Positions 1-64,000 of a DNA stretch of 64,000 nucleotides are shown piece by piece. Within the stretch, counting starts at the first letter, position 1, and each line of letters starts with the position of its first letter. The translations under genes and the position numbers were made by a program. The stretch is from Kumtagia ephedrae (lineage in GTDB: Bacteria > Pseudomonadota > Alphaproteobacteria > Rhizobiales > Rhizobiaceae): the NCBI RefSeq assembly GCF_003012745.1, contig NZ_PXYK01000002.1, positions 248,001 to 312,000 on the forward strand. Reading direction: 5' to 3'. A model generated the notes under the pieces. It had not been told where the DNA came from. It saw only the letters and a program-made list of their open reading frames with translations, and ran no database searches.

Positions 1-2
1 TG

Positions 3-404
3 CGCGTGGTGCCGCGCGTCGGCGCGCTCGACATCGTTGCCGAGCCGCTGGTCGAGCGCGGCACGGACCGCCGGGACGCGGCGCGGCGCGCCGGCGACCT
101 GCTGGCCAGGCTGAACCTGCCCGAACGTCTCTGGTCGCTGCCGCCGGCCACCTTCTCGGGCGGCGAGCAGCAGCGGGTGAACATCGCCCGCGGCTTCATC
201 ACCGACCATCCCATCCTCCTGCTCGACGAGCCGACGGCTTCGCTGGATGCGGCGAACCGCGCCGTGGTCGTGGAGATGATCGCGGAAAAGAAACGCGCCG
301 GCGTGGCGCTGCTCGGCATCTTCCACGACGTGGAAGTGCGCAACGCGGTGGCAGACGTCGTCATCGACGTGGCCGGCTTCGCCCCTGACCGGAAGGCGGC
401 CTGA
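3..404 (+). CDS. phnL: PhnL, C-P lyase ATP-binding protein (5' end cut by window)
   Basis: The C-terminal ~134 residues of an ABC-type ATPase of the C-P lyase system are present; the frame is open to the left edge, so the start lies outside the window. Visible motifs are the ABC signature FSGGEQQR, Walker [13 protein letters not shown] and the H-loop region IFHDVEV. Walker A is in the missing part. PhnL is a PhnK paralogue that associates with the C-P lyase core (PhnGHIJ) in phosphonate catabolism; its exact role is less clear than that of the core. Assignment to PhnL rather than PhnK or a transporter ATPase rests on the following genes and on the [13 protein letters not shown] segment. The next gene begins two bases after the stop, so the two are co-transcribed. 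Confidence 0.9.
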
Positions 405-406
405 CC

Positions 407-1105
407 ATGGCCCGCTTGTCCGAAACGCCCGTCGTCCATCCGACCGCCAGGCTCGAGAACTGCACGCTCGGCCGCTACACCGAAGTGGCCGAAGGCGGCC
501 GGCTGATCGAGACCGAGCTCGGCGACTACTCCTATGTGATGGAGAACTGCCAGAGCTGGTGCGTCACCATCGGCAAGTTCGCCAATATCGCCGCCTCGGT
601 GCGCATCAACGCCACACATCATCCGATGTCGCGGCCGACGCTGCACCACATCACCTACCGCGCTTCCGACTATTTCGACGATGCCGAGCACGAGGCGGAT
701 TTCTTCGCCGCCCGCCGCGCCAGGCGGGTGTTCATCGGCCATGATACCTGGATCGGCCACGGCGCCACCATCCTGCCCGGCGTCACCATCGGCGACGGCG
801 CGGTGGTCGGCGCCGGCGCCGTCGTGACGAAGGACGTGGCGCCCTACGCCATCGTCGGTGGGGTGCCCGCGAAATTCATGCGCGAGCGCTTTCCGACGGA
901 CATCGCCAGGCGCCTGCAGCAGCTTGCCTGGTGGGACTGGCCGCACGCCCGGCTGCGCTTTGCGCTGGACGATTTCCGCTATCTCGGCGTCGAGGAATTC
1001 CTGGAGCGGCACGAAGGTGCGTCCTGGCGGCAGGCGGCTGTGGATCGTCATGGAACTGACATCCAGGCGACAACCGGCCTTCATGCTGCGGGGTTAAGCC
1101 CATGA
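407..1105 (+). CDS. Phosphonate-operon hexapeptide-repeat (LbH) acyltransferase-like protein
   Basis: 232 residues with a left-handed beta-helix fold typical of xenobiotic/chloramphenicol acetyltransferases. Hexapeptide turns are seen around residues 110-150 ([20 protein letters not shown], then [14 protein letters not shown]). The end of the helix, [14 protein letters not shown], is typical of this group. Proteins of this subfamily recur inside C-P lyase operons and are thought to modify a phosphonate or an operon intermediate, but to my knowledge the substrate is not established. The ATG start is two bases after the phnL stop, which supports translational coupling. It is not PhnO, which is a GNAT-fold acetyltransferase. 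Confidence 0.85.
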
Positions 1106-1219
1106 TGGGGCAATGCATTGCCGCGACCTCCGCCGCCGGCAACGCCGATAGAGCAGCGGAAGACACATCCTCGCAGACTGCCTCTCGACTTTCGACCGCA
1201 TGGCAAGGAGCGACATCCG

Positions 1220-2059
1220 ATGACCGCCATTTCCATTCGAAACCTCTCGAAAAGCTTCGGCAAGAAGCGCGCGCTCGACAATGTGAGCCTGGACATCCAG
1301 CGCGGTGAAATGGTTGCGCTGATCGGCGCGTCCGGCTCCGGCAAGAGCACGCTGATCCGGCACATCTGCGGGCTCGAGATCGGTCAGGCCGGGCAAAGCA
1401 CGGTCGAAGTGCTGGGCAGTTCGATCCAGCACGGCGGACGGCTGGCGACCAAGGCGCGCGACATGCGGCGCAACATCGGCGTCGTCTTCCAGCAGTTCAA
1501 CCTCGTCGGCCGGCTCTCGGTCCTGTCCAATGTCCTGCTCGGCAATCTCGGCCGCATTCCCGTCTGGCGCGGCACGCTCGGCTGGTTCACCGCGGAAGAG
1601 AAGAAAGCGGCGCGCGCGGCGCTCGCCCGCGTCGGCATTCCCGAGGTCGCCTGGCAGCGCGCCTCGACGCTGTCCGGCGGGCAACAGCAGCGCGCCGCGA
1701 TCGCACGCACGCTCGTCCAGCGCTCCAACATCCTGCTCGCCGACGAGCCGATCGCCTCGCTCGACCCATCGTCCGCCCGCCGCATCATGGAGATCCTCGC
1801 CGCGGTGAACCGGGAGGAAAATATCACCTGCGTGGTGTCGCTGCACCAGGTCGAATATGCGCGCCGCTATTGCCCGCGCACCGTCGCGTTGCGCGACGGA
1901 CGGATCGTCTTCGATGGACCTTCGTCCGAGCTCACCAACCCGATGCTCGTCGAGCTCTACGGAGCCAATTCCGAGGAGCTGATTTTGCCGGAGGCGCTAC
2001 CGCAGCCGGCGAAACCGAAGCGCGTCGCTGAACCCGAGCGCGTTCCGGCCTTCGCGTAA
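1220..2059 (+). CDS. phnC: PhnC, phosphonate ABC transporter ATP-binding protein
   Basis: 279 residues. Walker [10 protein letters not shown] lies at residues 36-44, followed by the Q-loop VVFQQFN, signature LSGGQQQR, Walker B ILLADEP and H-loop SLHQVEYA. It drives uptake of phosphonates together with PhnD and PhnE. The chosen ATG is preceded by AAGGAG at good distance and begins [14 protein letters not shown], the usual N-terminus of PhnC; the frame is open further upstream, but those residues are not PhnC-like. The C-terminal tail after about residue 255 is proline/glutamate-rich and probably flexible. A 114-base gap separates it from the LbH gene; no clear Pho box was seen there by eye. 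Confidence 0.95.
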
Positions 2060-2087
2060 CCAACAACCACCAACAGGGAAGCCAGTC

Positions 2088-3077
2088 ATGAACGGATTCT
2101 TGAAGGGCGTGGCAGCCGCTGCCTTCGCCATCGCGCTGTCCGGCGCGGCCTATGCCGAGGAAATCAACTTCGGCATCATCTCGACGGAATCGCAGCAGAA
2201 CCTGAAGCCGAAGTGGGAGCCGCTGCTGGCCGATCTCGCCAAGGCAACCGGCCTCGACGTGAAGCCGTTCTTCGCTTCGGACTATTCGGGCGTCATCGAA
2301 GGCATGCGCTTCGGCAAGGTGCAGATGGCCTGGTACGGCAACAAGTCGGCCATGGAAGCCGTCGACCGCGCCGACGGCGAGGTGTTCGTGCAGACCGTCG
2401 CAGCCAGCGGCGAGCCCGGTTACTACTCGCTCATCCTCGCCCCCAAGGACAGCAAGCTGAACACGGTCGAGGACCTGCTGACCTGCGACCAGTCGCTCAA
2501 CTTCGGCCTCGGCGACCCGAACTCCACCTCGGGTTATCTCGTGCCCATGACCTTCGTTTTCGGCGCCAACAAGGTCGATCCGAAGACCTGCTTCAAGAAC
2601 GTCACCAACGCCAACCACGAGACCAACGCCATGGCCGTCGCCAACGGTCAGGTCGACGCGGCGGCGAACAACACCGAGAACATGGCGCTGATCGAAAAGA
2701 ACCAGCCGGCCGCCTTCGAGAGGGTCAAGGTGATCTGGAAGTCGCCGCTGATCCCGTCCGACCCGCTGGTCTGGCGCAAGGACCTTTCGGACGAGACGAA
2801 GACCAAGATCAAGGACTTCTTCCTGACCTACGGCACCGACAAGTCGAAGGGTGATGTCGCCCGCGAGAAGGAGGTGCTCGCCGGCCTCGAATGGGCCCCG
2901 TTCCGCGCTTCCAGCGACGACCAGCTGCTGCCGATCCGCGTCATGGAGCTGACCAAGTCGATCGCCAAGATCGAAGCCGACGCCTCCCTCTCCGACGCCG
3001 ACAAGAAGGCCCAGATCGCGCCGCTCGAGGCGCAGAGGGCCGAGTACGAAGCCAAGCTGAAGAGCGTTCAGGGCTGA
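2088..3077 (+). CDS. phnD: PhnD, phosphonate-binding periplasmic protein
   Basis: 329 residues with a classic signal peptide: basic MNGFLKG start, hydrophobic stretch, and likely cleavage after AYA at residue 23. The mature part has the PhnD/SsuA type-II binding-protein pattern, including [18 protein letters not shown] near the start, the MAWYGNKS ligand-contact region, and [16 protein letters not shown], where serine and threonine side chains typically hold the phosphonate. It captures phosphonates in the periplasm for PhnCE. The C-terminus is lysine/alanine-rich and helical. It sits between phnC and phnE and is followed by a very strong inverted repeat. Confidence 0.95.
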
Positions 3078-3113
3078 TACCGGTCGGCCCCGTTCGTCGG
3101 GCCAGCTTCCCTC

Positions 3114-3140
3114 GCGCGTCGCCGCACGGCGGCGGCGCGC
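3114..3140 (+). other. Strong stem-loop between phnD and phnE
   Basis: The bases 3114-3125 (GCGCGTCGCCGC) and 3129-3140 (GCGGCGGCGCGC) pair over 12 positions, with one G-U pair, around a 3-base loop. A smaller hairpin (arms 3086-3090 and 3099-3103) lies just upstream. There is no T-run after the stem, so this is unlikely to be a full intrinsic terminator. A hairpin after a binding-protein gene often protects the 3' end of its message and lowers expression of the membrane genes; that role is inferred here. Confidence 0.55.
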
Positions 3141-3159
3141 AAATTCCCAGGACATCGTC

Positions 3160-3978
3160 ATGGATCAGACCGCCAAGACCGCGACTGCCCAGGCCGCCCG
3201 CCCCGAAGTGGAGCGGGACTGGTCCCGCAGCGCGTGGACCTGGGCCAGCTGGATCACACTCGGCATCCTGCTGATCTGGAGCTGGTCGCCGGCAGAGATG
3301 TTCCGCTGGACGTTCCTGGTCAGCGACGCCGGCAACATGGCCGAATATGCCAGCGGCTTCGCGCGCCCCGACTTCTCGCAGTGGCGCTATTACATCGACG
3401 AGATGCTCGTCACCATCCAGATCGCGCTGTGGGGCACCTTCCTCGCCGCGGTCGTCGCCGTCCCCTTCGGCATCCTCTCGGCGCGCAACATCGCGCCCTG
3501 GTACGTCGTCCAGCCGGTCAGGCGCCTGATGGACGCCTGCCGGTCCATCCACGAGCTGGTCTTCGCGGTGCTGTTCGTCGTCGCGGTCGGCCTCGGGCCC
3601 TTCGCCGGCGTGATGGCGCTGTTCGTCCACACCACCGGCATCCTGGCAAAGCTCTTCTCCGAGGCTGTCGAGGCCATCGACGCCCGCCCGGTCGAGGCGA
3701 TCCGCGCCACCGGCGCCTCGCGGCTGCAGGAGGTGGTGTTCGGCGTGGTGCCACAGGTCATGCCGCTGTGGATGTCCTACGCGCTCTACCGCTTCGAATC
3801 CAACGTGCGCGCCGCCACCGTGCTCGGCGTCATCGGGGCCGGCGGCATCGGCCAGGTGCTGTTCGAGTCCATCCGCGGCTTCTACTACCCGCAGGCTTCC
3901 GCCATGCTCATCATCATGCTGGTGACGGTGTCGCTGATCGACCTTTTGTCGCAGCAATTGCGCAAGCTGTTTTTGTGA
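3160..3978 (+). CDS. phnE: PhnE, phosphonate ABC transporter permease
   Basis: 272 residues. The N-terminal 20 residues are hydrophilic and cytoplasmic, followed by about six hydrophobic segments, for example [32 protein letters not shown] and [17 protein letters not shown]. The EAA-type loop that contacts PhnC is seen as [19 protein letters not shown] at about residues 183-201. Many rhizobial operons carry two phnE genes; only one is here, so it may act as a homodimer. The stop overlaps the next start by one base (TGATG). Confidence 0.93.
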
Positions 3979-4682
3979 TGCGCCACGCCCTCTATTTCAC
4001 GCCGGAACCGGACGACGCGCTGACCCGCGCGGCGCAGTCGTGGCTCGGGCGCAGTGCGTTCGCGGTCGAGACGGTCGCCTCCCCCGCGCCGGCCGGTTTC
4101 ACCACCGACGAGTTTCGCCGGGTTACCGGGGAGCCGCGCCGCTATGGCTTCCACGCCACCCTGGTCGCGCCATTCCGCCCGCGAGAGGGCCTTTCGCGGG
4201 AAGCCCTGACAGATGCCGCCGACAGCTTCGCGCAACGCTGCGCGCCCTTCACCATTCCCGCACTGGCGATCACACGGATCGGCGGCTTCTTCGCGCTGAC
4301 GCCGACGGAATCCGACCGTGTCGCGGCCCTGGCATCCGCCGCAGTGGATCATTTCAACGATCTGCGCGCACCGCTGGCGGCGGCGGACATCGAGCGGCGC
4401 CGGCCGGACCGCCTGTCGGAGCGCCAGCGCGCCTATCTCGACCGCTACGGCTATCCCTATGTGAAGGAAGAATTCCGCTTCCATATGACGCTCACCGGTT
4501 CCCTGGAGCCGGAAGTCGCGACCCGGATCGAGCCCGCCCTGCAAAACCATTTCGCGCCGCTGCTCGCGCGGCCGGTCCGGGTCGGCTCGGTCGCGCTGTT
4601 CGTCGAGCCGGAGCCCGGCGCCGATTTCACCGTCCTGTCCACCCACCGTTTCGGCATCGCCGAAGCGAGAAAGTCCGCCTGA
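3978..4682 (+). CDS. DUF1045 phosphonate-operon protein, 2H phosphodiesterase-like
   Basis: 234 residues, starting on the ATG that overlaps the phnE stop. Two H-x-T-L motifs, HATL (in YGFHATLVAPF) and HMTL (in FRFHMTLTGSLE), mark the 2H phosphoesterase superfamily, in which the two histidines act on cyclic phosphates. DUF1045 proteins occur in C-P lyase operons that often lack phnP. A plausible job is opening of the 5-phosphoribosyl 1,2-cyclic phosphate made by the C-P lyase; this is inference from context and motif. No phnP is visible in the window, although it could lie upstream. It is tightly coupled to phnE and phnM. Confidence 0.88.
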   Translation: MRHALYFTPEPDDALTRAAQSWLGRSAFAVETVASPAPAGFTTDEFRRVTGEPRRYGFHATLVAPFRPREGLSREALTDAADSFAQRCAPFTIPALAITRIGGFFALTPTESDRVAALASAAVDHFNDLRAPLAAADIERRRPDRLSERQRAYLDRYGYPYVKEEFRFHMTLTGSLEPEVATRIEPALQNHFAPLLARPVRVGSVALFVEPEPGADFTVLSTHRFGIAEARKSA

Positions 4683-4683
4683 C

Positions 4684-5817
4684 ATGCCGCAAGAGACCGT
4701 TCTCACCAACGCACGGGTCGTCCTCGAGGACGAGGTGATCGCCGGCACCGTCGTCCTGCGTGACGGGATGATCGCGGCGCTCGAAACCGGCGGTGTGGGC
4801 CGCGGCGAAGACATGGACGGCGACTATCTTGTCCCCGGCCTGGTCGAACTGCACACCGATCACCTGGAGTCCCACTACAGCCCCCGGCCGGGCGTGGTCT
4901 GGGAGTCGATCGCAGCGTTGCAGGCGCATGACGCGCAGGTCGCCAGCTCGGGCATCACCACCGTCTTCGACTGCCTGCGTCTCGGCTCCGACGAGGATGA
5001 CGGCTTCGAGCGTGGCGAGATGCGCGCCATAGCCGACGCCATCGAGACGGCGGGAGCTGAAGACCGGTTGCGCGCCAGCCACCTGATCCACCTGCGCTGC
5101 GAAGTGTCGGCAGGCAATGTGCTCGACCATTTCGCGGACTTTCGCGGCGACTCGCAGGTCCGGCTGGCGTCGCTGATGGATCATGCACCCGGCCAGAGGC
5201 AGTTCCAGACACTCGATGCCTATACGCTCTACTACAAGAAGAAGCGCGGCCTGACGGATGTCGAGTTCGAGCGCTTCATCGCCCGCCGTATCGAAGAGTC
5301 GAACCGCTACGCCGCTCCGCATCGCCGCGCCATCGTCGATGCCTGCACGGAGCGCGGCATTGCGATCGCCAGCCATGACGACGCCACCATCGAGCATGTC
5401 GAGGAATCGAAAGCCTTCGGCGTGCGGCTGGCGGAGTTCCCGACAAGCATGGAGGCGGCCAAGGCTTCGCATGAGGCCGGCATGGCCGTGCTGATGGGCG
5501 CGCCCAACGTGGTGCGCGGAAAATCCCATTCCGGCAACATCTCGGCCAAGGCGCTGGCCGACGCCGGCGTGCTCGACGTGCTGTCGTCGGACTACGTGCC
5601 CTTCAGCCTCATCCACGCGCCGTTCGTGCTCGCCGAGGCAGGCATGGTGCTGGCGGAGAGCATCCGCCTGGTGACGGCGACGCCCGCCCGCGCGGTCGGC
5701 CTCGACGACCGCGGCCGCATCGAACCCGGACTGCGCGCCGACCTCGTGCGGGTGCGCCATCGTTCCGGCATCCCGGTCGTGCGATCGGTGTGGCGCGAGG
5801 GCCGGCGCGTTGCGTGA
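4684..5817 (+). CDS. phnM: PhnM, alpha-D-ribose 1-methylphosphonate 5-triphosphate diphosphatase
   Basis: 377 residues of the amidohydrolase superfamily. The metal site is seen as LHTDHLESHYSPRPG at about residues 56-70 and as SHDDATIEHVEE further on. The substrate region MDHAPGQRQF and the late SSDYVP segment are typical PhnM. PhnM removes pyrophosphate from ribose 1-methylphosphonate 5-triphosphate to give the C-P lyase substrate. The ATG lies one base after the upstream stop, and the end overlaps phnN by eight bases, so phnE-DUF1045-phnM-phnN read as one transcript. Confidence 0.95.
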   Translation: MPQETVLTNARVVLEDEVIAGTVVLRDGMIAALETGGVGRGEDMDGDYLVPGLVELHTDHLESHYSPRPGVVWESIAALQAHDAQVASSGITTVFDCLRLGSDEDDGFERGEMRAIADAIETAGAEDRLRASHLIHLRCEVSAGNVLDHFADFRGDSQVRLASLMDHAPGQRQFQTLDAYTLYYKKKRGLTDVEFERFIARRIEESNRYAAPHRRAIVDACTERGIAIASHDDATIEHVEESKAFGVRLAEFPTSMEAAKASHEAGMAVLMGAPNVVRGKSHSGNISAKALADAGVLDVLSSDYVPFSLIHAPFVLAEAGMVLAESIRLVTATPARAVGLDDRGRIEPGLRADLVRVRHRSGIPVVRSVWREGRRVA

Positions 5818-6406
5818 AGGCGCAGCCGATTTGGCACCGCGAGCGCAACACGGTTGCTTGATTGCCGTCGTCGGCCCAAGCGGTGCGGGAAAGGACAGCC
5901 TGATCAATTATGCGCGAGAGAGGCTGCCGGCGGACCCGTCCGTTCTGTTCGTTCGCCGTGTCGTGACGCGCACCGCTCTCGCAGGCGCCGAAGACCACGA
6001 CTCGCTGTCCGTCGCTTCGTTCCAGGCATTGCAGGCGGCAGGCAGGTTCGCGGTGACCTGGGAAGCACACGGGCTGCTTTATGCGATCCCGGCGCATGTG
6101 CGCGAACATCTTGCGTCAGGTGGCGTGGCCGTCGTCAATGGATCGCGCGCGGCATTGCCGGCGATCCGTTCCGTCTTCGGTCGTGTGCTCGCGGTGCACG
6201 TCACCTGCAATCCCGACGTTCTCTCGGTGCGGCTTGCCGCCCGCGGTCGGGAAGACCCGCAACAGCAGCGAAATCGTCTCGCTCGGGCGGCGCTGCCAGG
6301 CGACGATTTGGCCGATGCGATCGAGATCGACAACAGCGACGAACTCGCCACTGCCGGCGACGCACTGGTGACAGCCATACGAACGGCGACTGGGGGCGGC
6401 TTCTGA
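5810..6406 (+). CDS. phnN: PhnN, ribose 1,5-bisphosphate phosphokinase
   Basis: 198 residues with the guanylate-kinase-like P-loop VVGPSGAGKDS at about residues 20-30, the RRVVTRTA segment and the WEAHGLLYAIP substrate loop found in PhnN. It phosphorylates ribose 1,5-bisphosphate to PRPP, the last step that returns the ribose of C-P lyase to metabolism. No ATG is available; the start used is a TTG inside phnM, with another in-frame TTG at 5831. A rare start within the overlap suggests translation coupled to phnM. The operon ends here; the next genes run in the opposite direction. Confidence 0.92.
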   Translation: MREGAADLAPRAQHGCLIAVVGPSGAGKDSLINYARERLPADPSVLFVRRVVTRTALAGAEDHDSLSVASFQALQAAGRFAVTWEAHGLLYAIPAHVREHLASGGVAVVNGSRAALPAIRSVFGRVLAVHVTCNPDVLSVRLAARGREDPQQQRNRLARAALPGDDLADAIEIDNSDELATAGDALVTAIRTATGGGF

Positions 6407-6514
6407 ATGCAGGGCGAACTGCCTCGGGACACCGTTTTGGCGAAAGTGCGCGTTTAATCCGACCTTAAGACGTTCAAGAGTTTGGGCCAATCCCGGCTTC
6501 GGATCGATCCGGGC

Positions 6515-7603
6515 CTAGACGCGATCCTCCAACGTCCCGGACGAGCCGAGAGCTCCCTGAGGTGCTTCAAGCAGCAGCTTCGAATTTTCCGGGCGAGCCT
6601 CCAGGATGCCGCGTTCTATGTCCAGCGCGATCTCGACGACACGCTGGTTTACCGGAGAACTCCGGCCTACCGACCGCAGCTTGTCGACGACGAAGCCGTT
6701 GACCTCGCGAACCTCGGCCCGGCGTCCCTTGCGCCAGTCCTGGAGCGACGTGGTCAAGGTGTCCGGCTGGGAGAACGTCTTCAGCACCTCCTCGAAAATC
6801 TGGTCGACATACCGATCGGGATGATTGCTCATCACCGGCGGCATGCCGATGATCGGGACGATCCTTGCGCCGTCGGCGAGCGCAGCCTGCATCGCCTCGT
6901 AACCGGCGGCCCGCATGACCTCGAGCATGTCCGGCGCCCGCGCGGCATCCGCCAGCGGCAGGTTGACGATGGCGGAAGGGATCAGTTCGGCGGCATTGAC
7001 GACGAGCTTCATCCACTTGGCCGAGACGATGTCCTGCGTCACTTCGACGGTGCCCGAATTGCGAAGCAGGACCGCCACCTCCTCGACCCGCTCCTGCATC
7101 CTGGGATCGAGCGCCCCCAGCGCGAACCATGAGCTGTCATGATCGTTCTGCCTGTTGGTCACGCCGGGAACGAACATGTTGGAGGCGATCTCGATGACCG
7201 CGGCTATGGTGCGGTGGCGCCCCACCACGCTTGCGATGTCCTCATGCGTCATGCCGTTCTGAAGGCCGACGACAAAGCCGTCCGGCGCGAGAACGGGTTC
7301 GATCAGCTGGCACGCCCATTTGGTATCGTAGGCCTTGACGACCAGGAACACGAGATCGAACGGCTCGCGAATTTCAGCCACCTGGCAGAGATGCAGCGCC
7401 GGCACCTTCGCGTTCACTGTGCGGGTCGGCAGATTGACGGTTATGCCGCTGGCCCGGATCGCCTCGACATGCGCCGGCCACTGCTCGATGAACGTGACGT
7501 CCAGCCCGGCGAGGGCGAAGTCGGCGCCGATAGACGCCCCCTGCGCGCCGGTTCCGACAAACGCAATCCTGGGACCGGCTTTGTCTTTCCATGTCATCTG
7601 CAT
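6515..7603 (-). CDS. Ketopantoate reductase family oxidoreductase (copy 1 of tandem pair)
   Basis: 362 residues. The N-terminal Rossmann motif GTGAQG (residues 17-22), the VVKAYDT region and the C-terminal helical domain with SAKWMKLVVNAA fit the ApbA/PanE family, in which the lysine in that segment is catalytic. It is longer than typical PanE (~300), with an extra C-terminal stretch. True PanE function is unlikely: it lies in a catabolic operon beside a close copy (7700-8776), so it probably reduces or oxidises another 2-keto/2-hydroxy acid or related carbonyl with NAD(P). Starts at 7603 and 7597 are both possible. It is the last gene of a three-gene unit with the amidohydrolase. Confidence 0.8.
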   Translation of the reverse strand: MQMTWKDKAGPRIAFVGTGAQGASIGADFALAGLDVTFIEQWPAHVEAIRASGITVNLPTRTVNAKVPALHLCQVAEIREPFDLVFLVVKAYDTKWACQLIEPVLAPDGFVVGLQNGMTHEDIASVVGRHRTIAAVIEIASNMFVPGVTNRQNDHDSSWFALGALDPRMQERVEEVAVLLRNSGTVEVTQDIVSAKWMKLVVNAAELIPSAIVNLPLADAARAPDMLEVMRAAGYEAMQAALADGARIVPIIGMPPVMSNHPDRYVDQIFEEVLKTFSQPDTLTTSLQDWRKGRRAEVREVNGFVVDKLRSVGRSSPVNQRVVEIALDIERGILEARPENSKLLLEAPQGALGSSGTLEDRV

Positions 7604-7699
7604 TTATCCTTGTGGAGGAAGAGTTCAGGCCCGTCGGACGTCCGCCGGCGGCATGACTTGCGCCGGCTGATCAAGCTGGCTCCGAGTGCGAGCAAAGCG

Positions 7700-8776
7700 C
7701 TATTGCAGGTCCCCTGTCAGAAGGCTGCTGTTCGCGATCCCGGCCTGCCTGTCGCCCCGCTCGATCTCGAGCGCCATCGCGACGACCCGCTCGTTCACGG
7801 GCGCCGGCCTGCCGTGCTTGCGTAGCGTCTGCGCGACATGCCCGTTCAGGTCCAGCACCTCGGCCCGCCGGCCCTTTCGCCAGTCCTGCAGCACGGTGGT
7901 CAAGGTGTCGGCCATCATGAATGTGCTGAGCACCTCGTCGAAGATGAGGTCGACATAACGATCGGGGTCGTTCGTCCTCGGCGGCGGCATGCCGAGGATC
8001 GGCACGATGTCTGCCCCGTCGGCCAGAGCCGCGTGCATCGCCTCGTAGCCGGCTGCCCGCATGAGGCGCTCCATGCCCGGCATGCGCACTGCCTCGGCAA
8101 AGGGCAGGTTCAGGATCGCCGAGGGGACAAGCTGGGCCGCATTGACGATCAGCTTCATCCACTTGGCCGAAACGATGTCGTCGCTCACCTCGACGCGGCC
8201 GCTGTCGCGCAGGACGCCGGCGATCTGTTCGACGCGTTCCCGGTTTTCGGGCGCGAGCGGCCCGAGGGCGAACCACGACGTGTCGTGATCGTTCTGGCGG
8301 TTGGTGACGCCGGGCTCGAACATGTTGGACGCCATGTCGAAAACGGCGCCGACACACCTGTTCTCCCCGACGACCGAGGCGATCGCGGTATGCGTCATCC
8401 CGTTCTGCAGGCCGACCACGAGACCGTTAGGTGCCAGCACCGACTCGACCAGCTGGCAGATCCATCTGGTATCGTAGGCCTTGACGACGACGAAGATCAC
8501 GTCGAACGGCTCGCGCAGCTCCGCCACCTGGCACAGATGCAGGGCGCGGACTTTCGCATTGATCGACCGCTTCGGCAGATTGACCGTGATGCCGTTGGCC
8601 CGCATGGCCTCGACGTGGGCAGGCCATTGTTCGATCAGGGTCACGTCCCGCCCCGCCAGCGCCAGATCCGCGCCGATCGAGGCGCCCTGCGCCCCGGTGC
8701 CCACGACGGCTATCTTCAGTTCATCCGTTTTGCGCCACACCGTCTCGATCCGTTTGCTGGCCGGTTGAAATTGCAT
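7700..8776 (-). CDS. Ketopantoate reductase family oxidoreductase (copy 2 of tandem pair)
   Basis: 358 residues, clearly paralogous to the downstream gene: both share GTGAQGASIGAD, DVT-IEQWPAHVEA, LHLCQVAE-REPFD, GLQNGMTH and LQDWRKGRRAEV. By eye about two residues in three are identical. The Rossmann motif and the SAKWMKLIVNAA catalytic segment are intact, so both copies look active. They may act on related intermediates or form a heteromer. It lies 20 bases after the amidohydrolase stop and 96 bases before copy 1. The start at 8776 has a weak ribosome site, and the family-conserved part begins only at about residue 20. Confidence 0.8.
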   Translation of the reverse strand: MQFQPASKRIETVWRKTDELKIAVVGTGAQGASIGADLALAGRDVTLIEQWPAHVEAMRANGITVNLPKRSINAKVRALHLCQVAELREPFDVIFVVVKAYDTRWICQLVESVLAPNGLVVGLQNGMTHTAIASVVGENRCVGAVFDMASNMFEPGVTNRQNDHDTSWFALGPLAPENRERVEQIAGVLRDSGRVEVSDDIVSAKWMKLIVNAAQLVPSAILNLPFAEAVRMPGMERLMRAAGYEAMHAALADGADIVPILGMPPPRTNDPDRYVDLIFDEVLSTFMMADTLTTVLQDWRKGRRAEVLDLNGHVAQTLRKHGRPAPVNERVVAMALEIERGDRQAGIANSSLLTGDLQ

Positions 8777-8796
8777 CCCCGGACGTTCCCGGCAGG

Positions 8797-10176
8797 TCAG
8801 ATCGCTCCTTCACGGAGCTGCGTCGGAATGCCGAGCTGCGCGACGATACGACGGCCCGAAGCCTCAAGCTCGCGCTTCACCCTATCCACGTCGCCCCACA
8901 GCAGCCTGCCGTCGCGTTTGCGGAACTTTCCGGCGATCAGAACGTGTTCGACATTGCCGATGCCCGCCTGCATGACGACGGTCGAGTAGGGATCGTGCAC
9001 CGGCGTCATGTTCCAGGCGGCGGCATCGAGAACGACGATGTCGGCCTGCTTGCCCGGTGTCAGCGAGCCGACCTTGTCGTCGATGCCGAGCATGCGCGCG
9101 GTCTCGATGGTAATCCAGCGCAGCGCGTCCTTCGTGCTGACGGAGCAACTGTCCGGAATCCCGCCGTCGATCTCCCGCCTGGCGGCATTGTCCAGCGCAC
9201 GCTGGCAGGCGAGCGCCATGCGGCCCACCGCGAACATGTCCGCGCCGACCACCGACTCGATGTCGACGCCGAAGCTCGGCTGGCCGCCGGCCGCGAGCAC
9301 GCGCCCGGTGATCGGCCTGCCATGGCCCTGCGTCATCTCGTTCTCGGCCGTGACCGTGAAGGAAACGCCGGCCTCGACGAAACGCCTTATCTGGTCGTCG
9401 GTGAGATTGTTGCCGTGGACGATGTTGATGTTGCTGCCGACCAGCCCCTCGGCCTCCAGCGTCTCCCAGCCACCCGGCGTCCTGGCCTGGCCGCCGCCCT
9501 GGTGCATGGAGGCGACCAGGTCCAGTTCCCGCGCCAGGCGGAAGTCGGCGCGCGCCACCTCCATGGTCGAATAATGCGGCCCCAGGATCGCCATGCCGAG
9601 GGTCATGAGTTGGTCGCGGCTGGAGAAGCGCGTGCGCATCAGCCGCTCGATCTCATGGCGGGGATGCGGCACTTCCGAGAAGTGCGGCTCGCCCGGCTTC
9701 GGGTCGGGCTTGGGCGAACCATGCAGGAAGACGGAGCGGATACCGCTCTCGAAGAGCCCGTCGACGGCAGCATCCGTATGCGCCGGCGTCGGGTTGTTGT
9801 GGCACCAGTCGCCGAGCGTGGTCGCGCCCGCATTGATCTGGCCAAGCGCGCCGGCCAGCGTCGCGACATAGATGTCCTCGGGGCGGAAAGCGGCCGCCAG
9901 GCCGCGGTGCACCCAGCGGAAATAGTCCATCAGCGTCATGTTGGAGCAGAGCGAGCGCAATCCGGTCTGCCAGGTATGCATATGGCCGTTCACCAGGCCG
10001 GGGATGACGATGCGGCCACGCCCGTCGACGACCTCGGCTGCGTCCGCGCTCAAGTTGGGACCGACGGCGGCGATCCTTTCTCCTTCAACCAGAACGTCGG
10101 CATCCCGGAAGCTGCCGATGGCGTCGTCCATCGTCAGGACGATCGCGTTCCGGATGAGGATTCCGTGCTGCGTCAT
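8797..10176 (-). CDS. Amidohydrolase-family deaminase/hydrolase (TrzN/AtzA/MtaD-like)
   Basis: 459 residues. The usual layout is visible: beta-sandwich residues at both ends, the metal motif GHMHTWQ (His65, His67), later metal or base positions in MHQGGGQA and IVHGNNL, a C-terminal GSLTPGKQADIVVLD, and a final sandwich strand. This group hydrolyses or deaminates rings and amidines (S-adenosylhomocysteine, guanine, atrazine-like compounds). Here it begins an operon with the two ketopantoate-reductase-like genes, so it may open or deaminate a nitrogen-containing substrate of the island. The substrate is unknown. The upstream divergent gap holds two operator-like sites. Confidence 0.82.
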   Translation of the reverse strand: MTQHGILIRNAIVLTMDDAIGSFRDADVLVEGERIAAVGPNLSADAAEVVDGRGRIVIPGLVNGHMHTWQTGLRSLCSNMTLMDYFRWVHRGLAAAFRPEDIYVATLAGALGQINAGATTLGDWCHNNPTPAHTDAAVDGLFESGIRSVFLHGSPKPDPKPGEPHFSEVPHPRHEIERLMRTRFSSRDQLMTLGMAILGPHYSTMEVARADFRLARELDLVASMHQGGGQARTPGGWETLEAEGLVGSNINIVHGNNLTDDQIRRFVEAGVSFTVTAENEMTQGHGRPITGRVLAAGGQPSFGVDIESVVGADMFAVGRMALACQRALDNAARREIDGGIPDSCSVSTKDALRWITIETARMLGIDDKVGSLTPGKQADIVVLDAAAWNMTPVHDPYSTVVMQAGIGNVEHVLIAGKFRKRDGRLLWGDVDRVKRELEASGRRIVAQLGIPTQLREGAI

Positions 10177-10598
10177 AGTGGGGCTGCGATCTCGCCGAAG
10201 GGCACCAACGCCGGATCGACGTCGAGCCGACGGTCTTGCCGCCGCCCGAACGGAACCCGCCCCGGCTTCCTTCCGGATGCCGGGCCGGCATCCCCGTCTT
10301 CAGCTGCCATCACGACCCGCATCCGGCGCCTCCTCCGGCCTGCCAATGGAAATCGGCGATCATGCGCCTGTCATGTGCGTGATTGTCCGCAGCGCGGATG
10401 AGGGCGCAAGTCGCAAGATTCTCATTACGATCATCGGTTTTTTCATTCTGGGAAAAGTATCGCCGACATTTTCCGCTTCGTTTCCTATCGTTTCGGTGCG
10501 CGAGGCAGCCGGCCGGAACATGCCTGCCCGCTGCGGCGACGGGGTCCGGCGGACCGACCGTCCGTCGGCTGCCCGGATTCTCTGGGAGGAATCGAACG
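10177..10598. other. 422-base divergent promoter region
   Basis: It separates the leftward amidohydrolase operon from the rightward YciI/Gfo operon. No protein gene is supported. The part near 10380-10500 is more AT-rich than its surroundings and holds the two operator-like palindromes listed separately. Confidence 0.6.
10419..10454. promoter_or_regulatory. Paired operator-like sites of the island regulon
   Basis: Site 10419-10433 reads TTCTCA-TTA-CGATCA: one perfect half and one poor half. Site 10440-10454 reads TTTTCA-TTC-TGGGAA, which matches the island consensus TTCTCA-N3-TGAGAA at 10 of 12 positions. Their centres are 21 bases apart, two helical turns. They lie between divergent operons and could control both. 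Confidence 0.45.
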
Positions 10599-10886
10599 AT
10601 GCTCTTTGCGATCCACGCTCTCGACGGCAAGGATGGGCTGAGCCTGCGCGGCACCTGGCAGGATGCGCATTTCGCGCACCTCAGGACGGTCGGCGACTGC
10701 GGCGTACGAATCGTCATGTCGGGTCCGCTGGTGGAGGACGACGGATCGACCATGAAGGGCAGCCTCCTCGTGGTGGAGGCGGAAGGACGCGCCGCCGTGG
10801 AGCGCTTCAACAACGCCGATCCCTACAAGACCGCAGGCGTCTGGGACACGGTCACCATCACCGCCTTTCTGAGGAAGAACGGCTGA
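10599..10886 (+). CDS. YciI-family small protein
   Basis: 95 residues covering a single YciI/YCII domain (ferredoxin-like fold). Typical features are MLFAIHALDGKDGLSLR at the start, the His pair in DAHFAHLR, the SGPL segment and DPY near the end. The family includes dehydrochlorinase-like and lactone-related proteins and many of unknown role; conserved His and Asp suggest catalysis. The ATG at 10599 is preceded by GGGAGGA. It is the first gene of a rightward unit with the Gfo/Idh/MocA gene 35 bases downstream, so it probably acts on a product of that enzyme. The substrate is unknown. Confidence 0.85.
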   Translation: MLFAIHALDGKDGLSLRGTWQDAHFAHLRTVGDCGVRIVMSGPLVEDDGSTMKGSLLVVEAEGRAAVERFNNADPYKTAGVWDTVTITAFLRKNG

Positions 10887-10921
10887 CGTCGCTTGCGACG
10901 GACCGTAACGGGAGGATCGGC

Positions 10922-11920
10922 ATGCGCGTCGCCGTCGCGGGTCTGGGCTGGTGGGGCAAGCAGATCATCGGCTGCCTCGGGAAGAGCCCGCTTTTCGAGG
11001 TGATCTATGGCGTCGATCCGACGCCACCCGCGGGCGCACTCGACTTTCTCGAGCAGCATGGCGTTCGGCACGCCCCCGAGCTCGCGGCGGTGCTGGCCGA
11101 CCCGCGGGTCGAAGGCGTCGTCCTGGCGACGCCGCACCAGATGCATGAGGAGCAGTGCCTGGCGGTTATGGCGGCAGGCAAGGAGCTGTTCTGCGAGAAG
11201 CCGCTCACCATGACTTCGGCCGGGGCGCAGCGCGTCGTCGATGCGTGCAGGGCGGCCGGCAAGGTTCTCGGCATAGGCCACGAACGGCGCTACGAGGAAT
11301 GTTTCGAACGCGTGCAGGCGCTCATCGACGACGGCACGCTTGGCCGGCCGCTGCTCTACGAAGCCAATATCAGCCACGACCTGTTCAGGAACATCGACCG
11401 CTCCAACTGGCGGCTCGATCCGAAGCATGCCCCCGCCGGCATGATGACGGCGACCGGCATCCACCAGACCGACCTCTGCTGCGCTTTCTTCGGTGCGCCG
11501 GCCGAGGTGCGCGCGCAGACCTCGAGCCTGATCTTCGAGCCCCCTGCCACCGATTTCGTCACGGCATCCATCACCTTCCGATCGGGCGCCCGCGGCGCCA
11601 TCACGCTGCTGTCCTGCACACCTTATTACGGCCGCGTAACGGTCTTCGGCGACAAGGGCTGGGTCGAGGTCGTGACGGAAGGCAATGTCGATCAGGGCAG
11701 GCCGACCGTCGTGACGCTCTGCACCGGCACCAGCGAGCCGCGGCAGGTGACGGTCTATCATCCGACCGACACGGTGACGGCGAACTTCGAGGCATGGGCC
11801 GAGGCCGTCGCCGGCCGCAGGCAATATCGCTTCACCCACGAGCAGGTGCTCGACAACGTGCGCATCTTCGAAGGCATCGTCACCTCCGCCGCGCAGGACG
11901 GCAAGACCGTCGTTTTTTAG
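10922..11920 (+). CDS. Gfo/Idh/MocA-family oxidoreductase (copy 1)
   Basis: 332 residues. N-terminal NAD(P)-binding Rossmann motif GLGWWGK, the family EKP motif in CEKPLTMT, and a C-terminal alpha/beta domain with NWRLDPKHAPAGMMTATGIHQTD, where the histidine is the usual catalytic residue. Such enzymes oxidise or reduce hydroxyls of sugars, inositols and their derivatives. It is a clear paralogue of the gene at 16081-17106: both carry GLGWWG, VLG-GHERR, SNWRL and TGIH. The pair may act on epimers or successive intermediates. A GGGAGGA ribosome site precedes the ATG at 10922. Confidence 0.87.
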   Translation: MRVAVAGLGWWGKQIIGCLGKSPLFEVIYGVDPTPPAGALDFLEQHGVRHAPELAAVLADPRVEGVVLATPHQMHEEQCLAVMAAGKELFCEKPLTMTSAGAQRVVDACRAAGKVLGIGHERRYEECFERVQALIDDGTLGRPLLYEANISHDLFRNIDRSNWRLDPKHAPAGMMTATGIHQTDLCCAFFGAPAEVRAQTSSLIFEPPATDFVTASITFRSGARGAITLLSCTPYYGRVTVFGDKGWVEVVTEGNVDQGRPTVVTLCTGTSEPRQVTVYHPTDTVTANFEAWAEAVAGRRQYRFTHEQVLDNVRIFEGIVTSAAQDGKTVVF

Positions 11921-11938
11921 GGTATCGATCCCTAAAAA
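11914..11938. repeat. 9-bp inverted repeat between convergent genes
   Basis: TTTTTAGGG (11914-11922) and CCCTAAAAA (11930-11938) pair perfectly around a 7-base loop. It overlaps the stop codon of the Gfo gene and lies before the end of the convergent FMN reductase gene. The order of T then A is the reverse of a normal intrinsic terminator, so transcription stop on either strand is uncertain. Confidence 0.35.
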
Positions 11939-12021
11939 CTGCAGATTTTTCGCAAGAAAGATCCTGAAACAGGCAGGAAAAGACCGGCCACCGTTCCATT
12001 TTTGGTCGATCTTTCCGGCGG

Positions 12022-13137
12022 TCAGCTCGCCGTCTGGCGGCTCGGGAACAGCCAGGGCCGCATCGACGGATGGCTGGGCATGGTGCGCGGCGCATACTGT
12101 GCTTCTACGCCGAGTTCCTCGGCCGCGTGCCAGGCAAAGCGCGGATCCCACATGGCGCCACGCGCCATGACGACGAAATCGGCCTTGCCGGAGGCGACGA
12201 TCTCCTCGGCCTGCCGTATGGTGCCGATCAGCCCGACCGCCATGGTCGGCATGCCGGCCTCCCTGCGGATCGTCTCGGCTAAGGGCACCTGATAGCCCGG
12301 TCCGAGCGGAATCGTCTGGCGCGGATCGAGCGCGCCACTCGAGGCGTCGATGTAGTCGCAGCCGAGCGCCTTCAACTCCCTGGCGAGCACCACCGTGTCC
12401 TCGACCGTCCATCCGCCCTCGATCCAGTCGGTCGCGGAAACGCGGACGCCCATCGGCTTTTCCGACGGCCAGGCGGCGCGCATGGCCTCGAACGTCTCCA
12501 GCGCGAAGCGCATGCGGTTTTCGAGGCTGCCGCCGTACCGGTCGGTGCGCCTGTTCGACAGCGGCGACAGGAACTGATGGAGCAGGTAGCCGTGGCCGGC
12601 ATGCATCTCGACAAGGTCGTAGCCGATGCGTTCGGCGCGGCGCACCGCCGAGACGAAATCGTCGCGGATGGCATGAATCTCCTCGACCGTCAGCGCCCGC
12701 GGCGCGTGCCAGCCCTCGTCGAAGGGGATCGCCGACGGCGCCACCGTCTCCCAGGCACCCTGCTCCGCGGTGAGCGGCTTGCCGCCCAGCGCCGGCGGCA
12801 ACGTTGAGCCCTTGCGGCCGGCATGGCCGAGCTGCAGGCCGTGCTTCGCCACGCCGTACTGCCTGCAGAAGTCGATGACCCGCTTCATCGCGGCTTCGTT
12901 GTCGTCCGTATCCATGGTCGCGCATTTCAGCGTGATGCGGCCGATCTTATTGACGTGGGTCGATTCCGTCATCACCAGGGCACCGGAGCCGCCGAGCGAG
13001 AACTGGCCGAGATGCATCAGGTGCCAGTCGTTTGCCGATCCGTCGGTCGAGTTGTACTGGCACATGGGCGAGACGACGAGGCGGTTGGGCAGGGTCAGCC
13101 CGCGCAGCGTGATCGGCGAAAACAGGGCGCTGGTCAT
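12022..13137 (-). CDS. Old Yellow Enzyme family NADH:flavin oxidoreductase (YqjM-like)
   Basis: 371 residues, an FMN-binding TIM barrel. Seen are the N-terminal LPNRLVVSPMCQY, the HAGRKGS motif, the active-site region HAGHGYLLHQFLSPLSN followed by RTDRYGGSLENR, and a C-terminal MARGAMWDPR phosphate-binding end. This class reduces the C=C bond of alpha,beta-unsaturated carbonyl compounds with NAD(P)H. Start ATG 13137 gives the usual MTSALFSPITLRGL beginning; the frame is open far upstream, but that part overlaps the SDR and cupin genes. It ends a three-gene operon (SDR, cupin, this gene) that has an operator-like site upstream. Confidence 0.9.
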   Translation of the reverse strand: MTSALFSPITLRGLTLPNRLVVSPMCQYNSTDGSANDWHLMHLGQFSLGGSGALVMTESTHVNKIGRITLKCATMDTDDNEAAMKRVIDFCRQYGVAKHGLQLGHAGRKGSTLPPALGGKPLTAEQGAWETVAPSAIPFDEGWHAPRALTVEEIHAIRDDFVSAVRRAERIGYDLVEMHAGHGYLLHQFLSPLSNRRTDRYGGSLENRMRFALETFEAMRAAWPSEKPMGVRVSATDWIEGGWTVEDTVVLARELKALGCDYIDASSGALDPRQTIPLGPGYQVPLAETIRREAGMPTMAVGLIGTIRQAEEIVASGKADFVVMARGAMWDPRFAWHAAEELGVEAQYAPRTMPSHPSMRPWLFPSRQTAS

Positions 13138-13193
13138 GTCGGGGTTCCTCTCGGCGGAGAATCGCCTGCCCGGGCGAACGCCGGGCGGCGAGA

Positions 13194-13589
13194 TCACACG
13201 GGCAACTCGGCCTTCTCGGCCTCGGTGCCGGCTCCGCCCGGCGGCAGGAAGCTCGCAGCGAAGGCCAGCGCACGAACCGGCTGGTCGCCGATCGGTGCAA
13301 TGCTGTGGACGGCGTTCGGCGGGATGTGGACGAGGTCCCCCGGTTCCACTTCGCGCTTCTCGGCACCGATCTGCATCAGCGCACTGCCCTTCAGGACGTA
13401 ATAGAACTCGTGCGTGTTGTGGCGGTGCGGCTCCAGATGCGAGCCGGCAGCGATCTCGAACTCCGATACGTATTCGAGATAGGACCCCTCGGTATCGCCG
13501 CGCATCGCCTCCTTCGGCACCATGAAAAAGGTACGGCAGGTGCCGCCATGCTCGACGGTCGGCTCGATCCTGGCATTCATGACGTTCAT
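13194..13589 (-). CDS. Single-domain cupin protein
   Basis: 131 residues. Cupin motif 1 is visible as HLEPHRHNTHEFYYVLKG at about residues 57-74 and motif 2 as PGDLVHIPPNAVHSI at about residues 91-105. The His, His, Glu and His metal ligands are present, so a metal-dependent isomerase, dioxygenase or ligand-binding role is possible. GGAGGA precedes the ATG. It sits between an SDR and the Old Yellow Enzyme gene in the same operon, so it probably handles a carbonyl intermediate. The exact reaction cannot be stated. Confidence 0.8.
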   Translation of the reverse strand: MNVMNARIEPTVEHGGTCRTFFMVPKEAMRGDTEGSYLEYVSEFEIAAGSHLEPHRHNTHEFYYVLKGSALMQIGAEKREVEPGDLVHIPPNAVHSIAPIGDQPVRALAFAASFLPPGGAGTEAEKAELPV

Positions 13590-13616
13590 GTCGCGGTCCT
13601 CCGTGCTGGTGCAGCG

Positions 13617-14336
13617 CTACTGGGCGAGATAGCCGCCATCGACGACGAGCTCGCAGCCGGTGACGAACGACGCCTCGTCGCTCGCCAGGAACAGGCAGCA
13701 ATTCGCCACCTCGGCAGGCGTGCCCATGCGACCCATCGGCGTCTGGCCGATGATGCCGGCGTTCATCTCGTCGGATTGCGCCTCGACCAGCGGCGTGCGG
13801 ATCAGGCCGGGATGCACCGAGTTGACGCGGATGTTCTCCGGCGCGTGGGTCACGGCGGCATTCTTGGTCATGTTGCGAACGCCGCCCTTGGCGGCATTGT
13901 AGGCGGCAGCCCCCGGCACACCCACATTGCCCCAGATCGACGAGAAGTTGACGATCGAGCCCTTGCCGGCCTTGCGCATGGCCGGGATCGCCGCCTTCAT
14001 GCCGAGGAAGGAGCCGGTGAGGTTCACGCCGACCACCTGGTTCCAGTCGTCCAGCGGCGTTTCCAGGATCGGGCCGTAGGCCTTGACGATGCCGGCATTG
14101 TTGACGAGCACGTCGAGCCTGCCATGCTCGGCGACGATCCTGTCGACCGTCGCGACCCAGTCGCTTTCCTTCGACACGTCGAGCATCAGAGGCACGATGT
14201 TCTCGCCGGCGGCGACCGGCTTCACGTCGCCGGCGTAGACGACAGCGCCTTCCCCTGCGAAGCGCTCCGCCACCGCGCGGCCGATGCCCTGCGCGGCGCC
14301 GCTGACGAGCACGATCTTTCCGTCGAGCCTTCCCAT
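13617..14336 (-). CDS. SDR-family oxidoreductase
   Basis: 239 residues of a classical short-chain dehydrogenase: cofactor motif GAAQGIGR near residue 13, NNAG motif, catalytic Ser in NFSSIWG and YNAAK (Tyr-x3-Lys), and the C-terminal VTGCELVVDGG. GGGAGGAAGGA sits directly before the start. It is the first gene of the SDR-cupin-Old Yellow Enzyme unit. Asp at the end of strand 2 (YAGDV) suggests NAD rather than NADP. The substrate is likely a hydroxyl of the island's sugar-like compound. Confidence 0.88.
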   Translation of the reverse strand: MGRLDGKIVLVSGAAQGIGRAVAERFAGEGAVVYAGDVKPVAAGENIVPLMLDVSKESDWVATVDRIVAEHGRLDVLVNNAGIVKAYGPILETPLDDWNQVVGVNLTGSFLGMKAAIPAMRKAGKGSIVNFSSIWGNVGVPGAAAYNAAKGGVRNMTKNAAVTHAPENIRVNSVHPGLIRTPLVEAQSDEMNAGIIGQTPMGRMGTPAEVANCCLFLASDEASFVTGCELVVDGGYLAQ

Positions 14337-14478
14337 TCCTTCCTCCCAAAGCGCCGGCTTCAGCCGGTCCGTATCGCTTGCAGTCGGCTGCCCGCCGGAT
14401 TGCCTCCAACGGGCGCGCTCCTCCCACGAGCTTTGCCGTGAACTCTAGCAGCGGCGATCCTTGCGGCTCCGCCGAATA

Positions 14479-14493
14479 TGCTCAGATTGAGAA
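14479..14493. promoter_or_regulatory. Operator-like palindrome TGCTCA-GAT-TGAGAA
   Basis: Matches the island consensus TTCTCA-N3-TGAGAA at 11 of 12 positions. It lies 143 bases upstream of the SDR-cupin-Old Yellow Enzyme operon and inside a non-coding gap (14337-14611). Confidence 0.6.
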
Positions 14494-14611
14494 ATGCGGG
14501 ACACGGCAATCATTTGACGAAAGGCGGGCCGCTCGCCACTCCAGATCGAGCGCTGTCGGACGCTGGGAAAGCGATCGCCTCGCCGAGATCCTGCGGCGAC
14601 TGCTGGGCACG

Positions 14612-14917
14612 TCAAGCCTTCCGGCTGATCATAGTCATCAGGCGGATGTGCGGATCGACCGCGAACAGGTCCGGCGCGCGGCGCGCGAATTCCTTGAGAT
14701 AGGGCATCTCCATGTGCCTGTCCCACTCGGCGCGGTCGGTCCAGTTTTCGTAGAAGGTGAACTCGGCCGGGTTGGCGTCGTCCTGATGCAGGTCGTAGTC
14801 GACGCATCCGGCTTCGGCGCGCGTATCGGCGACGAGCGAGAGCAGGAATTGCCTGACCTCGTCGATCTTGTCGGGCTTGGCGACAAGATGCGCGACGACG
14901 GTGAGTTGCTTCGACAT
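14612..14917 (-). CDS. Antibiotic biosynthesis monooxygenase (ABM)-domain protein, putative quinol monooxygenase
   Basis: 101 residues, one ABM domain of the YgiN/quinol monooxygenase type. Features are the N-terminal LTVVAHLVAKPDKIDEVR, the central DYDLHQDDANPAEFTFYENW with the family's conserved Asn-Trp, and the HMEMPYLKEF histidine segment. These small dimeric enzymes oxidise quinols or similar electron-rich rings without cofactor. GGAGGAG precedes the ATG. It is probably the last gene of the long leftward operon that begins with the binding protein at 24595. Together with the two enone reductases it suggests that cyclic, unsaturated intermediates are handled. Confidence 0.85.
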   Translation of the reverse strand: MSKQLTVVAHLVAKPDKIDEVRQFLLSLVADTRAEAGCVDYDLHQDDANPAEFTFYENWTDRAEWDRHMEMPYLKEFARRAPDLFAVDPHIRLMTMISRKA

Positions 14918-14989
14918 CAGAGGTCTCCTCCTTCTTCGATTGTTCCCGTGGGCAGTCTCGCCGGGACGGATGCCCGCACGAGTTCGCCT

Positions 14990-15976
14990 TCAGGTCCCGC
15001 CGCTCGTCAGCGTGATCTTGATCGCCTTGGTGGCGTCCTTGCCCAGTTCGAACGCTTCGACCGCGTTCTCCAGGGCAAAGGTATGCGTCTGGATCGGCGA
15101 CAGGTCGATGCCGGTGCGCTCCAGGAAACGGATCGCCGCCGGCCACACGCCAGGGGAGCCGATGCAGCCCTTCACGGTCAGGTTCCTGATCTGGATCTTG
15201 CCGAGTTCGACGGGGATCTTGCGGCCGATATTGATGCCCACCATCGAGACGCGGCCTTCCTCGCGCGCGTATTCGAAAACGTTGGCGAGCGAAGCGTCGT
15301 GACCGGCGGCCTCGACGACGAGATCCGCGCCCTTGCCCGCGGTCAGCTCCATGATGCGGCCGATCGGATCCTGCGTCGCGTCGACCACCTCGGCAGCGCC
15401 GAGTTTTAGTGCCACGTCGCGACGCGACTTCAGCGGATCGACCACGATGACGCGCGCGCCCATGCCGATGGCGGCCGCGGCCGAGACGAGGCCGATCGTG
15501 CCGCCGCCGGAGACCACCACCGTCTCGCTGGCATTGGTGCCGCCGGAACGAAGCACCGCGTAGAAGCCGCAGGTGAACGGCTCGATCAGCGACGCGCGCT
15601 TGTCGTCGATGCCATCGGGAAGCTTGTGCAGCCATTCCGGATTGACGTTGAAATATTCCCGGTCGGCGCCGTCCATGGAGAAGCCGAAATGGTGCAGCCG
15701 CTCCGGCGTACGCACCACGCATTCGCCGACGACGCGGTCGCCGACCTTGTAGTCCCTGACCTTCTTGCCGACCTCGACGATCTCGCCCGCCCATTCGTGG
15801 CCGGGGGTCACCGGATAGGAGATGGGAATGATGTAGCGGCCGGCAAGCAGCTCATAATCGGAATGGCAGATGCCGACCGCTCGCGTCTTCACCAGCACTT
15901 CGCTGGCGCCGATCTCCGGCATCGGCTTGTCGATGATGATCGGCTTGTCGGGGGTCTCAAAGAGGAGCGCTCGCAT
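14990..15976 (-). CDS. Medium-chain Zn-type alcohol dehydrogenase lacking the structural zinc site
   Basis: 328 residues. The catalytic zinc ligands are present in AVGICHSDYE and PGHEWAGEIVEVG, and the Rossmann motif in VVSGGGTIGLVSA. The lobe that usually carries four cysteines for structural zinc reads CVVRTPERLHHFGFSM here and lacks the set. The family (sorbitol/threonine/polyol dehydrogenases) oxidises secondary alcohols. The ATG at 15976 was chosen because it begins MRALLFETPDKPI; longer forms overlap the next gene. It is in the same leftward run as the transporter genes. Confidence 0.87.
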   Translation of the reverse strand: MRALLFETPDKPIIIDKPMPEIGASEVLVKTRAVGICHSDYELLAGRYIIPISYPVTPGHEWAGEIVEVGKKVRDYKVGDRVVGECVVRTPERLHHFGFSMDGADREYFNVNPEWLHKLPDGIDDKRASLIEPFTCGFYAVLRSGGTNASETVVVSGGGTIGLVSAAAAIGMGARVIVVDPLKSRRDVALKLGAAEVVDATQDPIGRIMELTAGKGADLVVEAAGHDASLANVFEYAREEGRVSMVGINIGRKIPVELGKIQIRNLTVKGCIGSPGVWPAAIRFLERTGIDLSPIQTHTFALENAVEAFELGKDATKAIKITLTSGGT

Positions 15977-16080
15977 CCTGGTGTCTCCGTTCTTCTGTCT
16001 AGCTTCACATTTCCAGCGGCTGGGGCGGGACGGCCGGTGGAGCGATTGGCAGCCACATCGGTCCGGATCGCCTTGCGCCC

Positions 16081-17106
16081 CTACCCGACCGTCACAACCT
16101 GTCCGTTCGCCGCCGACTTGATGATAGCCTCCAGCAACGCGATGTTGTTGATCATGTCGTCGCCGGAGATGGCATAGGGTTCGGTGCCGCGGACCGCTTG
16201 CGCGAAGGCAACGAGGTTGTCGCGCACCGGCTCGGCCGGGCCGACTTCCCTGACCTCGATCGGCATGCCGGTCCAGGCGCTGGTCACCACCCATCCGTCA
16301 GGTGCCTCGACATGCGCCTTGTCCCGCACCTCGATCCAGCCTTTCGTCCCGAAGACGGCGAAACGCGACACGAAGGGCGTCACCAATGTCGCCGAGACAT
16401 AGGCGGTGCCGCCGCCTTGGAAACGGATGTGAGCCGACAGCGTGTCGCCCTGCGGGAAGTCAGAGGCAAGATTCTCGCAGGCGACGCGGACGTCGCGGGG
16501 CGCGCCAAGGAGCTTCACCGCAAGATCCGTCAAGTGGATGCCGGTGGCAGTCATGCCGGCGGCCGGCGCCTGCGCGGCATTCAGCCGCCAGTTGGACTTG
16601 TCGAGGGTGAGGAACTTGTCGTGGCTGAAATTGGCCTCGACCTGCAGGATGCGGCCGAGCTTGCCGCTTGCCGCCGCCCGCAGCATTTCGGCGACAGGCG
16701 GTTCGAAGCGGCGTTCATGGCCCATGCCGAGCACCAGGCCGGCCTTGCGGCACAGTTCGACGGCCTTCTCGGCGCCCGCCTTCGTCATAGCCAGCGGCTT
16801 CTCGCAGAAGACATGCTTGCCCGCTGCCACCGCCTTCTCGATCTGCTCTTCATGCAGGGAATGCGGCGTCGCCAGGATCACCGCCTCGACGTCGGGGCGG
16901 GCGAGCGCCTGCTCGTAGCTCGTCGTCAGGGCGAGGCCATGCTCCCCGCAGAACGCCCTCGCTGCCGGATCGGGCTCGACGGCCACGACGACGTCGAGGT
17001 GCGCACCTGCCGCCTCGAGGACGGCGACCATCTTGCGGCCCCACCAGCCAAGGCCGACCATCGCTATCCTTACGGGCTTCGTTGCTTCGTTCACGCTGTG
17101 CTCCAT
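16081..17106 (-). CDS. Gfo/Idh/MocA-family oxidoreductase (copy 2)
   Basis: 341 residues from ATG 17106. Rossmann motif GLGWWGR, CEKPLAMT with the EKP motif, GMGHERRFE, and NWRLNAAQAPAAGMTATGIHLTD with the usual catalytic histidine. It is a clear paralogue of the gene at 10922-11920. A GTG at 17094 has a better-placed GGAG and may be the real start; ATG 17133 is also possible. The enzyme likely oxidises a ring or chain hydroxyl of a sugar or cyclitol. It is in the long leftward operon between an SDR and an alcohol dehydrogenase. Confidence 0.87.
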   Translation of the reverse strand: MEHSVNEATKPVRIAMVGLGWWGRKMVAVLEAAGAHLDVVVAVEPDPAARAFCGEHGLALTTSYEQALARPDVEAVILATPHSLHEEQIEKAVAAGKHVFCEKPLAMTKAGAEKAVELCRKAGLVLGMGHERRFEPPVAEMLRAAASGKLGRILQVEANFSHDKFLTLDKSNWRLNAAQAPAAGMTATGIHLTDLAVKLLGAPRDVRVACENLASDFPQGDTLSAHIRFQGGGTAYVSATLVTPFVSRFAVFGTKGWIEVRDKAHVEAPDGWVVTSAWTGMPIEVREVGPAEPVRDNLVAFAQAVRGTEPYAISGDDMINNIALLEAIIKSAANGQVVTVG

Positions 17107-17155
17107 CGGTCGATCGGCCGGCCCGCGTGCCATCAAGACCCGTACGGGCCGGGTG

Positions 17156-17935
17156 TCAGGCGGCCGAATAGCCGTGATCGGTCATCACCAGCTGACCGGT
17201 GATGCCGCTCGCCGCATCGGAGACGAGGAAGCCGATGGTCGCGGCGATCTCGGAGGGCTGCAGCAAGCGCTTGGTCGGAATGTCGTCGAGCCAGACCTTC
17301 ATGACCTCGGGCTGCGCCATGCCGACCTTCTTCAGCATCTCGGTTTCGGTGTAGCCCGGGCCGACCGCGTTGACGCGGACGTTGAAGGGAGCCCATTCGA
17401 CGCCGACGACGCGGCACAGATGCGCCACCGCCGCCTTCGAGACGTCATAACCGGAGTGCAGCTCTGGACGGACCGCCTTGACGCCGGCGATCGAGGAGAT
17501 GGCCACGATCGCGCCGCGCTGGCGCTCCACCATGCGCTTGCCGAAAGAGCGGACGCAGTAGAAGACGCCGTTCAGGTTGATCTTCATCACGCGATCCCAA
17601 TCCTCGTCGGAATGGTCCTTGGTCGTGCTCTCATAGGCGATGCCGGCATTGGCCACGAGGATATCGATCGCGCCGAACTCTTCGTTCAAGCGGGCAGCCG
17701 CGTTCTCGACGGCCTTGGAGTCCGTGACATCGAACTTGATGCCCCTGGCCTTCAGGCCCTTGTCGGCCCACTCCCTGGCGGCATCCGTCACCCTGTCAAC
17801 GGCGTCGGCCAGCACCACGGTCGCGCCCAGAGCGCCGAGCCTTTCGGTGATCGCGGAGCCTATGCCGCCGGCCGCGCCGGTCACGACGGCCGTCTTTCCG
17901 GCCAGCGAGTAGTTGGCGAAAGCCTCGGTTGCCAT
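17156..17935 (-). CDS. SDR-family oxidoreductase
   Basis: 259 residues of a classical SDR: GAAGGIGSA cofactor loop, Asp in VLADAVD suggesting NAD, VANAG, catalytic Ser in AISSIAG, YDVSK (Tyr-x3-Lys), and the C-terminal GITGQLVMTDHGYS. ATG 17935 has GGAGGAA eight bases upstream; the earlier in-frame ATG at 17941 sits too close to that site. It belongs to the long leftward operon, 57 bases after the 2,3-butanediol-dehydrogenase-like gene. Confidence 0.88.
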   Translation of the reverse strand: MATEAFANYSLAGKTAVVTGAAGGIGSAITERLGALGATVVLADAVDRVTDAAREWADKGLKARGIKFDVTDSKAVENAAARLNEEFGAIDILVANAGIAYESTTKDHSDEDWDRVMKINLNGVFYCVRSFGKRMVERQRGAIVAISSIAGVKAVRPELHSGYDVSKAAVAHLCRVVGVEWAPFNVRVNAVGPGYTETEMLKKVGMAQPEVMKVWLDDIPTKRLLQPSEIAATIGFLVSDAASGITGQLVMTDHGYSAA

Positions 17936-17991
17936 TTTCATTTCCTCCACTTGTTCGATTTTTTGCCGCTGCCGGCAGGGCTGCGCCGGGA

Positions 17992-19059
17992 TCAGACCGT
18001 GACCAGGATCTTCAGATGCCTGCCGGCCTTGTCGAGCAGGGCCTCAAAACCCTTCTCGACCACGTCGTCGGCGGCGATGTTGGCCGTCACCACCTTCTCC
18101 AGGGGCAGGATCCCGGCCTCGATCATGCGGATGATGCGCGGCCAGATCTGCACGGGGTAACACCAGGTGGCTTCGACGGTGATGTCCTTCTGGGCCCACA
18201 GCATGGCATCGATCGAAGCGGGCTTCATGTGCAGCCCGGTCTGCACCACCTTGCCCTGGCGGCGCACCGCCTTGACGCAGGCGTTCAGGCTCGCCTCCAG
18301 GCCGACGCATTCCAGCGCGACGTCGACGCCCACGCCTTCCTCCGTGTTGTCGCGGATGACCGTCTCGACATCGTCTTTCGTCGGGTCGATCGCGATGATG
18401 CCAGGAACGAGTTCCTTCGCCTTCCGCAGGCGGTTCGGATTGGGTTCGCTGACGAAGATCACGGCAGCACCCGCGGCCTTGGCGGCCAGCAGCGTCAGCG
18501 CACCGATGGGCCCCGCGCCGGAAACGAGCACCGTCGATCCCGACGTCACGCCGCCGCGGTCCGTGCCGTAGATGGCCACCGCCGCCGGCTCGATCATCGC
18601 CGCCTGCACATCGGAGACGCCGTCCGGCACCTTCACCACATTGTAGTCGTTGACGACCGCCAGCTCGCCCATGCCGCCCCACTGCCACGACAGGCCGATG
18701 CAGGCCATCTCGGGGCTCAGATGATAGAGGCCGCGGCGTCCGAAATAATCGTCGCGCGGCGAGACCAGGGGCTGGATCGACACGCGGTCGCCCGCCTTGA
18801 CGTTCGTCACGGCCGAGCCGGAGTCCTGGACCACAGCGCTGAACTCGTGGCCGAGAATCTGCGGATTGGTCGCGCCGGTGTAGACGTGCGGGCTAGCCGG
18901 CGTGACGATGGGACCGGCGATGTATTCATGCAGGTCCGTGCCGCAGATGCCCGTCGTCAGCGGCTTGATCAGCACATCGTTGGCCCCTAGGCGGGCCGCC
19001 GGCGGCGCCACGTCCTCGACCCGGATGTCCCTGGCACCGTGGAAACGAACTGCCTTCAT
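17992..19059 (-). CDS. 2,3-butanediol-dehydrogenase-like MDR lacking structural-zinc cysteines
   Basis: 355 residues. Catalytic zinc positions are in TGICGTDLHEY and LGHEFSAVVQDSG; the Rossmann motif is VSGAGPIGAL. Layout and the long insert match (R,R)-butanediol/sorbitol-type dehydrogenases. The usual CxxCxxC...C lobe is replaced by SPRDDYFGRRGLYHLSPEM, so structural zinc is probably not bound. It most likely oxidises a vicinal diol of the island substrate. The ribosome site GGAAGGGAAG precedes ATG 19059. Co-linear with the SDR genes on each side. Confidence 0.86.
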   Translation of the reverse strand: MKAVRFHGARDIRVEDVAPPAARLGANDVLIKPLTTGICGTDLHEYIAGPIVTPASPHVYTGATNPQILGHEFSAVVQDSGSAVTNVKAGDRVSIQPLVSPRDDYFGRRGLYHLSPEMACIGLSWQWGGMGELAVVNDYNVVKVPDGVSDVQAAMIEPAAVAIYGTDRGGVTSGSTVLVSGAGPIGALTLLAAKAAGAAVIFVSEPNPNRLRKAKELVPGIIAIDPTKDDVETVIRDNTEEGVGVDVALECVGLEASLNACVKAVRRQGKVVQTGLHMKPASIDAMLWAQKDITVEATWCYPVQIWPRIIRMIEAGILPLEKVVTANIAADDVVEKGFEALLDKAGRHLKILVTV

Positions 19060-19086
19060 GTTACTTCCCTTCCGGACCGGTGATCG

Positions 19087-19845
19087 TCACTGAACGGTAT
19101 AGCCGCCATCCACGACCAGGCTGGCACCGGTCACGAAGCGTGCCTCCTCGGAAGCGAGGAAGAGCACGCAATTGGCGACGTCCACCGGCTCGCCCAGGCG
19201 CAGCGGGTGCTTCTCCTTCATCATGTCGAGATAGGCCTGTTTGCCTCTCGGATAGGTCTCCGCGGCCTTCAGGAACAGCTCGGTCATGGTCGAACCGGGA
19301 TGCACGGCATTCACGCGGATGCCATGAGGCGCGTAGCAGATCGCGTCGGTCCTGGTCATCGCCAGCACCGCGCCCTTGCTGGCATGGTAGGGCGGGATGT
19401 CGTCATTGCCGATCAGGGCATAGATCGACGAGAAGTTGACGATCGAACCGGACTTCTTCTCCATCATCGGCCGCACGGCGTATTTGGTGCAGAGGAACGA
19501 GCCCTTCACGTTGATCGCGAAGACGCGGTCCCACTCCTCGGCGCTGCATTCGTGCGCGAACTTGTTGGCGCCGGGAATGGCCGCGTTGTTGACCAGGATG
19601 TCCAGCCCGCCCCATTTGCCGATCACCTTGCCGATCGCGGCTTCGACCTCGGCTTCGCCGGCGATGTCGACCTTGAGAAAGATCACGGCGTCGCCAAGGT
19701 CCTTCGCCAACTTCTCGCCGTCCTCGACCAGCAGGTCGAAGATCGCGACCCTGGCGCCTTCCTCGACAAAGCGGCGCACCGTCGCCCCACCGATGCCGCG
19801 CGAGCCGCCGGTGACGATCGCGACCTTGTCCTGAAGCCTGCCCAT
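19087..19845 (-). CDS. SDR-family oxidoreductase
   Basis: 252 residues of a classical SDR: GGSRGIGG loop, Asp at the end of strand 2 (IFDLL), NNAAIPG, catalytic Ser in NFSSIYA, YHASK, and VTGASLVVDGGYTVQ at the end. It has the same architecture as the 13617-14336 gene, with more distant sequence. It begins 82 bases after the second permease, still in the same orientation, so it is probably expressed with the importer. An AGGAG-type site precedes the start. Confidence 0.88.
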   Translation of the reverse strand: MGRLQDKVAIVTGGSRGIGGATVRRFVEEGARVAIFDLLVEDGEKLAKDLGDAVIFLKVDIAGEAEVEAAIGKVIGKWGGLDILVNNAAIPGANKFAHECSAEEWDRVFAINVKGSFLCTKYAVRPMMEKKSGSIVNFSSIYALIGNDDIPPYHASKGAVLAMTRTDAICYAPHGIRVNAVHPGSTMTELFLKAAETYPRGKQAYLDMMKEKHPLRLGEPVDVANCVLFLASEEARFVTGASLVVDGGYTVQ

Positions 19846-19926
19846 GGTTCCTGCTCCTGTGTTGTGCCGATCAGCATGCTGCGCGCCTCGGCGGCCGCTG
19901 GTCGACTGCCAAGTATCGGCCGGGCG

Positions 19927-20901
19927 CTATCGGCTGCGCCGGACATAGAACGCAGCCGCGGCCACGATCACGATGCCCTTGATGATGATCTGGAACTGCA
20001 CCGGCAGGCCGAACAGCAGCACGGCGTTGAACACGACGATCAGCACCGCGGCTCCGAACAGGCCGCCGATGATGCCGCCGCGTCCGCCTGCGAGCGAGAT
20101 GCCGCCCATGACCGCGGCGACGATCGAATCGAGCTCGAAGCCTCGCCCGACCCAGTTGTCGACGATGCCGACATATCCCGACAGCACCAGGCCGGCGATC
20201 GCCGCCAGTCCGCCCGAGATCATATAGCCGACGATCGTCACCCGGTCGGCATTGATGCCGAGCAGGCGGGCGGTCGTCGGGTTGCCGCCGGTGATGTAGA
20301 CCTCGCGGCCGAAGCGGGACTTGGCGAGCAGCACCCAGAACACCGCCGCCAGCACGACGAGCAGCATGATGTTGTAGGGAATGCCGTTCCAGGTCGCCGA
20401 TCCGAGGGTGCGGAACAGCGGCGGCACGTTGCCGGACGGCGCGCCCTGCGTATAGGCGAAACGAATGCCCTGCAGCACGATCATCGTCGCCAGGGTCGCC
20501 AGGAACGGCGACACGCTGCGCTTGGTGACCAGCAGGCCGTTGGCGACACCGGTGGCCACGCCGATGCCGATCGCGATCAGCAGGATCGGCAGCACGTCCG
20601 CGTTCTGGCCCGAGAAGCTGGTCGCGATCACCGCCGACGTCGCCATGACCGACGACACGGACAGGTCGAGGCCGCGCAGGATGATGACGAAAGCCTGGCC
20701 GATGACCACGATGCCGAGCGGTGCCGCTTGCAGCAGCATGTTGGAGATGTTGTTGGCGGAAAGGAAGGCCGGCGAGATGATCCCGGCCACGGCGATCATC
20801 AGGACGAGAAAGATCGGCAAGGCGTAAGGCGCCAGCCGCGAAGCCGGCGAAGGCGCCGGCCCGGCGAATTCGGCGGGCTTGCCATGGGCGACGTCGACCA
20901 T
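19927..20901 (-). CDS. CUT2-family sugar ABC transporter permease (second permease)
   Basis: 324 residues with eight to ten hydrophobic segments and the RbsC-type landmarks ILRGLDLSVSSVMATSAV and AAVMGGISLAGGRGGIIGG. It forms the membrane pore with the neighbouring permease, powered by the ATPase at 21869-23371. The start ATG at 20901 overlaps the previous stop (TGATG), showing translational coupling. Two different permeases in one importer imply a heterodimeric channel. The hydrophilic N-terminal 25 residues are cytoplasmic. Confidence 0.9.
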   Translation of the reverse strand: MVDVAHGKPAEFAGPAPSPASRLAPYALPIFLVLMIAVAGIISPAFLSANNISNMLLQAAPLGIVVIGQAFVIILRGLDLSVSSVMATSAVIATSFSGQNADVLPILLIAIGIGVATGVANGLLVTKRSVSPFLATLATMIVLQGIRFAYTQGAPSGNVPPLFRTLGSATWNGIPYNIMLLVVLAAVFWVLLAKSRFGREVYITGGNPTTARLLGINADRVTIVGYMISGGLAAIAGLVLSGYVGIVDNWVGRGFELDSIVAAVMGGISLAGGRGGIIGGLFGAAVLIVVFNAVLLFGLPVQFQIIIKGIVIVAAAAFYVRRSR

Positions 20902-21872
20902 CAGACCCTCCTCCGCTTCTCGACATAGATCGACACGGCCACGATCACGATCAGCCCCTGGGCGATCAGCTGGTAATGGGTCGACACGTCCATGAAGTTG
21001 AGCACGTTGTTCAGCAGCGAGATCAGATAGACGCCGAGCAATGTCCCGAGGACTCCGCCCTTGCCTCCCGTCAGCAAGGTGCCGCCGACCACCACGGGAG
21101 TGATCGAGGCAAGCGTATAGTTCAGCCCGGTATAGGGCTGGCCGACGCCGAAGCGCGCCGTCAGGTAGATCGCGGTCAGGGCGCAGCAGAAGCCGCAGAA
21201 GCCATAGACGACAAGGATCACCTTGGCGCGCGGCAGGCCCATCAGGCGCGCGCCGGCATCGTCGTCGCCGACCGCATAGATGTAGCGCCCAAGGCGGAAG
21301 TAGGTCAGGAAAGCGCCGACCAGCGCGAACAGGACGACCACGACGACGGCGCCAATCGGTATGCCCAGCACCTTGCCATAGGCGAGATAGGTGAAGCCGC
21401 GCGGCACCTTGCCCGCCGGGCCCAGCGAATAGAGCAGGACGAGGCCCTGCAGCACCGCGCCCGTGCCCAGGGTGACGATCAGCGGATGCACCTTCAGCCA
21501 GATGATCAGCAAGCCGTTGACCAGGCCGATCGCCAGCCCGAGCAGCAGGATGCCGGCGATGACCGGCGCCACCATGGAGGCGTCGCCGCCGATCATGCCG
21601 GAGGTCAGCGTCGACAACAGGCTGATCATCGAGCCGACCGACAGGTCGATGCCGCCGGTCAGGATCGTCAGCGTCTGCCCGAGGCTGACCAGCGCCAGGC
21701 CGGTCGACTGCTCCAGGATGTTCATGACGTTGTTGGTCGTGCGGAAGCGGTCCGAAACGAAGCCGCCGAAGACCAGCAGCAGGACGAGCAGGGCAATGAC
21801 GACGACGATGCCCTGGTTCTTCTTCAGGCTGCGCGAAAAGCCGGCGGAGCCGATGGAAACGGTCGCGCTCAT
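20901..21872 (-). CDS. CUT2-family sugar ABC transporter permease (first permease)
   Basis: 323 residues, about ten membrane segments, with RbsC-type motifs ILTGGIDLSVGSMISL and VVVGGTLLTGGKGGVLG. It overlaps the ATPase gene by four bases (ATGA) on one side and the second permease by one base on the other. It differs enough from the second permease to be an old duplication. Its likely substrate is that of the binding protein at 23441-24595. Confidence 0.9.
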   Translation of the reverse strand: MSATVSIGSAGFSRSLKKNQGIVVVIALLVLLLVFGGFVSDRFRTTNNVMNILEQSTGLALVSLGQTLTILTGGIDLSVGSMISLLSTLTSGMIGGDASMVAPVIAGILLLGLAIGLVNGLLIIWLKVHPLIVTLGTGAVLQGLVLLYSLGPAGKVPRGFTYLAYGKVLGIPIGAVVVVVLFALVGAFLTYFRLGRYIYAVGDDDAGARLMGLPRAKVILVVYGFCGFCCALTAIYLTARFGVGQPYTGLNYTLASITPVVVGGTLLTGGKGGVLGTLLGVYLISLLNNVLNFMDVSTHYQLIAQGLIVIVAVSIYVEKRRRV

Positions 21873-23371
21873 GCGGCGGCCTCCCTGACCGGATGCTGCG
21901 TGGCAAGGCTCATGATCGCCTCTTCGGTGATGGCGGGGCCCGACAGTTCGCCGCTGATGGCACCCTCGCGCATGACGACCACCTTGTCGGCCATTCCGAC
22001 CACTTCCGGCAGCTCGGAGCTGATCATCAGGATGGCGATGCCGCTGTCGGCGAGCCCGCGCATGATCCGGTAGATCTCGGTCTTGGCGCCGACGTCCACG
22101 CCCCGCGTCGGCTCGTCGAGGATGAGCACCTTGCGGCTGGTGCGCGCCCAGCGGGCCACGATCACCTTCTGCTGGTTGCCGCCGGACATGAGGGCCACGG
22201 GCGTGCCCGGCCCGCGGCAGGCGATGCGGTAATTGTCGATCTCCTGGCGGGCGATCGCATGCTCGCGGGAGCGGTCCAGCAGGCCGCCGCTCGTCACCTC
22301 CGACAGGTTCGCCGCCGAGATGTTGGCGGCGACGTCGAGCTGCATCGCCAGCCCCTGCCCCTTGCGGTCCTCGGTGACGAAACCGATGCCCTTCCCGATG
22401 GCGGTGGCCGGGGTGATGCCGGCGAGCTGTTCGCCGTCGATGGTGATCGAACCGGACGAGATCGGCAGTCCACCGAAGATGCCCATCGCGAGTTCGGTGC
22501 GCCCTGAACCGACCATGCCCGCGAGCGCCGTAATCTCGCCTGCCCTCAGTTCGATTCCGGCATTGCGCACGCGCCCCTCAACGCTCACGTTCTCCGCCTT
22601 CAACACCACCTTGCCGGGAGCGCCCGACTGGCGCTTGGCGGGGAAGACGTCGCGCAGGTCGCGGCCGACCATGTGGGAGATCAGGCGGTGGCGATCGACC
22701 TTGCCGATGTCGGTGGTGACGACATGCTGGCCGTCCTTGAACACGGTCACGCGGTCGGCGATCTGGAAGATCTCCTCGAGCCGGTGCGACACGTAGACGA
22801 TGGCGACGCCCTCGGCCTTGAGCGCGGCCAGGCGCGCGAACAGAAGCTCGGCCTCACGGCCGGAAATGACGGCGGTCGGCTCATCCAGGATGAGGAGCTT
22901 GACCTTGTGGACCAGCGCCTTGGATATCTCGACCATCTGCTGGTCGGCCACGGTGAGCTCCGACACCAGCTTGTCCGGATCGATGTCGACGCCGAGCTTG
23001 TGGAGCAGGTCGGCCGCGTCCTTGCGCGTCCTGGCATGGTCGATCATGCCGAAGGCGCCACGGCGCTCGTGGCCGAGAAAAATGTTCTCGGCGACCGTCA
23101 GATGCGGGAACAGCACGAATTCCTGGTAGATGACATGGATGCCGGCGGCCTTGGCATCGGCGGGGCGCACCCAGTGGACCGGCCTGCCGTCGAACTCGAT
23201 CTGGCCGGAGTCGGGCTTGTAGGCGCCGGCGATGATCTTGATCGTAGTCGACTTGCCGGCGCCGTTTTCACCGACGAGGGCATGGATTTCGCCCGCACGA
23301 ACATCGAAATCGATCGACGACAGCGCCTGGACGCCGGTAAAGCCCTTGGAAATGCCGGTCAGCTTCAGCAT
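21869..23371 (-). CDS. CUT2-family sugar ABC transporter ATPase, two NBDs (RbsA-like)
   Basis: 500 residues with two nucleotide-binding domains. NBD1: Walker A GENGAGKST at residues 34-42, a degenerate signature (LTVADQQMVEI), and Walker B LLILDEPT. NBD2: the usual degenerate P-loop GMVGSGRTEL (Lys to Arg), intact LMSGGNQQK signature and Walker B VLILDEPTRGVD. This is the normal asymmetric pattern of RbsA/MglA/XylG proteins and contrasts with the ATPase at 29192-30694. AGGAG precedes ATG 23371. It follows the binding-protein gene across a short gap with a weak hairpin (23394-23418). Confidence 0.92.
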   Translation of the reverse strand: MLKLTGISKGFTGVQALSSIDFDVRAGEIHALVGENGAGKSTTIKIIAGAYKPDSGQIEFDGRPVHWVRPADAKAAGIHVIYQEFVLFPHLTVAENIFLGHERRGAFGMIDHARTRKDAADLLHKLGVDIDPDKLVSELTVADQQMVEISKALVHKVKLLILDEPTAVISGREAELLFARLAALKAEGVAIVYVSHRLEEIFQIADRVTVFKDGQHVVTTDIGKVDRHRLISHMVGRDLRDVFPAKRQSGAPGKVVLKAENVSVEGRVRNAGIELRAGEITALAGMVGSGRTELAMGIFGGLPISSGSITIDGEQLAGITPATAIGKGIGFVTEDRKGQGLAMQLDVAANISAANLSEVTSGGLLDRSREHAIARQEIDNYRIACRGPGTPVALMSGGNQQKVIVARWARTSRKVLILDEPTRGVDVGAKTEIYRIMRGLADSGIAILMISSELPEVVGMADKVVVMREGAISGELSGPAITEEAIMSLATQHPVREAAA

Positions 23372-23393
23372 CGTAGAACTCCTGTAATAGCGG

Positions 23394-23418
23394 GGTGCCC
23401 GGAGCTGGCCCGGACACC
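23394..23418 (-). other. Imperfect stem-loop between binding-protein and ATPase genes
   Basis: GGTG-C-CCGG (23394-23402) pairs with CCGG-A-CACC (23410-23418), eight pairs with one internal mismatch. There is no T-run. It could set the level of the binding protein above that of the membrane parts; this is inferred from position only. Confidence 0.35.
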
Positions 23419-23440
23419 ACGGTTGCAAGAGCCGCCGGGT

Positions 23441-24595
23441 CTATTGCGGATAGTCGACCTTGTAGGTCTTCGGGTCGTAGTCCTGGCCCATGCCGCCCGT
23501 GATCAGCATGTCCGCCGGGCCGTCCGGAACCACCATGTCGGTGAGGCGCAGCGGCGTCTGGATCGACTGGGTCTCGTCGCCCTCGGACACGGCGATCTGC
23601 GAGTTGATCGTATAGATGCAGGGCACCGGGGCGCCGGCGAGAACCTGCAGCGCCACCTCGATCGAGATGCCGCCCATGGCCGGCGGATAGCCGACCTCGA
23701 GCATCGGCACCTTGTGCTTGATCGCCATCTGCAGCGGGCCGTTCACGTCCGCCGTGGTGTGCGGCGGAATCTCGCCGTCCTTGTAGCCTGCTTCGATGAA
23801 GGCCTCGATCGAACCGGGGGTCTGAAGGCCGTGCGCCGACCAGACCGCGTTGATGTCCTTGCCGTATTTGGCGATCATCGCCTGCATGACCTGCTTGCCC
23901 TTCACCGGCGACCAGTCGGAATAGACGGTCTCCAGAACCTTGATGCCGGGATACTGCGCGAACACCTCGCGTGCCGGCTTCTCGCGGTTTTCCGACGGGC
24001 TGGAGCCCGCCTGGCCGGCCAGCATGATGACGTTGCCCTTGCCGTTGAGCTTCTCGGCGATCCACTGCGCGAACAGGCGGCCCATCATGGCGTCCGAAGC
24101 GGTGACGAAGGTGACGAAGTCGTCGGAAGCGACACGGCGGTCCATCATCACGACCGGGATGCCCTGGGCCATCGCCTGCTGCACCGCCGGATCCAGCGCC
24201 TGCTGCGTGTTGGCGCTGACGATCAAGAGGTCCACACCGCGCGAGATCAGGTCCTGCATGTCCGCGACCTGCTTGGCATCGTCATGGCCGGCATCGGTGA
24301 TGATCAGCTTGCCGATCTGGTCCTTGTGCCCGGCCGCCGCCTTCTGGAGCGAGTGCAGCATGACGACACGCCAGGAGTCGCCAAGTCCGGCATTGGAGAA
24401 GCCGATCGTGTACGGCCCGTCCTTCTTGTATTCGGAAGTATCCTTGAAGCATACTTCCGTATCTGGGTTGTAGAGATAGGTGCGCGGAGCACCGCTGTAG
24501 AACTTGCTGTCCTGCGCGAACGCAGGGGCCGCGAGCGCCGCAAGTCCTGCCGCGCCGGCCAGCATCATGGCAAAGCGGCGGGTAATATTGGTCAT
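23441..24595 (-). CDS. CUT2-type periplasmic sugar-binding protein (importer 1)
   Basis: 384 residues. Signal peptide MTNITRRFAMMLAG...PAFAQ (Arg-Arg, hydrophobic core, cleavage after AFA). The mature part is a type-I periplasmic binding protein: YTIGFSNAGLGDSWRV, DAGHDDAKQVADMQDLI, RGVDLLIVSANT and MMDRRVASDDFV. GGAGGAG precedes ATG 24595. It is the first gene of a ~10 kb leftward operon (ATPase, two permeases, three dehydrogenases and more). It is a close paralogue of the orphan protein at 39191-40339. The ligand is unknown; family members bind pentoses, polyols or related compounds. Confidence 0.92.
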   Translation of the reverse strand: MTNITRRFAMMLAGAAGLAALAAPAFAQDSKFYSGAPRTYLYNPDTEVCFKDTSEYKKDGPYTIGFSNAGLGDSWRVVMLHSLQKAAAGHKDQIGKLIITDAGHDDAKQVADMQDLISRGVDLLIVSANTQQALDPAVQQAMAQGIPVVMMDRRVASDDFVTFVTASDAMMGRLFAQWIAEKLNGKGNVIMLAGQAGSSPSENREKPAREVFAQYPGIKVLETVYSDWSPVKGKQVMQAMIAKYGKDINAVWSAHGLQTPGSIEAFIEAGYKDGEIPPHTTADVNGPLQMAIKHKVPMLEVGYPPAMGGISIEVALQVLAGAPVPCIYTINSQIAVSEGDETQSIQTPLRLTDMVVPDGPADMLITGGMGQDYDPKTYKVDYPQ

Positions 24596-24757
24596 GTCAG
24601 CTCCTCCGTCTGTGGCTGTGGCACAGCCTTCCCCATCGCGTCCGGCGCATTGCCCGGCGCGTCGATACTGCTCAGTCCGGTCCATTCGACTGGCTGCGCC
24701 CTCCCTGGCGCTAAGTCGAAGAGTTACAGGACTAGCCTTGCGTTCCAACCGGAGAAT

Positions 24758-24772
24758 TTATCATTTTGAGAC
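24758..24772. promoter_or_regulatory. Operator-like palindrome TTATCA-TTT-TGAGAC
   Basis: Matches the island consensus at 10 of 12 positions. It sits 163 bases upstream of the importer 1 operon, in the AT-richer gap between that operon and the PRISE-type gene. Confidence 0.55.
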
Positions 24773-24836
24773 TCCCGTCCGCACGGGGACGTGGCCCGCA
24801 TCGACGCACGCGGCGCGACGCAGGCCCCAGGCAGCG

Positions 24837-25910
24837 TCAAGGAATAAGCCTTTCCTGGCGCAACTGGGCGAACAGGTCGGTGAACGATTTCTCGGTCGAC
24901 TGGAAGACGAGGAAACCGGCCTCGCGGCTCTTCGTCATGTCGGTCATGATCTCGATCGGCCGCCCGAGATCCAGGTCGGTGTGCCAGGCCGAGGCCAGGC
25001 GATCGAGATCGGCTTCCTTCAAGCCGTATTTGGCGACCATGCCCGCCCAGACGGCCGGCGCATCGGCCATTTCGGCCTCCAAGGGGTGGATCGTGCCATC
25101 CCAGCCGACCGACTCCACGCCGAACCAGTCCGCAATGCGCGGCCAAAGCCAGCTCCAGCGGAAGTAGTCGCCGTTGACCACGTTGAAGGCCTCGTTGCGC
25201 GCGCCCGGCGCGGTCGCCGCCCAGACGAGATGCCTGGCGAGCACGCGCGCGTCGGTCACGTCGCAAATGCCGTTCCATTGCCCTTCGGAACCGGGCCAGC
25301 GGAACTTGCGTCCGGTTTCCTTGCAGATCGACGCGTAGACGGCCAGCGTCGAGCCCATGTTCATGGCGTTGCCGATCGCCTTGCCGATCACGGTGTGCGG
25401 GCGCTGGACGGTCCAGGTGAAGCCGTCGCGCCGCGCCGCGGCGTATACCTCGTCTTCCTGGGCGTAATAGAAATTGGGCAGGTCGAGGCGCGGCTGCTCC
25501 TCGCGCAACGGCGTCTGCGGCCGGAAGCCGCCGGAGACATAGGCATCGAACGGCCCGAGATAGTGCTTGAGTCCGGTCACCAGCTCGACATGCTCGACGC
25601 ATTTCTTCGGCGACAGCGCGTCGAGCACATTGCGGACCATGGCGCTGTTGACCTGGATGTTCTCCGCCTCAGTCGGCCGGCGCGTCCATGTGGCGAAGAA
25701 GACATGCGTCGGCGCGACATCCTTCAATGCTGCGTCGACGGATCTTGCGTCGAGCAGATCGGCCGCGACAGGCCTGACGCCGGCAATGGCCGTGTCGTTC
25801 GTGGGATTGCGCGAAAGTCCGTAGACCGTCCAGCCATTATCCAGCAGCTCACGCGCGGCGTTGCCGCCGATCATGCCGCTGATGCCGACCACCAACGCCG
25901 TCTTCTGCAT
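24837..25910 (-). CDS. PRISE-type SDR (progesterone 5-beta-reductase/iridoid-synthase-like)
   Basis: 357 residues of the atypical/extended SDR group. The NADP motif GISGMIG is at the N-terminus. TWTRRPTEAEN and VTGLKHYLGPFDAY are hallmarks of the PRISE subfamily, with the lysine in the KHY segment and a later YYAQED in place of the classical YxxxK. PRISE enzymes reduce enone C=C bonds. The family is best known in plants, but bacterial members exist. GGGAGG precedes ATG 25910. It is transcribed alone, leftward, from the divergent promoter at ~26000 that also serves the isomerase gene. Its real substrate is unknown. Confidence 0.85.
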   Translation of the reverse strand: MQKTALVVGISGMIGGNAARELLDNGWTVYGLSRNPTNDTAIAGVRPVAADLLDARSVDAALKDVAPTHVFFATWTRRPTEAENIQVNSAMVRNVLDALSPKKCVEHVELVTGLKHYLGPFDAYVSGGFRPQTPLREEQPRLDLPNFYYAQEDEVYAAARRDGFTWTVQRPHTVIGKAIGNAMNMGSTLAVYASICKETGRKFRWPGSEGQWNGICDVTDARVLARHLVWAATAPGARNEAFNVVNGDYFRWSWLWPRIADWFGVESVGWDGTIHPLEAEMADAPAVWAGMVAKYGLKEADLDRLASAWHTDLDLGRPIEIMTDMTKSREAGFLVFQSTEKSFTDLFAQLRQERLIP

Positions 25911-26018
25911 GTTTCCCTCCCATGTCGTTCATTCTGGCGGCGGCGCACTCCGTAAGGGGAGCATAGCCCACGGCATCGCCGACGGATGGGGCAGCCGCAG
26001 TCAGCCCATGATCCTCAT

Positions 26019-26033
26019 GTCTCAGGATGAGAA
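26019..26033. promoter_or_regulatory. Operator-like palindrome GTCTCA-GGA-TGAGAA
   Basis: Matches the island consensus at 11 of 12 positions with a perfect 5-bp inverted repeat. A weaker copy with one good half (TGATAA) lies at 26062-26076, centres 43 bases apart. The sites lie between the divergent PRISE gene and isomerase/SDR operon. Confidence 0.6.
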
Positions 26034-26184
26034 GACTTTGCCCTCGAGTCACGTCCGGGAATATTCGTTTTGATAATCCTGGATGTTGCACGACACGGGC
26101 CACATCCGAAAGATGCCGATCAAACATACGGCGGGGCCGACTGCTTTTCGCCGGCCCGACGAGCCTATCCTGGGGAGGACATCG

Positions 26185-27075
26185 ATGGCCGAGTCGATCG
26201 AGCTGCTGGCCGCCTACTGGACGATCGCCGGCGATCGCTATCCGATGGGACCGACCGAAGTCAGCCCGTTCCCGTTGCGCGAGCGTGCGGAAGCGGCCGC
26301 CGAAGCGGGCTACACAGGCCTCGGCCTCGTCTACCAGGACATCCAGGCGAACGCGGCCAAGATGGGCCTCGAAGGCATGCGCCGGCTCTTCGACGATACC
26401 GGCATCAAGCATGTCGAGGTCGAGTTCCTCGGCGACTGGTTCGAACTCGGCGAGGCCAAGACGCAATCCGACCGCGTCCGCAAGGAGCTGATCGAAGCCG
26501 CCGCGGTGCTCGGCGCCCGCGACCTCAAGATCGCCCCGAAGATGTGGGCCGAGGAGATCGATGTCGCGCACTACGCCAAGGCCCTGACCGAAGTTGCCGA
26601 CGCGGCTGCCACGATCGGCATCGACGTTGCCATCGAGGTCCTGCCCTTCACCAACATCCGTGACCTGAAGACCGCGCGCGCCGTCGTTTCCCAGTCGGGG
26701 CGCGCCAACGCAGGATTGTGCATCGACATCTGGCACATGGAGCGCGGCAACATTTCCTTAAGCGAAGTGGCCGACCTGCCCGCCTCCTATGTCAAGTCGG
26801 TCGAACTCAACGACGCCCGCGCCGAGATCGTCGGGTCGCTGTGGGACGACACGATCGGCGAGCGTGTCTATCCGGGCGAAGGCTGCTTCGACGTGCCCGG
26901 CTTCATCCGTGCCATCCGCCGGACCGGCTGGAACGGTTTCTGGTCCGTGGAGGTGCTCAGCCGCACCTACCGTGTGGGCTCTCTCAAGGATCAGGCCAAG
27001 CGGTCCTACGATACGACCATGGCGATGTTCGACAAGGCCGGCTGGCGGGAGCTTGAACGGGAGGAAAGCCGATGA
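26185..27075 (+). CDS. Sugar phosphate isomerase/epimerase family protein (AP-endonuclease-2 fold)
   Basis: 296 residues, a TIM barrel of the xylose-isomerase-like group. Motifs: GYTGLGLVYQD near residue 50, KHVEVEFLGDWFE, a metal-ligand Glu in VAIEVLPFTNIRD, GLCIDIWHMERG (Asp and His), a later VELND, and WSVEVLSRTYR with a final Glu ligand. These proteins isomerise or epimerise sugars and keto-inositols (IolE/IolI-like) or dehydrate them. ATG 26185 has GGGGAGGA ahead of it. The gene overlaps the following SDR by four bases (ATGA), so the two act in sequence. Confidence 0.85.
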   Translation: MAESIELLAAYWTIAGDRYPMGPTEVSPFPLRERAEAAAEAGYTGLGLVYQDIQANAAKMGLEGMRRLFDDTGIKHVEVEFLGDWFELGEAKTQSDRVRKELIEAAAVLGARDLKIAPKMWAEEIDVAHYAKALTEVADAAATIGIDVAIEVLPFTNIRDLKTARAVVSQSGRANAGLCIDIWHMERGNISLSEVADLPASYVKSVELNDARAEIVGSLWDDTIGERVYPGEGCFDVPGFIRAIRRTGWNGFWSVEVLSRTYRVGSLKDQAKRSYDTTMAMFDKAGWRELEREESR

Positions 27076-27872
27076 AGACCAATCTCGAAGGAAAGATCGT
27101 CGCCATTACCGGAGGCGCGACGGGAATAGGCCGCGCGACAGCCGTCGCTTTCGCAAGAGAAGGCGCCAAGGTCGCGCTTATCGACATCGACAAGGCGGGT
27201 TGCGACGAGACGGTTGCGCTGATCGAGGCGGCCGGGAGCAAGGCGTCGGTCGGGCTGGGAGACCTGTCGACCGGCGACGGCGTGGCGACGGCGACGAAGG
27301 CGGCCCTCGACAGGTTCGGCGGGGTCCTCGACGTGCTGGTCAATAATGTCGGCTCCGGCGCGGTGCGCAGCTTCGACCAGCTCACCGACGAAGAATGGGA
27401 AAAGACCTTCCAGCTCAACTTCATGAGCTATGTGCGCACATGCCGCCTGGCGCTGCCGATCATGCGCGAGCGCGGCGGCGTGATCGTTAACAACGCATCC
27501 GACCTCGCCCGCCAGCCCGAGCCGGTGCCGGTCGACTACGGCGCGTCCAAGTCGGCGGTTCTGGCACTCACCAAAAGCCTCGCGCGCGCCGAGGCGCCGA
27601 AGATCCGCGTCAATGCCGTGGCCCCCGGCCCGGTCTGGACGCCGTTCTGGTCGAAGCCGGGCGGCTTCGCCGAAACCATGGGCAAATTCCACAACATGCC
27701 TCCCAAGCAAGCCGTGGAGCACGAGATGAGCCTGCGGCAATTGCCGCTGGGCCGTCTCGGCGAACCCGAGGAAGTGGCCAATGTCATCCTCTTCCTCGCA
27801 TCCGACCTCGCCTCGTTCGTCACGTCATCCGTATGGGGCGTCGACGGCGGCTCGGTCCGCAGCATCATCTGA
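27072..27872 (+). CDS. SDR-family oxidoreductase
   Basis: 266 residues of a classical SDR: GGATGIGR loop, Asp in LIDIDKAG suggesting NAD, VNNVG, catalytic Ser in NNASDLA, YGASK, and a C-terminal VTSSVWGVDGGSV. Overlap with the isomerase stop (ATGA) and GGGAGGAA upstream indicate coupled translation. It is followed by an operator-like palindrome and then importer 2, so the downstream genes may have their own promoter. Confidence 0.88.
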   Translation: MKTNLEGKIVAITGGATGIGRATAVAFAREGAKVALIDIDKAGCDETVALIEAAGSKASVGLGDLSTGDGVATATKAALDRFGGVLDVLVNNVGSGAVRSFDQLTDEEWEKTFQLNFMSYVRTCRLALPIMRERGGVIVNNASDLARQPEPVPVDYGASKSAVLALTKSLARAEAPKIRVNAVAPGPVWTPFWSKPGGFAETMGKFHNMPPKQAVEHEMSLRQLPLGRLGEPEEVANVILFLASDLASFVTSSVWGVDGGSVRSII

Positions 27873-27958
27873 GTCTATTCCTGCCGTTGCGCCCGCCGTT
27901 CCCGTCCATGCGGGGACGGCTTTCTTTCTCCCGCGGCGTCCGTGCCTTCGGGCCGTTC

Positions 27959-27973
27959 CTCTCAAAATGAGCA
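27959..27973. promoter_or_regulatory. Operator-like palindrome CTCTCA-AAA-TGAGCA
   Basis: Matches the island consensus at 10 of 12 positions. It lies 86 bases upstream of the importer 2 binding-protein gene, in the 186-base gap after the SDR. Confidence 0.55.
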
Positions 27974-28058
27974 TCTTGCGCGTTGCGCAGCCGGGGAGGC
28001 GCGGCGAACTATTCCTCTTGCCGGCCACCCTCGTCTGGCACGGCTAAGGGAGGAAATC

Positions 28059-29096
28059 ATGAGGAATTTTACGGGACACGCATCCCGCTCGGCCTTCATT
28101 GCGGCCGCAGCCTCGGCCATCGCCCTGGGCGTCGCAGCCGGATCGGCCGCCGCCCAGGACAAGCCGAAGCTCGGCTATTCCGCGCCGTTCCTGACCGATC
28201 CGTTCCAGGCGATCATGGCCAACCAGACGCTGAAGGCCGTCCAGGAAGCCGGCATGGAGACGCTGCCGGCGACCAACGCCAATGGCGACGCCGCCAAGCA
28301 GTCGACCGACGTGCGCAATCTCATCTCGGCCGGCGCCAAGGCGCTGATCATCAACCCGACCGACAGCCAGGCGATCTCGCCGGTGCTGGATTTCGCGGCC
28401 GAGAAGGGCGTGCCTGCCGTGCTCATCGACATCGCGCCCGCCAAGGGCAAGGCGGCGATGATCGTGCGCGCCGACAACAAGGGCATCGGCGCCAAGGCCT
28501 GCGAGGCAGTGGGCGCCGCGCTCGGCGGCGAGGGCAAGGTTCTTTCGCTGATGGGCGACCAGGCGACGACCAACGGCCGCGACCGCACGACCGGCTTCAA
28601 CGACTGCATCAAGGCGAAATTCCCGAAGATCGAGCTGATCGAGCAGCCGACCAACTGGAAGGCCGACAAGGCCACGTCGGCCGCGCAGACCGTGGTGACC
28701 ACCACGCCCGATCTCAAGGCGATCTACATGCAGAGCGATTCCGTGATGCTGGCCGGCGTGCTGAACGTGCTGAAGAGCGCCGGCAAGCTGACCAAGGTCG
28801 GCGAGGCCAACCACATCTTCCTCGCCTCGGTCGACGGCACGCCCTATGCGATGGAGCAGATTCGCCAGGGCTATCTCGACGTTGCCGTGGCGCAGCCGCT
28901 TGACCTCTACGCGAAATACGGCGCCTTCTACGCCAAGGCCGCTCTCGAGGGCAAAACCTTCCAGGCAGGTCCGACCGACCACGGCAGCGAGATCGTGCAT
29001 GCCGGCGACAATTTGATGGATTATCTGCCGGCGACCGTCGTCACCAAGGAAAACGCGTCCGATCCGGCGCTCTGGGGCAACCAGGCGAAGGAATAA
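28059..29096 (+). CDS. CUT2-type periplasmic sugar-binding protein (importer 2)
   Basis: 345 residues. The signal peptide runs to about residue 33 (AAASAIALGVAAGSAAAQ). The mature part is a type-I binding protein: LGYSAPFLTDPFQAIMANQTL, TNANGDAAKQSTDVRNLIS, AKALIINPTDSQAISPVL and MGDQATTNGRDRT. It is clearly different from the paralogous pair at 23441 and 39191, so importer 2 probably takes another ligand. AGGGAGGAA precedes ATG 28059. A perfect 12-bp hairpin follows the stop. Confidence 0.92.
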   Translation: MRNFTGHASRSAFIAAAASAIALGVAAGSAAAQDKPKLGYSAPFLTDPFQAIMANQTLKAVQEAGMETLPATNANGDAAKQSTDVRNLISAGAKALIINPTDSQAISPVLDFAAEKGVPAVLIDIAPAKGKAAMIVRADNKGIGAKACEAVGAALGGEGKVLSLMGDQATTNGRDRTTGFNDCIKAKFPKIELIEQPTNWKADKATSAAQTVVTTTPDLKAIYMQSDSVMLAGVLNVLKSAGKLTKVGEANHIFLASVDGTPYAMEQIRQGYLDVAVAQPLDLYAKYGAFYAKAALEGKTFQAGPTDHGSEIVHAGDNLMDYLPATVVTKENASDPALWGNQAKE

Positions 29097-29106
29097 GCGC
29101 GTTGGC

Positions 29107-29136
29107 ATACGGGACCGCCGCAGAGCGGTCCCGTAT
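29107..29136 (+). other. Perfect 12-bp stem-loop after the importer 2 binding-protein gene
   Basis: ATACGGGACCGC (29107-29118) and GCGGTCCCGTAT (29125-29136) pair fully around a 6-base loop, ten bases after the stop codon. No T-run follows. The position fits an RNA-stabilising or partly terminating element that lets the binding protein be made in excess over the ATPase and permease. Confidence 0.65.
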
Positions 29137-29191
29137 CCGGTATTCATCCGAATGTCCGTTCGGCCGGACCCCCATCAGGCGGATTTGACCG

Positions 29192-30694
29192 ATGACGAAC
29201 CCAGCAACGAACCTGGCGGCCGAGGCGCACGGCATCGTCAAGCGCTTCGGCCCGATCGAGGTCCTGCACGACGTCGGGATTTCGATCCCGGTTGGCGATG
29301 CCCGTGCCCTGGTCGGCCGCAACGGCGCCGGCAAGTCAACGCTCGTCGGCCTTCTGACGGGTATCTACGCGCCCAACGCGGGGGAGATCCGGCTCGGCGG
29401 GCAGCCGGCGCCCGCGCTCGGCGACCGGCGGGCATGGCGCCAGCGGGTCGCCTGCGTCTACCAGCGCTGGATGGTCATTCCGCATCTGACCGTCGGCGAA
29501 AATCTCTTCCTCAACAACCAGCCGCGCAACGCCCTCGGCCTGGTCGCCTGGCGGCGCCTGCGCGAGCGCTCGATGGCGGCACTCAAGGACTGGGATCTCG
29601 ACGTGCCGCCCGACATCGAGGCGTGGCGGCTGACGGTCGAGCAGCGCCAGATCGTCGAGATCGCACGCGCCCTGCTGCAGGGCAGCCGCTTCATTATCCT
29701 CGACGAGCCGACGGCGGAGCTGGAACGCAAGGAGGTCAACCGCCTCTTCGACCGCATCCGCGCGCTCCAGGCGAACGGCGTCACCTTCCTCTACATCTCG
29801 CATCATCTGGAGGAGATCTACGATATCTGCCGCACGGTGACGGTGATGCGCGACGGCCGCGTCGTCGCCGATGCGCAGCTTTCGCAATTCCCGAAGGACA
29901 GGCTGGTCGCGGCCATGGTCGGCGACGCGGCGATGGTCCAGCGCGAGAGCAAGTCCGCCGCGAAGACCGGCGGAGCGCCCGGTCTCCAGGTGTCGGGCCT
30001 TTGCCGCGGCGAGGATTTTCAGGACATCGAACTGAGCGTCGCGCCGGGCGAATGCGTCGGCCTTGCGGGGCTTGCCGGGTCCGGCAAGGACAAGGTTGCG
30101 GAAGCCATCGCAGGGCTGCTCGAACCCGACAACGGCACCGTTTCGATTCTGGGCAGAGCGACGCCGATGGGAGACGTGGTGGCGATGCGCGCCGCCGGCG
30201 TCGGCTATGTGGCGCGCGACCGCCACGAGCGCGGCCTGTTCCCGCTGCTTTCGGTGGCGGACAACCTAACCGCCACCGTCATGGACCGTTTCGGTCCGTA
30301 CGGTTTCGTCTCGCCGGCGCGCCAGGCGGCGATGGCCGACGGACAGATCGCCACGCTCGGCATCGTCGCCTCCTCGTGCGACCAGCAGATCGGCCAGCTT
30401 TCCGGCGGCAACCAGCAGAAGACGATGGTCGGACGGGCGCTGGCCTCCGATCCGAAGGTACTGGTTCTGGTCGCGCCGACCCAGGGCGTCGACATCGCCT
30501 CCAAGCAGGCCGTCTACGACATCATCGACAAGGCCAAGGCGCGCGGCATGGCGGTGCTGATCGTCTCGGACGATCTCGACGAGCTGACCGTCTGCGACCG
30601 GGTGGAAGTCATCTTCCGCGGCAGGCTGAGCCGCAGCTTCCTGCCCGGCTGGAAGGACCACGACATGGTCGCGGCAATCGAAGGGCTTTACTGA
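29192..30694 (+). CDS. CUT2-family ABC ATPase with an altered second Walker B
   Basis: 500 residues, two nucleotide-binding domains. NBD1 looks functional: Walker A GRNGAGKST (42-50), Q-loop Gln91, Walker B IILDEPT (168-174) and His204 in SHHLEE. NBD2 is odd. Its P-loop GLAGSGKDK keeps the lysine but has Asp where Ser/Thr is expected. Its signature LSGGNQQK is normal. Its Walker B reads VLVLVAPTQGVD (423-434), with the Asp-Glu pair replaced by Val427-Ala428. In most RbsA-like proteins NBD2 has a degenerate Walker A and a good Walker B, so this is the reverse. It is followed directly by the permease gene. Confidence 0.9.
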   Translation: MTNPATNLAAEAHGIVKRFGPIEVLHDVGISIPVGDARALVGRNGAGKSTLVGLLTGIYAPNAGEIRLGGQPAPALGDRRAWRQRVACVYQRWMVIPHLTVGENLFLNNQPRNALGLVAWRRLRERSMAALKDWDLDVPPDIEAWRLTVEQRQIVEIARALLQGSRFIILDEPTAELERKEVNRLFDRIRALQANGVTFLYISHHLEEIYDICRTVTVMRDGRVVADAQLSQFPKDRLVAAMVGDAAMVQRESKSAAKTGGAPGLQVSGLCRGEDFQDIELSVAPGECVGLAGLAGSGKDKVAEAIAGLLEPDNGTVSILGRATPMGDVVAMRAAGVGYVARDRHERGLFPLLSVADNLTATVMDRFGPYGFVSPARQAAMADGQIATLGIVASSCDQQIGQLSGGNQQKTMVGRALASDPKVLVLVAPTQGVDIASKQAVYDIIDKAKARGMAVLIVSDDLDELTVCDRVEVIFRGRLSRSFLPGWKDHDMVAAIEGLY

Positions 30695-30695
30695 C

Positions 30696-31712
30696 ATGGC
30701 GAGCACCGCATCCCGAAGCATTCCGGCCACCTCCGCCGGCTCGAACCTGTTCAGCAGGCTCAATCTGCGCGACCTGGTGCTGATCCCGGTGATCGCTCTG
30801 GTGATGGTCGTCGGCAGCTTCGTGTCGTCGTCGTTCCTGCTGCCTGAAAACCTGCTCAACGTGCTGCAGCAATCGTCCGAGCTGTCCATCCTCGTCATCG
30901 CCCAGTCGCTGATCCTGATTTGCGGAAAGTTCGACCTCTCGCTGGAATCGACGGTGGGCCTCGCGCCGATGCTCGCCGCATGGCTGATGATCGTCGACAC
31001 CTATGTCGGCGGCTCCGGCATCGGCATCAGCGGATATGCCGGCATCGCCGTGCTGTTCGCCGTCGGGCTCGTGGTAGGCACGGTCAACGGCCTGCTGGTG
31101 GTCAAGCTGAAGCTCAACGCCTTCATCACCACGCTCGCCGTGCTCATCCTGCTGCGCGGCATGACGCTCGGCATCACCAACGGCCAGACGCTGTTCGACC
31201 TGCCGTCGGAGTTCCTCTATCTCGGCACGGCCAAATGGTTCGGCGCCCCGGCGTCGATCTGGATCGCTGGCCTGCTCTTCCTCTTCTTCGGGCTGATGAT
31301 GCGCTATCACCGCATCGGCCGCGCTATCTACGCCATCGGCGGCAATGCGGAAGCGGCGCGCGTCGCCGGCATCCCGGTCGAGCGCATCACCATAGGCGTC
31401 TTCATCGTCGGCAGCCTGCTGGCTGCGCTTGCCGGCCTGCTGCTCACCGGCCGCATCGCTTCCGTCATGGCGGGCCAGGGCCAGAACATGATCTTCTACG
31501 TCTTCGCCGCGGCCGTCATCGGCGGCATCGGCCTGAACGGCGGACAGGGGCGGATGATCGGGGCGCTGACCGGCGTGCTGCTGCTCGGCCTGCTGCAGAA
31601 CGTGCTGACGCTTTCCGGCATAGCCGCCTTCTGGATCGACGCCTGCTACGGCGCGATCATCCTGCTCGCGCTGATCATCACGCGGCTGAGCGGCGAAGCC
31701 CCTCGCGCCTGA
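30696..31712 (+). CDS. CUT2-family sugar ABC transporter permease (importer 2)
   Basis: 338 residues, about ten hydrophobic segments. Family landmarks: LILICGKFDLSLESTVGLAPM (with Lys where most relatives have Gly-Gly-Ile before the Asp), FITTLAVLILLRGMTLGITNG and AAVIGGIGLNGGQGRMIGAL. It is the only permease of importer 2, so the channel is probably a homodimer, unlike importer 1. It begins one base after the ATPase stop. The N-terminal 27 residues are hydrophilic. Confidence 0.9.
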   Translation: MASTASRSIPATSAGSNLFSRLNLRDLVLIPVIALVMVVGSFVSSSFLLPENLLNVLQQSSELSILVIAQSLILICGKFDLSLESTVGLAPMLAAWLMIVDTYVGGSGIGISGYAGIAVLFAVGLVVGTVNGLLVVKLKLNAFITTLAVLILLRGMTLGITNGQTLFDLPSEFLYLGTAKWFGAPASIWIAGLLFLFFGLMMRYHRIGRAIYAIGGNAEAARVAGIPVERITIGVFIVGSLLAALAGLLLTGRIASVMAGQGQNMIFYVFAAAVIGGIGLNGGQGRMIGALTGVLLLGLLQNVLTLSGIAAFWIDACYGAIILLALIITRLSGEAPRA

Positions 31713-31815
31713 CGCGGCCAGCGCGAGCAGGACCGCCGAGGTCTGATCGGAGGCACCCAATCCGCAGTGGGGAAATCCTGTCCTGCAAGCCGGTTCCGTC
31801 CGGCCGAAAGACGAG

Positions 31816-32694
31816 CTACTTGCCGGCCCCCGCCAGGTCCGCCATCTCCTTGACCAGCACGAACATGTCGCGCTCGCCCCGGCCGTGCAGATAGGCGGCC
31901 TCGTATTGCTGGCGCACCTGCGCGGCAAGCGGCAGGGGGGCATGCAGGTCGCGTCCGACCGACAGCGCGATGTCCAGGTCCTTCATCATCTGCGTCACGG
32001 CGAAGGCGGGGTCGTATCTGCCTTCCAGGATCATGGCGCGCTTGTAGTCGAGCAGCGGGGTGGCGACCGCGCTTTTCGAATAGACCTCGATCGCGTCGGC
32101 GAGCGAGATACCGCCTTTTGCAGTGAAAGCCAGCGCCTCGGCCATCAGCGCCGCCATGCCGGCAAGCGTGGAATTGACGGCGAGCTTCATGTAGCGCGCC
32201 TGCTCGCCCTCGCCGAGCCAGAAGCGGGTCCTGGTGAAGCTTTCGAAAAGCGGCGTCAGCCGCTCGAACTCGGCGCGCGGACCAGAGACGATGCTGGTCA
32301 GCGCGCCCGCCTCGGCGGTCGCGGTGGAACCCGAAACCGGCGCGCGCAGATAGGGCACAGCCTTGGCCCCAAGCAGATCGGCCACGGCGGCCGAGGCTTC
32401 CGGCGAAAGGGTGCTGGTGTCGATATAGGTCTGCCCCTTGACGAGGTGCGTGGCCAAAGCGCCGTCAGCCGTAACGACCTCGTGGAGCGCCGCGTCGTCG
32501 GAAATCGAGGAAATGACGACGTCGCTGGCGGCGGCGAGCGCAGCCATGTCGCGCACCACCGGATAGCCCGCGGCGGCCGCCTTCTCCGCGCTGGCGTCGC
32601 TGCGCGCATAGGCGGTCAGCGCATTGCCCGCCGCGTGGATATGCCGGGCGATGGGCAATCCCATCTTGCCGAGGCCGATCCAACCTATTCTCAT
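31816..32694 (-). CDS. 3-hydroxyisobutyrate-dehydrogenase-like NAD(P)-dependent oxidoreductase
   Basis: 292 residues of the beta-hydroxyacid dehydrogenase family. The Rossmann motif GLGKMGLPIARHI is at residues 7-19, the substrate motif DTSTLSPEASAAVADLL and APVSGSTATAEAGAL in the middle, and the catalytic Lys in YMKLAVNS. It oxidises a 2- or 3-hydroxy acid to the semialdehyde or keto acid. GGAGGAG precedes ATG 32694; longer reading has no family match. It is the last gene of the leftward run that starts with the E1 genes. Confidence 0.88.
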   Translation of the reverse strand: MRIGWIGLGKMGLPIARHIHAAGNALTAYARSDASAEKAAAAGYPVVRDMAALAAASDVVISSISDDAALHEVVTADGALATHLVKGQTYIDTSTLSPEASAAVADLLGAKAVPYLRAPVSGSTATAEAGALTSIVSGPRAEFERLTPLFESFTRTRFWLGEGEQARYMKLAVNSTLAGMAALMAEALAFTAKGGISLADAIEVYSKSAVATPLLDYKRAMILEGRYDPAFAVTQMMKDLDIALSVGRDLHAPLPLAAQVRQQYEAAYLHGRGERDMFVLVKEMADLAGAGK

Positions 32695-32859
32695 GACGGT
32701 CTCCTCCGTGAACCCGTTGTCCGATCGCTCGAACAGGCGCCGGAGGCGGAACCAAATGATGATGTCGTCCGCCACTCTCCGCAATGGCCTGCTCAGCTCG
32801 TGGAAGGCGCGGCCCGAAACCGCAGGTAATCTCCCGACCCAACGGGCGCCGACTACCGC

Positions 32860-34032
32860 TCAGCCGGCGCTGCGCCGGGCGACGGCTTCCTGCAGGATCT
32901 TGGCCCGTTCGCGCGCCTTGAACGTCCGGGCGCCGACACGGTCCAGAAGCTCCACGATCTCGCGCAGCTCCGCGCTGGCTATGCCCTGCGTGATGAAGAC
33001 GATGCGCGTGCGGTCGTCCTTGTCCGGCCAGCGGTCGAGCCAAGTCATGGTATGCAGCAGATGCTGGGCACCCTGGATGACCGCCGGCTTGCCGCTCTCC
33101 CCGGCGATGTTGACCAGTCCCTTCACCCTGAGCAGGCCGGCGCCGAGGTTCTGGCTGATACCGTCGAGCAGGAACTGCAGCTCGTCGCGCGACAGCGGCG
33201 CCTCCCGCGTCAGCACGAAGCTTTCCACCCCCTTGCCACGGAGATGGTAGTGCGCCTCGTGGTGATCGTGGTCGTGGCCGGCGTGGTCATGATGGTGATG
33301 GCCGTGGTCGTGATGATGATGATCATTAGGGTTTTCGTGTGCAGCGACCTTCAACCAGGGGCGCGGATCGGCCTTGCTGTCGCCGGCGTCGAAGCCCTTG
33401 TCGGTCAGCAAGGCGGCCACCGCTTTCGGCGACCAGTCGACGATCTCTATTTCCGCCGCCGGATTGAGATCGGCGATGTCGCGCCGCGCCAGCGCCTCCG
33501 CCTGCGGATCACCAGCCAGGTCGAGCTTGGTGAGCAGCACGCGGTCGGCAAAGGCCACCTGGCGCACCGCCTCGTCGTGACGCTCGACCGTACCTCGCCA
33601 GTTGACGACGTCGACCAGCGTGATGACGGTGGCGACGCGATAGAGGCCGTCGAGCGTCGGCTCCGACAGGAACGCCTGCAGCACCGGCCCCGGCTCGGCA
33701 AGGCCCGAGGTCTCGATGACGACATTGTCGAAGGATGGAATCCGGCCGGCCGCGCGGTCGTGGTAGAGGCCGTTCAACGTCCCGACCAGGTCGCTGTGGA
33801 CGGTGCAGCAGAGGCAGCCGTTCTCCAGCACCATGACCTGATCGCTCGACGAGGTGACGAGCTGATGGTCAAGGCCGACCTCGCCGAATTCGTTGACCAC
33901 GACGACCGTGTTGGCCATGCCCGGCGCCCTCAGCGCCGCATTAATGAGCGTGGTCTTGCCGCTGCCGAGAAAACCGGTGACGAGAGTCACCGGGATGCGA
34001 CCAGCACTGCTCCGTCGCGTTTGGCTTGCCAT
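32860..34032 (-). CDS. CobW/COG0523 G3E-family GTPase with histidine-rich loop
   Basis: 390 residues. P-loop GFLGSGKTT at residues 20-28, the metal motif CLCC (Cys73, Cys75, Cys76), the GTPase motif ETSGLAEP and the NKxD-like LTKLDL. A stretch at 232-263 is very rich in histidine and aspartate and is the likely zinc reservoir. The C-terminal CobW_C domain follows. The family inserts or delivers zinc or cobalt. Its place among genes for possible metalloenzymes suggests a dedicated metallochaperone; this is inference. It starts 30 bases after the M24 gene. Confidence 0.88.
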   Translation of the reverse strand: MASQTRRSSAGRIPVTLVTGFLGSGKTTLINAALRAPGMANTVVVVNEFGEVGLDHQLVTSSSDQVMVLENGCLCCTVHSDLVGTLNGLYHDRAAGRIPSFDNVVIETSGLAEPGPVLQAFLSEPTLDGLYRVATVITLVDVVNWRGTVERHDEAVRQVAFADRVLLTKLDLAGDPQAEALARRDIADLNPAAEIEIVDWSPKAVAALLTDKGFDAGDSKADPRPWLKVAAHENPNDHHHHDHGHHHHDHAGHDHDHHEAHYHLRGKGVESFVLTREAPLSRDELQFLLDGISQNLGAGLLRVKGLVNIAGESGKPAVIQGAQHLLHTMTWLDRWPDKDDRTRIVFITQGIASAELREIVELLDRVGARTFKARERAKILQEAVARRSAG

Positions 34033-34062
34033 GGGATCGGCTCACTCTGGTCCTGGCCCGTC

Positions 34063-35316
34063 TCAGAACACCTCGCAGCCGGGCAGGCCGCAGGAGATCA
34101 GTCGATCGGACGGGAAATTGGTGATGATCTCGCAACCATCCTTGGTCACGACGACCTCCTCCTCGATGCGGGCGGCGCCGGTTCCGTCCTCGGCACCCTT
34201 CCATGTCTCGAGCGCGAACACCATGCCCTCCTTGAGCGGGGTGTTCTGGCCGCGGAAACGCTTGGAGAAGATCGGGCGTTCCCACAGCGACAGTCCGACA
34301 CCGTGGCCGTACTGCAGCAGGAAAGCCTCCGCCTCGTCGCGATAGCCGAAGTCCTGCGCGTCCGGCCATACGGCGGCAACCTCGTCCGGGGTGATGCCGG
34401 GACGGATCATGTCGATCGAGGCGCTGATCCATTTGGAGGCGGTCTCGTAGGCGTCGATCTGCGCCTTGTTCGGCTCGCCGCAGATGAAGGTGCGGTAGTA
34501 GCAGGTGCGATAGCCGTTGTAGGAGTGCATGATGTCGAGGAAGATCATGTCTCCCGGCTGGATCATGCGGTCGGAGAAGGTGTGGGAATGCGGGCGGCCG
34601 CGCTGGCCCGACACGGAATTCACGCATTCGACCCGCTCCGAGCCCATGCGGAAGAGCCTGTCGTTGGCGATCGCCACGAGTTCGTTCTCCTTGGTGCCGG
34701 GGCGGATGGCGCGGGCGATGTCGACATAGGTGGCGTCGACCATGGCGGCCGCCATCTTGAGGAGTTCGATCTCGTCGGTCGTCTTGATCTCGCGGGCATC
34801 GAGCAGCGCCTGCTGGCCGTCGACCACCTCGATGCCTTCGGCCTCGAGCGCCCGGATCATCCCGAGTTCCATGATGTCTATGCCGAGCGGCTCCTTGTCG
34901 ATGCCGTAATGCACCAGCGCCTTCTTGATCTGGCGGGCGAAATCGCGCGCGACGTTCATGTGCGGCGGGATGGCGCCCTGCATCGTCGTGAGCGGCGCCG
35001 CGACGTTGTCGGCGATCCAGGGCGAGGCGATGCGCTTGGCCGGCGGTGCCGGATCCCAAAGGAAGGGCGAGCCTTCGCCCGGACACAGCGCATATCGCAT
35101 GAACTTGTCGCGCGCCCATTCGCCGATGTGGGTGGCCGTGACGTAGCGGATATTGTCAAAGTTGAAGCAGAGCACCGCGCCGAGACCGGCATGCTTGATG
35201 GCCCGCTGGGCACGGGCGAGGCGATCCTTGGAGAGCCGGCTGTAGTCGACGCCCTGCTCCCAGTCCTTGGCCATCTGGCCCCAGGAAGCCGTTGAATACG
35301 GGCTGTTGTATTTCAT
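34063..35316 (-). CDS. M24-family peptidase/creatinase-like protein with altered metal ligand
   Basis: 417 residues. Creatinase N-domain (LCFNFDNIRYVTATH, PFLWD), then the pita-bread domain: GDMIFLDIMHSYNGYRTCYYRTF, GHGVGLSLWERP, MVFALETWKG and EEEVVVTKDG. In metal-dependent members the segment reads GY-x-x-D-x-x-RT; the second Asp is Cys here, while the first Asp, the His and both Glu remain. The N-domain wording recalls DddP-type M24 lyases as well as Xaa-Pro peptidases. It may therefore be a lyase or C-N hydrolase rather than a peptidase. AGAGGAG precedes ATG 35316. Confidence 0.82.
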   Translation of the reverse strand: MKYNSPYSTASWGQMAKDWEQGVDYSRLSKDRLARAQRAIKHAGLGAVLCFNFDNIRYVTATHIGEWARDKFMRYALCPGEGSPFLWDPAPPAKRIASPWIADNVAAPLTTMQGAIPPHMNVARDFARQIKKALVHYGIDKEPLGIDIMELGMIRALEAEGIEVVDGQQALLDAREIKTTDEIELLKMAAAMVDATYVDIARAIRPGTKENELVAIANDRLFRMGSERVECVNSVSGQRGRPHSHTFSDRMIQPGDMIFLDIMHSYNGYRTCYYRTFICGEPNKAQIDAYETASKWISASIDMIRPGITPDEVAAVWPDAQDFGYRDEAEAFLLQYGHGVGLSLWERPIFSKRFRGQNTPLKEGMVFALETWKGAEDGTGAARIEEEVVVTKDGCEIITNFPSDRLISCGLPGCEVF

Positions 35317-35364
35317 TTCGTGCGGCTCCTCTGCCTAGTCCATGCACTTTGTCGAAGCGGGGCC

Positions 35365-36714
35365 TTATGCGAACTCGGCTGCCCAATCCCGGGTTTCCAG
35401 TATTGCCTTCAGCCGCGACAGGAACGCCGCGGAATAGGCCCCGTCGAAGGCGCGATGATCAAAGCTCTGGCCGACCATGCCCGTCAGACGCGGCGCGACG
35501 AACGCGCCCTGCTCGGTCTCCACCACCGCGGGCTTGAGCCGGATCGCGTCGGTCGACAGGATCGCCACCTGCGGCGCGTTGATGATCGGCGCGGTGAAAG
35601 CCGTGCCGAACGCGCCGTTGTTGCTGATCGAATAGGTGCCTCCGGCGAAGTCGTCTCCAGTGAGTTTGCCGGTGCGTGCATTGTCGATCTGGCGCGCGAT
35701 CGCCTTCGCCAGGCCAGGCAATGTCAGATCGTCGGCGCTGCGGACGACCGGCACCACCAGCCCGTTGTGCGACAGGTCCACCGCAATGCCGAGATTGACC
35801 TCGGAGGCGAGCGCAAGCTGGCTGCCGTCGAATTGGGCGTTGACCTGCGGAAACTCCTTCAGCGCGATGCAGCTCGCCCGTGCGATGAACGGCAGATAGG
35901 TCAGGGAAACGCCGGTCTCCGCCTTGAAAGAGGCCTTGCGCGCCGCACGCACGGTCTCGACCACGGTGTAATCCACCTCGATCGCCTGGAAGACGTGCGG
36001 GATCGTCTGCCAGTTTTGCGCCAGCCGCTCGCCGGTACGCTTGCGGATGGTATTGAGCTGCATGACGCTGCCCGGCAACGGAGCGATCGCCACTGGTTTC
36101 GGAGATGCCGGAGGAGAGACGACCGGGCCTGCCCCGCCCGTGTCCGGCGCGTCGGCGGGTGCAGGAGCGGCAAGAGCTGCCCGCACGTCCTTCTCGGATA
36201 TCTTCGAACCGCCGGCCGCCGACACCTGCCTGGCGATCGCTTCGGCATCGAGGCCGTTCTGGGCGATGAGGCGGCGCGCCAGCGGGGTCAGCCGCAGCCC
36301 GAGCGGGCCTTTCGCGTTTCCGAACGATTCCGCCGGTGTCGCGACTTCCTCGAACGGCGAGCGCATGGTTGGAACGGGTGCCGGCGAAGGCGTGGCCCGA
36401 CCATTGGCGGCAGGTGCGGCGGATGGCGCCGCAGCCCGCTGCGGAGCGGAAATCCGCGGCGTAGCGGCCGCCTCGCGCTCCCCGCCGATCACGGCGACCA
36501 CCGCACCGACCTTGGCGACCTCGCCGGCCTGGACGCGGATGGAGGACAGCTTGCCGGCAGCGGTCGACTGCACTTCCATCGTGACCTTGTCGGTCTCGAT
36601 CTCGAAGAGGTTGTCGCCTTCCCGGACCTCGGCGCCTTCCGACTTGAACCAGGTCAGGATCTTGCCTTCGGCGACGGTCTCGCCGAGCTGCGGCATGAGG
36701 ACCTGGGTGCTCAT
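35365..36714 (-). CDS. 2-oxoacid dehydrogenase E2 (dihydrolipoamide acyltransferase)
   Basis: 449 residues. One lipoyl domain (residues 1-75) with the lipoyl-lysine motif ETDKVTME, an Ala/Pro-rich linker, an E3-binding domain (LTPLARRLIAQNGLDAEAI) near 155-190, a second linker and the catalytic domain ending in VGQSFDHRAFDGAYSA, where His and Asp are catalytic. It transfers an acyl group from E1 to CoA. The start overlaps the E1beta stop by four bases. Only one lipoyl domain is present, as in acetoin and branched-chain complexes. Confidence 0.92.
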   Translation of the reverse strand: MSTQVLMPQLGETVAEGKILTWFKSEGAEVREGDNLFEIETDKVTMEVQSTAAGKLSSIRVQAGEVAKVGAVVAVIGGEREAAATPRISAPQRAAAPSAAPAANGRATPSPAPVPTMRSPFEEVATPAESFGNAKGPLGLRLTPLARRLIAQNGLDAEAIARQVSAAGGSKISEKDVRAALAAPAPADAPDTGGAGPVVSPPASPKPVAIAPLPGSVMQLNTIRKRTGERLAQNWQTIPHVFQAIEVDYTVVETVRAARKASFKAETGVSLTYLPFIARASCIALKEFPQVNAQFDGSQLALASEVNLGIAVDLSHNGLVVPVVRSADDLTLPGLAKAIARQIDNARTGKLTGDDFAGGTYSISNNGAFGTAFTAPIINAPQVAILSTDAIRLKPAVVETEQGAFVAPRLTGMVGQSFDHRAFDGAYSAAFLSRLKAILETRDWAAEFA

Positions 36715-37700
36715 CTTGCCGATCCGTTCATGCTGCGCGCGATCCGCTCGGCGATGCGCGGCGCGCCGGGCAGCGCCAAATCCTCGAGGTGGTCGGCGGC
36801 GGGCAGCGGGATGTGCGGCGTGGTGATGCGCACGATCGGCCCGTCGAGGTCCCAGAACGCCTCGTCGGCGACGATGGAGGCGATCTCCGCGCCCCAGCCG
36901 CACAGGCGCGGATTCTCCTCCACCGTGAACAGCCTTCCGGTCCTGGCGACGGAGTTGAGGATGGTGTTGGTGTCGAGAGGCACCAGCGAGCGCACGTCGA
37001 TGACCTCGCAGTCGATGCCGTGCTCGGCGGCGAGCGTCTCGGCCGCCTGCAATGCGCGCGGCACCATCAGCGCCAGCGCCAGGATCGTCGCATCCTTGCC
37101 GGGACGCAGGATCTTTGCGGTGCCGAGCGTGTCGACGATCTCGCCGTCCGGCACCTCGCCCTTGATGGCATAGAGCGACTTGTGCTCGTGGAAGATCACC
37201 GGATTGTCGTCGCGCACGGCCGCCGCCATCAGGCCGATGACGTCGACCGGCGACGACGGCGCCACGACCTTCAGGCCAGGAATCATCATCGTCCAGTTCT
37301 CGATCGACTGAGAATGCTGGGCGCCGAACCGTGCCCCGCCACCGTTGCCGGTGCGAACGACCAGCGGGCAGCCGAGCTGGCCGTTGGTCATGTAGCGCAG
37401 CTTGGGGAATTCGTTGGCGATGTAGTCGAAGCATACGGCCGCGAAATCGGCGAACATGATCTCGGCGATCGGCCGCAGGCCAGTCATCGCCGCGCCCATG
37501 GCGGCGCCGAGAATGGCCTGCTCGGAGATCGGCGTGTCGCGCACGCGCAGCGGCCCGAACTGCTCGTACAGGCCGACCGTGGCCTTGAACACGCCGCCGG
37601 CCTTGGCGACGTCCTCGCCGAGGAACACGACGTTGTTGTCGCGCTGCATTTCCTGCGCGATGCCGCGCGCCACGGCGTCGCGATAGGTCAGTTCCGCCAT
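36711..37700 (-). CDS. 2-oxoacid dehydrogenase E1 component, beta subunit
   Basis: 329 residues of the transketolase-like beta chain: TYRDAVARGIAQEMQRD, GEDVAKAGGVFKAT, DTPISEQAILGAAMGAA, GARFGAQHSQSIENW and the C-terminal EVIDVRSLVPLD segment. With the alpha subunit it decarboxylates a 2-oxo acid using thiamine diphosphate. The ATG at 37700 lies inside the end of the alpha gene (13-base overlap), so the chains are made in equal amount. The acid could be pyruvate, acetoin or a branched-chain acid; the sequence alone does not decide. Confidence 0.92.
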   Translation of the reverse strand: MAELTYRDAVARGIAQEMQRDNNVVFLGEDVAKAGGVFKATVGLYEQFGPLRVRDTPISEQAILGAAMGAAMTGLRPIAEIMFADFAAVCFDYIANEFPKLRYMTNGQLGCPLVVRTGNGGGARFGAQHSQSIENWTMMIPGLKVVAPSSPVDVIGLMAAAVRDDNPVIFHEHKSLYAIKGEVPDGEIVDTLGTAKILRPGKDATILALALMVPRALQAAETLAAEHGIDCEVIDVRSLVPLDTNTILNSVARTGRLFTVEENPRLCGWGAEIASIVADEAFWDLDGPIVRITTPHIPLPAADHLEDLALPGAPRIAERIARSMNGSAR

Positions 37701-38716
37701 GACCAGCCCCCATCGGCATAGACGTCGGTGGTGAGGATGTCGTCGGGCGCAGGGGGCGACGCCTTGCACGCCTCCGTCGCTTCCTCGACCTTGCGCTTGC
37801 TCTCAGCCTCGATGCCCTTGATCTCCTCCTCCGCTATGCCGAATTCGAGAAGGCGGGCGCGGTAGATTTTTACGGGATCCTTCTCCAGCCATTTCTCCAG
37901 CTCGCCGGCCGGACGATATTTGGCCGGGTCGGCGCGCGAATGGCCGGAATGGCGATAGGTCATGCACTCGATGAGCGTCGGCCCCTCGCCCGCCCTCGCC
38001 TTGCCGAAAGCGGCCAGTGCGGTGCGATAGACCGCATCCGCGTCGTTGCCGTCGATGACGATGCGCTCGAGCCCATAGGCGGAGGCGCGGTCGGCTGCCG
38101 GATGCTCCACCGCGGTGACGTCGCCGATCGGCGTGTATTCCATGTAGAGATTGTTCTCGCAGACGAAGACGACCGGCAGCTTCCAGATGGCGGCGAAGTT
38201 GAGGGCCTCGTGGAAGGCGCCGATATTCGTCGTGCCGTCGCCGAAGAAGCAGACCGATACATCGCTCTCACCCAGATACTGCGCACGCCAGGCGGCGCCG
38301 CACGCAATCGGAAGGTGCGCCCCGATGATGGCGTAGGATCCCATCACGCCGTGCTCGACCGAGGTCAGGTGCATCGATCCGCCCTTGCCGCGCATCAGGC
38401 CGTTGTCGCGCAGCATCAGCTCGCCCAGCACCTTCTCCATGGGAACGCCGCGCGCCAGCGTGTGGGCGTGCCCGCGGTAGGTGCAGAAGGACTTGTCGCC
38501 AGGCCGCATGGCCACCGCCATGCCGGCGGCGATCGCCTCCTGGCCGAGCGACAGATGGCTCGTGCCCTTGATCAGGTTCTGGAAGAACAGGTCGTTGGCG
38601 CGCTTCTCGCAGTCGCGAATCTCAACCTGGAGGCGAAACATCTCGCGTCTGAGATCGGCGCCGATATCGTCGTTTGTCAGGCCTTGCGAGCCTGATCCAT
38701 CTTTCTTCTTTGTCAT
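37688..38716 (-). CDS. 2-oxoacid/acetoin dehydrogenase E1 component, alpha subunit
   Basis: 342 residues. Thiamine diphosphate motif GDGTTNIGAFHEALNFA...ENN, the TYRGHAHTLARG and GKGGSMHL segments, and the phosphorylation-loop-like YRHSGHSRADP. The gene opens a leftward operon of six: E1alpha, E1beta, E2, M24, CobW and hydroxyisobutyrate-like dehydrogenase. No E3 (lipoamide dehydrogenase) is present, so it must borrow one. The short basic N-terminus MTKKKDGSG is not conserved. Operator-like sites lie 62 and 166 bases upstream. Confidence 0.92.
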   Translation of the reverse strand: MTKKKDGSGSQGLTNDDIGADLRREMFRLQVEIRDCEKRANDLFFQNLIKGTSHLSLGQEAIAAGMAVAMRPGDKSFCTYRGHAHTLARGVPMEKVLGELMLRDNGLMRGKGGSMHLTSVEHGVMGSYAIIGAHLPIACGAAWRAQYLGESDVSVCFFGDGTTNIGAFHEALNFAAIWKLPVVFVCENNLYMEYTPIGDVTAVEHPAADRASAYGLERIVIDGNDADAVYRTALAAFGKARAGEGPTLIECMTYRHSGHSRADPAKYRPAGELEKWLEKDPVKIYRARLLEFGIAEEEIKGIEAESKRKVEEATEACKASPPAPDDILTTDVYADGGWSWRN

Positions 38717-38777
38717 CGTGGATCCACCCTAGAGGCCCGACCATGCCAAAGTCGTTCCGGGGAGACACGGCCCAATA

Positions 38778-38792
38778 TTCTCAAAATGGATA
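38778..38792. promoter_or_regulatory. Half-conserved operator-like site TTCTCA-AAA-TGGATA
   Basis: The left half matches the island consensus fully and the right half in three of six positions. It lies 62 bases upstream of the E1alpha start, close to where its promoter should be. Confidence 0.4.
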
Positions 38793-38881
38793 ATTGATTG
38801 CCGGCCAGCCCGGCCTCCGGAAACCTGATGCGACGGGGAACGGACGGGGGCCTTCGAGCCTCTGGCCTCGCATCGCACAAA

Positions 38882-38896
38882 CTCTCAAAATGAGAA
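38882..38896. promoter_or_regulatory. Operator-like palindrome CTCTCA-AAA-TGAGAA
   Basis: Matches the island consensus at 11 of 12 positions. The centre is 104 bases from the weaker site at 38778-38792, and the two lie between the divergent E1/E2 operon and the orphan binding-protein gene. Confidence 0.6.
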
Positions 38897-39190
38897 TTCG
38901 CAGGACTGCACTCTGTTTTGACGGTGTTAGCATCGCCCCTGAATGAGGAGGAGAATTGCCGGTCCCGGCATAACCGGGCGGCGCCATGGGCAAGGGCTTC
39001 AGCTTGAGGAGGCTGACGGCCTACCCGCGGAGGCACGTCGTACATTCCTCCCCGTTCCTTGCTTCTGGTTCGCTCTGCGCGACGGGCTTTGTCCGGCGGT
39101 GTGTTCGATTGTCCGAACGGCAGCGGCCGTCCCGAGCATGAACTGCAAGGATCGCCGGCGGCGACTTGAACAACACGAAGGGAGGAAACG

Positions 39191-40339
39191 ATGAAAGGCA
39201 TGTTGACGAAGAGCGCCCTGCTCGCGGTGCTGATCGCGGGCACGGTCGCTGGCACGAGCCACGCGCAGGAGGCCAAGGAGGGGTACAGCGGCAAGCCGCG
39301 CACCATTCTGTGGGCATCGACCGACATCCAGTATTCCGACACGTCGCAGTTCAAGAAAGACGGGCCCTACGTCATCGGCTTCTCGAACGCCTCGATCTCC
39401 AACGTCTGGCGCGTCGGCCTGCTGCATGCCGTGCAGAAGGCGGCGGCCGACAACAAGGACAAGATCTCCAAGCTGATCATCACCGACGCCAACGACGATG
39501 CGGCCAAGCAGGTATCGGACGTGCAGGACATCCTGCAGCGCGGCGTCGACCTGCTGATCGTGTCGCCGGCGACCGCCCAGGAACTCGATCCCATCGTCAG
39601 CCAGGCAATGGCGCAGGGCGTGCCGGTCGTGCTCGTCGACCGCCGTGTGACTTCCGACAATTTCGTCTCATTCATCACCGCGTCCGACCAGGTGCTTGGC
39701 CGCCTCTACGCGCAGTGGATCGTCGAAAAGCTCAACGGCAAGGGCAATGTCATCATGCTGCCCGGCCTCGCCGGCGCCAGCCCGGCGGAAATCCGCATCG
39801 CCGCCGCCAAGCAGGTCTTCGCCGAATATCCGGACATCAAGATCATCGACATGCAGTACACCGAGTGGAGCCCGGTCAAGGGCAAGCAGGTGATGGCCGC
39901 ACTGCTGCAGAAGCACGGCAAGGCCATCGACGCCGTGTGGTCGGACTCGGGCCTCCAGGCATCGGGTGCGCTCGAGGCCTTTGTCGAGGCCGGGTGGGAA
40001 GACGGCACGATTCCGCCGATCACCTGCGCCGATCTCAACGGCTGCATCAAGCAGGCCGTGCAGCACAAGGTGCCGGTGCTAAACTTCGACTATCCGCCGG
40101 CTATGGGCGGCGTCGCGGTACAGGTTGCGCTCGACGTTCTGGCCGGCAAGCCGGTGCCGAAGATCTATGCGGTGAACTCGGACATCTCGATCTCCAAGGG
40201 CGACGAGACCACGTCGGTCAAGGCCGATCGCTGGGCCGAGGACTATGCGCGGCTGGACAGGTCCAACGATCTGATCCTGTCGACCGGGCTCGGCTCCGAT
40301 TACGATCCGACGACGTTCAAGGTCGACTATCCGCAATGA
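39191..40339 (+). CDS. CUT2-type sugar-binding protein without its own permease
   Basis: 382 residues. Signal peptide MKGMLTKSALLAVLIAG...SHAQ. The mature part is a type-I binding protein that follows the importer 1 protein (23441-24595) along its length: DGPYVIGFSNA, WRVGLLHAVQKAAADNKD, ITDANDDAAKQVSDVQD, RGVDLLIVSPAT, VDRRVTSDNFV and the identical end FKVDYPQ. No ATPase or permease follows, so it probably feeds importer 1 with a second ligand or acts in sensing. GGGAGGAAACG precedes the ATG. The next gene, 353 bases on, is the wHTH-SBP regulator. Confidence 0.92.
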   Translation: MKGMLTKSALLAVLIAGTVAGTSHAQEAKEGYSGKPRTILWASTDIQYSDTSQFKKDGPYVIGFSNASISNVWRVGLLHAVQKAAADNKDKISKLIITDANDDAAKQVSDVQDILQRGVDLLIVSPATAQELDPIVSQAMAQGVPVVLVDRRVTSDNFVSFITASDQVLGRLYAQWIVEKLNGKGNVIMLPGLAGASPAEIRIAAAKQVFAEYPDIKIIDMQYTEWSPVKGKQVMAALLQKHGKAIDAVWSDSGLQASGALEAFVEAGWEDGTIPPITCADLNGCIKQAVQHKVPVLNFDYPPAMGGVAVQVALDVLAGKPVPKIYAVNSDISISKGDETTSVKADRWAEDYARLDRSNDLILSTGLGSDYDPTTFKVDYPQ

Positions 40340-40692
40340 GGACAGCCGGTGTCGCCGCGGCACGGTGGCGGCGCCCGGTTCGAGGCCGGCTTTCGAGATT
40401 CCGGAGCCGGCCAACCCACCGTTGGCCGCGCGACACCGGCTGCGGCGGCCGTCGCCTCGGCCTCGCTGTCGCGGATGGCTCCCGAGCGTGACGATTTCGG
40501 GGCCGGGTGCCCCGAAGTGCTCCTATTGCCTGACCCGCGGCGCGTCCGAGCCGGCGTCCGCCCGCAAGGTCCGGTTCGCGGGCGGTGTCGCGCAGACATA
40601 GCGGGCTTCGCGCCGGCCCGGATCGATCAGGCACCCGAACGGCAAGCGGCCCAGACGCGTACCGGCCGCCTTTGTGATAACGGAGGCAGACG
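40340..40692. other. 353-base intergenic region with a 7-bp stem-loop
   Basis: Arms GGCCGGC (40384-40390) and GCCGGCC (40406-40412) pair perfectly, and CCAAC/GTTGG (40411-40425) can form a second short stem. There is no T-run. It may mark the end of the binding-protein message. No gene or operator-like palindrome was seen in the rest. Confidence 0.4.
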
Positions 40693-42435
40693 ATGATAGT
40701 TTTTCCTGCGGAGGATCACACGTTGCACCGCATGACGGACTATGAGCTGCTGCGCATAATCAATTTCCTCGAGCGCATCCGCACACCATACGACGAGAAG
40801 CTCCGGAATGCCGATCCGGATCCGGTATGGAACATCGTCCTGTTCCTGATGAAGAGCCATCTGCGCGGCGACGTCGTCACCATGTCTTCTCTCGCCCTGG
40901 TGTCGCAAATCCCGTTCGCCAGCGCGATGCGCCGCATCCACCGCCTCATCGAGGACGGCGACATCGAGAAAAGGCAGCGAAATCCGGGCGGCAAATCCTA
41001 CAATCTCGTGCCGAGCCAACGGCTCAAATCGAACTTCATTTCCTATGCGATGAAAGTGAAGGTGCTGCTCGCCGAGACTTTCGGCCTGGGTGCCGGCAAT
41101 GCCAACGTCGACGATTACTATTTCGGCGGCTCCTACATCGTCGACCAGATCATCCCGCCGCTGAAGATCATGGAGAACCGCAATTCGCCGACGCAGGACC
41201 TGCGCTTCCTGCTCAACGACGACAATTATTTCGAAGCCATGCGGAACATGTGGTCGGATTTCCGCAGCAAGCTGTCGTCCCGTAAGAACTTCAAGCTTCT
41301 GGCGTTGCCCGAGCTGCACGAAGAGCTCTTCCGCAACGCCCGGCGCAGGGAAAGCGAATACGACGTCATCTGCATCAACATCCCCTGGCTCGGCGAAGCG
41401 GTAAAGGGCGGGATCGTGCAGCCGCTCGGCGAGTATCTGCGCGACAGCAACCTGAATCCTCTCGATTTCCACCCCAACATCTGGAACACCGGGCATTGGG
41501 GCGGGCAGCAATACGGCGTGCCGATCTATTCCACGATCGAAACGCTCGCCGTGCGCAAGGATCTGTTCGAGCAGCACAAGCTGCATTCGCCCACCACCTT
41601 CGACAAGGTGCTGGAAGCCGGCCGGGCACTGCACAACCCCAAACGCGGCATGCAGGGAATCGTGTGGAACGCGGCGAAAGGCATGCCGGTCGCCCACTCC
41701 TTCATGTTCTTCATGGGCTGCTGCGGGGTGCCGGTGATCAATGCGCCGATGTCGCGCGTCGCCTTCGACTACAACAACATGACCGGCGAAATGTACCGCC
41801 CGCGCGTGCTGAGCGAGCAGGGCTTTCGCACGCTCGACTACATGCGCCAGCTTCTCGCCATCTCGCCGCCCGACATCCTGCTGATGGATTGGAACCGCGC
41901 ACTCGACTGCTTCATGCTGGGCCGCGCGGCAATGATCTACTGCTGGACCATGCGCGCCTCGCGCTTCGAATACGACATCCATTCCGTGGTGAAACGCAAG
42001 GTCGAATACCTGCCGCACCCGCACGGACCAGGGGGTGCGACGGTCAGCCCTATCGGCGGTTTCCTGCTTGCCATCCCCGCCGGCCTGCCGCCGGAGCGGT
42101 CCAAGCTCGCATTCGAGTCGATCTCGTGGATGGCCTCGCCCGCCGCCATGAAGGAGCATGTCAAGAACGGCATTCCGGTCGCACCCCGTTTCTCGGTCAC
42201 CGCGGACCCGGAAGCCGCGGCGACGACGCCGATCGTGCGCTTCGCCGACCGGCTGGCCAAGCAGAACAAGCTGCACACATGGCAGCGCCCGCCGATTCCG
42301 GAATATGCGGTGGTCGAGCACATCCTCGGCGAGGAAATCTTCGCAGCGCTCAACGGCGAGCTGACCGATCGCGAAGCGCTGGAGCGCAGCCAGAATCGAA
42401 TCGACAAGGTGATGCGCGACGCCGACCACTACTGA
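40693..42435 (+). CDS. Winged-helix DNA-binding domain fused to a family-1 solute-binding domain (putative cytoplasmic regulator)
   Basis: 580 residues. No signal peptide or membrane segment is seen. Residues about 40-125 look like a MarR-type winged helix: PVWNIVLFLMKSHLRGD, then a helix-turn-helix (MSSLALVSQIPFASAMRRIHRLIEDG) and a wing (IEKRQRNPGGKSYNL). From about residue 195 the protein has the pattern of extracellular solute-binding family 1 proteins: YDVICINIPWLGEAVKGGIVQPL, YGVPIYSTIETLAVRKDLFE, PTTFDKVLEAGRAL, MLGRAAMIYCWTM, and the C-terminal Glu-Ala-Leu-rich helices. The likely role is a one-component regulator whose solute-binding domain senses an imported compound. GGAGG before ATG 40693 supports this start; ATG 40732 is the alternative. 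It lies next to an orphan binding protein. Confidence 0.8.
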   Translation: MIVFPAEDHTLHRMTDYELLRIINFLERIRTPYDEKLRNADPDPVWNIVLFLMKSHLRGDVVTMSSLALVSQIPFASAMRRIHRLIEDGDIEKRQRNPGGKSYNLVPSQRLKSNFISYAMKVKVLLAETFGLGAGNANVDDYYFGGSYIVDQIIPPLKIMENRNSPTQDLRFLLNDDNYFEAMRNMWSDFRSKLSSRKNFKLLALPELHEELFRNARRRESEYDVICINIPWLGEAVKGGIVQPLGEYLRDSNLNPLDFHPNIWNTGHWGGQQYGVPIYSTIETLAVRKDLFEQHKLHSPTTFDKVLEAGRALHNPKRGMQGIVWNAAKGMPVAHSFMFFMGCCGVPVINAPMSRVAFDYNNMTGEMYRPRVLSEQGFRTLDYMRQLLAISPPDILLMDWNRALDCFMLGRAAMIYCWTMRASRFEYDIHSVVKRKVEYLPHPHGPGGATVSPIGGFLLAIPAGLPPERSKLAFESISWMASPAAMKEHVKNGIPVAPRFSVTADPEAAATTPIVRFADRLAKQNKLHTWQRPPIPEYAVVEHILGEEIFAALNGELTDREALERSQNRIDKVMRDADHY

Positions 42436-42660
42436 TCATCATCTGTCGCTCTCCACTTCCAGCGCCGCCGGTGACGCCGCTTTCAGGAAGTGGCAAGCCG
42501 GTCGCTACGGCCGAAACGAGTATCGCAATGAGCCGACTGCCAACCTTGCCGAAGGCGATCAAGTTGCGGGGCACGACCCGACTACCGGCCGTCGCGCGAT
42601 CCGCTGCGAAAATCGCTAGCGCGACCAGGTCTCGGCGTCGATCACACGGTCGTGGATCGA

Positions 42661-43263
42661 TTACTGGTCCTTCTTGAACAAATCCTGGAAGATGAGCGGA
42701 CCCCAAGTGCGGCCGCGTGCGTGCACCAGCGCGCCACCCTCGTTGAGCTTTCCCAGCTTGACGGGTGCGAACCCGAGCTGTTTGGCCAAATCCGCCACGG
42801 GAGCGATCGCGTCCTCGTCGTCACCAGACAGAAAGACGACCCGGTGCCCGCCCTCGACGATCGGATCGGCAGCCAGGATGGCGGCAACCAGGTGATTGAA
42901 ACCTTTCACGAGCCTTGCGCCGGTGAACGCCTTGGCGACGAAGGCGGAGGACGGGAGGCCGTCCAGCTCTTCAGGAAGAACGCCAAACGTGTTCGTCGCG
43001 TCGATGACCGTCTTGCCTTCCCAGTTCGGCAGGGCCTTCGCCACCTCGCGGTGCTCCCAGAACGGGACCGCCAGGATGATCGTGTCGGCCTCGATTGCAT
43101 CGCGCAGCGACTTGGCGACGACCCTGGGTCCAATCGCCAGAGCCTCTGGCGCCAACGCCTCGGGCGGCCGGCGGCTCGCGACGGTCACGTCGATGTTCTT
43201 ACGGGCGAAGGCGTGGGCGAGGGCCTGGCCTATCTTGCCGAATCCTATGATCGCATAGCTCAT
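42661..43263 (-). CDS. NADPH-dependent F420 reductase-like NAD(P)-binding protein
   Basis: 200 residues, one Rossmann domain: IIGFGKIGQALAHAFARK at the start, VASRRPPE as the NADP-binding loop, LAVPFWEHREVAKALPNWEGKTVIDATN, and KGFNHL near the middle. The family transfers hydride between NADPH and F420 or, in organisms without F420, acts on other acceptors. GGAGAAA precedes ATG 43263; the longer form has no family match. It is paired with the upstream SDR, 68 bases away, and faces the LysR gene. Confidence 0.85.
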   Translation of the reverse strand: MSYAIIGFGKIGQALAHAFARKNIDVTVASRRPPEALAPEALAIGPRVVAKSLRDAIEADTIILAVPFWEHREVAKALPNWEGKTVIDATNTFGVLPEELDGLPSSAFVAKAFTGARLVKGFNHLVAAILAADPIVEGGHRVVFLSGDDEDAIAPVADLAKQLGFAPVKLGKLNEGGALVHARGRTWGPLIFQDLFKKDQ

Positions 43264-43331
43264 GATATTTCTCCGATCCGTGTTGATGTGTGAACGTCCG
43301 CCGCGAACACTTCCGGCGATCCGGCGCGATT

Positions 43332-44066
43332 TCAAATGGCCGAGAAGCCGCCGTCGACAGCCAGTTCCACCCCGTTCACGAAGCTCGAATCGTCGGACGC
43401 AAGAAACAGCGCGGCCGCTGCGATTTCCTCAGGAAGACCCATCGTTCCACGCGGGATCAGGGATTCGAACATCTGCTTCGCTTCGGCGGTGAGAACCTGG
43501 TCCTGCATCGGTGTGGCGATCGGCCCCGGGTGCAGCACGTTCACCCGGATATTCCTGCCCTTCAGCTCATTGAGCCAACCGCGTGCGAATGCGTGCAACG
43601 TCGCCTTGCTCGCCGCATACACGCTGTAACCAGGAAAGCCTTTGAGCGAAGCAACGGACCCGGTCATGAAGATCGATCCGCCGTCGTTGAACAGCGGCAA
43701 CGCCTTCTGGACCGTAAACAGCGTGCCGCGCGCATTCAGGTTGAAGGTCGCATCGAAGTGCTGCTCGGTAATCTCACCCAGCGGGACGCCTGCGCCCACG
43801 CCGGCGCTCGCATACAGGATGTCGATCCTGCCCTTTTCCCGCTTGACCGTGTCGAACAGGCGGTCGAGGTCGTCGAGATTGGACGCGTCGCCGCGCACGC
43901 CGGTCACGTTCCGGCCGATCAGCTTGACGGCCTCATCCAGCGCCTCCTGCCTCCGGCCCGTGATGAAAACATAGGCTCCCTCCTCAACGAACCGGTTGGC
44001 GCTTGCCAGCGCCATGCCGCTCGATCCACCCGTGATGACTGCAACCTTACCCTCAAGCTTTCCCAT
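43332..44066 (-). CDS. SDR-family oxidoreductase
   Basis: 244 residues of a classical SDR: GGSSGMALASANRF, where the usual GxxxGIG reads GGSSGMA, TGRRQEALDEA with an arginine pair favouring NADP, ASAGVGAG, the catalytic Ser in TGSVASL, and YAASK. The C-terminus is FVNGVELAVDGGFSAI. AAGGA precedes the start. Divergent from the LysR gene 272 bases away, which is the standard arrangement for a LysR-controlled reductase. Confidence 0.87.
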   Translation of the reverse strand: MGKLEGKVAVITGGSSGMALASANRFVEEGAYVFITGRRQEALDEAVKLIGRNVTGVRGDASNLDDLDRLFDTVKREKGRIDILYASAGVGAGVPLGEITEQHFDATFNLNARGTLFTVQKALPLFNDGGSIFMTGSVASLKGFPGYSVYAASKATLHAFARGWLNELKGRNIRVNVLHPGPIATPMQDQVLTAEAKQMFESLIPRGTMGLPEEIAAAALFLASDDSSFVNGVELAVDGGFSAI

Positions 44067-44337
44067 GACTTATCCTTTGCTCCGTCCTTGGTCTTTCGGG
44101 GACGCCCCCGAGAACCTCAACATGGGTCCGCCGGAGTCAGGCGTTGAGTGCGGAAGCGCGCACATCGGTGGTGCGAAATCGATCCGGCTGCACGACTGAC
44201 GCCAGCTTCAGCGGTCGATGTCCGCTGTTCGGAATTCGGCCGCGCTCGTCGAAATAAAACTATGATGCCCCCGCACCGCGTTTGATGTGTTAGGCACGGG
44301 CTTTGAGAAGGCGCACCCCGCGGTGCGGGATTGCACC

Positions 44338-45234
44338 ATGATCGACTGGGATGACGTTCGCTACTTTCTTGCCGTCGCGCGCGGAGGCTCGGTGCGGTCC
44401 GCCGCCGGGCGCCTCGGGGTGAATCACTCGACGGTGCTGCGACGCATCGCTCAGCTCGAGGAGCGCCTTGGGGCGCACATGTTCGAAAAACTGCCCTCGG
44501 GCTACCGCCTGACGGCTGCAGGCGAGGAGGTCCTGGAGCTCGCGGCCGAGATGGAAGCGTCGTCGCACCAGCTGGAGACGCGCGTCTTCGGTCGCGACCA
44601 GAGCGCGCGCGGGCTTCTGCGGGTGACGCTGCCACCGTTCCTCGCGACACATCTGCTCATGCCGGACTTCGCCGATTTCGCGCGTCTTCATCCGGACATC
44701 GAGATGGAAATCTTGTCCTCCGGCGAGGTGGCGAATCTGACCAACCGAGAGGCCGACGTCGCGATTCGCATCGTCTCGGATCGCAAGACCCTGCCGCTCA
44801 ATCTTCACGGGCTGAAGGGACCGGAGCTGTTCGGCGGCGTCTACATGTCTGGCGATCGACTAGCCGCGTGGCGTGCGGGCGCGCCTGATCCCATCCGGCG
44901 GATCGTCATAAATACTGATGGAATCCCGGACTGGGCCCGCGAGGGTGAGGTTCGTACCACGGGGGTTCCGTTCAGGACCCCGGACGCCGAAGCGCAGATC
45001 GTTGCTGCGCGGCAAGGGATCGGAATCACGAGACTGCCGTGCTTCGTCGGAGATGCCGAGCCCCTATTGGTGAGGGTGCCGGGCACCGGCCTGCGCATCT
45101 ATGGAACGCTCTGGCTTCTCACACAGGGGGAGACACGCAAGACGAAACGCGTGCGGCTCTTCACCGAGTTCGTATCCCGCAGGCTCGCCGGGTACGCGCC
45201 GCTTCTCGCAGGACTATCCACATCGCGCGATTGA
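44338..45234 (+). CDS. LysR-family transcriptional regulator
   Basis: 298 residues. N-terminal winged helix: WDDVRYFLAVARGGSVRSAAGRLGVNHSTVLRRIAQLEERLG at residues 4-45 (AARxLG helix-turn-helix). The effector domain follows with RGLLRVTLPPFLATHLLMPDFADF and ADVAIRI. The ATG at 44338 fits the usual domain start. It is divergent from the SDR and F420-reductase-like genes and probably controls them. The 271-base gap between holds an AT-rich patch near 44245-44265 (TATGAT), a possible promoter; no clear T-N11-A box could be fixed by eye. Confidence 0.9.
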   Translation: MIDWDDVRYFLAVARGGSVRSAAGRLGVNHSTVLRRIAQLEERLGAHMFEKLPSGYRLTAAGEEVLELAAEMEASSHQLETRVFGRDQSARGLLRVTLPPFLATHLLMPDFADFARLHPDIEMEILSSGEVANLTNREADVAIRIVSDRKTLPLNLHGLKGPELFGGVYMSGDRLAAWRAGAPDPIRRIVINTDGIPDWAREGEVRTTGVPFRTPDAEAQIVAARQGIGITRLPCFVGDAEPLLVRVPGTGLRIYGTLWLLTQGETRKTKRVRLFTEFVSRRLAGYAPLLAGLSTSRD

Positions 45235-45345
45235 CGCCCGGCAGGTCGCCGATGGGGCTTGCCGTAATCCGGTCGGAAGCCGAGCTGCGATCGCTTGGGC
45301 GTCGTTCAGTCCGCGAATGTTGTGTCCAGAGAGGTAATCGACTGA

Positions 45346-45668
<323 letters not shown>

Positions 45669-45669
<1 letters not shown>

Positions 45670-46094
45670 TGCTTTATCTCGACACGTCGCTGATCGTCGC
45701 GGCGCTCTCCAATGAAGCAATGACGCCGCGCGTTCAAGCCTGGCTGGCGGAGCAGGACGCGGCGCAGCTTCTGATCAGCGACTGGACCATCACCGAGATG
45801 TCTTCGGCCATGGCGATCAAGCTGCGGACCAGCCGGATCAGCCTGGAACAGCGTGCTGCGGCACTTGCCATGTTCAACAAGCTGGTCGCCGAGAGTTTCA
45901 CCGTGCTCGGCGTAACGGGCGGGCAATTCCGGACCGCGGCGAAGTTTGCCGATCGTCACATGCTTGGGCTTCGGGCCGGAGATGCGCTGCATCTCGCCAT
46001 TGCGTCGGAGCATGGCGCCACGGTGCACACGCTCGACCGGCAGCTCGGCGAGGCCGGTCCGGCGCTCGGCGTGCCGACGCGATTGCTGACATGA
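45669..46094 (+). CDS. PIN-domain toxin (VapC-type ribonuclease)
   Basis: 141 residues, single PIN domain. Acidic residues of the active site appear in [10 protein letters not shown] (Asp5), in TITEMSSAM (Glu) and in [12 protein letters not shown] (Asp), followed by the final acidic position in [14 protein letters not shown] toxins cut tRNA or other RNA when free of antitoxin. It is co-translated with the Phd-type antitoxin, one of the common VapC pairings. Confidence 0.92.
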
Positions 46095-46229
46095 AGCGGG
46101 CCTCCCGACGCCCCGGTAGTTGACTGCGACCACCGGCCTGGCGGCCGTGAGGTTCATGATGGCTTCCTCAAACAGGCCGATGGAAGCGCGCCATCCGGCG
46201 TCCGCCCTGGTTTCCAAGCGACGTCGCCT

Positions 46230-47231
46230 TCACCTCAGCTTGACGACGACCTTGCCTTTTGACCGTCCTGTTTCGATGTAGGCCAGGGCTTCATTGGTCG
46301 CTTCGAACGGGAAGACCCGATCCATAACGGGCCGAATGGTGCCGGCTTCGATCAGCGATGTAATCTGGCTCAACTGCGCGCCGCTCACGCGCATGAACAG
46401 GAACGAATAGCTGACCCGCCGGCCTTTGGCTTTTCTCCGAATGCCGAAGCTCAGAAGGCGCAGGACCTGCCGCAGGAACCAGTTCAGGCCTTGCTCCCTG
46501 GCGAAATCGGGATCCGGCGGACCCGAGATCGAGATCAGCTTGCCGCCGGGCTTCAGCACGTCCAGGGATTTTCGAAGCGTGTCGCCATCCAGGCTGTTGA
46601 GGACGACATCGTAACCGGACAAGATTTTCTCGAAATCCCGCGCCTTGTAGTCGATGACGACGTCGGCCCCGAGGTTCTCGACCAACCCGGCATTCGCCGC
46701 ACTCGTCGTCGTCGCGACGGTCGCGCCGAGATGCTTCGCCAACTGTATGGCGAATGTCCCCACGCCGCCGGAGCCGGCATGGATGAGAATCTTCTGCCCT
46801 TTCGTCAGCTTGGCTCTCTCGACCAGCACCTGCCAGGCCGTCAGCCCCACCAGCGGGATCGAGGCCGCTTCCTCCATGCTGAGGTTCTTGGGCTTCAGCG
46901 CCACGTCGGCTTCGTTCATGGCAATGAACTGCGCCAATGTCCCGATCCGGCCGTCGCGCGGCCGGGCATAGACCTCATCGCCTGGCTTGAATTGCCGGAC
47001 TCCGGACCCGACCCGCACCACGATCCCGGCCACGTCGTGCCCAAGGACGAACGGCGGGCGGTACGGCAGGATGAGCTTGAATTCTCCATCCCGGACTTTC
47101 GAGTCCAGAAGATTGAGCCCGGCTGCGTGGATCTCGACCAGGACATCGTCATCCCGCAGCGCCGGCTCCGGCACCTCGCCAAGCCGCAGGGCGCCCTTCT
47201 TCTTGTATCGGTCTACAATGAAGGCTCTCAC
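46230..47231 (-). CDS. Quinone-oxidoreductase-like NADP-dependent MDR
   Basis: 333 residues from a GTG at 47231. No catalytic zinc cysteine is present. Motifs: VEIHAAGLNLLDSKVRDG, LGHDVAGIVVRVGSGVRQFKPGDEVYA, the NADP motif HAGSGGVGTFAIQLAKHLGA and DYKARDFE. This is the pattern of NADPH:quinone reductases and enoyl-type MDRs. The GTG has AGGAAAAG upstream. The frame is open to 47348, but the 39 extra residues do not resemble the family. Monocistronic; no partner gene is evident. Confidence 0.88.
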   Translation of the reverse strand: MRAFIVDRYKKKGALRLGEVPEPALRDDDVLVEIHAAGLNLLDSKVRDGEFKLILPYRPPFVLGHDVAGIVVRVGSGVRQFKPGDEVYARPRDGRIGTLAQFIAMNEADVALKPKNLSMEEAASIPLVGLTAWQVLVERAKLTKGQKILIHAGSGGVGTFAIQLAKHLGATVATTTSAANAGLVENLGADVVIDYKARDFEKILSGYDVVLNSLDGDTLRKSLDVLKPGGKLISISGPPDPDFAREQGLNWFLRQVLRLLSFGIRRKAKGRRVSYSFLFMRVSGAQLSQITSLIEAGTIRPVMDRVFPFEATNEALAYIETGRSKGKVVVKLR

Positions 47232-47488
47232 GGCGTTTTCTTTTCCTATAGCTCGCTCAGGACCGGGCAGTTGCTGCCTGGCGAGGCGTTGTCCGCCAAC
47301 ATTGCCCGAGGACGGGAGCGCTGCGGCTACGGTGAACGCGACATGCACGGATAGCTCAGGATATGCATCGCGATGATCTTCAAGGAGAAGGAGTTCCGCG
47401 GTCGACCATGCATGGCGGCCGCGCGGGCGCTGCTCTTCGATGCCTCATATCCCGGCGGGGCCGTTGATCGAAATGGCTTGGTTCGCGC

Positions 47489-48277
47489 TCAGCCGATCGT
47501 GCGGTACCGCTCGGCGGGATGTTCGTTCCGATAGTTCGGAAGCATGGCCTGGCGCGCGGCCTGGAGCGCGTCCCATTGCCCGGCGTCGGGAAGCGGCGGG
47601 ATGGTCACCGGTTCGCGGCGGTCGAAGCCGACCAGGGCCGCATCAACCAGATCGTCCACCTCCATCACGTTGGAAAGCGTGTTGACGTCGGCGCCGGCGC
47701 GTTGCCAGATCTCCGTTCGCGTCGTGGCGGGAAGCACGGCCTGGACGTAGACGCCCTTCGGCCCGAGCTCGAGGCTGAGTCCCTGCGACAGGAACAACAC
47801 GAAGGCCTTGGTTGCACCGTAGACCGTCATGCCGAATTCCGGCGCCAGGCCAACCACGGAGCCGACGTTGACGATCGCCCCTTCGCCGGCCTTCGCAAGA
47901 CGCGGGGCGATGGCGCTGGCCAGCCGCAGAAGTGCTGTCGTGTTGAGCGCCACCAGCCGCGCGACGTCGTCGGTGCTCTGCTCGATGAAGCTTCCGCCGA
48001 GGGCGGTTCCGGCATTGTTGACGAGAATCCCGATGCGGGCGTCGTCGCGCAGCCGCGCCTCCACCGTTGCAAGCTCGTCGGCCTTGGTGAGATCAGCCTG
48101 AATGATATCGACAGCCACGCCATTTTCCTGGCGCAAGCGGGCTGCCAAGGCTTCCATTCGCGCCTTGTCGCGGGCGACCAGCACCAGGTCATGGCCACGG
48201 CGGGCGAAGCGCTCGGCATAGGTCGCGCCGATGCCGGTGGAGGCGCCGGTGACGAGGACTGACGGAATGGCAGTCAT
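47489..48277 (-). CDS. SDR-family oxidoreductase under likely TetR control
   Basis: 262 residues. GASTGIGATYAERFARRGHDLVLVARD at the N-terminus (NADP-favouring Arg), NNAGTALGG, catalytic Ser in NVGSVVGL and YGATK. The C-terminal part is shorter and lacks the common final VDGG. ATG 48277 fits the family start. Divergent from the TetR gene, with two palindromes in the gap, so it is probably induced by a toxic or reactive carbonyl sensed by the TetR protein. Confidence 0.87.
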   Translation of the reverse strand: MTAIPSVLVTGASTGIGATYAERFARRGHDLVLVARDKARMEALAARLRQENGVAVDIIQADLTKADELATVEARLRDDARIGILVNNAGTALGGSFIEQSTDDVARLVALNTTALLRLASAIAPRLAKAGEGAIVNVGSVVGLAPEFGMTVYGATKAFVLFLSQGLSLELGPKGVYVQAVLPATTRTEIWQRAGADVNTLSNVMEVDDLVDAALVGFDRREPVTIPPLPDAGQWDALQAARQAMLPNYRNEHPAERYRTIG

Positions 48278-48311
48278 GGGATTGCTCTCTCTTTCGATCC
48301 AACTTATATTC

Positions 48312-48352
48312 ATGACGATCATCATGATTGAATAAATATGATAGCCATCATG
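48312..48352. promoter_or_regulatory. Two TetR-type operators between divergent genes
   Basis: ATGACGATCATCATG (48312-48326) and ATGATAGCCATCATG (48338-48352) are two copies of an imperfect palindrome ATGAY-N4-ATCAT, centres 26 bases apart. They fill the gap between the SDR and TetR genes and overlap a TATGAT box, so binding would block both promoters. Confidence 0.75.
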
Positions 48353-48385
48353 TAAATGTCAATGGAGCCGACGGAGAATTTTGGA

Positions 48386-48949
48386 ATGAAGGTCAGTCGA
48401 GAGCAGATGGCGGAAAATCGTCGCCGGATCCTGGACGCGGCCAGCCGGCTGTTCCGCGACAAGGGTTTCGACGCGGTCAGCGTGGCGGAGGTGATGAAGG
48501 CCGCCGGGCTCACCCATGGCGGCTTCTATGGTCACTTCAACTCCAAGGACGACCTGATCGCGCAGACACTTGCCCATGTCCTCGCCGCGGACTCGGCCGG
48601 AGCGGGTGACCTTCGCGCTTATCTGGATGCGTATCTTGCGCCCCGCCATCGCGACAACGCCGCCGGCGGTTGCCCGACAGCAGGCCTTGCCGCGGCTATC
48701 CGCCATCAGACCCCGGCTGCACGCTCGGCCATGACGGAAGGCCTTCGATCGCAGATCGACCGTATCAGCGAGGCGCTCCCGGACTTGGATCCAGCAGACA
48801 GGCGCCGGGCGGCGATAGGAAGCTGGGCGGCGATGGTGGGGGCAGTGATCCTCGCCCGGGCGATCGACGATCGCGCGCTTTCGGACGAGATCCTGGAAGA
48901 GACGCGCGCCTGGATCGATGCCGGCATCAGCCGAGTGTCGGCCAGTTAG
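48386..48949 (+). CDS. TetR/AcrR-family transcriptional regulator
   Basis: 187 residues. The helix-turn-helix lies at about residues 8-55: RRRILDAASRLFRDKGFDAVSVAEVMKAAGLTHGGFYGHFNSKDDLI. The C-terminal domain carries GCPTAGLAAAIRHQTPAAR, common in the TetR_C group of reductase-linked regulators. The start MKVSREQMAENRRRIL is the family norm; ATGs at 48356 and 48362 would add residues that overlap the second operator. Divergent from the SDR at 48277. Confidence 0.9.
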   Translation: MKVSREQMAENRRRILDAASRLFRDKGFDAVSVAEVMKAAGLTHGGFYGHFNSKDDLIAQTLAHVLAADSAGAGDLRAYLDAYLAPRHRDNAAGGCPTAGLAAAIRHQTPAARSAMTEGLRSQIDRISEALPDLDPADRRRAAIGSWAAMVGAVILARAIDDRALSDEILEETRAWIDAGISRVSAS

Positions 48950-49175
48950 CCCCCGGCTGGCTTGTCCTGCCGTCGCACAGCCGCTCGCTTCGCTACAGCG
49001 CGCTCGCTCGCGGCTGCGTCACCGTCGAGCTACACCGTCACCACGCCCGCGAAGCTTGCTCCTGGTCCTGACGTTCGTAGCGAAGACCCCGGCCGGTGAA
49101 AGCGGGGGAGGTCAACATGATTTGAAGTTGAAGCTACCATAGGCGCCTGTGCTAAACGATGACACGTCGTCTTGA

Positions 49176-49757
49176 CGGAACGCGAGAACAAAGCGAAAAC
49201 ATTTTCGAAAGGATCGGGGAGGCAGCGAGGCGCACCGCTTGGCGCGCGCCGCCTTCGCCCTCAATCCGGCACGGCATTTCTCGCTGAGCGCCGACGCCGG
49301 CGAGGAAACGCCGGCTACTACATCCTGGGCGGACGCCGAACCGCTCACGATCCATCCGCGCCTGCGAGAATACGGCGAGGCCGCCCCACGCGGCCCGTTG
49401 CCGCGGGTGCGCGACCGCGCCGGCGATCGGGCGTTCCTGGCGCTCCAGATCGCCGAGGAATCGCAGCAGGTCGAGGCGGCGCGCAGGCGCCTCGCCACCG
49501 GCCGGACCGCGCGCCTTTCGGACCTGGGCGAGCTCGATACGCCTTCCTTCGGCCTGTTCCTGGGGCTGCTCGGAGAAGCGCTGAGCGAGCAGGCCGGACC
49601 GGAAGTGCCCGTGGAACGGCAGACCGGCGACGGCTTGCTGCACATCCACCTGAAGCCGCTCGCCGCCGACAGTCACGCCAAGATCGATACGCCGCGAGGC
49701 GTGTTCGCCGGGCGCGACCATATGATCACCATCACGCCGCTGCGAGGCGCCTTGTGA
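49176..49757 (+). pseudogene. jetA: Truncated Wadjet JetA (TIGR02677/DUF2397), C-terminal remnant
   Basis: The open frame begins after a stop at 49173-49175. Family-like sequence starts at about 49218 with SEAHRLARAAFALNPARHF and runs through PRLREYGEAAPRG, VRDRAGDRAFLALQIAEESQQVEAARRRLATGR and LSDLGELDTPSFGLFLGLLGEAL to the end, about 180 residues. Intact DUF2397 proteins are near 500 residues, so the N-terminal part, which should include the winged-helix kleisin region, is missing. No trace of it was seen in 48950-49175. JetA is a subunit of the SMC-like Wadjet complex that recognises and cuts plasmids. The stop overlaps the GTG start of the next gene. Confidence 0.8.
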
Positions 49758-51034
49758 AAGCGGTGCGCGACAATTCCAGCGACGGCCGCAGCATCAGCAT
49801 GCAACAGCAGCGCTTCCAGCGCGAGGAGTTTCGCGAGTGCCTGCGCGCCCTGCTGATGACGCCATTGATGAGCCCCGCGCATGAGGATTTCGCCGCCGTG
49901 CGCCGCCAGGCCGAAGCGCTGCGGGAGTGGTTTTCGCGCGAGACGGGCGGGATATTGCAGGTCGAGCGCGAGGGCGCGCGCCTCTTCAAGCGTCCGGGAA
50001 TGGTGACCGACGCCATGCGCGGTCTGCCTGGCTATGACCGCCGCCGCTACGTGCTGCTGTGCCTCGCCTGCGCGGTGCTGGAGCGCGCCGACCCGCAAAT
50101 CACGCTGCGCCTGCTGGGTGAGAGGCTGCTGGAACTCGCCGCCGAGCCGGGGCTCGACTTCAGCTTCACGCTCGAGGCGCAGCATGAGCGGCGCGAACTC
50201 GTATCGGTGTGCCGCATCTTGCTCGGCCTCGGCGTGCTGCACCGCGTGGCCGGCGACGAGGAAACATTCGTGCAGGCCGGAGGCGACCAGGCCGACGCGC
50301 TCTACGACGTGCAGCGCCGCATGCTTGCCGGCATGCTGGCAGCGATGCGCGGCCCGTCGACGTGGACGCCGGAAGAAGCACCGGCCACGCTCGACGAACG
50401 GTTGCATGCGCTGGTCGACGAGCATGTCGCGGACAGCGAGGAGGGCCGGCGCACGGCGCTGCGCCACCGGCTCGCGCGCCGACTCCTCGACGATCCGGTG
50501 GTTTATGTCGACACTTTGGACCCGGAAGCCCGCGCCTATTTCCTCAACCAGCGCGGAACGATGGCCGCCCGCCTGTGCGAGGCCGCCGGCCTTGTCGCGG
50601 AGCAGCGCGCCGAGGGGCTGGCGCTGGTCGACGAGGCGGGCGCGCTGACCGATGTCGCCATGCCCGCCGAAGGCACCGACGCGCATGTCACGCTGCTTGT
50701 CGCCGAACATCTGGCGGCAGGCCAAAGGCAACGGAAATCGAATGGCGCCGACGCAACGCGGGAACCGATCGGCATCCGGGAACACGACATCATCGACTTC
50801 CTGCGCGAGGCCAGGGCAAGCTACGGCCGCTACTGGCGCAAATCTGCGCGCGAGCCGGGCGGCGAACGCGAACTCGCGGCAATCGCCGTCGAGCGGCTGG
50901 AGAAGCTGCAGCTCGCCGTGCTGAAGGATGGCACCGTCTATCCGCTCCCCGCGCTTGCCCGTTTCGCGCTGGGCGAGGCGCAAATCCGCGAAACCCGCAC
51001 CGTGCCGGCCGCGGCCACCGGCTCCCTGTTTTGA
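49754..51034 (+). CDS. jetB: Wadjet JetB-like protein (TIGR02678/DUF2398)
   Basis: 426 residues, uninterrupted. Family features: EFRECLRALLMTPLMS at the N-terminus, FKRPG, YDRRRYVLLCLACAVLERADPQITL, DVQRRMLAGMLAAMRGP, DPEARAYFLNQRGTMAARL and a C-terminal RYWRKSAREPGGERELAAIAVERL. JetB is the accessory winged-helix (KITE-like) subunit of the Wadjet complex. The GTG start overlaps the jetA stop; ATG 49799 is the alternative. It is the only one of the four genes without visible damage, but without partners it is probably not functional. Confidence 0.85.
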   Translation: MKAVRDNSSDGRSISMQQQRFQREEFRECLRALLMTPLMSPAHEDFAAVRRQAEALREWFSRETGGILQVEREGARLFKRPGMVTDAMRGLPGYDRRRYVLLCLACAVLERADPQITLRLLGERLLELAAEPGLDFSFTLEAQHERRELVSVCRILLGLGVLHRVAGDEETFVQAGGDQADALYDVQRRMLAGMLAAMRGPSTWTPEEAPATLDERLHALVDEHVADSEEGRRTALRHRLARRLLDDPVVYVDTLDPEARAYFLNQRGTMAARLCEAAGLVAEQRAEGLALVDEAGALTDVAMPAEGTDAHVTLLVAEHLAAGQRQRKSNGADATREPIGIREHDIIDFLREARASYGRYWRKSAREPGGERELAAIAVERLEKLQLAVLKDGTVYPLPALARFALGEAQIRETRTVPAAATGSLF

Positions 51035-51039
51035 CCGAC

Positions 51040-54000
51040 ATGAACGACCGCTTCATCCCATTCGCCGCACAGCCGGGAAAACCCGCCTTGCCGGTACCGG
51101 CGCGGGAACGCTGGCAACCCCTGCGCCTCGGCCTGGTGGAGCTGTTTCACTACGACAGCGAGGAATTCTGGTTCCGTGACGGCCATCTGCTGCTGCGCGG
51201 CAACAACGGCACCGGCAAGTCCAAGGTGCTGTCGCTGACGCTGCCGCTGCTGCTCGACGCGCAGCTCAAGTCTTCGCGCGTCGAGCCCGACGGGGACGGC
51301 GGCAAGAAGATGGCCTGGAACCTGCTGATGAACAGCTATGACCGGCGCAGCGGCTATGCGTGGATCGAGTTCGGGCGTATCGCCGAGGACAGCACGCCAC
51401 GCTATCTGTCGCTCGGCGTCGGCCTCTCCGCGACGGCCGGCCGTCCGCAGGTCGACAGTTGGTTCTTCCTGATCGAAGACGCCGACGGCGCGCCGCGCAT
51501 CAACCAGGACCTGTGGCTGACGAGCGCCCAACGCGTGGTGCTGACCCGGGAGCGCCTGCGCGAGGCACTGGCGGAAGGGCGCGGCCAGGTATTCGACACC
51601 GCCGCCAGCTACCGCCGAGCCGTCGACGAGCGGCTGTTCCATCTGGGCATCAGGCGCTACGACGCGCTGATGGATACGCTGATCCAGCTTCGCCAGCCGC
51701 AGCTTTCCAGGAAACCCGACGAAACCGCCCTTTCGAATGCGCTGACCGAGGCATTGCCGCCGCTTGGACCCAGCTTGCTCGGCGACGTCGCCGAAGCGCT
51801 TGGCCAGTTGGAGGAAGACCGCCGCCAGCTCGACGAGTATCTGGCCTTGGCCAAGGCCGTCAGCCGCTTCGAGGACCGCTATCGCGTCTATGCCGGCACG
51901 CAGACCCGCCGGCAGGCGCGCTTGCTGCGCCAGGCCCAGACCGAGTTCGACAATGCCAGCCGGGCGCGTGGCGAAGCCCAGGCCAGGTTCGATGAGACGC
52001 AGGCGCAGGAGGCGCTTGCCCGAGCCGCCCACGACGATGCCGAGATCGCGCTGGCACGCGCACGTGCGCGGCTCGACACGCTGCGCTCCGACCCGACGAT
52101 GCAGGACGCCAACCGCCTCGAAGGCGCGGAAAAGGATGCGGCGGCGCGCCGGCAGGCGATGCAGAAGGCCATCCTGGCGGTCGAAGAGGGAGACCGGCGG
52201 CTGGGGCTCAGCATCGAGGAAACCGGACGCGCCGAGCGGCGCATGCAGCAGGCGGAACGTGTTTTGACCGAACTGCGCCGCGAAAGCGCGGGCCACGCCG
52301 ACGCGGCAGGCATTGCCGGGCCGCATGCCGAAAGCCCGCTCGCCGCTTTGGCGGCTTCCGCGCTGGTAGAGTTGACGCAGCCCGCTTTCGACAAAGCCTA
52401 CGCCGAGCTTCGCAATCTTGTCGCCGGACGGCGCGAGCAGATCGCCCTGCTGCGCAGCCGCCAGGCCGAAGTCGCGCAAGCCGAGGCATCTTATGCGCGG
52501 CGCCGCGAAATCCAGGACGAGCGGCGGCTCGAAGCCGAAGAGGCGACCGAGCGCCGCACGCAGGCCGACGCCGAGGTCGAACGGCAAGGGCGAAGCCTGG
52601 TGGAAAACTGGGATCGCCATTTCATCGGCCTGAAGCAACTGCAAGTCGACCCGGACGCCAAGTTCGCGGCCCTGACCGCCCTGGCGGAGTGGGCGGCAGC
52701 GTTGCAAGGCGACGACCCAGCGCGGCGCCTCCTGCAATCGGCGCACCAGGCGGCCAGCCTCTCGCTGACGGAGCGCCGTGTCGCGCTAGACGGCCGGCGC
52801 CAGGCGCTGGAGGCGGAACGCGAGGCGCTGGAAGACGAACGCAGGCGCCTGGAAGCCGGCGGCGACATGGCGCCACCCCTGCCCTACACGCGCGACGCCT
52901 CGGTCCGGCAAGCGCTTGAAGGCGCGCCATTCTGGCAGGTGGTGGACTTTGGCGATGCGGTGACACCCGCGCAGCGCGCCGGCCTCGAAGCGGCGCTCGA
53001 AGCTGCCGGGCTGCTCGACGCCTGGATATCGCCGGACGGCCGCCTCCAGGCCGGCGACGATGGCGCGCCGCTCTTCGACGTACAGGTGCTGGAACGGCAA
53101 AAATGTTCTGCATCGCTCGCCGACTGGCTGCATGCCACCGTGCCCGCCGGCTGCAATGTGCCGGATGACGTCGTCGAGCGGGTGCTGTCCGGCATCGCCT
53201 GCGCGGACGACGACCCCGTCGACTCCGAGGCCTGGATTGCTCCGGATGGCCGCTTTCGCCTCGGCGCGCTCACCGGCGCCTGGGTCAAGCCGGCGGTGGT
53301 CTTCATCGGACATGCCGCCCAGGCAGCCGCCCGCGCGCGGCGGCTGGCCGAGATTTCGGAGCGCCTGGCGCAGCTTTCCGGCGAACTGGCGGCCGCGCAA
53401 GCCGTGGCCGGGCAGCTAGCACTGGATCGCCAGCAGGCCGACGAGGAATTGCGGAACGCGCCCGCCGACGAGGCGCTGCGTAGCGCGCACCTGGCCGCCG
53501 CGGCACGTACCCGCGAGGCTCGGCTGGCCGGCGAAAAGCTGGCCGACGCCGACATGAAGTGCCGCGATGCCGAACAGGCGCTCAAGGCGGTTCGCAAACA
53601 GCTAGCCTGGGATGCCGCCGATCTGCGCCTGCCGGAATCGCCCGACGCGTTGCCCGCCGTCGAGACCGCGCTGCAGCACTTCCGCGATGCGCAGGTGCGG
53701 CTCGAGCAAGCCGCCCACGAGTTGCGCCTGGCATTGCCCGAGTGGCAGCGGCAGCGCATCCGCGAGGACGAGGCGCGCGGCGACGTGCGGCAGCGCGAGG
53801 CGGAACTGGCGGCGGCTCGCATCGAAGCGGAAGACGCCGCCGCCCGGTTCGAGGTGCTGCGCGAGACGGTCGGCGCCAAGGTCGAGGAATTGCAACGGCA
53901 ACTGGCCGAGGCCCGCATGGCGGTCGAATCCGGCGAGGCCGCATTGAAATCCGCCGGCGAGGCCCTGCGCAACAGAGGCGAGGCGCGGGCGGTCGCCGGC

Positions 54001-55220
54001 CAGCAGGTCGAGACGGCAACCATCATCGTTCAGCAGCGCGGCGAGGCGCGCGCCCAGGCAATATCGAAACTCCAGCAGTTCGCGGCCACCGGCCTGCTGT
54101 CGGCCGGGCTGCCGGATGTCGAACTGCCCGGCAAGGACGGCGCGTGGACGATCGACCCGGCACTGACGCTGGCGCGGCGGGCGGAGCAGGAACTGTCCGG
54201 CCTCAAGGACGACGACGACGCGTGGGCACGCGTGCAGCGCCAGATATCGGAGGAACTGACCGAGCTGCAGCGCGCGCTCGGCGCGCTCGGCCACCAGGCC
54301 CAGGCCGACCACAATGACTGGGGTTTCAGCGTAGACATCGTCTACCAGAACCGGCGCGAACGGCCGGACCGCCTCGCCAGGCGCCTCGCCGAGGAGATCG
54401 GCCAGCGCGGCGAACTGCTCACCGCCAAGGAACGGGCCGTTCTGGAGAACCATCGCAGGCCGAGATCGCCGCCGAGATCCAGCGCCTGCTGCAGGCCGCC
54501 GAACAGCAGGTCGACGCCATCAATCGGGAACTGCACAAGCGTCCCACCTCCACCGGCGTGCGTTACCGCCTGGTACGGCAGCCGCTGGCCGAGGAGGAAG
54601 GTGCGCCCGTCGGCCTCGACGTGGCGCGCAAGCGCCTGCTCAACACAAGCGCCGACCTGTGGTCGGCGGAGGACCGCAGCGTCGTCGGCGCCATGCTGCA
54701 GCAACGCATCTCCGCCGAGCGGGAGCGCGCCGATTCGATCGGCGGAAGGGATGGCGGCGGCACCCTGCTCGACCAGCTCGCCCGCGCCCTCGACTATCGC
54801 CATTGGCATCGCTTCCGCGTCGAGCGCTGGCAGGAGGGGCATTGGCGCAAGCTTTCCGGCCCCGCGTCGAGCGGCGAGCGGGCGCTCGGCCTCACCGTGC
54901 CGCTGTTCGCCGCGGTCGCCAGCTTCTACAGCCAGGGTAGCTATGCGCTCGCCCCGCGGCTGATGCTGCTCGACGAAGCGTTCGCCGGCATCGACGACAC
55001 GACGCGGGCGCATTGCATGGGACTGATCCGCGAGTTCGACCTCGACTTCGTCATCACCAGCGAACGCGAGTGGGCATGCTACGCCGAGCTGCCCGGCGTC
55101 GCCATCTGCCAGTTGCAGCGGCGCGAGGGCATCGACGCAGTGTTCGTCTCGCGGTGGACCTGGGACGGACGGGAGAAGACGCTGGAGGCCGATCCCGACC
55201 GCCGATTTGCGCCGGCATGA
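51040..55220 (+). pseudogene. jetC: Wadjet JetC SMC-like ATPase (TIGR02680) with one frameshift
   Basis: The first frame runs from ATG 51040 with Walker A LLRGNNGTGKSKVLSL near residue 50, then long alanine/glutamate/arginine-rich coiled coils (about residues 270-620 and 780-1060) around a hinge-like middle. At about 54454 one base is missing: frame 1 reads KERAVLENH and then turns to nonsense, while the next frame continues exactly as expected with QAEIAAEIQRLLQAAEQQ. This second part carries the ABC signature PASSGERALGLTVPL and Walker B LMLLDEAFAGIDDT and ends at 55220. Repaired length is ~1393 residues, normal for the family. The break separates the two halves of the ATPase site, so the product would be inactive. 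Confidence 0.85.
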
Positions 55221-56485
55221 GCGGCGACGCCGACGCCCGCCTACAGCGCCTGCTCGGCGGCGACCATCTCGCCGCGCTGCGCAGGCGGCTGCGCCAGCGC
55301 TTCGAGCGCGTGCCGTTCGACCAGGCCGTCGAAACCATTCGCGTCGGCGAGCTCGGCGCGGAGGAACACGCGGCGCTGGCCTCCCTGCTCGGCCGGCCGC
55401 AGCGCCGCTCGAAATCCTTGCAGATCGACGTTCCCGGCATCGATGCCGCCATGCGGAACGCCGGCATCGCCGCTTCCCTGCGCGACGCTCTGGAAAAGCT
55501 CGACGGTCCCATTGTCCATCTCGCCGAAGTGCGCCTCCGGCTGCAGACATCGTGGTCGGGCGTGATCGACGGCTGCGGCCATCCAGGCATGGCCGGCCTG
55601 CTGCAAACACCGGCGGGCATCGGGCTGCTCAAGCGGCTCGCCCGGCAGGATCCGGAGGCGGCAGCCCAGCTCTGCCGCCAGGCCGAAGAGGTGCTGCGGC
55701 TTCTGCCGGCAAATGGCATCACGCGCTCGCAACTCGCCGCCGATGTGCTGGGCGACGCCCATGCGCTCGACAATGGCCGGGCAGCGGCGGCGCTCGTGCT
55801 GGCCGTTTTGGCGTCACACCACCTCTCCCGTTGCCGACGAAGGCAGCGAGCCGCTGACGGAAGCCGACCCCGATGCGCAACTGGCCGGCGGCGCGGAGCG
55901 GGCGCGCGATACCTGGGCAAGGGCGGGCGTTCTGGTCAACGAACTGGCGCGTCCGGCGCTGTTCCTCAACCTGCCGGTGCGCAACGCCGAAAGCGGCCGC
56001 TGGCTTCCCGGAGAGCCCGCCTATGCATCATTGCGGTCGTTGTTGCGTTCGCCGCCTTCGTGGGATGTGGCGGACCGCACGGTCCATGTCTGCGAAAACC
56101 CCAACCTGCTCGCCATCGCCGCGGATCGGCTCGGCGCCGGCTGCGCGCCCCTGGTCTGCACCGACGGCATGCCGGCCGCCGCGCAACGCTGCCTCCTCTC
56201 GCAGTTGGCGCAAGCGGGGGCGCGGCTCCGCTATCACGGCGATTTCGACTGGCCCGGATTGCGCATCGGCAACCATTTCATGCGCGAGCACGGCGCGCAG
56301 CCGTGGCGTTTCGGCGCCGCCGACTATCTTTCCGCCGTCCGGACGACGGCGGCGCAATCCCTCGGAGGCAAGGCGGTCGAAGCGTCGTGGGATGGGGCGC
56401 TGAAGTCGCCATGCAAAACCAGCGCGTGGCCATCGCCGAGGAGGCCGTGGCCGCCTCCTTATTGCAGGACCTGGATGATCGATAA
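55217..56485 (+). pseudogene. jetD: Wadjet JetD (TIGR02679/DUF2399) with two frameshifts
   Basis: It starts with ATG overlapping the jetC stop (ATGA). Frame 2 holds LQRLLGGDHLAALRRRLRQR through RAAAALVLAVLAS. At about 55820 the frame changes (one extra base) and continues with EPLTEADPDAQLAGGAERARDTW, VCENPNLLAIAADRLG, LVCTDGMPAAAQRC and LRYHGDFDWPGLRIG, the Toprim-like nuclease part. At about 56400 a missing base moves it back, ending VAMQNQRVAIAEEAVAASL. Joined, the parts make a full-length protein of about 420 residues. JetD is the nuclease subunit that cuts plasmid DNA. Two indels in one gene argue for decay. Confidence 0.82.
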
Positions 56486-56865
56486 AGGTGCCTTCTCTAA
56501 AGAAGACGCATTTTCAGCGCCGCCCATCGGGTTTGCCGGAGGCTCCAAACCTTGGGAAGGTGGAGCCATGACAAGCAAACAACGAACAGGTTTTCTCCCG
56601 AAGTTCAGGTGTCCGCTGCTGCCGCCACTCGTTTCAGCAGCGATGAACCGTTTCTGCGTCCTTCTGAAATTGCGCAGGGACGTTGCCTTTAACAAATTCA
56701 ATAAGTTGCATAATGGCGCCCTCTGAATCTGCTTGGACGGAACGCCTTAAAGGATTGGACGGACAGAATTGCTCGTCACAACGGCACGCCGACCCTTAAT
56801 GGCCGGGGAAGCGATAGCAGTCGGCCCGACGATCGGCGCACTCGGTATTGTGGTGCCGCCCGCGG
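56486..56865. other. 380-base gap between the Wadjet remnant and the glycosyltransferase genes
   Basis: Base composition shifts to lower GC here. A 52-codon open stretch from an ATG at 56568 has no supported function. No tRNA, direct repeat or clear insertion-sequence end was found, though this is the natural place for a past insertion boundary. Confidence 0.4.
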
Positions 56866-57918
56866 TCAATTCACCAGCGCATCGTAGATTTTGCCGAGTT
56901 GCCCACTAATGCGCTCGGGCCGAAGATATTCAGCGCGTTTGAGATAGGCCGAGACGATATTTGCTCGTTCTTCGGATGAAAGATCGATTGCTTCAACGAT
57001 CGCGCGACGGAAGTCATCCATATCACCGGCTTTGTAAAGCAGCCTGTGGGCGACAGCAGGGAAAAGCTCGCGCATTGGAGGCGTATCCGGCGCGACGGCT
57101 GGTGCGCCGACAGACAGACACAGCAGCGCGACACCCGAAGTAAGAAAGCGCTCATAGGGGAGAACCACACAGCCAGCTTGCCGCAAAAGGTCGGGAACTT
57201 CTTCTGACGGGACCTTGCGGAAATCGAGGTCGACGTCGGAGCGTGTTTCACACTTCGCGGCCAGTTCGTGCGCATAGTTGTCCGTCGGCAACGGCTGACC
57301 GGAGATCCTGAGGTCTATGCCATGATTCTCGGTGAAGCTAGGGGGCAGGTTATCGAGCAGTCCATCCAGTCCCTTGTATCGCCGAACCATGCCGAAGGCC
57401 TGCACCGTCCGTGGGCGCGTTGGCGCGTCGCTACGTGAGCGTGTACGCTCGCTAGCTTCGTAAACGCCGAGATACGAAGGGTGCGGGAGATAGTAGACCT
57501 TTGTTGGATTCGGGGCAGCTTGTTCATGCAGAATCTTGAGAGCCTCAAGATTGTGGATCAGGACCCTGTCCGCCATTTCAACGATACTCCTCCTCAGCCC
57601 AAGGAATATATCTGGATGCTCCAGCTCGTGGGGCATCAGATTATGCATCGTCCAAACGATCTTCCCTCCGGCCTTCTTGAAATGTCGGCATCTTTCCACA
57701 AAGTATTCAGAAACGGACCGCGCCTCCGACTTTGTCGCGCAAAGCCTTAGGCAATGTTCTTCCCAGTGAATGTGAAATATTTTCTTGCCTTCATTCTCGA
57801 TCTGCGTAACCGCCAGATCTATATCGCCCTTCGCCGGCTCATAACGCCCAGTCAGGCCACTGTACAATGCTTCGTGGTAAGGGTTGTCACCATAGATTGT
57901 ATAGTTAATAACCTGCAT
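56866..57918 (-). CDS. Glycosyltransferase, GT-B fold (family 4-like)
   Basis: 350 residues. The N-terminal half carries IFHIHWEEH and GKIVWTMHNLMPHE; the C-terminal half carries RTVQAFGMVRRYKGLDGLLDNLPP, LRISGQPLP, FRKVPSEEVPDLLRQAGCVVLPYE and SVGAPAVAPDTPPMRELF, the usual nucleotide-sugar binding face with Glu/Pro positions. It likely transfers a sugar during exopolysaccharide or O-antigen assembly on the cytoplasmic side. It begins 23 bases after the large TPR-GT2 gene, so the two are co-transcribed. Codon use is less GC-rich than in the catabolic island. Confidence 0.85.
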   Translation of the reverse strand: MQVINYTIYGDNPYHEALYSGLTGRYEPAKGDIDLAVTQIENEGKKIFHIHWEEHCLRLCATKSEARSVSEYFVERCRHFKKAGGKIVWTMHNLMPHELEHPDIFLGLRRSIVEMADRVLIHNLEALKILHEQAAPNPTKVYYLPHPSYLGVYEASERTRSRSDAPTRPRTVQAFGMVRRYKGLDGLLDNLPPSFTENHGIDLRISGQPLPTDNYAHELAAKCETRSDVDLDFRKVPSEEVPDLLRQAGCVVLPYERFLTSGVALLCLSVGAPAVAPDTPPMRELFPAVAHRLLYKAGDMDDFRRAIVEAIDLSSEERANIVSAYLKRAEYLRPERISGQLGKIYDALVN

Positions 57919-57941
57919 GGCTCACGCTCATCTGGCTAGAT

Positions 57942-60900
57942 CTAGGCTGCACTCGCACGCGACGGCAGGATGATCTGGTCCGCCTCGAATTTACGAGCCG
58001 CCAGTGGGAAGGGCATATAAGGGCGGTCCCCGCGCTGGATCTCAGAGTGAAACAGCTTTGACTTTTCATGGTATCGCTGCCTCGGCTCGCTGAAACCGAA
58101 CCGCGTCAGACCGAACTCCTCGCTTGCGGTCAGAGAATCCGAGCGAGCCCTTCCAAGCAATAGCGGCCAGCGCAAGCGCGGTATCGCCTGCGTTCCGTAT
58201 GCCAGCCCCAGCCGCTGGATGAATTCGAGGTCGGCGGCGATGCGCACGCTGTCGAAAAAGCCAACCTTCTCCATCGCTTCGCGCCGGAAAACAAGCGATA
58301 TGCAGCACAGATGGGAGATCTGTCCGCCAGCCTTGATGACGACATTGCCGTCCGTAGTCATCCGCAGCCAATCGGTCGTCAAGCCGACCAAATCCGGTCG
58401 TGTCAACAGCACCGCCATGCTGCGAGCAAGCCGGTCGGGATGGGACCAATCATCGGAATCCTGGAGAGCGATGAACTGTCCGTGCGCTTGCAGCAGGCCT
58501 GTGTTCTTGCTGACGTAGGTGCCGTCATTGGTCGACTTCAGGATGACACGCACACGAGGATCCCTGCGCTCCAATTCGCGCAGGACATCCGGGGTAGAGT
58601 CGCTGCTGCAGTCGTCAACGATGATCAGCTCGATATTGCGATAGCTTTGCTGGAGGATGGAGCGTACGGCCGTCTGGACATAAGCCGCCGCGTTGTAAGT
58701 CGTCATCACAACGGAAACCAGCGGTCCTTCGAACGTGTGAGCCGGACTTGGCGCTCCCTCCGGATAAATCCCGGTACCAACCAGCTGATCAAACAGATCG
58801 TCACCATACCGGGGATCGACCCCAATTGCTTGCGCGCCAAACTGGGCAAACATCGGGTTCAAGGCGCGCAGGGCCCGCTCCTCGTCTCCTGCCTTACGCG
58901 AAACGGCATAAAGGAATAGCGGCATTTCCAGAGGGAACCGCAGCATTCCACCGTCGTGGTTGGCGATATGAGCATGGTACGCAGCTTTGACAGTATCTCC
59001 CGTCTCGAGATGTGCCGCCGCGGCGAGGAGCCTCAACTCCAGATCGGAAGGATACAAGCCGAGCAATCCATCAGCCACCTCCGCTGCTTGCCGGAAGTCG
59101 GCCACGACAAACAGGCTGCGCACATATTCGCGCTTTAGGTGAATTCCGCCCTTGTCAAAATTGGCGCGCAGCCGTTCGATCGCCTCCTCCACTCGCCCGG
59201 TGCCGCGCAACGCCTTTACGAGCGCCACTACGACTTTCTCGTCGAAAGTGGAATCGACAAGCGTCTCTCCCCAGCGCAGGACACTGGTGTGATCTTCCTG
59301 CAATTGCGCTATCCGCAGCAGTTCTCGCCGGGCTTCCACGAAGTCGGGATACTGTGTCACGAGCTTTTCGTAGACGTTCGCTGCGTCCTCCAGTTCCCCG
59401 GACATAGTGAGCGCGCGACCGTAGGCGAAACGCGTCGCGCGATCGGTGGCATTCCGGAACAGCGCAGCTCGGCGCGCATCCACGTAGCGTTTGATCAGAT
59501 CCTGAGCGCTCGACCGTTTGCGTAGCGGGTCTCTCCGTCTGAGACCGTTTTCCAAGGCACTCAGCCGATCCATAAGGGAAGTGTGATTGGGTTTGATGGC
59601 CAATGCGCGTTCGTAAGAGGAAATCGCCACTTCCGGGCGATCTAGCTGCCGGTTGACATTCCCTGCCAGGTCAAGAACTTCGAAATTGTTTGGCTCCCGC
59701 CGTACAGCCTCGTCGACGAAGGGAAGTGAGTCACTCCATCGACCCGCTGCACTCAGGCGCTTGGCGGCCAGCACAAGCAGATCGATTTGGTTGATCCTCT
59801 GCGGTGCCAGAACCGCCAGAATGGGAAGTACCGTGTGAGTCTGCTGCCTGCGCCTTGCCTGCTCGATGATGTCGACAAGATTGATCAAACCCTCGCGGTC
59901 GAAACGACTTGCCGTTCTTTGTAGGACCGCCTCGGACGCGAAACCAGCAATGAGACTATCGACGATCAGTCGAGCGATGCCAGGTCTCAACTCGGCTGGC
60001 GCCGCGCCGAGAGGCACTTCTGAAATGCCCGTAAGAGACCTGCCTAGGAAGTAGTCGCGCAACTGTGTCAGTATCCATTCGGGCACCACCAGGCCGCCAG
60101 GTTGCTCTCCACGTGAAGTGAGCTGCAGCTCGGGCGCCTGTCGCGCCACAGCCGCCAGGGCAGCAAGTGCTCCCACGGCGATTTCCCCCGCCGGCAGGGC
60201 TTCAAACTTCCGACTGGCGGCATCCAAGTCCCCTCGAGCAAGCAGGAGACGAGCCGTCAGCGACATTATTTCAGTACTTCCCGCCACCATCTCAGGCAGG
60301 GTGGCGAGGTGAGACCAGGCCGACTCGAGCTCGCCACTGTGCGCAAGCAGGCTGATATACAGAGCCTGCGCATCGGGCAAATCCGGATGGGCGCTCAGTA
60401 CCTGCCTAAGCAAATCGAATGCTTCGGCGTAACGCGCACGATTGGCCAGGAAACGGGCTCGCTGAAGTTGACGCTCGACGCCGAGCTGGACTTCCCGGAT
60501 GTCCTGCTCTGACCACGACAGCCAAATGGGGATGGCTGGCGCGAAACCTTCGGTTTTATCGTCCGCTGCTGCCGTTCGCGGCGGGAGCGGGCCGATCATC
60601 AGCGAGCCCGAAATGGTGCGCGCGCCCTGCCAGAATAGCGGAACGGTGATCTTCGCTGTCTTGCGCCCATCAGCGTCGCTCGCGAAAGGCGCATGAAGAG
60701 CCAATTCGCCTTCCGTCCATTTCAGATGGAGATGGGCGAAGAGTTGTCCCGACGGAAGCGGGCTGTCACTGCGAACGATCACGCGGTAATGCTCCTCGAT
60801 CTCCACGGTTGTCCCGTTGAAACCGACCTTGCCTCCGCCGGCACCAGCAGCGAATGCCTTCAACGCATCGGCGACATAGGCATGATAGGTATCCGCCACC

Positions 60901-62135
60901 CCCGCTGGAAGAAATGCGTCGACGAACCTGGGTTCCGCAAGGCAGTTCACGACCGCGTCGTGCCAATTCTTGGCCGAGTGTACAGCTCGATGGTGTTCCG
61001 GGCCTTGCGCCAAGACAACCGCCACACGCTCCAACATCGACGGGTCCGGTGAAGCGTCTCCACCTTCGACGATAAGGCCCGCCCTCAGAGGTCGAAGAAT
61101 GTTGTCAGCGAATTGCTCACTGAGAAGCGCACTTTGTACGCTTGCGGCATAGTTCCGAACCCCTCCTGAATCACCGGAGGCGAAGTCCTCGTCCCCTGTA
61201 AGCATCCTGAATATACCGCGGACCACCGCCGCATCGACCGGCGCGACTGCCGCTGCCTCTTGCACAACATCGGCTGCAGGAAGAGGCGACTGGTCGGATG
61301 TCACAAGGCGTTCAGGTGTCCCTGCCCGGTGATTTCCTTCCTGCGAATTCCGAGATTTCGACCCGCCCTTGCGACCCGGGGCACTCTCCCGACCACCATT
61401 GCCGGTAATATTTTCGGCACCTCGGCCAACAGATATAGTAGTGGCCGTCCGCCCAATTTCGTACCGAGGTACATGCGCCAGCCGCCTTATCGCCAATATC
61501 TCTCGATAAAAACTCAGGCGAGAACCGATACCTTTGCTGTAATCGCCCAAATCGAGATCGTCAGTATCGCCGCGATGGAAAGACCACAGAAGCTTAACAA
61601 GCGGCGCTTTCTTGTGAGACAGCTTCTTGAGCGCTTCAGCGCCCAATTTATCCCGGCCTTTCCGATTGTGACTGAGTTCCCATAGAAAATTTCGAACCAG
61701 CACAGCATCGGCCAACGCCTGAATAATCGATCTCTTTGCGGCTCCTTCCAATCTCCCTGCGGCCAAAGACTCCGACAGAGCGTCGTAACCTTTCCTCGCA
61801 ACGTCGAGTACATAGTCAGGATCACCGTTGATTAGATCGCCTCCCAGGCCTTCCAATCCACGGTTCTGAAGCAGTTCAGCGAGCAGCCCAATTCTTTCGC
61901 TCAGCTCGCTATCATTCACATTTACAGGTGAGGATTTGCCGATCCCAACTGCACCATAAGCGCACTCACGAAGCACGACAGTCTCGGCAAGAACTGAAAA
62001 CAAGGGAAGCACTATAATCGACCCACCCTTTTCCAACTTGTCGTTAACAGTCACGTTGCCCCGCCCGAGCAGCGACCGTTGGTGCAGTGCACAATAAACA
62101 CCATCACGGGTTAGACAAGCCCCTTTTTCGTTCAC
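57942..62135 (-). CDS. Large multidomain protein: unknown N-terminal part, TPR repeats, C-terminal GT2 glycosyltransferase
   Basis: 1397 residues from a GTG at 62135. Residues 1 to ~560 match nothing I recognise; 260-300 is a low-complexity basic/Gly/Ser linker. From about 575 to 1080 there are TPR-like helical repeats, for example ARYAEAFDLLRQVLSAHPDLPDAQALY, SYERALAIKPNH and DAANVYEKLVTQYPDFVEARREL. From residue 1138 a GT2 domain begins (PLVSVVMTTYNAAAYVQTAV), with VDDCSSDSTP, the metal motif DSDD at about 1229 and ADLEFIQRL as the ED-like segment. No signal peptide is seen. The fusion suggests glycosylation of a protein or assembly of a polysaccharide guided by the repeats. The start is uncertain because the ribosome site is weak. 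Confidence 0.8.
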   Translation of the reverse strand: MNEKGACLTRDGVYCALHQRSLLGRGNVTVNDKLEKGGSIIVLPLFSVLAETVVLRECAYGAVGIGKSSPVNVNDSELSERIGLLAELLQNRGLEGLGGDLINGDPDYVLDVARKGYDALSESLAAGRLEGAAKRSIIQALADAVLVRNFLWELSHNRKGRDKLGAEALKKLSHKKAPLVKLLWSFHRGDTDDLDLGDYSKGIGSRLSFYREILAIRRLAHVPRYEIGRTATTISVGRGAENITGNGGRESAPGRKGGSKSRNSQEGNHRAGTPERLVTSDQSPLPAADVVQEAAAVAPVDAAVVRGIFRMLTGDEDFASGDSGGVRNYAASVQSALLSEQFADNILRPLRAGLIVEGGDASPDPSMLERVAVVLAQGPEHHRAVHSAKNWHDAVVNCLAEPRFVDAFLPAGVADTYHAYVADALKAFAAGAGGGKVGFNGTTVEIEEHYRVIVRSDSPLPSGQLFAHLHLKWTEGELALHAPFASDADGRKTAKITVPLFWQGARTISGSLMIGPLPPRTAAADDKTEGFAPAIPIWLSWSEQDIREVQLGVERQLQRARFLANRARYAEAFDLLRQVLSAHPDLPDAQALYISLLAHSGELESAWSHLATLPEMVAGSTEIMSLTARLLLARGDLDAASRKFEALPAGEIAVGALAALAAVARQAPELQLTSRGEQPGGLVVPEWILTQLRDYFLGRSLTGISEVPLGAAPAELRPGIARLIVDSLIAGFASEAVLQRTASRFDREGLINLVDIIEQARRRQQTHTVLPILAVLAPQRINQIDLLVLAAKRLSAAGRWSDSLPFVDEAVRREPNNFEVLDLAGNVNRQLDRPEVAISSYERALAIKPNHTSLMDRLSALENGLRRRDPLRKRSSAQDLIKRYVDARRAALFRNATDRATRFAYGRALTMSGELEDAANVYEKLVTQYPDFVEARRELLRIAQLQEDHTSVLRWGETLVDSTFDEKVVVALVKALRGTGRVEEAIERLRANFDKGGIHLKREYVRSLFVVADFRQAAEVADGLLGLYPSDLELRLLAAAAHLETGDTVKAAYHAHIANHDGGMLRFPLEMPLFLYAVSRKAGDEERALRALNPMFAQFGAQAIGVDPRYGDDLFDQLVGTGIYPEGAPSPAHTFEGPLVSVVMTTYNAAAYVQTAVRSILQQSYRNIELIIVDDCSSDSTPDVLRELERRDPRVRVILKSTNDGTYVSKNTGLLQAHGQFIALQDSDDWSHPDRLARSMAVLLTRPDLVGLTTDWLRMTTDGNVVIKAGGQISHLCCISLVFRREAMEKVGFFDSVRIAADLEFIQRLGLAYGTQAIPRLRWPLLLGRARSDSLTASEEFGLTRFGFSEPRQRYHEKSKLFHSEIQRGDRPYMPFPLAARKFEADQIILPSRASAA

Positions 62136-62304
62136 GGTTCAGTTGCTGCCCGAACCGGGCCAGGTCGGGGAGACAGTCTGCACGATGGGAACGATGAAGG
62201 AGCGATCGTCTGTTCTGCAGAAAGGCAGGCGGGCGCCCGTTGCGCGCTCTGCCACCCCATGCAATCCTCAATGCCGGGAGGACCAACAAGAGCGGAATCT
62301 CGAG

Positions 62305-63057
62305 ATGGTTACATTCAGGTGCCCGATCTGCGGCGGCAGCGAATTTGTTGACGATGTCGGTCGAAAGATGGAGAGATGTACTTCCTGCAGGTCGCTCAAG
62401 CGCACACGTGCCGCAGCCCTGTTCGTCGAAAAGTTCGTCAAACTGACCAAAAAGTCGAAAATCCTGCACTTCGCGCCGGAAGAACGCTTCGCCGAGTATC
62501 TCGCAAGTCGCTGCCAAGATGGTTATGAAATGGCTGATGTCAGTCGCGACCGATATCAGCCGCTTGCCGAAAGGCTCGGCGCAAAGCTAGCTGTCCTGGA
62601 CCTTTGTAAAGATGCCAAGGGATTGCCGAGTGATACCTACGATCTAGTCATTCACAACCACGTTATCGAGCACGTCCCCTGCAACTGGACGATCGTCCTC
62701 CAGCAACTCCACCGTATTGTCAAACCAGGCGGTGCTCATCTCTTCTCGTTTCCAATTTACGCCAAGGGCTATTATCGCGAGGAGCTGGATCCTGCTGTGT
62801 CGAAGGATGTTCGCACGAAAGAGTATGGACGTTGGAACCATGTGCGCAGGTTCGGCCGCAAAGACCTCGATCGCACGCTCGGTGCGGTATTCAATATTGA
62901 GGGAACCGAGGCACGAGACAACTTCACAGTTGATGAACTGCTGTCGGCCGGAGTTACGAGCGACTTTCAGAACCTCTTCTTCCTTCGAAAACCTAAGAAG
63001 GCGACTGCGAAGGCCAGCAAATCCGGTCCGAAGACTCGGGTTGCTGCGGCCGCCTAG
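62305..63057 (+). CDS. Class I SAM-dependent methyltransferase with N-terminal zinc ribbon
   Basis: 250 residues from ATG 62305. An N-terminal zinc ribbon is formed by CPICGG (residues 6-9 Cys pair) and CTSCRSLKRTR. The methyltransferase part follows: KILHFAPEERFAEYL, the acidic strand end in VLDLCKD, YDLVIHNHVIEHVPCNW (post-motif II) and HRIVKPGGAHLFSFPIY. The C-terminal tail is lysine/alanine-rich. The frame is open to 62143, with an ATG at 62185, but that N-terminal part is unlike the family. Genes of this kind in polysaccharide clusters methylate sugars or chain ends. Divergent from the large glycosyltransferase gene. Confidence 0.82.
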   Translation: MVTFRCPICGGSEFVDDVGRKMERCTSCRSLKRTRAAALFVEKFVKLTKKSKILHFAPEERFAEYLASRCQDGYEMADVSRDRYQPLAERLGAKLAVLDLCKDAKGLPSDTYDLVIHNHVIEHVPCNWTIVLQQLHRIVKPGGAHLFSFPIYAKGYYREELDPAVSKDVRTKEYGRWNHVRRFGRKDLDRTLGAVFNIEGTEARDNFTVDELLSAGVTSDFQNLFFLRKPKKATAKASKSGPKTRVAAAA

Positions 63058-63130
63058 TCGTTCGCCTACCGTCATCCGCGAATTGACTTTTGACAGATGG
63101 TAAGCGGCCCATAGAGCAGGGGTGCAGCTG

Positions 63131-64000
63131 ATGCGTGCGGGAGAACTCGTTGACGCCCGAGTTCGGCGGTTTGCTGCTTGGATTGTCTTGGCAGCAAGCC
63201 TCTTATCGGCGGCCGTCGGAAGAGCCGATACCCGATCCGACGAATTGGTTGTTCGTCTTTCTCCCGACGGGCCGGTTTTCAGCCTCGCCGAGGCGATAGC
63301 GACCGTCGAAAGACAGTATCAAGGACAACCGCATGTCCGCATTTTAGTTGAACCTGGCCTCTATCAGGACAACACGGCTATTTTGGAGCTCTCCTCGCCC
63401 TCCATCCGGTCGTATACGATCGTTGCCGAGAATGGAGCCGCGGTGTTTGACGGCAGCGGCACCGTGCTGCGCACGCGTGACTTCACATGGCTGGCGCTGA
63501 GGGGACAGCACGGCCAAGCCACGAATGTCACAATTAAAGGCCTTACGATTCGCAATTATAGACAAGCAATTCTATTATATGGAAGTAAGCACAATTATGA
63601 AAGATGGAATGGATTCAATACAATATCCAGCAATAAATTTGAGCGAATAGGTCTATTTATCGATTTGCCTATTAAAAGCTACAGCGCAATAATGCTAATC
63701 AATTCTCGTAACAATCTAATTTCGGACAACACCTTTACAGACGTCAAGAACTACAACTACTGTCGAGGTATGCATTCCATCTATTTGAGAACATACTCCT
63801 CTTGGAATATGATCCGCGACAACGTTTTCAATATCGGTTGCGGAGATCCTATCAAATTTCGTGACTCATCAAATTACAATCTCGTGATCGGCAATAGGTT
63901 TGAGAGCCAAGCGGGACCTGGCCTCGTCGTCGACTCGTACTGTGTATCCAAAGAAGGCGCTTGCCGAACCGTAGAGTGTCCCTCGTTCGGAAATGTGGTC
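63131..64000 (+). CDS. Secreted right-handed parallel beta-helix protein (3' end cut by window)
   Basis: The frame runs open from ATG 63131 to the window end, 290 codons with no stop. It has a signal peptide: Arg-rich RVRR, then FAAWIVLAASLLSAAVG, with cleavage near GRA-D at residue 33. The mature part begins VVRLSPDGPVFSLAEAIATVE and VRILVEPGLYQDN, the opening turns of pectate-lyase-like beta helices. It continues with Asn-rich rungs such as GFNTISSNKFERIGL, NSRNNLISDNTF, WNMIRDNVFNIG and NYNLVIGNRF. Such proteins bind or cleave polysaccharide (lyase, epimerase or hydrolase). Bases from about 63540 to 63900 are AT-rich, unlike the rest of the window. No catalytic residue can be fixed from the visible part. 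Confidence 0.8.
   Translation, partial: MRAGELVDARVRRFAAWIVLAASLLSAAVGRADTRSDELVVRLSPDGPVFSLAEAIATVERQYQGQPHVRILVEPGLYQDNTAILELSSPSIRSYTIVAENGAAVFDGSGTVLRTRDFTWLALRGQHGQATNVTIKGLTIRNYRQAILLYGSKHNYERWNGFNTISSNKFERIGLFIDLPIKSYSAIMLINSRNNLISDNTFTDVKNYNYCRGMHSIYLRTYSSWNMIRDNVFNIGCGDPIKFRDSSNYNLVIGNRFESQAGPGLVVDSYCVSKEGACRTVECPSFGNVV

Follow-up and report, generated by a model that had tools for sequence, protein, structure and literature searches.

The gene at positions 40732 to 42435 (+) of the 64,000-nucleotide stretch of Kumtagia ephedrae DNA analysed here (hereafter the window) very probably encodes a cytoplasmic one-component transcription factor, in which a non-exported family-1 (MalE-like) domain acts as the sensor for a MarR-like winged helix. 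In other words, what databases label an exported protein for nutrient binding is most likely an intracellular gene switch. The two-domain build and its conservation, the absence of a signal peptide, the conserved neighbourhood and the palindromes that track the clade of the regulator were established by computation.

The open reading frame spanning 40693-42435 (+) comprises 580 codons encoding 580 amino acids. A genome of the same genus has a counterpart that shares 91% identity with it along residues 1-580. The window protein was matched in 22 loci on GTDB contigs, one of them in a Polaromonas MAG, almost over its full length in 21 and up to the contig edge in the last one (L028), and the frame was confirmed as a real gene. 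Met14 (window position 40732) is the likelier start, because the alignment of homologs begins there in most loci and is colinear from this position; the regulator then counts 567 residues, and the 13 residues ahead of it (40693-40731, +), matched in few relatives, represent a possible N-terminal extension. Upstream of the ATG, four codons are open in frame and are followed by two consecutive stops, so that a signal peptide encoded upstream is impossible. In all 15 aligned family members, the first 45 aligned residues were free of strongly hydrophobic stretches, and the best mean hydrophobicity over 11 residues was 1.46 for the N-termini of the family versus 2.6 for the neighbouring solute-binding protein (SBP), which harbors a clear stretch. 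The earlier note had described the protein as devoid of a signal peptide, and this description holds, since the two stops also exclude a secretion signal above the chosen start.

The N-terminus of the window regulator gave no HTH match in Pfam, and sequence profiles recognised the domain weakly in the family: MarR_2 was found in 9 of 19 N-termini (best E-value 3.4e-6) and TrmB HTH gave weak matches in 4 of the 19. When the 125 N-terminal residues were modelled alone (AF2, 19 sequences), the model reached a pLDDT of 89 and displayed a helix, a helix-turn-helix, a two-strand wing and a long helix. Comparison of this model with the PDB by Foldseek placed AspA at the top (E-value 1e-3), and MarR-family proteins predominated among the best 50 of 1418 matches, with modest E-values of 1e-3 to 2e-2 within these 50. 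On the basis of the model, the Foldseek matches and the MarR_2 hits, the MarR-like winged helix and its linker helix were assigned to positions 40822-41082 (+). Numbered from Met14, the elements include helices 31-45, 51-57 and 62-74, the wing 78-94 and the helix 96-116. Arg67 in the recognition helix and Pro94 after the wing are kept in all 62 regulators (window included) that share the two-domain build and align colinearly. The MarR-like winged helix that had been proposed ahead of the SBP domain from the letters of the sequence is thus supported by structure prediction, which returned a DNA-binding fold of the MarR type at the N-terminus. Regarding the occurrence of this part of the protein, its profile matched 27 of 398 genomes of the phylum. 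In three profile matches that were inspected (L058, L061 and L071), the winged helix makes up the C-terminal portion of a different alphaproteobacterial protein, in one case following a response-regulator receiver domain.

Positions 41206-42432 (+) encode a family-1 solute-binding domain of the type II, MalE-like fold. Pfam identified SBP_bac_1 in the window regulator (E-value 3e-22, residues 222-487), with SBP_bac_8 also matched, and SBP_bac_1 was found in 15/15 aligned family members. The full-length, alignment-based AlphaFold model, obtained from 15 sequences, is only moderate (pLDDT 78, pTM 0.72), with the pLDDT dropping below 50 in segments of the linker and within residues 474-497. Compared with the PDB, it matched the complete family-1 SBPs 5iai, 4rya and 1eu8 with TM-scores of 0.75-0.81 normalised on target length, and a sequence search of the PDB likewise paired the C-terminal part with family-1 binding proteins. 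These Pfam and fold matches bear out the complete domain claimed earlier. Since type II folds are able to act as scaffolds, the protein could be a transcription factor whose SBP domain binds no ligand and serves for dimerisation or for a protein contact, for instance with a transporter. We regard this as unlikely: the SBP part is the best conserved of the protein, with a mean of 0.59 versus 0.50 for residues 1-125, and the motifs WLGE, YGxPxY, WTMRA and GGF are among those invariant in 15/15 aligned members.

As a regulator that would sense its ligand through the SBP domain, the window protein resembles SgrR from E. coli and DsvR, both transcription factors in which an N-terminal HTH is fused to a type II solute-binding domain. 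DsvR from Vibrio cholerae combines an N-terminal HTH with SBP_bac5, as outlined in PMC13060122. The domains themselves are different, SgrR consisting of SgrR_N and SBP_bac_5, whereas the window family consists of a MarR-like winged helix and SBP_bac_1. E. coli SgrR matches SgrR_N (PF12793) at 2e-43; the same domain was found neither in 19 family N-termini (E-value up to 10) nor in 15 full members (E-value up to 1). The SBP_bac_5 domain of SgrR and DsvR was likewise missing from the window family, SBP_bac_1 and SBP_bac_8 being matched instead, and profile comparison with SgrR gave a probability of 0.3%, revealing no sequence relation. Where SgrR is accompanied by sgrS, sgrT and setA, the protein neighbours observed for the window family are ABC transporter and dehydrogenase genes. 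Judged from these domain assignments, the window family would work like SgrR in principle without being a member of its family, and what appears new relative to SgrR and DsvR is that a known HTH-SBP principle is built from other families in both domains.

The other known regulators of similar design also differ from the window family. MarR proteins are stand-alone small proteins (~140 aa) with a helical dimer interface and ligand sites inside the small fold, whereas the window family has a separate 400-residue sensor domain. In LysR-type regulators, a winged helix precedes an effector domain that resembles type II periplasmic binding proteins but belongs to another family, and neither HTH_1 nor LysR_substrate was detected by Pfam in the window regulator or in 15 members. 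The LacI family couples an HTH to a binding-protein-like sensor for sugar operons, this sensor being of type I fold, while that of the window family is of type II fold, family 1. The archaeal sugar regulators TrmB, which control sugar ABC transporters, are cytoplasmic and combine a winged helix with a C-terminal sugar-binding domain of another fold. A GntR-SBP_bac_1 fusion may exist in Firmicutes. No description of an SBP_bac_1-HTH regulator appeared in the titles and abstract openings of the papers listed by the literature searches, among which few subscription papers were represented; passages of PMC3901232 and PMC13060122 were also covered.

A palindrome, TTCTCA-N3-TGAGAA, was derived by reading the intergenic regions of the 36-kb island to which the regulator belongs. 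MarR operators are themselves palindromic. All six window sites that match at least 10 of the 12 positions, to which no strand is assigned, fall within 10.4-38.9 kb and lie 5' of genes on the chosen start codons. The first (38882-38896, 11/12) is upstream of the SBP gene at 39191, the gene before the regulator; the second (27959-27973, 10/12) is upstream of the SBP gene of the second ABC transporter, within the longest open reading frame of that gene and upstream of the start judged likelier; the third (26019-26033, 11/12) separates divergent PRISE-like SDR and sugar isomerase-like genes. The remaining three precede the first ABC transporter operon (24758-24772, 10/12; SBP gene 23441-24748, -), an SDR gene (14479-14493, 11/12; gene 13617-14336, -) and an amidohydrolase gene (10440-10454, 10/12; gene 8797-10176, -). 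A weaker site (38778-38792, 9/12) lies upstream of the divergent E1 dehydrogenase operon. Over the whole genome (6.11 Mb), 42 places were found with up to two mismatches versus 17 for the reversed control, and the island holds six of the 42, about 0.25 being expected by length, including three of the four best. Within the window by itself, the half-site pattern with up to two mismatches showed no enrichment (12 versus a shuffle mean of 19), so the case for the palindrome rests on other genomes, which are also its real test because the motif was taken from the island itself. Searches for perfect palindromes and direct repeats across 6-43 kb returned mostly GC-rich chance matches and coding repeats. 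An island-type palindrome located outside the island, at C10:78104-78118 of G000, carries two mismatches (ATCTCAAAATGAGAC) and marks a possible further member of the regulon.

In other genomes, the presence of the palindrome followed the type of regulator. Sites of at least 11/12 were found in 9/9 loci with window-like regulators (L021-L029, 66-82% identical, four of them being related Mesorhizobium loci) versus 0/32 loci with more distant regulators (578 kb), while in shuffles a mean of 0.25 of the nine window-like loci reached this score. L020, left out of this test because its regulator is 91% identical, also has an 11/12 site. Other clades have their own palindromes with a 3-nt spacer. Upstream of the Rhizobium-type regulators L032-L034, the palindrome is GTCCA-N3-TGGAC, which also occurs before the ATPase operon in L032 and L033, the sequence of L034 ending earlier. 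In the Rhodobacterales loci (L035-L041, 7/7), a conserved TCTCCG-N3-CGGAGA-like element of 10-12/12 lies within the divergent promoter region of the regulator's operon, at ~1.04-1.05 kb above the regulator gene. A large second clade displays ATATYCA-N3-TGRATAT, in most cases 45-230 bp ahead of the regulator gene, and sites of the ATATCCA type (at least 12/14) were present in 12/13 second-clade loci versus 1/11 window-like loci, 1/12 in L030-L041 (the Rhizobium/Rhodobacterales side) and 3/7 among the remaining distant ones. In three ~1.4 Mb genomes with a regulator (L087, L088 and L089), a perfect ATATTCA-N3-TGAATAT precedes the regulator and recurs ~4.85 kb away before a second operon; the adjoining genes resemble inositol catabolism, judged on sequence starts.

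The loci were further analysed with a strict YCA-N3-TGR core, itself found by inspecting a set of 29 loci. This core was present in 10 of the 29, compared with a shuffle mean of 0.48 (maximum 4, 500 runs) and a mean of 0.56 (maximum 3) for random windows of the same loci. The set omitted the window as well as L020, L024, L033, L036, L088 and L089, each being either a near-duplicate or the source, and never took in L023, L025 and L037-L041, near relatives of included loci. When all cores and spacers were ranked on it, CCA/TCA with a 3-nt spacer came 1st of 2592. Among 27 loci fetched later (L092-L120 minus L099, already used, and L114, truncated), the strict core occurred in 6 (shuffle mean 0.39, maximum 3); the single CCA was not the commonest core there, some GC-rich cores being equally frequent. 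On the same 27 loci, the ATATCCA consensus reached p<=0.05 in 19, of which 13 also passed p<=0.005 (with 200 shuffles for each), a comparison that is not fully blind because the consensus was written after the strict core result on them had been seen. Some of the sites in these 19 loci are imperfect, and the YCA-N3-TGR core is absent from those of L095, L101 and L105.

In a tree of the 62 regulators, each of the four operator labels corresponds to one side of a fully supported branch. The labels were our own assignment and leave 21 rows unlabelled, including L090, L095, L098, L101, L105 and L118, which have p<=0.05. Once these six rows were labelled, the ATATYCA type needed two changes instead of one, the other types remained single, and the clustering of operators on the tree was still far beyond shuffles. 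L092 and L093 had been labelled TCTCCG by clade; a 10/12 element was then found at the expected place in both, and the count was repeated without them. This co-variation of operator and regulator clade provides indirect support for DNA binding by the regulator, and the co-occurrence in 9/9 window-like loci strengthens the earlier suggestion that it reads the repeated palindrome.

It is quite improbable that the palindrome is read by another regulator co-occurring with the islands. A LysR gene does lie at 44287-45234, and no such palindrome was found within 450 bp upstream of the window regulator, the nearest one lying 1.85 kb upstream, in front of the adjacent SBP gene. However, many loci have sites ~45-400 bp upstream of the gene encoding the winged helix and SBP domain, the type of palindrome shifts with the clade of this regulator, and the LysR gene was unmatched in all 42 loci (tblastn, 1e-20). 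In addition, the 45 largest neighbour clusters, from sequence starts only, revealed GntR-like proteins in 3 loci and LysR-like proteins in 2, with no other recurrent HTH recognised. Within the island, Pfam scans of 36 reading frames at thresholds from 1e-5 to 1 detected no further HTH domain, five of these frames, probably spurious, giving no match whatever. At this sensitivity, the protein stands as the only obvious regulator of 6.5-42.4 kb, as the earlier note had it.

With the winged-helix protein as the reader of these sites, the following mechanism may be proposed. A dimer would sit on TTCTCA-N3-TGAGAA with one recognition helix per half-site. The ligand, presumably a sugar, polyol or cyclitol taken up by the cell or else one of its early products, would be met in the cytoplasm and would close the two lobes of the SBP domain, altering the dimer. 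This would in turn switch the operons that encode ABC uptake, the dehydrogenases and the E1/E2 complex. No sigma-70-type promoter was found at 38600-39300 against which the position of the sites could indicate the sign of regulation; our guess, leaning slightly to one side, is that the ligand derepresses rather than activates.

Regulators of this build are spread over Alphaproteobacteria and rare beyond. They were present in 11/101 genomes of relatives and 8/385 genomes of the class of the window (own genome counted in both), in 24/149 genomes of one family within this class, and in 1/229 genomes of a different class, that of G601. We consider it probable that they form an undescribed one-component family, in which a MalE-type family-1 SBP moved from the periplasm to the cytoplasm independently of SgrR, LysR and LacI, which accompanies sugar/cyclitol catabolic islands, both plasmid-borne and in genomes as small as 1.4 Mb, and whose recognition helix co-evolved with at least four operator half-sites in a shared 3-nt-spaced palindrome. 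Such a family would be concealed by its database name, 'extracellular solute-binding protein', and its recognition would allow operators and regulons to be predicted for many catabolic islands. It would also offer a clear test case for how the closure of a Venus flytrap can drive a winged helix, and would provide biosensor design with ready-made fusions of a MalE-like sensor to a regulator.

Regarding the gene neighbourhood, the island includes two ABC transporters (SBP genes 23441 and 27942) and a third SBP gene adjoining the regulator (39191-40339, +; Peripla_BP_4, E-value 2e-51). Pfam scans confirmed that the three SBPs are of type I fold. The third had been called an orphan, and it is indeed a duplicate without an adjacent ATPase or permease of its own, but 'paralog' describes it better than 'orphan' because it is 60% identical, across 352 residues, to the SBP encoded at 23441-24748 (-). 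Neighbours were counted in 42 regulator loci by tblastn at 1e-20 with the island's own proteins as queries. An ABC ATPase like that of the island was found in 32 loci and an island-like dehydrogenase in 37; an ABC part and a dehydrogenase occurred together in 31/42, and in 29/37 among the loci of at least 15 kb. The colinear homologs are mostly located beside dehydrogenase genes and a sugar ABC transporter whose binding protein is of type I fold. The island-like proteins also comprised SDR (26 loci), M24-type (21), E1 alpha (18), Zn-dehydrogenase (17), 3-hydroxyisobutyrate-dehydrogenase-like (16) and Gfo/Idh-like (15) proteins, while window-like SBPs and permeases passed the threshold in only 7/42. 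No island-like ABC part was detected at 1e-20 in nine of the 42 loci, six of these nine being at least 15 kb; L021, L027, L034, L072, L073 and L074 lack one by this search. The tblastn counts were used instead of neighbour clustering, which had fused spurious antisense frames into the SBP cluster (L020, L024, L072 and L080). Gene calls around the other loci, made by a simple codon-usage picker, have rough boundaries and are partly on the wrong strand in L020 and L024.

The neighbour SBPs of six other loci were all Peripla_BP_4 (6/6 scanned), and BPD_transp_2 was identified in 2/2 window permeases and 4/4 scanned from other loci, so that no MalF/MalG-type permease, the cognate partner of a family-1 extracellular SBP, was seen in the window or the scanned loci. 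The regulator family has the SBP_bac_1 fold in common with such extracellular proteins, but neither their signal peptide nor a lipoprotein signal. The possibility that the protein is, as annotated, the periplasmic SBP of an ABC transporter with an odd N-terminus agrees with its complete SBP fold and with the names in plasmid records (32 records with the regulator; of 30 examined for names, 25 read 'extracellular solute-binding protein', one 'ABC-type sugar transport system, periplasmic component' and four none), yet it is extremely improbable given that no signal peptide is encodable, that 125 conserved N-terminal residues are predicted as a winged helix and that the adjacent transporters, where scanned, have type I SBPs and BPD_transp_2 permeases.

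Annotation of the plasmids from Phaeobacter and Pacificitalea gives, in this order, ThuA, an NAD(P) oxidoreductase, an ABC ATPase, a pair of permeases, an SDR and an SBP. Divergent from the SBP are the regulator, SDR, Xaa-Pro peptidase-like, E1 alpha, E1 beta, lipoyl protein, aldehyde dehydrogenase and E2 genes; E3 is annotated on the Phaeobacter plasmid too, the Pacificitalea stretch stopping after E2. In the window, 6515-8776 (-) contains two tandem ketopantoate-reductase-like genes with a DNA identity of 72-75%, apparently a tandem duplication, and 45382-46094 (+) a small gene pair whose translations resemble a prevent-host-death antitoxin and a PIN-domain toxin. On the plasmid of Rhizobium sp. 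WL3 (L124), positions 1973-8541 near the regulator encode a maleylacetate reductase, an intradiol ring-cleavage dioxygenase, Gfo/Idh and Zn-dehydrogenases, a set that may point to the conversion of a cyclic polyol into an aromatic of the hydroxyquinol type.
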